Notes under the pieces: generated by a model
What the model was told of the DNA's origin: nothing
Databases searched by the model: none
What the model saw: only the letters and a program-made list of their open reading frames with translations
Source of the DNA: a virus
Virus record (IMG/VR): IMGVR_UViG_3300009506_000211
Span: 1 to 21,103 of that record
Length of the DNA: 21,103 nt
Direction: 5' to 3' (one strand)
Shown: positions 1-21,103 of the stretch, piece after piece
How positions within the stretch are numbered: the first letter of the stretch is position 1
Layout of the letters: the number at the start of each line of letters is the position of its first letter
Program-made: the position numbers and the translations under genes

Positions 1-180
1 ATAATATCTAAAAATGGTTACCAGGATCTCGAAATAAGTAATATATCTGTAGATCTCGGATCTCAGACTGTTATACGTGGGGATTTTAATCCCCCTATTT
101 ATACAGAGGTACCTCCATCAGTGGAAGTAACATCAGAAGAACCCACCATTATTGCTATTATTGAGGAAGAAACACAATAA
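1..180 (+). CDS. C-terminal end of an unrecognised protein (5' end outside window)
   Basis: Frame 1 is open from the first base and ends at the TAA at 178-180, giving the last 59 residues of a protein. The tail end is rich in Pro, Val, Ile and Glu and finishes with an acidic stretch (EEETQ). No domain is recognisable in so short a piece. The next gene starts 9 to 24 bases downstream on the same strand, so it is probably co-transcribed with the phage structural genes that follow. A role as a phage structural or assembly protein is inferred from context only. Confidence 0.6.
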   Translation: MISKNGYQDLEISNISVDLGSQTVIRGDFNPPIYTEVPPSVEVTSEEPTIIAIIEEETQ

Positions 181-204
181 CAAGTCCACATGTTCTTATA
201 TTAT

Positions 205-747
205 ATGAAAAAGTTTTTACAATTCCTAGCATTTGGCATCCTCTATGGATGTACTTGTTTGGGGCAACTCCCAACCCAGTATGTCTATGTTGATGAGAAC
301 TGTAATGCAGTACTCCCCGACTATAGCCAATTAGTCATGGTACAAGATAACTGCAATAACCCATCTCTCTATCAAGCTCCAGAACCTGGAACCATTATTA
401 CAGAAACTACCAATGTAGAAATGAAAGCAGTTGATGTATATGGAAATCATAGTGAAATGTATTTTGATGTGGTATTATTGGATACCATACCTCCTACTAT
501 GATGTTAAATCCAGATTGGGCATATACAGATAAAGAAGTATCAGATATGTATCGGACTTTTTATGGGCATACCCAATTAAGATTTATTAAATATAATGAA
601 GAATATGCTGGGGATACCATAGAATATGAAATAGATACAATGAAGGTTGTATGGGTGGTGGATACTGTAAAAGTATTTCAAAATACTATCCCAATACCAG
701 ATAATATTTCTGATGTTAGTTGGTGGTGGGCAGAATCTTCAAACTAA
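205..747 (+). CDS. Secreted HYR-like (Ig-fold) protein with Q-rule signal peptide
   Basis: The start at 205 gives 180 residues beginning MKKFLQFLAFGILYG, a basic n-region and hydrophobic core followed by CTCLG|QLP, which fits signal peptidase I cleavage before Gln. An ATG at 190 would add five residues. A lipobox reading at LYGC is possible but Tyr at -2 is poor. Residues about 25-100 look like a HYR/Ig-type domain as found in Bacteroidota surface proteins: a DNC motif, a Pro-Gly turn, then KAVDVYGNHSE (the usual D..GN motif) and a closing DTIPP. The C-terminal 80 residues are acidic and aromatic and not recognised. TAA at 745-747 overlaps the next ATG (TAATG), implying translational coupling. 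It is probably exported to the periplasm or cell surface; whether it is a virion part or a host-surface modifier cannot be told. Confidence 0.7.
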   Translation: MKKFLQFLAFGILYGCTCLGQLPTQYVYVDENCNAVLPDYSQLVMVQDNCNNPSLYQAPEPGTIITETTNVEMKAVDVYGNHSEMYFDVVLLDTIPPTMMLNPDWAYTDKEVSDMYRTFYGHTQLRFIKYNEEYAGDTIEYEIDTMKVVWVVDTVKVFQNTIPIPDNISDVSWWWAESSN

Positions 748-1145
748 TGAATAACCAGGATGCTATCGTTTGTCGATTTAAGAATACTGTAAAATATCTT
801 AGAGAGACAAGGGAATTAGAACTTGAAGAAATCGCGGTATTAACCGAGTTGAATCAAGTTACTATTCAAAAGGTTTTGGATTCCTCTAAAGGTAGCGAGT
901 TGAATATCCGTAATGATACTTGGAGCAAGATAGAAGATTTCAATGAACATTACAGAGAAGAGGTGGGGGAATTACCAGTAGCTGGGGAAGCAGAAGAAAC
1001 GGTTAATTCTTATCACTTTAAAGGTAATGGTAAGGGAAAGAAAGAAGATGTCTTGGTAGTGGATGATGATAAGAAATGGAAAGCACTCCGTGATATAGTA
1101 GAAGCCTTTGATATGAAGGTAACAGTAACCATTAATATAGAGTAG
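747..1145 (+). CDS. Small HTH-like protein within the structural operon
   Basis: The ATG at 747 overlaps the previous stop (TAATG) and is preferred to an in-frame TTG at 720. The 132-residue product has an N-terminal helical region with an HTH-like pattern: LEEIAVLTELNQVTIQKVLD at about residues 24-43, followed by a basic/polar helix containing the NDTWSKIEDF segment, much like the iA..tgvs..tv..vL spacing of LacI/XRE-type HTH domains. A linker with Gly and Lys (GNGKGKKED) leads to a C-terminal alpha/beta stretch ending in a beta-strand (KVTVTINIE). A DNA-binding or regulatory role is inferred from the HTH pattern alone; a small structural or assembly role is the alternative. It ends with TAG and the next gene starts 2 bases later. 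Confidence 0.6.
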   Translation: MNNQDAIVCRFKNTVKYLRETRELELEEIAVLTELNQVTIQKVLDSSKGSELNIRNDTWSKIEDFNEHYREEVGELPVAGEAEETVNSYHFKGNGKGKKEDVLVVDDDKKWKALRDIVEAFDMKVTVTINIE

Positions 1146-1147
1146 CC

Positions 1148-1996
1148 ATGAAAGTAATGGAAATTGATTTTCCTTTAACGGAAGACAAGGCTGAAGATAA
1201 GGTATTTAAATTTACTAATGCCGATGGTACTGTCTATGATATGACTGGTAGTACTGCTGCTTGTAAATTATACTTAGATGGCCCAGATTCAGCCCCTACT
1301 GAATTCGCTGCTTCTATTGATGTGGGTACTGGGAAAGTCACAATCCCATTCACTGCTACTCATACCGATAACCAGGGTACCTTTGAATATATCTTGGAGG
1401 AAACTAAAGCTACAACCCAGGTTATCCCATTGGTCAAGGGAAATGTTATCGTAATACCTTATGTACCATTCTCTGAATCCATAGAAGGTTATCTCACAAC
1501 TGAATTGCCTGCTAACTTAACCCTTACAGTTAATTACCAGAATCAAAGGGTAATGTATTGGAGAAGAATACTTCAGAATGCCTTCGAGATCTCAGATGCT
1601 AACCTTAATATAGAAGCTGCCTGGCCGACTCTAGTCAATGCTTTATTTGCAAAGTTAATAGTATTTGACGCATTAGAACTAGCACTCAAGGGTGCATTTA
1701 TACAGTTCGTAGGGGGCTCCTACACCGATACAACAACCATAACTGGGGGCGATATTAAAGCAATTGAAACAGGACCTACCAGGGTAGAATATTATGGAAC
1801 CTCAACTTCTGTAAAGGAAGCATTCTCTGCAAGTCAAGGTGGTATTAGTATGTTCGATGCACTTAAGGAATCTATCTGTGGGTTGGCAAACCATTTACAG
1901 GTTAAACTCCCAATGTGCGAAGATAGGACAGTACCAATCATTCCTCAGTACCACCAGAATCCAGATTGGGCTGGACAGGAAATAGGGGAAATCTAA
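1148..1996 (+). CDS. Phage baseplate/fibre protein with BppU-like N-terminal Ig-like domain
   Basis: The protein has 282 residues. The first 110 residues carry a pattern typical of the N-terminal domain of BppU-type upper baseplate proteins: a short beta-strand, EDKVFKFTNADGTVYDMTG (a linking D.dG..ydltG turn), a strand with CKLYLDG, then AASIDVGTGKVTIPFTA and a closing strand in GTFEYILEE. The remaining 170 residues contain an amphipathic helix around residues 140-180 and a Thr/Gly-rich beta region, and end in a Cys-containing Pro-rich tail. BppU-like domains attach fibres or receptor-binding proteins to baseplates, so this is probably an adaptor for the fibre-like proteins downstream. The assignment is by pattern only. 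TAA at 1994-1996 overlaps the next ATG. Confidence 0.6.
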   Translation: MKVMEIDFPLTEDKAEDKVFKFTNADGTVYDMTGSTAACKLYLDGPDSAPTEFAASIDVGTGKVTIPFTATHTDNQGTFEYILEETKATTQVIPLVKGNVIVIPYVPFSESIEGYLTTELPANLTLTVNYQNQRVMYWRRILQNAFEISDANLNIEAAWPTLVNALFAKLIVFDALELALKGAFIQFVGGSYTDTTTITGGDIKAIETGPTRVEYYGTSTSVKEAFSASQGGISMFDALKESICGLANHLQVKLPMCEDRTVPIIPQYHQNPDWAGQEIGEI

Positions 1997-2262
1997 TGGA
2001 AAAGAAATTCACTTTCTCAATAAAGGATATTATCTATATCATAGTAGCTATATCCGGTTGGTTATGGAATATCGTTGATAAGAAAATTAACGATGCCACT
2101 TTAGAAGTTAAAATCGAAAAGGTACTTGAAAACGATGAAAAACGTGAGGGCTATTGGCTTAACCAAAATGAAATTAATGGTCGTATTCTTATTTATATGC
2201 AGCTTGCTCCTGACAGGTCAGGAACCCAAGAAGAAGGAGACCAAGAAGAAGGAACCCCCTAA
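1996..2262 (+). CDS. Small single-pass membrane protein, candidate inner-membrane spanin-like (Rz-like) subunit
   Basis: The ATG at 1996 overlaps the preceding TAA; an upstream in-frame TTG at 1966 is less likely. The 88-residue product has a basic N-terminus (MEKKF), one transmembrane segment at about residues 9-23 (IKDIIYIIVAISGWLWNIV), then a charged helical region (EVKIEKVLENDEKREGYW) predicted to be coiled coil, and a polar tail. One N-terminal anchor followed by a periplasmic helix is the layout of Rz-type i-spanins. The last 128 bases also encode, in another frame, a protein with a signal peptide, which is the nested arrangement known for Rz/Rz1 pairs. Residues after about 75 are a Gln/Glu/Gly repeat that may exist mainly because the other frame uses the same bases. 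A holin or membrane adaptor is the alternative. Confidence 0.55.
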   Translation: MEKKFTFSIKDIIYIIVAISGWLWNIVDKKINDATLEVKIEKVLENDEKREGYWLNQNEINGRILIYMQLAPDRSGTQEEGDQEEGTP

Positions 2263-2398
2263 GAAGGAACATACTGTGGTAGATACCACTACGGTTGTTG
2301 TTTCTGAAAGGGAACCTTTAGATACCATTGCCTTAGAGCAAAGAAAGGTAATGAAGGAGATGGATAAAATCCTTGATGAAAAGAAAAAGAAAAAGTAA
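2135..2398 (+). CDS. Small secreted Lys/Pro-rich protein nested in the preceding gene, candidate Rz1-like outer spanin
   Basis: This frame overlaps the previous gene by 128 bases. ATG codons at 2135, 2168 and 2177 are possible starts. All include a signal peptide with core LMVVFLFICSLLLTG followed directly by Gln, so cleavage G|QEPKKK obeys the Bacteroidetes Q-rule. The mature part begins with a Lys/Pro/Glu repeat (EPKKKETKKKEPPKKEH), then a Val/Thr stretch, and ends with a charged helix of Glu and Lys. Rz1 outer-membrane spanins are small, Pro-rich and nested in Rz, which fits, but a clear lipobox is missing (LFIC has Ile at -1). The TAA at 2396-2398 overlaps the next ATG. Lysis function is inferred from the arrangement, not from sequence similarity. 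Confidence 0.5.
   Translation: MKNVRAIGLTKMKLMVVFLFICSLLLTGQEPKKKETKKKEPPKKEHTVVDTTTVVVSEREPLDTIALEQRKVMKEMDKILDEKKKKK
2226..2253 (+). repeat. 15-bp-period tandem repeat shared by two reading frames
   Basis: A 13-base unit (ccaagaagaagga) occurs at 2226-2238 and again at 2241-2253, so the period is 15 bases. It lies inside the overlap of the two small envelope genes. Because 15 is a multiple of three it gives a QEEG repeat in one frame and a KKKE repeat in the other. A third, partial copy follows at about 2260. Confidence 0.7.
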
Positions 2399-2850
2399 TG
2401 CTTACCCCTGCTCAATGGCAATCATATAAGGACATTGTTAATCAGGCTTCAGAAAGTTTCAATCAAGAAACTGTAACCTGGTATAGGCTAGCCCGTAACT
2501 TTCAAAGATATGGAGAAGATAATGGTCCAGTATATGATCAAAGATCTTTACCATGTCTTATATCCTATAATGTATTTAGGGTATGGCCTATGACTAAAGA
2601 GACAGATTCTGGAGCCCTTGATCAAGAGAGTTTGGTTATGATGCTTAATATACAACAAATGTCTGATTTGGGATATTTAAATGCTGCTGGATTTTTGGAT
2701 ATGGACCCTGGTCAAGATTATTTTGTACATATGGGTTTAGAGTACAGGGCTGCAGGGGAAACTCCAGTATCTCAAGCAGGGGATGAACCTCTACATATTT
2801 ATGTAATTCTTAAAAGGATGGATACCCCAACCGGAACACAAAAATATTAA
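2398..2850 (+). CDS. Small phage structural protein, probably neck/head-tail joining type
   Basis: The protein has 150 residues and a start coupled to the preceding stop (TAATG). The N-terminal third is helical (LTPAQWQSYKDIVNQASESF). After it comes a beta-rich part in which residues 95-145 read as strands separated by acidic turns: FLDMDPGQDYFVHMGLEYRA, then a Gly-Glu-Thr turn, SQAGDEPL, and a last strand HIYVILKR. This compact beta-barrel look, with a closing strand ending in KR, is typical of small connector or head-closure proteins, but I do not recognise the family. No signal peptide is present, unlike its neighbours on both sides. A cytoplasmic virion assembly role is inferred. Confidence 0.5.
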   Translation: MLTPAQWQSYKDIVNQASESFNQETVTWYRLARNFQRYGEDNGPVYDQRSLPCLISYNVFRVWPMTKETDSGALDQESLVMMLNIQQMSDLGYLNAAGFLDMDPGQDYFVHMGLEYRAAGETPVSQAGDEPLHIYVILKRMDTPTGTQKY

Positions 2851-2852
2851 CC

Positions 2853-5800
2853 ATGAAAAAACTACTTTTTATATTTACCTTTTTACTAATTGCCTTAGGA
2901 TTATCTGCCCAGAGGATATTTCCTAATGGTATTGGTATAGGAATATATGTTATCATTGACTCGGTAAAGATAGATGGTAGTGGTATGGTATTCTATGCTG
3001 GGGGAGTTGCATATGCTACAGATGATGGAGGTGGGGGCACAGTTGGTGATTCATCTTTTGTATCTGCTTTGATTGGACAGATTAGGGAATATACTACAGA
3101 TGCCGGAGTTGATATAGAATATATGATTGTCGAGGATAACACAATTCTATTCAATGAAGTCACTGCACCTTCAGCTCCTTCGGCAGATGATGGTATATTA
3201 TATATGGATCAATCCGATGAAAAAATATATTTTAAAACTAATACGCAAACATATGATTTGACCGGGGGAGGAGGTACAGTTACAAGTGTAGCTGCTGGTG
3301 ATGGAATGGACTTTACTTCTATTACCACAACTGGTTCCGTAACTATGGGAACACCCAGTACATTGGATTATACTACAACCAATAGTGTATCGGGAACTAC
3401 ACACACCCATGCATTAAGCCTATCAAACTTTAATTCAACCACACCAGGTTTAGCACCTGGTAGTGGTGGTGGAACCACTAATTTTATGAGGGCGGATGGT
3501 ACTTGGGCAGCTCCACCAGGTACTAGTTATACATTCCAATACTCGATTGCAGAATCAGGGGGTACAGTTAATCTTTCTGGTGATGTAGCCAGCCCTGGTA
3601 ATACATATTATTATGGTACTAATGGTTCAGGAACAAGAGGATGGTATACATTCCCATATACTGGTACAGTAACATCAGTTGCTGCTGGAAATGGTATGAG
3701 TTTCACTACCATTACTGGGAGTGGCAATGTTACTCTTGGAACTCCGAGTACTTTGACCTTATCTACGTCGAACTCGGCATCCGCTGGTACACATACTCAT
3801 CAGCTTAGTATTGCGAATTTCACTGCTAGTACTGCAGGACTTGCCCCATTATCTGGAGGAGGTACAGCTAACTATCTAAGGGCGGATGGAACATGGGCTA
3901 CACCTCCTGGCTCTAGTTATACTTTCCAATACTCTATTTCAGAATCTGGTGGTAATGTAAATTTAACTAATGATGAATCAGCTCCTGGTAATAATGAATT
4001 TTATGGGACTTCAGCTGCAGGTACTAAAGGATGGAGAAATCTAAATACCATTACTGTTCTGGGTACAATTGCTACAGGTACTTGGCAGGGATCAGTTATA
4101 GGGGCAACTTATGGGGGTACTGGGTTAACAAGTATATCTACTTTACTTAATTCAAATACAACTAAATCAGATGTAGGACTAAGTCTAGTAGAGAACACAG
4201 CTTTATCAACTTGGTCAGGTAATACATCTATAAGTTCTGTGGGTACAATAGGTACAGGTACATGGAATGCGAATTCTATTGGGGATAGTTATATTGATAA
4301 TAATATTACCTTAGATAATCTAACCCAGATAACTACAAGGGCAGCTACATCATTAACCGGTACTGCTTGGAGGGTATTTTATGTAAATGGTACTGGTAAT
4401 GTAACGGAGTTGGGATTAGGTGCTAGTGGAACTTACCTTGGATCTAATGGGACCACTTCAGCTCCTACATGGAGTACCCCTTCAGGTTCCGGAGATGTAT
4501 CTAAAGTAGGAACTCCAGTTCAATATCAGGTTGGTGTATGGACAGGAGATGGTACAATTAAAGGAGATGCGGATTTTACCTTTGATGATAATAATGTTAC
4601 TGTAACTGGGTTTATGCAATCATCAGTAACTCTTGCATCTAATCCCGCTTTAACCGGGGGTCGAGCTACACCTGCTGCTAATGGGATCATATTTGAGGGA
4701 ACTACTGCAGATGCAATAGAAACGCTTTTAACCGTGGCTGATCCAACATCTTCAGATAAGACTTTAACATTACCAAATGCTACTGGAGATATTGCTATTA
4801 CAACATCTGCAATGACTGGTACCTATGATGGTAATAATTTTGGTGGGGGTGCAATAGGTGCAGGCGATATATTATATGGGTCTGCTGCTGGTACTATTTC
4901 AGAATTGGGTGGAGCCGTAACTGGTAATGCTTTAATATCTGGGGGAACCAGTTCAGCCCCTTCATGGGGTAAGATAGGATTAACTACTCATGTTAGTGGT
5001 AATTTACCAGTAACAAACCTTAACTCAGGTACAAGTGCAAGTTCATCAACCTTCTGGAGGGGAGATGCTACATGGTCTGCTGCAGTAACTTCGGTAGCTG
5101 CAGGCAACGGATTAGATTTTACAACCATTACTGGAACCGGGTCTGTAACCTTAGGTACCCCAGGTACTTTAACATCGGCAACATCTAATGGGGTTACTTC
5201 AACAAGTCACACCCATGCCATAACTACGGGAATAGCTAATACCAATATAGTAAGAATAGATGCAACAGATGTAGCTACTGGGAGGTTTCCACAGTTTACA
5301 GCTAATGGGTTGGATGGGTTAACTGCTGCAGAAATGTTAACAGCAATAGGGGCTGGTACTGGAGATGGTACAGTAACATCTGTAGCTGCAGGTAATGGGA
5401 TGTCTTTTTCATCGATTACAAGTGCTGGTTCAGTTACTCTTGGAACTCCTTCAACTTTGACATTATCTACAACAAATGAAGCGACATCAGGTACACATAC
5501 ACACGCCCTTTCAATTTCTAATTTTTCTTCAGGAGCGGCTGGTTTAGCTCCTGCTTCTGGGGGGGGTACAACGAATTATTTACGAGCGGATGGAACGTGG
5601 GCTGCTCCTACAGCAGCTCCGACAGATACAGCGGTTCTTGGAACTCTTACAAATTTGAATACCGATACATCAGATATAATGTATTTTGGTTTGATTGGCG
5701 CGTCTAATATGGACGTTGGGGAGCACATAGAAGCTGGTATTTATAGGAATACTTCTCCTAGTGATACGATTGTTCTTATCTGTACAGTAACTGATATGAC

Positions 5801-6047
5801 AGGAACAACTCCTTCTCTAGATTTTAATATAGAGAAGCACACGACATTACAAAGTGGTTCTTCTTCAAATTTATTCCCTTCAGATCAAACAGTAACTGGT
5901 AATAGTGGAACTGGCGATACAGATTATTTTCCAGCGAGTACGTACCTATTGCCTGGGGAGGTGGCGTGGATTGATATATCCTCGTATACTGCTGGAGATG
6001 CAATATTTATCAAATTATGTGGGCAATGGCAAAATCGATCGTTTTAA
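2853..6047 (+). CDS. Fibre-like adhesin with Q-rule signal peptide, 130-residue repeats and HxH motifs
   Basis: The 1064-residue protein opens with MKKLLFIFTFLLIALGLSA|QRIF, a signal peptide with Gln at +1. Residues 141-270 and 271-400 are two gap-free tandem repeats, and shorter copies start at about 743 and 839. Each repeat starts with a TVTSVAAGNGM-like strand, continues TLGTPSTL, contains a THTH or SHTH motif (184-186, 314-316, 786-788, 882-884), and in copies 1, 2 and 4 ends with a GLAP..GGG, RADGTWA segment. Residues 400-740 hold other fibre motifs (GTIATGTWQG, GTIGTGTWNA, DKTLTLPNATGDIAIT). This composition is that of trimeric phage tail fibres, where HxH motifs can bind metal ions in the shaft, as in the T4 gp37 tip. 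The last 130 residues look like a beta-sandwich head that may bind the receptor. The signal peptide is unexpected for a virion fibre. It overlaps the next gene by 22 bases. Confidence 0.8.
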   Translation: MKKLLFIFTFLLIALGLSAQRIFPNGIGIGIYVIIDSVKIDGSGMVFYAGGVAYATDDGGGGTVGDSSFVSALIGQIREYTTDAGVDIEYMIVEDNTILFNEVTAPSAPSADDGILYMDQSDEKIYFKTNTQTYDLTGGGGTVTSVAAGDGMDFTSITTTGSVTMGTPSTLDYTTTNSVSGTTHTHALSLSNFNSTTPGLAPGSGGGTTNFMRADGTWAAPPGTSYTFQYSIAESGGTVNLSGDVASPGNTYYYGTNGSGTRGWYTFPYTGTVTSVAAGNGMSFTTITGSGNVTLGTPSTLTLSTSNSASAGTHTHQLSIANFTASTAGLAPLSGGGTANYLRADGTWATPPGSSYTFQYSISESGGNVNLTNDESAPGNNEFYGTSAAGTKGWRNLNTITVLGTIATGTWQGSVIGATYGGTGLTSISTLLNSNTTKSDVGLSLVENTALSTWSGNTSISSVGTIGTGTWNANSIGDSYIDNNITLDNLTQITTRAATSLTGTAWRVFYVNGTGNVTELGLGASGTYLGSNGTTSAPTWSTPSGSGDVSKVGTPVQYQVGVWTGDGTIKGDADFTFDDNNVTVTGFMQSSVTLASNPALTGGRATPAANGIIFEGTTADAIETLLTVADPTSSDKTLTLPNATGDIAITTSAMTGTYDGNNFGGGAIGAGDILYGSAAGTISELGGAVTGNALISGGTSSAPSWGKIGLTTHVSGNLPVTNLNSGTSASSSTFWRGDATWSAAVTSVAAGNGLDFTTITGTGSVTLGTPGTLTSATSNGVTSTSHTHAITTGIANTNIVRIDATDVATGRFPQFTANGLDGLTAAEMLTAIGAGTGDGTVTSVAAGNGMSFSSITSAGSVTLGTPSTLTLSTTNEATSGTHTHALSISNFSSGAAGLAPASGGGTTNYLRADGTWAAPTAAPTDTAVLGTLTNLNTDTSDIMYFGLIGASNMDVGEHIEAGIYRNTSPSDTIVLICTVTDMTGTTPSLDFNIEKHTTLQSGSSSNLFPSDQTVTGNSGTGDTDYFPASTYLLPGEVAWIDISSYTAGDAIFIKLCGQWQNRSF
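3273..4052 (+). repeat. Two direct tandem repeats of 390 bp (130 residues) in the fibre gene
   Basis: Units at 3273-3662 and 3663-4052 encode residues 141-270 and 271-400. They align without gaps over the whole length, both contain the SVAAG start, the THTH motif and the SYTFQYSI..SGG segment, and differ at many synonymous sites, so the duplication is not recent. Confidence 0.85.
5079..5252 (+). repeat. Third, shortened copy of the fibre repeat
   Basis: Residues 743-800 repeat the first half of the 130-residue unit (AVTSVAAGNGLDF to SHTHAIT). The RADGTW half is missing and the sequence runs into a different stretch at about residue 800. Confidence 0.7.
5367..5609 (+). repeat. Fourth copy of the fibre repeat
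   Basis: Residues 839-919 repeat the unit from GTVTSVAAGNGM through THTHALS to RADGTWAAP. The SYTFQY third is replaced by the C-terminal beta domain. Codon choice here is more T-ending than in copies 1 and 2. Confidence 0.75.
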
Positions 6048-6763
6048 TAGGATTGTTATGTCTTTTTCCATTTTTAGTTAATGGGCAAAGAGTGTTGCAA
6101 CGTTATCCAATTTATTCTGGAGCTCCTCCTGATTCTGTAGGAACAGCGGAGTTATGGTTTCAAATGGAGAACAATAGCGCTGATTCATCTGGCAATGCTA
6201 GAGATGCAACTTATTCTTGGAATTACACAACTACTGATGCTCCGCAAGGTAGTTATTGGCTGACGTCTAATGGGTCGAGTTCTGACTTTATTCCTTTAGA
6301 TTTTACTCATAATGACACAATCACTATGTTTTGTCGTATGCGATATGATGCTACATCTGTGACTAATTTAGCGGAATGGGGATTTTTTGCTCCAGATAAT
6401 TCTGGATGGGTATGGAGATTAGATGCGGCGAACGATGCTATAGATTTTGATAAAAAAGTGTCAGGTACTACTTATTATTCTAGGTCTAGTAATGGTGTTC
6501 TTGACATAAATACTTTATTTAGTTTAGCAGTAGTTGTAAGAGGTCAGCATACAAGATTTTTCGTAGATGGTTCTAAGGTTGCTTCTCCAGATAGCGTCAC
6601 TACTTCTGGTGCGATGTCCCCTAGTGATTCTCTTACTATTACTTCAATTTTATATGGAGAGTTTGACGATTTTCAGTTCTATAATAGGGCTGTGCCTGAT
6701 GATAGTATTCTTTATTTGCATAATCACGTAGGTTATATCCTTAAATATTTACCAGCGGAATGA
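6026..6763 (+). CDS. Secreted LamG/concanavalin-like carbohydrate-binding protein
   Basis: The ATG at 6026 gives 245 residues starting MAKSIVLIGLLCLFPFLVNG|QRV, again a signal peptide with Gln at +1; the ATG at 6017 would add three residues. The mature part is one LamG-type (Laminin_G_3-like) jelly-roll: an opening strand with AELWFQME, the DSSGNARDATY turn, a central strand TITMFCRMRYD, a VVVRGQHTRFFVDGSKV hairpin and the closing GEFDDFQFYNRAVPDDSI, which matches the D-d-v-r-i-Y-n-r-a-L hallmark of this family. Such domains bind glycans or proteins at surfaces. Together with the fibre before it and the large protein after it, it forms an adhesion block. The final TGA overlaps the next ATG (ATGA), so translation is coupled. 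Confidence 0.8.
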   Translation: MAKSIVLIGLLCLFPFLVNGQRVLQRYPIYSGAPPDSVGTAELWFQMENNSADSSGNARDATYSWNYTTTDAPQGSYWLTSNGSSSDFIPLDFTHNDTITMFCRMRYDATSVTNLAEWGFFAPDNSGWVWRLDAANDAIDFDKKVSGTTYYSRSSNGVLDINTLFSLAVVVRGQHTRFFVDGSKVASPDSVTTSGAMSPSDSLTITSILYGEFDDFQFYNRAVPDDSILYLHNHVGYILKYLPAE

Positions 6764-9700
6764 AAAAGTTAATATTTATATTGTTTGTTTTTATTTCGGT
6801 GTTTGCGAATGCTCAGTATTACGTAGTCCAGAATGGCCAGTTTATTACTACAGGTTCTGGTCAATATGTAAAAACATCTGGAGGTGATTATACACCTGGA
6901 CCCTCATTTCAAGATAATTTCGATTCGTATTCCAATGGTTCTGAGCTTGCAACTCAGGGTTATTGGGATGAAGAAAGGGGTACTATAAGAGTTTATAATA
7001 CAGGTTCTGATGGTGAGCCTTATCCAGACGTTTCTTCGACAGAAGTTGCAGTTTATTATATAGCTTCTATAGCAGCAAATCAATATAGTCAAGTTACAGT
7101 AACAGCTTTAGCCGCATCTTTGGCTATAGGGCCTGCTGTAAGATGTCAGGGCGGAACAGGTTATTATTATGGTTGGTATTCTACACCTACTGCTTCTTAT
7201 CTTTTTCGTAATGATAATACCATATGGACTCAGTTAGCCATCGGGACTGGTTGGAGTGTTAATGATGTAGTTAGATTGGCTGTTGCTGGTGATACTTTAT
7301 ATTGTTATAGGAATGGGGTATTAGATACATCTGTAGATACGGATGGGAAATATACAGATGCTTCTGCTGGTAAATTGTCTTCTGGATATGTAGGTCTTGC
7401 TGCTTATGGTTCTTCTACATCTACAAGATGTGATTCTTGGTCTGCTTGGACATTTACCTCTCCTGCTCAACCCCCTGGGACTACTGGTCAAGGTACCTTA
7501 TTATTTTATCAGGATTTTGAAAGTATGGCACTAACAGAGGCAGTTACATCAACTCATGTAGATACAATTATGGGTATTGGGGAGCCGAGTTTTAGTTTTC
7601 ATATGACTGATAATCCAGTTAAAATATTAAATGAAACAACAGCTGGGAATTATATGAGAGGATGGATGGATGCAACTACTACAGGTGCAAGTGGTGGTTA
7701 TGAAATGTTTAAAACATTAAGAGGAACTGATAGTCCACATTATGATCCTGAAAGTACTGGATGGACAGTACCTACAAAATATAATGATAAAACAGAATTA
7801 TGGTTTGGTTGGGCTGTAAGATACGAAACAGGATTTGAGGAAGCTTTGGATGGAAAGACAGGGTTTAAATCATATGGGAGTGAGGCAATGTGGGATTATG
7901 ATGGATCACAGGGTTGGGAGAATTTTGTTGATGGGTATGCTATAAATACTACATATGATGGGAACTATCCTTCTACTACTTACCATGCTAATATGGTTTA
8001 TCGTAAAGAAATGCATTATGATTATGGATATAAAACCTTATGGGAAAATGGATGGCCTAATGGTAGTTATATAGCTGTAGATGACGATTGGCACCATATT
8101 GGACTTAGAATAGTTTTAGATCCAAACCCACCGGATTCTATAAATGGATTTCTGGAATATTTTTACGATGAAGTATTAGTCAATAGGCAGGATACTTTAT
8201 TTTTGAGAACAGATGATTCAATTCAAATTGACTGGGCTTGTTGGAGATGGTATCCAAGTAGTTCTACATCAGCACCAGATGTAGATTGGTATTCTGATAT
8301 AGATAATTTAAGTATTTTTGAATTTTCTAGTGGGGATAGTACTTATACTGGAACTGAAAGAACTCCAATAGGGGGAACTGTTGATTTTCCAGGATGGCCT
8401 ATGGATGAAGATACTACCGGTTGGGGCGATTTTGATGAGCCTCTAGATCCTCCCACTCCCCCACCTTCTTATGCTCAGTTTGATATTGCGCATGATTTCT
8501 ATGTTTATACTCCTGAAGGACAAGGCAATGGAGATAGGATTATAGAGCTTTCTTATAATAGGTTTTGGGAACCTCTAGGTACAATAACATATACAAAAAT
8601 ATATGGATCTAGTGATTTTGCTTTTAGTAGTTCTGATTCTATTTTGTATGCTACTACTGATCTTACACCAGGCTCTTATACAGTTAGGTATTTAATAGAG
8701 GACAGTGATCAGATTTGGGATACAGCTTCAGTTTATATAACTGTAACTTCAGATGCAGATAACCACTATGTTGATTTAGATACTTTGACAGATCCAGCTT
8801 ATATTCCAATAGTTGATGGGGATTATACTTATTTAGAAAGAGGTTCATCTTTTGCATCTGCGCAGTATCTTTATATCAATAGTATTGACAACTGGGTATT
8901 GGGGGCGTACGGAGATGGGGCTAGACCTCATTTGGAGGTGAAGGAGCGTTATCTTTCTGGGCGTGGAGTATTTGATGTTTATAATTGTTCAAATGCCACA
9001 GTTCGGGATATCGAAATTTATAATAACAACGGAGTATCTTATTACTTTACAATCTATCTTAGTGGTACTTCTGATGGATTTGTTTTAGATAACTGTGAGG
9101 TTCATGGCAATAGCACTTATGCCTTTTCTACAATTCGTGTAGCTGGTCCTATATCTGGGGGCGCTATCCGTAATAATATTTTACATGATACTTATGATGA
9201 TGGTGTTCAAATATATGCCAATTTAGCTGGAACATCTACATCTAATAGGTTTATTTGGGAGAATAATTGGATTCATACTGTAAATAAAGCTAGTGGGGGC
9301 GGGGATTGTATTCAGTTTTCTAATTCAGATTATCCGACAGTTACTAGAGATTCTCGTTATAATCATTTTAGGTATAATCTTTTTGATAGGACTAATAATG
9401 CAGATAAGTATTCTTTATTGTATGAGAATGGATATACATATGCTACAGCTGACATAGGAACTTTAATAGAGTATAATAGAATTGAGGGCTATCGAGGGGC
9501 TAATAGAGTTTCTCAAAATGGTGTGGCCTTAGGCAACGCTAGAGGGACAATTTTTAGATATAATACGATTCATGGTACTGGACGAGGATTGGCTCTTTGG
9601 TCTGATAATGATGGGGGTTTAACAAATAGTTATATTAAAATATATGGTAACCTATTTGAGGATTGTGATACAACTTCTATTAGATTACATACAGCTGATA

Positions 9701-11988
9701 CCAATGGAGATGCAGATTATACAGAAATTTACAATAACACTTTTGTTAATTATGCTGAGGGCGGTGGTGAAGCTATAGATATCGATGCTGGAAACATAGG
9801 AACAGATATAAGGAATAATATTTTTTACTATGGGACTAGCGCATCTAATTCTATAGTTGGTACTGTTGGAACAGAAGATTATAATATATTTTATCCTGAT
9901 GCTCTTAGCTATAGTTATGGTACTCATTCTGATACGTTGGATCCAAATTTTATTACAGGTTTTGATAGTGACTACGAGATTACTACTTCTAGTAATGCTT
10001 ATAAGTTTGGGACAGCCGTTGGTTTATCAACAGATCGGTGGGGTACTTCTTGGTTAAATCCCCCTAGTGTAGGGTATAAAGAGTATGTAGATTTTCAAAT
10101 AGCGCCATCTGTTACAATATATAAATTTATTGATTTTAGCGAGCTTACTCCTGGAGCTACAAGTGTATCTGAGTTTAATACATCCTTTGAAACATCTCTT
10201 ACTAGGACTGCCGGGGGTGTAGATAATGATTCTATTAAAATAGTTACTCAGGATACAGTTTGGAGTGTAACATATCCTGCTGGGTTAGCTGCAGATGAAG
10301 GAGTACAATATACTGGATGGCCTTATTACAATGGTACAGATAATACTGACGATACACTTACTTATGTGAATCATACGTTTTATATGAGGCTTACTGGAGA
10401 CTGGCAGTGGGAATCCGGTGGAGCGTGTAAGATGATAGGGTTGGGAGGAAGAGATGTTGATGATAGTCCTGGTCCAGCAGGGGGCATTTATGGGCCTACT
10501 TGTATTGATAGTGTTCCTTATTACGAAGCTGATATGGGATTTAGTACTAGAGGTCAATGGACAGAAGATAATCCCGGGCTTGGTAGATTAGATGATATAG
10601 GCTATTATTTTTATTCTCATAGTGATAGCATGGATTGGAAAGATTGCGATGTTTCCGTTACTTATGGGGAGACTTTACTTCCTGGTTTAACTTGGGAGGT
10701 AGGTAAATGGTATAAGATAACACAAAGATTTATTCTTAATAGTGTTTCGTCTCCAGGAAATGCGAATAATGATGGAATTCTGGAATGGTTTAGGAATGAT
10801 ACTTGTTATATTTCTCGTCAGGTAGAGATTTTTAGGAAGTATGAGGATGTAAAGATTGATTATCTTTATTACGCTAATTTAACAAGGCCGGATGCTTCTA
10901 GAACAACTGATCAGCAAATTGAGTATGATGATATTTGTTTGTGGGTAGATGATAATCGTTCAGCTATCGGTTTGGGTAATGTTCAAGTTTCCCCTGATGT
11001 TGGTTCTGACAATAGGCTTACAAATGATACGGTTGTTGTAGTATATTCTAATGATTTCGATCATCTGACTTCAAATTCTGTTTATCCTTTGGATAGTCTT
11101 AATGCCGATTATCCATATCGTCCTCCTTATTTTCCGAATTTTCAGAATTATAATAATGTTTATATTTATTCTTTGAGCGGCAATAATGCTTTAAGATGGT
11201 TCTTCGCTGATGGAACAACATCTAGTCAAAGTACTCATGGTGCGAAGTGGAGAGGCTTTTTTACTCAGGATTCTGTAGCTTATGAAGAGCTTTATTACTC
11301 TTATGATCTCTATGTACCTACAGGTAATTATGTAGATGCTGCTGATGAAGTAACTACTGGTAAAGTTCCCTCTGTTGGAGGACTTAGTGCATGGGTTTAT
11401 GATTTAACTCATACATTCCCATATTATGACGAAGGTTTTTCTGCGGGTATTAGATTTAAAAGTAATGTTTCGGGATCGACAATTTATTTAACTAATTATC
11501 TTTACACGCATAATTTAATTACTGCTGTAGGAGGTACTCAGTATTATTGGGCGAGTGTACCTTTTATGGATCCAGATAATTTGAGTAATGTTTATTATTG
11601 GCCATTAAATACTTGGGTAAATATAACCGTTAGGATTGTAATGAATGATGTTGATCCGCAGGTTCCGGAAGCGAATTGGAATAATAATGATTTAGGTGAT
11701 GGATCTACAAATGGTCTTTATCAAGTATTCATTAATGGAAAGTATTCAGCATCTATTGATACAGTTAGATGGAGAAATTTACCTGGTATCGGAGTTGATG
11801 TTATGAGGATGTATTCTGAATGGAATGATGTTACAGATGGTGATCAAAAATGGTATACAGATAATCATTACTTCTGGTATTACGGCGATGCTGTTGATCC
11901 TCCTAAAGGCAATACTGAATTATATTATCCGGGGGATACATTAATTTTTCCACAATCCTGGAGTCATGCTGACTTTGGTTTTTGGTAG
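6760..11988 (+). CDS. Giant secreted multidomain protein: beta-helix plus PL14-like concanavalin modules, candidate depolymerase
   Basis: The 1742-residue protein begins MKKLIFILFVFISVFANA|QYYV, a Q-rule signal peptide. In order: a short beta repeat (QNGQFITTGSGQYVKTSGG, 24-42); a concanavalin/LamG-like domain (about 48-235); a second, larger sandwich resembling polysaccharide lyase family 14 (about 245-525), with ELWFGWAVRYETGFEEALDG and the closing DWYSDIDNLSIFE; an Ig-like linker (about 570-665); a right-handed parallel beta-helix (about 668-1105) with rungs such as VRDIEIYNNNG, AIRNNILHD, FIWENNWIH, FRYNTIHGT and EIYNNTFVN; a third sandwich (about 1115-1400) with WYKITQRFILN and EYDDICLWVDD; and a fourth (about 1424-1715) with YYSYDLYVP and TWVNITVRIVMN. 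Beta-helices and PL14-like folds are known in capsule and alginate depolymerases, so polysaccharide binding or cleavage is inferred. Catalytic residues are not assigned. There is no T9SS C-terminal domain. It ends TAG TAA. Confidence 0.75.
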   Translation: MKKLIFILFVFISVFANAQYYVVQNGQFITTGSGQYVKTSGGDYTPGPSFQDNFDSYSNGSELATQGYWDEERGTIRVYNTGSDGEPYPDVSSTEVAVYYIASIAANQYSQVTVTALAASLAIGPAVRCQGGTGYYYGWYSTPTASYLFRNDNTIWTQLAIGTGWSVNDVVRLAVAGDTLYCYRNGVLDTSVDTDGKYTDASAGKLSSGYVGLAAYGSSTSTRCDSWSAWTFTSPAQPPGTTGQGTLLFYQDFESMALTEAVTSTHVDTIMGIGEPSFSFHMTDNPVKILNETTAGNYMRGWMDATTTGASGGYEMFKTLRGTDSPHYDPESTGWTVPTKYNDKTELWFGWAVRYETGFEEALDGKTGFKSYGSEAMWDYDGSQGWENFVDGYAINTTYDGNYPSTTYHANMVYRKEMHYDYGYKTLWENGWPNGSYIAVDDDWHHIGLRIVLDPNPPDSINGFLEYFYDEVLVNRQDTLFLRTDDSIQIDWACWRWYPSSSTSAPDVDWYSDIDNLSIFEFSSGDSTYTGTERTPIGGTVDFPGWPMDEDTTGWGDFDEPLDPPTPPPSYAQFDIAHDFYVYTPEGQGNGDRIIELSYNRFWEPLGTITYTKIYGSSDFAFSSSDSILYATTDLTPGSYTVRYLIEDSDQIWDTASVYITVTSDADNHYVDLDTLTDPAYIPIVDGDYTYLERGSSFASAQYLYINSIDNWVLGAYGDGARPHLEVKERYLSGRGVFDVYNCSNATVRDIEIYNNNGVSYYFTIYLSGTSDGFVLDNCEVHGNSTYAFSTIRVAGPISGGAIRNNILHDTYDDGVQIYANLAGTSTSNRFIWENNWIHTVNKASGGGDCIQFSNSDYPTVTRDSRYNHFRYNLFDRTNNADKYSLLYENGYTYATADIGTLIEYNRIEGYRGANRVSQNGVALGNARGTIFRYNTIHGTGRGLALWSDNDGGLTNSYIKIYGNLFEDCDTTSIRLHTADTNGDADYTEIYNNTFVNYAEGGGEAIDIDAGNIGTDIRNNIFYYGTSASNSIVGTVGTEDYNIFYPDALSYSYGTHSDTLDPNFITGFDSDYEITTSSNAYKFGTAVGLSTDRWGTSWLNPPSVGYKEYVDFQIAPSVTIYKFIDFSELTPGATSVSEFNTSFETSLTRTAGGVDNDSIKIVTQDTVWSVTYPAGLAADEGVQYTGWPYYNGTDNTDDTLTYVNHTFYMRLTGDWQWESGGACKMIGLGGRDVDDSPGPAGGIYGPTCIDSVPYYEADMGFSTRGQWTEDNPGLGRLDDIGYYFYSHSDSMDWKDCDVSVTYGETLLPGLTWEVGKWYKITQRFILNSVSSPGNANNDGILEWFRNDTCYISRQVEIFRKYEDVKIDYLYYANLTRPDASRTTDQQIEYDDICLWVDDNRSAIGLGNVQVSPDVGSDNRLTNDTVVVVYSNDFDHLTSNSVYPLDSLNADYPYRPPYFPNFQNYNNVYIYSLSGNNALRWFFADGTTSSQSTHGAKWRGFFTQDSVAYEELYYSYDLYVPTGNYVDAADEVTTGKVPSVGGLSAWVYDLTHTFPYYDEGFSAGIRFKSNVSGSTIYLTNYLYTHNLITAVGGTQYYWASVPFMDPDNLSNVYYWPLNTWVNITVRIVMNDVDPQVPEANWNNNDLGDGSTNGLYQVFINGKYSASIDTVRWRNLPGIGVDVMRMYSEWNDVTDGDQKWYTDNHYFWYYGDAVDPPKGNTELYYPGDTLIFPQSWSHADFGFW

Positions 11989-11993
11989 TAACT

Positions 11994-12578
11994 ATGGCAA
12001 TTAAAGGTGCACAACATGGGATTAGAGGTAGGGGCTCCTATAATGTAGGGGTTAGACTAGAGGGTGACGTTATTAAGTTTAATTTACTTACTAGCAGTTT
12101 GAGTCCTTTACTAGCAGCGTCAGTTTTGAGTGCCCAACACGATTTTGCAAGAGACTATAAAGATAAAGTTAAACAAAATATTATAGAAGGTGGAAAACGT
12201 TTCCATTACCCACCCCATTCAACTAAGTATAGTAGGTATAAAGCCAGATTAGGGGGACCAAGTAGATTACTATATTGGAGTGGAGCAATGGCAAATAGTA
12301 TAGAGATTAAGGCAACAAAGGATGGAAAAAATTTTACTGTTGGTATTCCAAAAGGTGAAAACAGACCATCATATGGTAAGGGGGATAATAATAGATTATC
12401 TATAAGTGAGTATGCTAATATCCTTGAACATGGTAGACCTCCTTATATGCCAGCTAGGCCTGTATTCTCAGATACTTTTAGAGAACAGATGGGGGGATTA
12501 AAAGGTTTGAAAAAAGCAATAGAAACTGGTATTATTTTAAACATGGGTAAATTAGGATATAGAGTAAATAAAGTATAA
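11994..12578 (+). CDS. HK97 gp10-like tail completion protein
   Basis: The ATG at 11994 lies 5 bases after the previous stop; an upstream in-frame TTG at 11982 is unlikely. The 194-residue product has a basic N-terminal arm, a long helix (LAASVLSAQHDFARDYKDKVKQNI, residues about 41-64), a beta region with LYWSGAMANSIEIKAT, and near the C-terminus YANILEHGRPPYMPARPVF. That last motif, an E.G..-P.-pARPvf block followed by a helix, is the signature of HK97 gp10/Mu virion-morphogenesis-type tail completion proteins that join tail to head. Position just before the tail terminator and sheath supports this. No signal peptide: from here on the products are cytoplasmic. Confidence 0.75.
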   Translation: MAIKGAQHGIRGRGSYNVGVRLEGDVIKFNLLTSSLSPLLAASVLSAQHDFARDYKDKVKQNIIEGGKRFHYPPHSTKYSRYKARLGGPSRLLYWSGAMANSIEIKATKDGKNFTVGIPKGENRPSYGKGDNNRLSISEYANILEHGRPPYMPARPVFSDTFREQMGGLKGLKKAIETGIILNMGKLGYRVNKV

Positions 12579-12579
12579 T

Positions 12580-13278
12580 ATGTCAACTACAGCATTAACA
12601 GATATCCAGGAGATTATAGAAAGAACCTTATTTGAAAAGATAAGGCAAGAGGTTGTCGATAAAGGATACCTTCCTGATATAACTTTATATACTGATGATG
12701 CCTCTGGGTGGGCATCATGGGAAACCGACATCGCTACTATAGTAACTGCTAATGGTTTTGCAATAGAGATATTTAATGGGGGAACATCGGAGTCCAGAGG
12801 AGTAAAGAAAGTTCCACGTTTTGTAATGAATGTGGGTAGCTTCTTACCCGGGGCCTTAGGGGGAGACCCCCAGCGTTTTTTTAGTGACCAGGGTACGGAC
12901 TATACCGCCCTGGTTACTCCCCCTCAGACCACAGATTTTTATGTGGATGTTAACTTAGTAGCCGGGTCTATAGCTCAATTAAGAATAATGAATGCCATAT
13001 TATCTTTGGCTATCCCAAGAAGGGGATATCATAAATTCTTTAATGACCCAACTAGAAGTTTCTTCGTTAGGAATTTAGATTATTATGATGCCGATAATGA
13101 AGACGATGGTATTATGGAAAAGGTTTATGGATACCAGATTCCAGACTGCTGGGATGCAGAAGATGTGGAGTTTGCTACTGGAATAGCTAAGATGACTGAG
13201 ATAACTTTAAATACCAATGTTCAAAAGTATATGGATGGTAGTTGGGGTCATGATTCAACACCATTAGTGGTTACATAA
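12580..13278 (+). CDS. Tail terminator-like protein
   Basis: The protein has 232 residues and starts 2 bases after the upstream gene. The N-terminal helix (TALTDIQEIIERTLFEKIRQ) followed by a mixed alpha/beta region, with VPRFVMNVGSFLPGA, DFYVDVNLVAGSIAQLRIMNAIL and the closing strands EITLNTNV, fits the fold of small tail-terminator proteins that cap the tube and sheath, here enlarged. Placement between a gp10-like gene and the sheath is the canonical place for the terminator. The family match is by context and general fold pattern only. A neck protein is the alternative. It is followed by a 62-base gap before the sheath gene. Confidence 0.6.
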   Translation: MSTTALTDIQEIIERTLFEKIRQEVVDKGYLPDITLYTDDASGWASWETDIATIVTANGFAIEIFNGGTSESRGVKKVPRFVMNVGSFLPGALGGDPQRFFSDQGTDYTALVTPPQTTDFYVDVNLVAGSIAQLRIMNAILSLAIPRRGYHKFFNDPTRSFFVRNLDYYDADNEDDGIMEKVYGYQIPDCWDAEDVEFATGIAKMTEITLNTNVQKYMDGSWGHDSTPLVVT

Positions 13279-13340
13279 AGAACAATACTAAGTAAATTAT
13301 ACATATAAGCATAGATTAAAAAACCATAAAATTCATAATT
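13279..13340 (+). promoter_or_regulatory. AT-rich leader before the sheath gene, possible promoter region
   Basis: This 62-base gap is one of only two gaps over 50 bases in the window; the other is at 15351-15453. It contains no gene and reads AT-rich with a TATACATATAA stretch. A promoter for the sheath/tube unit would fit the codon bias and terminator of that unit, but I see no exact -33/-7 Bacteroidetes promoter motif, so this is a position-based suggestion. Confidence 0.3.
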
Positions 13341-14867
13341 ATGCCGAATGCCGCTAAAGTTCAGTTTAACGTAAAGAATTTCACTCCCGGTATTTCAGAT
13401 CCCCAGCCGGCTATCTTTTACGTATTAGGGATTACAAAAAGAGGTCCCGTAGAGCAACCCGAATTGAACGTATCCCTGGTGAACAGTTGGGCCAACTTTG
13501 AAAGGGTATTTGGAGGTCTGATGGAAACATCAGATTTTCCATATCTTTGTAAGAGAGCCTTATCAAGGGGTGCAAGGTTGAGGATATGTAGGGTAGATGC
13601 TGCATCTACTGCTGCAGTTAAGGCAACCGCTAAAAACATACAGAATGGGGATGGTTCTCCTGTGACCCTTTTTACGGTTCAGCCTAAATACAAAGGGGCA
13701 GACTACAACAATTTTACAGTTGAGATTAAAGCTGCTTCTAATGGGGATTCCAACTATTGGAATATGGAGTTGGTCCATGCAAATGAACCTGAGCTGAATG
13801 AAACCTACCAGAATATCCCAGCTTTCATTGCCGATACTGCAAATAATCAAACCTGTTTGGATGAGGTAAAATCTGCATCCAGGAATTTTGATTTCACATA
13901 TGCTGATGCATCTACTGCTGTATTACTGGTTCCTGCCGTTGCTGCAGCTTCTGCCTTTACTGGTGGGGTTGATCCTTCTGGACATGTTGCATCTGACTAT
14001 TCAGGGGCTATGCCCGAGTTTGATGATGTTGATGATGGGATTGCCATGGCAGTACCCGAGCAGGATGATGATGCAATTAATGCTGCGGGTATCACATATG
14101 CTGCAAGTAGACAGGATATGGTATTCTTTGCCCATTTACCCAATTCAATCACCACTGCTGCTGGACTGGTTACAGAAAGAGAAACTGTGGGGAATGATTC
14201 CAAGTTTGGCGCTTTCTTCGGTGGGGGTATTAGGGTAAGAGAAGAAAGGACTCTCCAGGAAAAAGCAATGTCGGAAATGGGAGATGTACTGGGGGTTGCC
14301 GCCTATGTATATAATAACTATGGGCTGTGGTATTCTATTGCGGGGCAAACCAAGGGAGCGGTTCAGGATGCATTGGGGGTTGTTACCAATTTTGGTACCC
14401 CAGCTGGATTTGCAGATCTGAATACACTGGCAAATGCCCAGATCAATATGTTGGTGGTTAAGAATGGAATTACCCAGCTTTCTGGGAACTTCTCTGCACA
14501 ACTGGCTAATAACCAGGAGAAGTTTTTAAACGTGGTAACGCTGGAGCTTTATCTTAAGGCTACACTGAAACCCATTCTTGAAGGTTATCTTGAAGAACCC
14601 AACGACCCCATTACTTTCAAGAAAATTTATTACCATGTAACTCCTTTCCTTGATAGGTTGGTATCTCCTGCTTACCGGGCTCTTTATAAGTATGAGTATT
14701 ATGGAGACCAGGATGCGAATACTATCGATGACCTTCAGATCAATGATCCTGTGGATGTACAAAACGGAAAATATAAAATCAATTTGAAAATATGGCCCAT
14801 CCCATCCATGCAAGAATTAACCTTTAATCTGATGCTTGTACAGGGAGAAGGGGTTTATATTGACTAA
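13341..14867 (+). CDS. Contractile tail sheath protein
   Basis: The 508-residue protein matches the Phage_sheath family. The N-terminus has FTPGISDPQPAIFYVLGITK, then GPVEQPELNVSLVNSWANFERVFGG, the usual threefold pattern of an N-terminal domain whose strand links subunits, and LCKRALSRGARLRICRV. The middle (about 230-420) contains the SRQDMVFFAHLP helix-strand segment and the alpha/beta sheath core, and the C-terminal domain (about 440-508) ends with INLKIWPIPSMQELTFNLML, the strand-exchange arm of sheath proteins. Sheath subunits stack around the tube and contract on infection. It uses more CTG, CCC and GCC codons than its neighbours, consistent with a highly expressed major structural protein. 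It is followed 21 bases later by the tube gene. Confidence 0.95.
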   Translation: MPNAAKVQFNVKNFTPGISDPQPAIFYVLGITKRGPVEQPELNVSLVNSWANFERVFGGLMETSDFPYLCKRALSRGARLRICRVDAASTAAVKATAKNIQNGDGSPVTLFTVQPKYKGADYNNFTVEIKAASNGDSNYWNMELVHANEPELNETYQNIPAFIADTANNQTCLDEVKSASRNFDFTYADASTAVLLVPAVAAASAFTGGVDPSGHVASDYSGAMPEFDDVDDGIAMAVPEQDDDAINAAGITYAASRQDMVFFAHLPNSITTAAGLVTERETVGNDSKFGAFFGGGIRVREERTLQEKAMSEMGDVLGVAAYVYNNYGLWYSIAGQTKGAVQDALGVVTNFGTPAGFADLNTLANAQINMLVVKNGITQLSGNFSAQLANNQEKFLNVVTLELYLKATLKPILEGYLEEPNDPITFKKIYYHVTPFLDRLVSPAYRALYKYEYYGDQDANTIDDLQINDPVDVQNGKYKINLKIWPIPSMQELTFNLMLVQGEGVYID

Positions 14868-14888
14868 TAACTTTTAAAATAACATACA

Positions 14889-15350
14889 ATGGCTAAAGTA
14901 GCAAATCCAAGGAAAAGGTTTAATTTCTCCATCCAGATTAGCCCGGACCCAATCAACCCGTTCTTATTTCAGAAGGTAACGTTACCTGATGCAGAAATTG
15001 AACAAGTTGCCCATGGTGATACCAACCATGATATTAAAACCGCAGGCCGTGTATCCTATGGGAACATAGTATGTGAGAAACTCATGGTTTCTGACCAGGC
15101 CGACAACTATTTGTGGAACTGGTTTGATACATGCCAGAGCTCTACAATTGGAGGGGGAGCTCCGCCAGAAATTTACAAGAAAGTTATTACCGTGGTTGAG
15201 TTTGCAGAGGACGGAGTCACTGTACTTAACACTTGGGTAGCTACCGGTGTATGGCCTTCTTCGTTACCCGGTCACGAGCTTGACCGAATGGCTTCTGAAA
15301 ATACCATTGAAAATGTAGAGTTCTCGGTAGATAAACTTCAGAAGGTTTAA
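14889..15350 (+). CDS. Tail tube protein (T4 gp19-like)
   Basis: The 153-residue protein is the normal size for a myovirus tube subunit. It starts MAKVANPRKRFNFSIQISPD, has the FQKVTLPDAEIEQVAHGDTN segment in which the tube family places its first strands and the loop that contacts the neighbouring subunit, and then NYLWNWFDTC and the last strands VITVVEFAEDG and ENVEFSVDKLQK. The subunits form the hexameric inner tube inside the sheath. As in the sheath gene, codons are GC-richer than in the surroundings. A strong intrinsic terminator follows 25 bases after the stop, separating sheath and tube from the chaperone and tape-measure genes and probably setting their relative levels. Confidence 0.9.
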   Translation: MAKVANPRKRFNFSIQISPDPINPFLFQKVTLPDAEIEQVAHGDTNHDIKTAGRVSYGNIVCEKLMVSDQADNYLWNWFDTCQSSTIGGGAPPEIYKKVITVVEFAEDGVTVLNTWVATGVWPSSLPGHELDRMASENTIENVEFSVDKLQKV

Positions 15351-15374
15351 TTTTAGGTTTTGGGTTCATAACTG

Positions 15375-15400
15375 AAAGGGGATCGTTGATCCCCTTTTTT
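15375..15400 (+). terminator. Rho-independent terminator after the tail tube gene
   Basis: AAAGGGGATC (15375-15384) pairs with GATCCCCTTT (15388-15397), a perfect 10-bp stem with a GTT loop, and the T run goes on to 15400. It sits right behind the most strongly expressed tail genes. Read-through or a promoter in 15401-15453 must serve the genes downstream; no clear promoter motif is visible there. Confidence 0.85.
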
Positions 15401-15453
15401 CTTAGATATAGAAAGCTAGAATCATTGAAAGTACTATTAATAATAAAAATAGG

Positions 15454-16242
15454 ATGGACCCAAAGAAATTAGTAGAAGGTAATCTTGATACGATAGAACT
15501 CACTGTTCCTTCAGGATATAAAGTAACTATTCGTCAACAGACTGGTGATGACGATGATATTGCAACTAGTACCCAATATATAGCTAAGAATGAAAACCTT
15601 AATAGATTTGTTCAGGCTATCATAGTAAGTACAGAATTTTCTAATGGGAAACAATTATCTTTAGATAATATTCTGGATATGAAATTAAGAGATAAATATT
15701 TTATAGTAATATCCAGTAGAATATTTTCATTGGGCCCAATTCTTAAATTTGAATATGAGTGGCCTGATGGTACAGTTGCAGAGTATGAAGAGGACTTAAC
15801 GAATTACATATGGGATTATAGTTTACCTATAGGGGAATTTCCTTTTAAGGGACATGAGCTTTATAATCCTTATAGATTAAAACCACACCCCCGTGGTAAT
15901 GATTTGGATATGGAATTTACTATTAGTACCGGTAAGGTATTCAAATTTACTTTTATTAATGGGATAGGAGAAAATTATTTAATGACATTACCCATTGATC
16001 AACTTAGTAAAAATGCAGAGTTAAAGGCCAGGGACCTCCGTTTTCAAATGAAGGATCAATGGGTTAAAGTACAAAATTTTAAAACCTTTACCGCTAGGGA
16101 GATGATGGAAATTCGTAAGAATGTATTTGATATAGATGAAGTGGTAGAAGTTCTTACAGAGATTCCACACCCCAGAACTGGAGAAACCGTTCAGTATCCT
16201 GTAATAGGGAACAGTGATTTTTTATTTCCTCGGGAGCTCTAG
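15454..16242 (+). CDS. Tail assembly chaperone, 0-frame (gpG-like) product
   Basis: The 262-residue protein lies between the tube and the tape measure, the standard place of tail assembly chaperones. The N-terminus carries a beta-strand TIELTVPSGYKVTIRQQTGD, then an acidic patch DDDD, a helix ENLNRFVQAIIVSTEF and DKYFIVISSRIFSLG. The second half holds GTVAEYEEDL, EFTISTGKVFKFTFINGIG and a helical end ENYLMTLPIDQLSKN, and ends soon after the TTTTTTA heptamer. The heptamer at 16218-16224 allows a -1 shift to an extended form of 311 residues. Chaperones of this type bind the tape measure while the tail grows. A T4-like baseplate hub or assembly protein is the alternative. The start at 15454 gives a normal N-terminus without a Shine-Dalgarno motif. 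Confidence 0.7.
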   Translation: MDPKKLVEGNLDTIELTVPSGYKVTIRQQTGDDDDIATSTQYIAKNENLNRFVQAIIVSTEFSNGKQLSLDNILDMKLRDKYFIVISSRIFSLGPILKFEYEWPDGTVAEYEEDLTNYIWDYSLPIGEFPFKGHELYNPYRLKPHPRGNDLDMEFTISTGKVFKFTFINGIGENYLMTLPIDQLSKNAELKARDLRFQMKDQWVKVQNFKTFTAREMMEIRKNVFDIDEVVEVLTEIPHPRTGETVQYPVIGNSDFLFPREL

Positions 16243-16266
16243 AGACCGAATTTTTCAGAGTCTCCC
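16218..16266 (+). promoter_or_regulatory. Programmed -1 ribosomal frameshift signal: slippery heptamer plus stem-loop
   Basis: The heptamer TTTTTTA (T_TTT_TTA) at 16218-16224 is in the correct phase for the 0 frame (gat ttt tta). After a 7-nt spacer, GGGAGCTCT (16232-16240) pairs with AGAG (16257-16260) and CTCCC (16262-16266), a 9-bp stem with one bulged T and a 16-base loop. Slippery site, spacer and stem are all in the range known for -1 frameshifting; the heptamer is the same as that of HIV-1. Confidence 0.75.
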
Positions 16267-16388
16267 AATATAATTTACACTTTACATTTTCTGAATATAA
16301 ATCTTTCACTATAAGGCGTAGGAAAAAATTCTTAGAACTCTGCGATCTATACGATAAAAAGGTTGAAGAAATTTCCAAAAAGAGATAA
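16224..16388 (+). CDS. -1 frame extension of the tail assembly chaperone (gpGT-like T part)
   Basis: In the -1 frame relative to the gene at 15454, reading continues from ATT at 16224 to TAA at 16386-16388, adding 54 residues after Leu257. The added part starts ISSGALETEFFRVSQYNLHF and ends with a basic helix, RRRKKFLELCDLYDKKVEEI, with no ATG start of its own. The stop lies two bases before the tape-measure start at 16391, so the extension fills the only gap in the region exactly. In tail chaperones of lambda-like, Mu-like and other long-tailed phages the frameshifted T part binds the tape measure. This assignment needs frameshifting at the heptamer, which is inferred. A TAG read-through is less likely because its frame stops at 16315. 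Confidence 0.7.
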   Translation: MSSGALETEFFRVSQYNLHFTFSEYKSFTIRRRKKFLELCDLYDKKVEEISKKR

Positions 16389-16390
16389 TA

Positions 16391-18418
16391 ATGGTAGGAG
16401 GTTCTAGTCTTGGTATAGGGTTAACTTTATTTTTAAGAGACCAGTTTTCTGGCCCTGCAGCCAGGATAAAGAATTCGTCTAGAGAATTGCAACAGCAATT
16501 CCAGATGATGGAAGACCAATTACGTTATCAGAGAAACCTAAATGCTGGATTAGCTTTTGGTGGGGCTATGGTATTAAGGGGATTTGGTAGGCAAATAAAA
16601 AAGGCAGCCGATTACCGTTATGAGATGGAGTTTGTAAAATCCATTACTGCAGCTAATACCGCAGAACAAAAACAACTTGCTAAAACTGCAGAGACTCTAG
16701 CTGGTAAAACTATGTTCTATCCTCAAGATATTGCTGAGGGCATGAGGTTCATGGCTATGGCGGGTATGGATGCAGAACAGGTGCTTCATAATATTTCCGG
16801 AGCTGTAAATCTTGCCGGTGCTACTATGTCTCAGTTAGGAGGTAAGGGTGGGGCTGCTGACATCATGACTAACGTCATGAAACAATTTGGTATAGATTTT
16901 AAAGATACCATATCAGTTGCAGACAAATTGGCATACGGAGTTACTCGTGCTAATACAAACTTATTTGACTTAGGTGAAGCACTAAAATATTCAGGTGCTA
17001 CTGCCATGGATTTAAATGTTACCCTGGATGAGTCCGTTGCTATGGTAATGGCATTAGGTAATGCTGGTATGCAGGGATCTATGGCTGGTGTTGCTATGGA
17101 AAATGCCATGAGGTATATGGCTAGAGCATTCTCAGACTTTGCTTCTGGGCCAAGTAGGAAGGCACTAGCAGAAATTGGGTTAACCGTTACAGATGTGACA
17201 GACCAGGCTGGTAACCTACTTTCCATGACTGAGATCATGACTAGGTTTGGTAATGCCATAGATCAGAATTTTGGGTCTGGGATGAATGTTCAGAAACAAG
17301 CCATTCTTCAAAATATATTCGGTGTTAGAGGGAAAAGGGCAGGATCATTATTCTTAAGAAACCTTAAAGAATTCCAAAAATTTAGCGGGGATGTTGCTTC
17401 TCAATCAATTGGACATTCTGGTAGGATCATGGAGGATATGATGTCTACCTTTAAAGGGGAAATGGATAAGCTCATATCAGAATTCCAATCTATGTGGATT
17501 GCTATAACCACTGCGATTGAACCAGTAGGTAAAGCAATAGTGAAAGTATTAAGAGTTATAACAAAGGCCCTTTCATTTACATTTAAGATTCCATTTCTTG
17601 GGGAATTTCTTGCAGGAGGGGTTATTGGGTTCGTAGCTATTAGGACTGCAGCTTTTGCATATACAGCAGTAGTTAAGGGACTACAGTTGTTACATATGCA
17701 AGCTAAGCATTCTGCAATAAACATGTCTACCTCTGGTATAGCTGGGTGGAATGCTATGTCTGCTGCAGCCGCTAGGTATGCAGGTATAGTTAAATCTGGG
17801 GCTATCAGCGAAATGGTTGGGGCTGGTATGATTAGAGGATTAACATTAAATAAGGCTGGTAGGATAGTAGCTCAGAGTAGTAAAACTGGAATGAAAACCT
17901 TTGTTAGTGGAGCTGCAGCTGCTGGAGTAATGACTGGGGCTTCTAGGGTGGTTGGGGGTAAAGTAATTGCTAATACTGCTGGAAGATTTGCTCTTGGTAA
18001 ATTGGTTGGAATACTTGGGGGACCTTTAGGAATGGCTTTAAGTTTTATTCTTCCTGCAGCTATTACTGCGATGGTAAGAGCATTTAAGGGTAATAAAGAT
18101 TCTTTGGATAAAAATACAGATGCCCTTAATAAAAAAGGTGAAAGTGCTATGTCCATATTCTCTGGTCAATCAGACCAAGTAATGAGGTTTACAGATCTCC
18201 AAGCTCCAGCTCTTCAGGTAGTAGGGGCAGCTGCATCTGATAGGTTACAGAATAACCTTATGCAGGAGAATATGGCTTATTACCAGAAGCAGTTAACTGA
18301 TATTCTTAATAAAGAGATGAACCAAACAATAGTAATTAATGTGGCTGGGGAAGAACAATTTAGACAAACTATTGAAAGGTATATGTTTGATAACGTGGAT
18401 AGAATAATAGGACAATAA
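16391..18418 (+). CDS. Tape measure protein (TP901 core)
   Basis: The protein has 675 residues. Residues about 70-250 form the conserved TP901-type tape-measure core: YEMEFVKSITAANTAEQKQL, a helix LAKTAETLAGKT, MFYPQDIAEGMRFMAMAGMD, then NISGAVNLAGATMSQLGG, ADKLAYGVTRANTNLFDLGE, ALKYSGATAMDL and ENAMRYMARAF. Two hydrophobic stretches follow, at about 395-420 and 530-560, typical of tape measures that enter the host membrane. The C-terminus carries the NQTIVINVAGEEQFRQTIER strand-helix. Tape-measure length sets tail length: at about 0.15 nm per residue this predicts a tail near 100 nm. The start follows the end of the chaperone extension by two bases. It has a coiled-coil N-terminus and is Ala/Gly/Met-rich. 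Confidence 0.9.
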   Translation: MVGGSSLGIGLTLFLRDQFSGPAARIKNSSRELQQQFQMMEDQLRYQRNLNAGLAFGGAMVLRGFGRQIKKAADYRYEMEFVKSITAANTAEQKQLAKTAETLAGKTMFYPQDIAEGMRFMAMAGMDAEQVLHNISGAVNLAGATMSQLGGKGGAADIMTNVMKQFGIDFKDTISVADKLAYGVTRANTNLFDLGEALKYSGATAMDLNVTLDESVAMVMALGNAGMQGSMAGVAMENAMRYMARAFSDFASGPSRKALAEIGLTVTDVTDQAGNLLSMTEIMTRFGNAIDQNFGSGMNVQKQAILQNIFGVRGKRAGSLFLRNLKEFQKFSGDVASQSIGHSGRIMEDMMSTFKGEMDKLISEFQSMWIAITTAIEPVGKAIVKVLRVITKALSFTFKIPFLGEFLAGGVIGFVAIRTAAFAYTAVVKGLQLLHMQAKHSAINMSTSGIAGWNAMSAAAARYAGIVKSGAISEMVGAGMIRGLTLNKAGRIVAQSSKTGMKTFVSGAAAAGVMTGASRVVGGKVIANTAGRFALGKLVGILGGPLGMALSFILPAAITAMVRAFKGNKDSLDKNTDALNKKGESAMSIFSGQSDQVMRFTDLQAPALQVVGAAASDRLQNNLMQENMAYYQKQLTDILNKEMNQTIVINVAGEEQFRQTIERYMFDNVDRIIGQ

Positions 18419-18419
18419 C

Positions 18420-19241
18420 ATGGCAACTTTAAAAGGACCTATCTGGACTAATTACCATAAGCTCAATATTTCTGGAGCTGGAGCCAGAGGGATAGACTAT
18501 GGGCTTCGAGCTAGAGAGGCAGTAATCCTTTTCAGAAGGCTTGAGGGTGGGGCTATCCAAACTGTGTTGGGGGATCGTGCTCCTAATGTAAATAACCAAC
18601 CAGAGATTGATACCTGGAGGTATTCACAACAGAAACCTGATGTACCAGAGGTATTTCTTAATGAACATGCTAGTCCAGCATTCCAGAGACCAAGGATTGA
18701 TATCTCAGATTATGTTGCTATTATAGATGTGGATGTAAATGGCAAAGATCAGGGAATAGAGGAGATTAAATTACCTTTTATTCCCAGGGATGTTGAGGTA
18801 TCCCCTGAATCTGTATTTGCTGCTATTAAACCTATTGGTAGAAATAATGCCAAGTACCATTACACTGGTTCTGAGGATAAAATATCGTTTGAAATAGACT
18901 GGTATTCATTTAATTATAACCGGGATGATGTTATTACCAACTGTAGGAAGATTGAAGCTCTTAGTAAGGCAGATGCCTACAATGGATCTCCTCATAGGGT
19001 AATGATTAAATGGGGTGCCGGAGATGTATTATTCGATGGACAATACTTCGTGGTACTATCTGCTTCATATAAGTTATCACATTTCAATAAATCTTATGTA
19101 TCTACTACCGGATATGTTAAGGATACACATCTCCTGCCAGTTCAGGCATATCAGAAGGTTGTTTTAGGCAGGATTACCAGTAGTAACTTAACTAAGAAGC
19201 AGATATCATATGTAAAAAATCAATATCTTTCTAGTATTTAA
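18420..19241 (+). CDS. Baseplate protein, CIS-tube-like (T4 gp54 or eCIS Afp7 N-terminal type)
   Basis: The 273-residue protein starts 1 base after the tape-measure stop. After a long polar N-terminal part, residues about 115-250 show a tube-type beta-barrel: IEEIKLPFIPRDVEVSPESV, KYHYTGSEDKISFEIDWYSF, a linker helix NCRKIEALSKADAY, then PHRVMIKWGAGDVLFDGQYF and SASYKLSHFNKSYVSTTGYV. The P..VMIKWG and FVVLSASYKLSHFN pair is the feature of the CIS_tube family, which forms the tube initiator at the baseplate and in extracellular injection systems is fused to a LysM domain. Here the LysM-like unit is the separate next gene. It probably links the tube to the hub. Assigned by pattern. Confidence 0.6.
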   Translation: MATLKGPIWTNYHKLNISGAGARGIDYGLRAREAVILFRRLEGGAIQTVLGDRAPNVNNQPEIDTWRYSQQKPDVPEVFLNEHASPAFQRPRIDISDYVAIIDVDVNGKDQGIEEIKLPFIPRDVEVSPESVFAAIKPIGRNNAKYHYTGSEDKISFEIDWYSFNYNRDDVITNCRKIEALSKADAYNGSPHRVMIKWGAGDVLFDGQYFVVLSASYKLSHFNKSYVSTTGYVKDTHLLPVQAYQKVVLGRITSSNLTKKQISYVKNQYLSSI

Positions 19242-19251
19242 CTGATTAGAC

Positions 19252-19524
19252 ATGCAGATTCTAGGATTATACGATAGGGGTTATATTATTAATTTTGTTG
19301 AAGGTGATCAGGCATTATATAGGACCCCTATATTATATTACCCTTCTGTGAACGATGTTTTCCATTCAGTAACAGAAGATGATACCCTATATAGGATAGC
19401 TTTTAAATACTATAGATCATCTTATCTGTGGTATTTAATAGCTGATGCTAATCCAGAAGTAGAGGACATATTTGAATTGGAAGTTGGTACTACTCTTGTC
19501 ATACCTGATATTACTGTTATGTAA
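19252..19524 (+). CDS. LysM-domain baseplate protein (gpX/gp53-like)
   Basis: The 90-residue protein has a short N-terminal beta segment and a LysM-like domain from about residue 36: FHSVTEDDTLYRIAFKYYRS, then SYLWYLIADANP and the closing VGTTLVIPD, the standard xV..GDTl..IA..yy..... W..I..aNp........ G..l.iP layout. In T4 gp53 and P2 gpX the same domain sits at the baseplate between tube initiator and hub. It is too small for a lytic enzyme and has no signal peptide. It lies between the CIS-tube-like gene and the hub gene. Confidence 0.85.
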   Translation: MQILGLYDRGYIINFVEGDQALYRTPILYYPSVNDVFHSVTEDDTLYRIAFKYYRSSYLWYLIADANPEVEDIFELEVGTTLVIPDITVM

Positions 19525-19525
19525 T

Positions 19526-21103
19526 ATGGCACTAAGCGATCAAATAAAAACCCCATACATTTCTTTATTTGATGGTTTTGGTAACCAGTTGGCTACCTCA
19601 GACCCTGAGGGTGATGTCAGTGTAGTTAGCCTTAGGTATAGGTATGATGATGAAGACGATGATAGGTGTTTAATAAAATTACAGACGTCAGAACCTAAGG
19701 GATTTGATAATTTGGGAATAGGTAGGGGTTCTAGGTTATTATTAAAATGGGGATATATAGAGGGACCAATTTCTTCTCAGGCTTTAGTAGCAGTAAAGGA
19801 TATAACAAGTAAATATGGGAGGGAGATTATTTATACTGAAATAGAGGCTAGTGATTTAATATCTTATTTAAAAACTGCAAGAACCGCTGAGGTAGGAAAG
19901 GCTAAGTTGATAGAGTATATAATGTCTATAGCAGATAAGCGATACAATTTAGTTGTTATGGACAGGGGTAACCCAATCTTTAGTATGGCTAAGGATGGTA
20001 AACAATTACCAGAAGATGTTAAAGAACAAGCACAATTAGTATCCCCTTATAATGGTGAACAGACTACTAAGCCAGCCACATATCAACCATTCTTTGATCC
20101 GTTTGAAGAATTATTTAGAGGTTCTATAACGGGTAAAATTTTAGATACTATAGGACCACGAGGTAGATGGTGGGTATTTACAAAAAATGAAGTTAGGAAT
20201 TATTTAGAATCCGAAAAACCTATACTTTCAACCAACCGTTCTCAATTTACTGTTCTCCAAGACTTAATGAAAGAGGCCCCTCTAGGCCCATGGTATGTTA
20301 CGGGGCGAGGAGAAACTATTGTAGTTCATAACCGTTATTTAGGTCGTAAACCTTCTAGATCTTATACTTACCACGAAGAACCTGGGTACCTTATAGATTT
20401 CACGGCTAAAACAAAGTATGAAAATTTCGAGAAAGAGGCTATTTCATATGCAGGGGTGGATCCAGATGATAAGAAAATGTTATTCTTTGATGAATATAAA
20501 AAGGCGTTAGAGAACACAAGGAATATCAAGGAGATTCTGGATGACCAAAGTATAACAGATGTACAAAAGGCTTCTGAGATTAAAGAATATTTAAATTTAA
20601 GATATTCTGCTTATCCAAAATTTGGGGCTAGGATATTTAAAGGGGCCATTTTTGATCCGGGGAAGGATTCCCAATTTTATTTAGGCGGAAATTTTAAATA
20701 CCCATTTGTTAAAAAACATGGAGTCCCCCCAGAGGCAGTATCAGATAATACTAGAGTGGCTACTGATCCATACGTACAGAATCCAAATGTTAGTTGGAAC
20801 CCATCCATTCATGATCCCATATTAAGAACTTACTATTTTGCTTTGCCACATCTATCTGCAGAAGCAGCTCAGAATATTATAAATAATAGGCAGAGACAAT
20901 TGGAAATGGAGAAGGAGGAAGCTACGATTATTATAGAGGGGGACCCCGCTATTCAGGATACATTTAATATCGAGGTTAAGAATGTTCACAAACAACATGA
21001 GGGGATTTATTATGCTAAAAAGGCTGAGCATACCATTACCAAAGAAGGGTATAAAGTAACTATAGAGGCATTAAAAGTTATTCCAGAAGCTAAGATAGTT
21101 ACT
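19526..21103 (+). CDS. Baseplate hub, late control D (gpD/gp27)-like, 3' end outside window
   Basis: The ATG at 19526, one base after the LysM gene's stop, opens a frame that stays open to the last base of the window (526 codons). The N-terminal part has IKTPYISLFDGFGN, YDDEDDDRCLIKLQ and RGSRLLLKWGYIEG, followed by ITSKYGREIIYTEIEASDL, matching the first hub domain of gpD/VgrG-like proteins. Residues 240-300 (SQFTVLQDLMKEAPLGPWYV, TIVVHNRYLG) fit the second. Residues about 300-465 are a mainly helical insertion (EYKKALENTRNIKEILDDQS, AQNIINNRQRQLEMEKEEA), after which ATIIIEGDPAIQDTFNIEV and HTITKEGYKVTIEALKV resume the hub's beta-barrel. The insertion is unusual compared with short gpD proteins. 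It probably carries the spike and joins the tape measure. Confidence 0.8.
   Translation, partial: MALSDQIKTPYISLFDGFGNQLATSDPEGDVSVVSLRYRYDDEDDDRCLIKLQTSEPKGFDNLGIGRGSRLLLKWGYIEGPISSQALVAVKDITSKYGREIIYTEIEASDLISYLKTARTAEVGKAKLIEYIMSIADKRYNLVVMDRGNPIFSMAKDGKQLPEDVKEQAQLVSPYNGEQTTKPATYQPFFDPFEELFRGSITGKILDTIGPRGRWWVFTKNEVRNYLESEKPILSTNRSQFTVLQDLMKEAPLGPWYVTGRGETIVVHNRYLGRKPSRSYTYHEEPGYLIDFTAKTKYENFEKEAISYAGVDPDDKKMLFFDEYKKALENTRNIKEILDDQSITDVQKASEIKEYLNLRYSAYPKFGARIFKGAIFDPGKDSQFYLGGNFKYPFVKKHGVPPEAVSDNTRVATDPYVQNPNVSWNPSIHDPILRTYYFALPHLSAEAAQNIINNRQRQLEMEKEEATIIIEGDPAIQDTFNIEVKNVHKQHEGIYYAKKAEHTITKEGYKVTIEALKVIPEAKIVT

Follow-up and report, generated by a model that had tools for sequence, protein, structure and literature searches.

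Putative Sec-exported fibre and lyase proteins encoded in the structural region of a contractile-tailed phage and of cultured Cellulophaga phages

Tailed phages canonically assemble in the cytoplasm. Why, then, should three consecutive fibre- and lyase-like genes in the structural region of such a phage each open with a signal peptide? The locus lies in a 21,103-base IMG/VR virus record (IMGVR_UViG_3300009506_000211), itself a fragment and hereafter called the window, from a phage with a contractile tail, as PHROGs recognise sheath, tube, tape measure, baseplate and tail-completion genes. Every gene-like open reading frame (ORF) discussed here is on the + strand, and most of them adjoin or overlap their neighbours. 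The sequence upstream of gene starts is AT-rich and Shine-Dalgarno motifs are absent; together with Gln directly after the signal peptides, these starts would fit a Bacteroidota host. Q-values of signal peptidase I substrates are about 60% or more in Porphyromonas, and usually stay under 20% in Chlamydiae and Spirochaetes (PMC5837995). Sheath homology gave no host, either in a GTDB scan or among 395 genomes of Cellulophaga's phylum, and against named phages it yielded only matches of about 40% identity or less. In IMG/VR the sheath has 25 relatives, the closest (86%) being in contig L002.

The features on which the argument rests are as follows, with a slash marking each predicted cleavage site.

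205..747, +, small exported protein (CLG/Q) or lipoprotein (C16/C18); relative in contig L136 at a similar place
1996..2262, +, small membrane protein with a single N-terminal hydrophobic segment, from sequence; partner of 2168-2398
2168..2398, +, small Lys/Pro-rich exported protein (LTG/Q) in a spanin-like position, without a lipobox Cys
2398..2850, +, conserved neck-region gene without a signal; left border of the slot, 72% identical in L002 and present in relatives
2853..6047, +, fibre-repeat protein of 1064 aa; signal peptide 2853-2909, LSA/Q
6026..6763, +, LamG/ConA-like protein of 245 aa; signal peptide 6026-6085, VNG/Q; Laminin_G_3 at about 6299-6709
6760..11988, +, giant multidomain polysaccharide-lyase protein of 1742 aa; signal peptide 6760-6813, ANA/Q; PL14 (PF21294) at about 10249-10869
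11994..12578, +, tail completion/Neck1-type gene (phrog_222) without a signal; right border of the slot
13341..14867, +, tail sheath, signal-less control
14889..15350, +, tail tube, signal-less control
16391..18418, +, tape measure protein, signal-less control

Predicted signal peptides in the structural region

Signal peptides were called with a home-made, rule-based predictor rather than SignalP, with arbitrary thresholds, and a second version that is blind to Gln served as a check on cleavage sites. The initial annotation had listed five genes with a signal peptide followed by Gln, and all five ORFs are present, each with a basic N-region, an uncharged hydrophobic core, small residues at -3 and -1, and Gln at +1. 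Strong Sec signal peptides were called in the three large consecutive genes (2853-6047, 6026-6763, 6760-11988), which have the n-, h- and c-regions, the small -3/-1 residues and the +1 Gln of the Q-rule; the Gln-blind version returned the identical sites LSA/Q, VNG/Q and ANA/Q, so that the claim of three consecutive signal-bearing adhesin/depolymerase genes is borne out. The companion claim, that the sheath, tube, tape and baseplate genes carry no signal, likewise agrees with the predictor, which found none in these or in the neck genes of the window; an apparent signal at TTG 19472 in one core gene reflects a wrong start, ATG 19526 being the likely one. Export of the three large proteins is thus well supported by these predictions.

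Might the hydrophobic starts be chance, or the genes bacterial ones misassembled onto a phage contig? The giant lyase lends this some colour, as no homologue of it was found in the collection of named phages, nor by pattern searches of IMG/VR. The block nevertheless sits between two conserved phage genes, overlapping and on one strand, and the same pattern is seen again in L002, L135 and L136. Of 160 ORFs from this phage group taken as non-gene controls, 2 were SP-like, and the only Gln-bearing one was the window's own 2126-2398, so that such starts arise in only about 1 in 160. We regard this explanation as very improbable and largely refuted by the relatives.

The two smaller genes of the original five are the part of that set that did not hold in full: their signals are weaker and neither is an adhesin. 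In 205-747, C16 and C18 immediately precede G/Q. Its only relative (L136 6332-6949; 34% identity, E 3e-22) keeps both Cys residues and G/Q, with LSSC there forming a fair lipobox, and the 205-747 product may therefore be a lipoprotein; an IMG/VR scan for further relatives gave only the L136 contig, already known. The second gene, first placed at 2135-2398 in an ORF that opens at 2126, probably starts at 2168 (MKLMVVFLFICSLLLTG/QEP). It encodes a small, Lys/Pro-rich product and overlaps, in a different frame, the transmembrane protein 1996-2262, which has no family match, an arrangement resembling that of spanin pairs. It is a spanin-position ORF and not an adhesin. Its mature part begins at Gln and contains no Cys, hence lacks the lipobox of an o-spanin, as does its L007 equivalent. 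The positional equivalents in L007 and L008 have a hydrophobic N-terminus but not the Gln.

What do the three large genes encode? The first (2853-6047) consists of fibre repeats of a type common to many phage fibres, the second (6026-6763) has a LamG domain (Laminin_G_3), and the third (6760-11988) combines a Polysacc_lyase_14 domain with two additional domains of weak similarity and a region that looks beta-helix-like on inspection. Such a set of fibre repeats with carbohydrate-binding and lyase domains is what is expected of tail fibres or tailspike depolymerases, as is the conserved N-terminal module with a variable C-terminus seen both between the window and L002 and among the Cellulophaga phages below. 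The giant lyase has no PDB match, and a single-sequence AlphaFold model of the PL14 pair was discarded (pLDDT 30). Sorting by the type IX secretion system was rejected, since neither Pfam nor NCBIfam recognised a C-terminal sorting domain at the C-termini. The block starts almost without a gap after the neck gene 2398-2850 and runs into the tail-completion gene 11994-12578, and from these junctions we read the three genes as part of the late operon. Considered as possible morons, the block genes abut or overlap, and promoter-like sites were as frequent as in shuffled sequence, in a scan that did not include Bacteroidota promoters. Signal peptides are not usual on this type of fibre: among relatives with an intact start, 6 of 73 have one.

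Recurrence in relatives and in cultured phages

The initial annotation had proposed surveying homologous loci for Gln at +1, and genes with such signals do recur. In L002 the same slot holds a fibre with a pectate-lyase domain (VSA/Q), a ConA-like protein (VSG/Q) and a PL14-like protein (LYG/Q) with a membrane segment at its C-terminus; two further genes with a signal peptide before Gln lie upstream. Between the window's fibre and that of L002, similarity covers the signal and about 170 N-terminal residues, beyond which the two differ. In L135, an 85-kb contig of L021, signal-bearing fibre-repeat, LamG and 1586-aa beta-helix genes follow in the same order as in the window, within the structural region but adjoining capsid genes rather than in the window's slot; in this trio Gln follows the predicted cleavage site in the LamG protein alone, the fibre-repeat protein being possibly a lipoprotein and the beta-helix protein reading LKG/A. 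L016 has a signal-bearing protein (ITA/F) between neck and sheath genes that matches virion-structural and tail-spike PHROGs. The slot of L009 contains only one small membrane-type gene, and no such block was found in the slot of L003, L007, L008, L013-L015, L019, L021 or L023.

Comparable blocks occur in isolated phages of Cellulophaga baltica, where phi18:3 and phi13:2 (Pachyviridae) and phi10:1 and phi19:1 (Assiduviridae), as well as Ingeline (Duneviridae), resemble the window in having three to four consecutive fibre/lyase genes with Q-rule signals in the structural region, and in combining a conserved N-terminal module with a variable C-terminus. They differ from it in their lyase families and phage families, and no full-length homology to the window's proteins was detected. 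The signals are GYS/Q, VSA/Q and LNA/Q in phi18:3 (gp85, gp86, gp87), LSA/Q, SFG/Q, VSA/Q and LNA/Q in phi10:1 (gp91-gp94), and INA/Q, VSA/Q and LNA/Q in phi19:1 (gp101-gp103), with a weak signal in gp104. Across these three phages the signal is clear in 10 of 11 block proteins, and Gln is at +1 in all 10. In Ingeline, a phage with an integrase gene, four such genes follow one another. Not every Bacteroidota phage has exported fibres, since no fibre with a signal peptide before Gln was found in phi18:1, 11b, 6H, B124-14 or P2559Y, a small and non-random set of named phages.

For the cultured phages there is evidence on the particle itself, in the form of the depositors' GenBank annotation text and for phages other than that of the window: all 11 block proteins of phi18:3, phi10:1 and phi19:1 are annotated as structural from experimental MS/MS proteomics. 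By comparison, 17 further MS/MS proteins of phi10:1 and phi18:3, among them portal, capsid, connector and tail proteins, were checked, and all lack a signal. Given these proportions (10/11 against 0/17), the split between exported fibres or lyases and cytoplasmic capsid and tail proteins is mirrored in cultured phages, which supports the view that proteins of the exported class reach virions or purify together with them. The annotations examined do not mention the signals of these block proteins.

The blocks also appear to move as units. The signal and about 118 following residues of phi18:3 gp86 are 82-83% identical to the counterparts in phi10:1, phi19:1 and phi13:2, whereas the C-terminal part differs in phi18:3. 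In BLASTP comparisons of phi10:1 with phi18:3, the signal-bearing blocks are homologous whereas no homology is detectable between the capsid and tail proteins assigned by MS/MS; on these comparisons the block is an autonomous, transferable module, because it is common to phages without detectable capsid or tail homology, and it is improbable that its N-terminal part serves to dock onto one specific tail. Homologues lacking the hydrophobic N-terminus had been named at the outset as evidence against export. At the level of the lyase domain they exist: that of phi13:2 gp86 recurs behind a different, signal-less N-terminus in phi17:2 gp54 and in gp97 of the crAss-like phi14:2, the latter an MS/MS-detected tail protein. 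Since the whole N-terminus has been exchanged in both, however, export would belong to the N-terminal module and not to the lyase fold.

Proposed fate of the putatively exported proteins

The initial annotation had left two options, attachment to virions or the cell surface from outside or modification of the host surface. The depositors' MS/MS annotation of Q-rule proteins in the Cellulophaga phages favours the first for the adhesins, which two of its five genes are not. We consider it somewhat probable that the block 2853-11988 encodes Sec-exported adhesins and depolymerases directed against host polysaccharide that end on released virions. Expressed with the late genes, the proteins would be exported through the Sec machinery of the host; signal peptidase I would then cut before Gln, and a host cyclase would cap the new N-terminus. 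Outside the cytoplasm they would bind and cut host surface polysaccharide; lysis would free them together with the progeny, to which they would attach as a second, exported fibre set beside the cytoplasmic tail proteins. For the window phage, export with cleavage, the substrate and attachment after lysis are all inferred. The lyase probably acts on exopolysaccharide made by the host itself, because homologues of the phi13:2 lyase in Maribacter, which have lipobox signals, lie in polysaccharide-biosynthesis-like or exopolysaccharide clusters.

Attachment to virions is consistent with the restriction of signals to fibre/lyase genes, their co-linearity with the late operon and their recurrence in relatives; with the pairing of a conserved signal and N-module with a variable C-terminus, as in receptor-binding proteins; with the structural assignment of the 11 Cellulophaga proteins from the depositors' MS/MS; with the use of the lyase domain in a signal-less tail protein of phi14:2; and with the location of the host homologues. 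Against it, no phage-specific docking is evident in a block common to unrelated capsid and tail types, the C-terminal membrane segment of the L002 PL14-like protein suits an envelope protein, several Bacteroidota phages have signal-less fibres, and secreted proteins could co-purify.

In a different account, which we judge less probable but serious, export does take place yet the proteins never become part of the virion: they would be lyases and adhesins, either secreted or bound to the envelope and merely co-purifying with Cellulophaga virions, that strip or remodel the capsule and exopolysaccharide of the infected cell and so aid release or block superinfection. Independence from virion type and the membrane segment of the L002 lyase would be natural for such proteins, the lyase homologues are host exopolysaccharide-cluster lipoproteins, and lambda Lom is a precedent for an exported non-virion protein encoded among tail genes (PMC12309495). 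Yet the MS/MS lists of phi10:1 and phi18:3, in which the signal-bearing proteins make up 4 and 3 entries, otherwise consist only of capsid- and tail-type proteins, and the same type of lyase domain is found in an MS/MS tail protein of phi14:2.

It is less probable still that the hydrophobic N-termini are unused, or only partly used, for export, with assembly in the cytoplasm and N-termini left intact or differently processed. Established knowledge of tailed-phage assembly and the virion assignment in Cellulophaga phages would both agree with this. The full signal anatomy and the retention of Gln at +1 across diverged proteins are nonetheless difficult to account for unless signal peptidase I and cyclase act on these proteins, and other virion proteins lack such N-termini. 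Returning to export followed by attachment, we can formulate a broader proposition, which we hold as possible if somewhat doubtful: some Bacteroidota tailed phages may complete their particles outside the cytoplasm, with a transferable receptor-binding/depolymerase block that is Sec-exported, processed by signal peptidase I and glutaminyl cyclase, and added after lysis to co-released virions, whatever their tail type.

Known systems and implications

Phage genes with Q-rule signals have already been described in Porphyromonas gingivalis phages (Nixviridae; PMC10367356), which the window resembles in this respect; those genes are of unknown function and possible outer-membrane modifiers, and are not described as virion fibres or lyases. 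Lambda Lom, like the block, is encoded amid tail fibre and spike genes, but is a single outer-membrane protein, neither fibre nor lyase, and is not in the virion (PMC12309495). Tailspike and tail-fibre depolymerases such as phi14:2 gp97 and phi17:2 gp54 share with the window's block the sugar-binding and lyase domains and the modular N-/C-terminal design, and differ in having a cytoplasmic N-terminal module without a signal peptide. Bacterial exopolysaccharide lyases with a tailspike-type fold, in Maribacter and Cellulophaga (L117-L121), are exported, encoded near exopolysaccharide genes and homologous to the phi13:2 lyase; unlike the phage block they are chromosomal, and the Maribacter proteins have a lipobox instead of a signal peptidase I site before Gln. 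Pantoea WceF is reported to be another exopolysaccharide lyase with such a fold (PMC7949094). Phage DGR target proteins are said to have no signal peptides (PMC6199706). In the literature searched we found no earlier report of Sec signals on virion-assigned fibres or lyases, an absence that is not proof of novelty, and the flavophage literature examined makes no use of the term 'signal peptide'.

For annotators, signal-peptide genes within tail operons are not necessarily morons. The question is directly testable, as phi18:3, phi10:1 and phi19:1 on Cellulophaga baltica are already in culture. Tailed-phage assembly is held to be wholly cytoplasmic, and an exported block in virions would mean a second, post-export route. 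If this is true, binding and depolymerase functions would be acquired after export, in a manner common to phages with unrelated capsids and tails.

Overlapping genes and protein ends in the window and its relatives

At positions 1996-2398 of the window, a transmembrane protein and a small signal-peptide protein are encoded by genes that overlap out of frame in a spanin-like arrangement, with the lipobox Cys absent from the pair. The same arrangement of a transmembrane and a small protein was found in L007 and L008, two relatives with no exported block in the corresponding slot. In L002, which carries the closest sheath relative, the C-terminus of a signal-bearing PL14-like protein (6451-8271) is a hydrophobic stretch followed by basic residues, WWWLLVLIPLIRKQFKRKLC, and resembles a membrane anchor or a sorting signal.

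Fibre-like proteins and lyases in Flavobacterium and Cellulophaga systems

The contractile Flavobacterium phage FCL-2 encodes a small protein (L140 45363-45806) whose fibre-like start bears a Q-rule signal, with predicted cleavage at TYS|QVGIATTTPTETLDVNG. In Cellulophaga phage phi18:1, the fibre gp52 (L115 27114-28919), for which methylation has been reported in free virions (PMC13288928), has no signal; its gene lies at the corresponding position, flanked by head-closure and tail-component genes.

Homologues of the phi13:2 phage lyase are encoded on Maribacter and Cellulophaga chromosomes (L117-L120, about 7600-9900; L121, 7614-9872), where they adjoin glycosyltransferase-like genes and carry lipobox-type signals. 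This raises the possibility that hosts and phages have exchanged exopolysaccharide lyases.

Signal-bearing runs in higher-GC contigs

Runs of signal-peptide genes also surround the fibre gene in two higher-GC IMG/VR contigs. The +1 residue is never Gln in L059 (4979-11373; predicted sites VKA|E, VFA|E, AFA|D and VFS|E) and is mixed in L092 (6990-13863). Thus exported fibre-like blocks may extend beyond Bacteroidota, with Gln perhaps being their Bacteroidota flavour.

Follow-up and report, generated by a model that had tools for sequence, protein, structure and literature searches.

Introduction

Tail assembly chaperones made in two forms by frameshifting are already known, and so are slip sites built on six T residues. 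In phage lambda, gpG and gpGT are the short and the -1 extended form of the chaperone, encoded upstream of the tape measure gene (PMC5009743), and in phage P2 gpE and gpE+E' are produced by a -1 shift on T_TTT_TTG (PMC3931495). Phage T4 has been described as lacking G/GT frameshifting, an exception among long-tailed phages (PMC5009743). Its gp26 and gp51 are listed as hub assembly chaperones, of which gp51 is essential, has an unknown function and is absent from the particle (PMC3004832).

In this study, we analysed a 21.1-kb viral contig, referred to here in its full length as the window, which carries a contractile-tail module. One of its genes almost certainly yields two tail assembly chaperones through a -1 programmed ribosomal frameshift. 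The locus is like that of P2 in that the tail is contractile, the gene stands just before the tape measure gene and a T6 heptamer is used in the same phase; however, gpE has about 91 aa against 262 here, the P2 heptamer ends in G, and the likeness drawn here is one of arrangement. Lambda differs in being a siphovirus, in its much shorter protein and in its shift site, G_GGA_AAG, which is not of the T6 type. What raises the interest of the present case is the family-wide evidence, together with a link to T4 gp26 and gp51.

Organization of the tail module and the proposed frameshift cassette

The tail module of the window includes genes for a neck protein, sheath, tube, the chaperone, the tape measure and a LysM-type baseplate protein. 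The features discussed below are these:

13341..14867, + strand: tail sheath protein (contractile tail)
14889..15350, + strand: tail tube protein; presumed partner of the extension
15454..16242, + strand: 0-frame gene, gpG-like tail assembly chaperone, 262 aa; stop TAG at 16240-16242
15454..16388, + strand: predicted gpGT-like fusion, 311 aa; the 0 frame supplies residues 1-257 and the -1 frame the remaining 54
16218..16224, + strand: slippery heptamer T_TTT_TTA; P site TTT, A site TTA
16224..16388, + strand: -1 frame extension, 54 codons (ISSGALE...ISKKR) and TAA at 16386-16388
16225..16231, + strand: 7-nt spacer from heptamer to hairpin
16232..16266, + strand: predicted 3' stimulatory hairpin, 13 bp, with a bulge at 16261, 16241 unpaired and the loop at 16246-16252; from RNAfold and compensatory changes
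16391..18418, + strand: tape measure protein, ATG at 16391; presumed client of the chaperone

The order of sheath, tube, chaperone gene (15454-16242) and tape measure places the gene between tube and tape measure, as in the lambda G/GT type. The 0-frame codons over the heptamer are GAT_TTT_TTA, which is the X_XXY_YYZ phase. Also as in the lambda type, this in-phase heptamer lies near the 3' end of the gene, and the -1 frame continues to near the start of the tape measure gene, its TAA ending two bases before the ATG. Folding with RNAfold gave an outer stem of 9 bp (16232-16240 with 16257-16266, single bulge at 16261) and an inner stem of four pairs (16242-16245 with 16253-16256), with a dG of -15.6 kcal/mol and a z of -3.4 against dinucleotide shuffles, 1/200 of which were equally stable; an Rfam search returned no match above threshold. 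An earlier note on this DNA, made from the letters and their open reading frames, had described TTTTTTA in the right phase within a gene ending at 16242, a 7-nt spacer, a 9-bp stem interrupted by one bulge, and an open -1 frame reaching 16388, two bases short of the tape measure gene. All of these details were recovered, and RNAfold added the four inner pairs.

Shine-Dalgarno sequences are absent from the window genes, which we take to be consistent with a Bacteroidota host. Their absence would also make an upstream Shine-Dalgarno stimulator of the shift unlikely. Upstream of the tail module lie two very long ORFs, 2853-6047 (1064 aa, with repeated TSVAAG-type motifs) and 6760-11988 (1742 aa), which are likely to encode tail fibre or tailspike-like proteins.

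Conservation of the slip site among relatives

Relatives were sought with the tube protein, the chaperone protein and their alignment as queries. This gave 76 distinct cassettes, which come from viral contigs, from gut phage records and, as the only finds of one genome scan, from two MAG contigs. These two are labelled Spirochaetaceae (L041) and Dysosmobacter (L042), and are prophage or phage contigs binned with them. The contig of one relative (L023) stops within the extension, and another (L035) has an internal stop in the chaperone frame at 3436-3438, far upstream of the slip site, which is either real or an assembly error.

The frame break, with the -1 frame open beyond the 0-frame stop, is present in all 76 relatives. 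In 74 relatives the extension is complete; past that stop, all 74 are open in the -1 frame and closed by stops in the other two. T_TTT_TT[A/C/T] occurs in 69/76 (62 TTTTTTC, 4 TTTTTTT and 3 TTTTTTA), and in 65/76 the stop codon ends 18 nt from the heptamer. The seven exceptions carry T_TTT_TAC (three), T_TTT_TAT (one), T_TTC_TAC (two) or T_TTC_TTC (one); all of them retain the P-site tetramer T_TTY and with it a tRNA-Phe able to re-pair on TTT. Because the canonical heptamer is missing there, the shift in these seven would be of the P-site only.

The codons themselves are constrained. NNT_TTT was found in 30 of 31 representatives that are <50% identical, where codon usage in these genes predicts 11.6 (exact tail of 1.8e-13, uncorrected for shared ancestry), and codons 255-257 (GAT TTT TTA) form the top synonymously conserved triplet of the 256 tested, with a ratio of 1.75 over a background of 1.03. 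The arrangement is thus conserved in relatives under selection, as in the lambda G/GT type. The earlier note had looked to homologues with a broken -1 frame or with a heptamer lost through synonymous changes as the cases that would speak against a frameshift. No relative has a broken -1 frame, and the heptamer is changed only in the seven that keep T_TTY. Its view of the heptamer as unusual is right for TTTTTTA, a minority variant confined to one clade, but not for T6 sites as such, since P2 uses T_TTT_TTG in the same phase and the slip-site type is therefore not new.

The downstream hairpin and the level at which slippage would occur

The clade of the window has 17 members (support 100/98). 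Its hairpin starts 7 nt past the heptamer and has up to 14 pairs, a 7-nt loop and compensatory changes. Paired cells amount to 86.6%, compared with 33-68% in slid controls, and doubly changed cells number 15, compared with 1-6 in slid and 5.0 in shuffled controls. As the hairpin bases also encode protein, coding constraint enters into the covariation test, a point that the slid control covers in part. The same structure fits seven members outside the clade, but those were selected for folding in that way. In more distant clades no hairpin was found at the corresponding place, so the hairpin is not universal.

The six-T run in 69/76 relatives would also suit transcriptional slippage, in which mRNAs with one base extra (or two fewer) are translated into the extension in the ordinary way. 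We consider this very improbable: seven relatives have only T5 or T3 and keep the extension, the T6 run is held in one phase while Z varies (C, T, A), and the hairpin, with its compensatory changes, is 7 nt away, a spacing that suits the ribosome. Because relatives without T6 keep the -1 frame, tRNA slippage on T_TTY is favoured over polymerase slippage.

The -1 extension as a protein

The extension is conserved at the protein level among the relatives, with the pattern F..SQ..L..F.E....RRRKKF.EL...Y, and is predicted to form three helices (pLDDT 84). On its own it gave no convincing family or fold match. Might it be a separate small gene, with its own initiation codon or reinitiation after the stop? 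In some T4-like phages (S-CRM01 and Vibrio D482) the homologous small ORF does have its own annotation and begins at the gene 26 stop or close to it, and an ATG is found somewhere in the extension of 40/74 members of the window family. However, only 17/74 have an ATG within the first 25 codons, the extension of the window has no in-frame ATG, GTG or TTG, and a separate gene leaves the codon constraint at the slip site unexplained. We consider independent initiation even less probable than slippage by the polymerase. The idea that the break is a sequencing error in the T run or a broken gene, to which the homopolymer at the break might lend itself, is refuted by the identical break in 76 distinct sequences from independent contigs, none of which has one open frame, and can be dismissed.

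Frameshifting by the ribosome remains the preferred explanation. The site, its phase, the hairpin, the conservation, the coding extension, the chaperone-like fold and the gene order can be read from the sequence, and from them we infer that the shift occurs, how efficient it is and which partners each part has. Most ribosomes would terminate at 16242 without leaving the 0 frame and so make the 262-aa gpG-like protein. A minority would pause over T_TTT_TTA with the hairpin 16232-16266 ahead; the tRNAs would slip back by one base, and reading of the -1 frame to 16388 would give the 311-aa gpGT-like protein. The helical tail of 54 residues would be made only in this way. If the parts act as in lambda, the N-terminal portion shared by both forms would hold the tape measure protein and the tail would recruit the tube protein, both forms leaving before the virion is completed.

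Identity of the chaperone

The model of the 262-aa protein is confident (pLDDT 93.4). Among solved structures it is matched best by the HK97 tail assembly chaperone (PDB 2ob9) over residues 8-99 at a Z of 6.5, followed by YqbN of a prophage (3klu) over residues 151-229 at a Z of 5.3; unrelated folds reach 3.8 at most. Each of the two spans only part of the model, at 8-14% identity. Given the modest Z of 5.3-6.5, the fold shared with known members of the lambda G/GT type is supportive rather than conclusive. A Foldseek search of viral models indicated a fold shared with the T4 gp26 family, the hits carrying the labels T4-like baseplate hub assembly protein (E 2.1e-11), gp26 and gp51-like. Gene order and predicted fold together support a gpG-like tail assembly chaperone, in agreement with the gpG/gpGT-like pair proposed in the earlier note.

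Current profile libraries barely recognise the chaperone of this family. The window protein alone had no significant match in Pfam or PHROGs, and a PDB sequence search with the family gave none. Among 27 relatives, five matched PF12322 (best 0.0024) and nine matched phrog_150 (best 1.3e-5), both of which are T4 gp26 families.

Relationship to T4 gp26 and gp51

With hhalign, the window family matched T4-type gp26 at E 0.0011 in one alignment and not significantly in another, and cyanophage gp26 at E 2e-5. Pairwise comparison of the window-family fusion directly with T4 gp26 or gp51 was not significant; the link to T4 runs through cyanophage and Aeromonas Ah1-type sequences. From these sequence and model comparisons, the window-family protein and T4 gp26 are probably distantly related.

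A putative frameshift cassette is also apparent in the intermediates. In T4-like cyanophages, in Aeromonas phages Ah1 and G2 and in Vibrio phage D482, T_TTT_TTC stands at the end of gene 26 and an open -1 extension follows. All 83 distinct gene 26 sequences of the cyanophage type have T_TTT_TTC in phase, each followed by at least 30 further -1 codons, and in 82/83 the heptamer is 6 nt from the end of the stop. The fusions of the window family and of the cyanophage type align over 273 columns, including the extension, at E 3.1e-6 (controls: 0.046 for the best of 40 shuffles, 0.42 when reversed). Cyanophage gp26 and its small ORF thus share the proposed frameshift arrangement of the window family but differ in the distance to the end of the stop, 6 nt instead of 18 nt, and the identity is 18%. 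Cyanophage records (L132, L134-L136, L143-L222) list the extension as a protein of its own, either hypothetical or gp51-like. In the open-licence literature, we found no paper on programmed frameshifting in cyanophage tail genes and none linking T4-like gp26 to both a frameshift and a tail assembly chaperone.

The cyanophage-type fusion aligns with T4 gp51 from end to end, across the shift point and the extension, at E 1.1e-19. T4 gp26 and gp51 are paralogues (E 9.2e-20), gp26 stops where the extension starts, and T4 gene 26 has no T6 site. In the T4 record (L122) the two genes lie at 4803-5429 (- strand) and 5480-6226 (+ strand), gp51 bearing the C-terminal extension that others reach by frameshifting. 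As the cyanophage gp26 fusion aligns with gp51, itself a paralogue of gp26, T4 probably encodes the short and the long chaperone form as two genes, judging from these alignments. T4 gp26 would correspond to the short form and gp51 to the whole fusion, in two separate genes unlike the single gene of the window.

The T_TTT_TTC signal in T4-like ocean phages suggests why T4 has been thought to lack frameshifting. We think it likely that the whole T4 superfamily has a G/GT system, with gp26 as the short form and the frameshifted extension of gp26 as the ancestral long form, kept in cyanophages and in the window family; in T4 and its close relatives, a duplication would have replaced the frameshift, leaving gene 51 as the long form with the extension in frame. 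The long-standing oddity that T4 is described as lacking G/GT frameshifting, and its gp51 as essential without a known function, then becomes directly testable. If gp26 and gp51 are the short and the long chaperone, well over a thousand phage records carry a misleading label, "baseplate hub", and the gp26 and gp51 annotations of cyanophages should be joined. For the large family of uncultured contractile-tail phages to which the window belongs, the sequence case for frameshifting is already strong.

Two further loci showed variations. One relative (L017) carries an HNH-endonuclease-like ORF (3683-4060), possibly a homing element, after its -1 extension and before its tape measure gene. In Flavobacterium phage immuto (L040, 4560-4960), a gene labelled "baseplate hub subunit" lacks a T6 run. 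Behind it the +1 frame, equal to a -2 shift, stays open for a long stretch and encodes a similar extension, which makes the gene a candidate for a different kind of shift.
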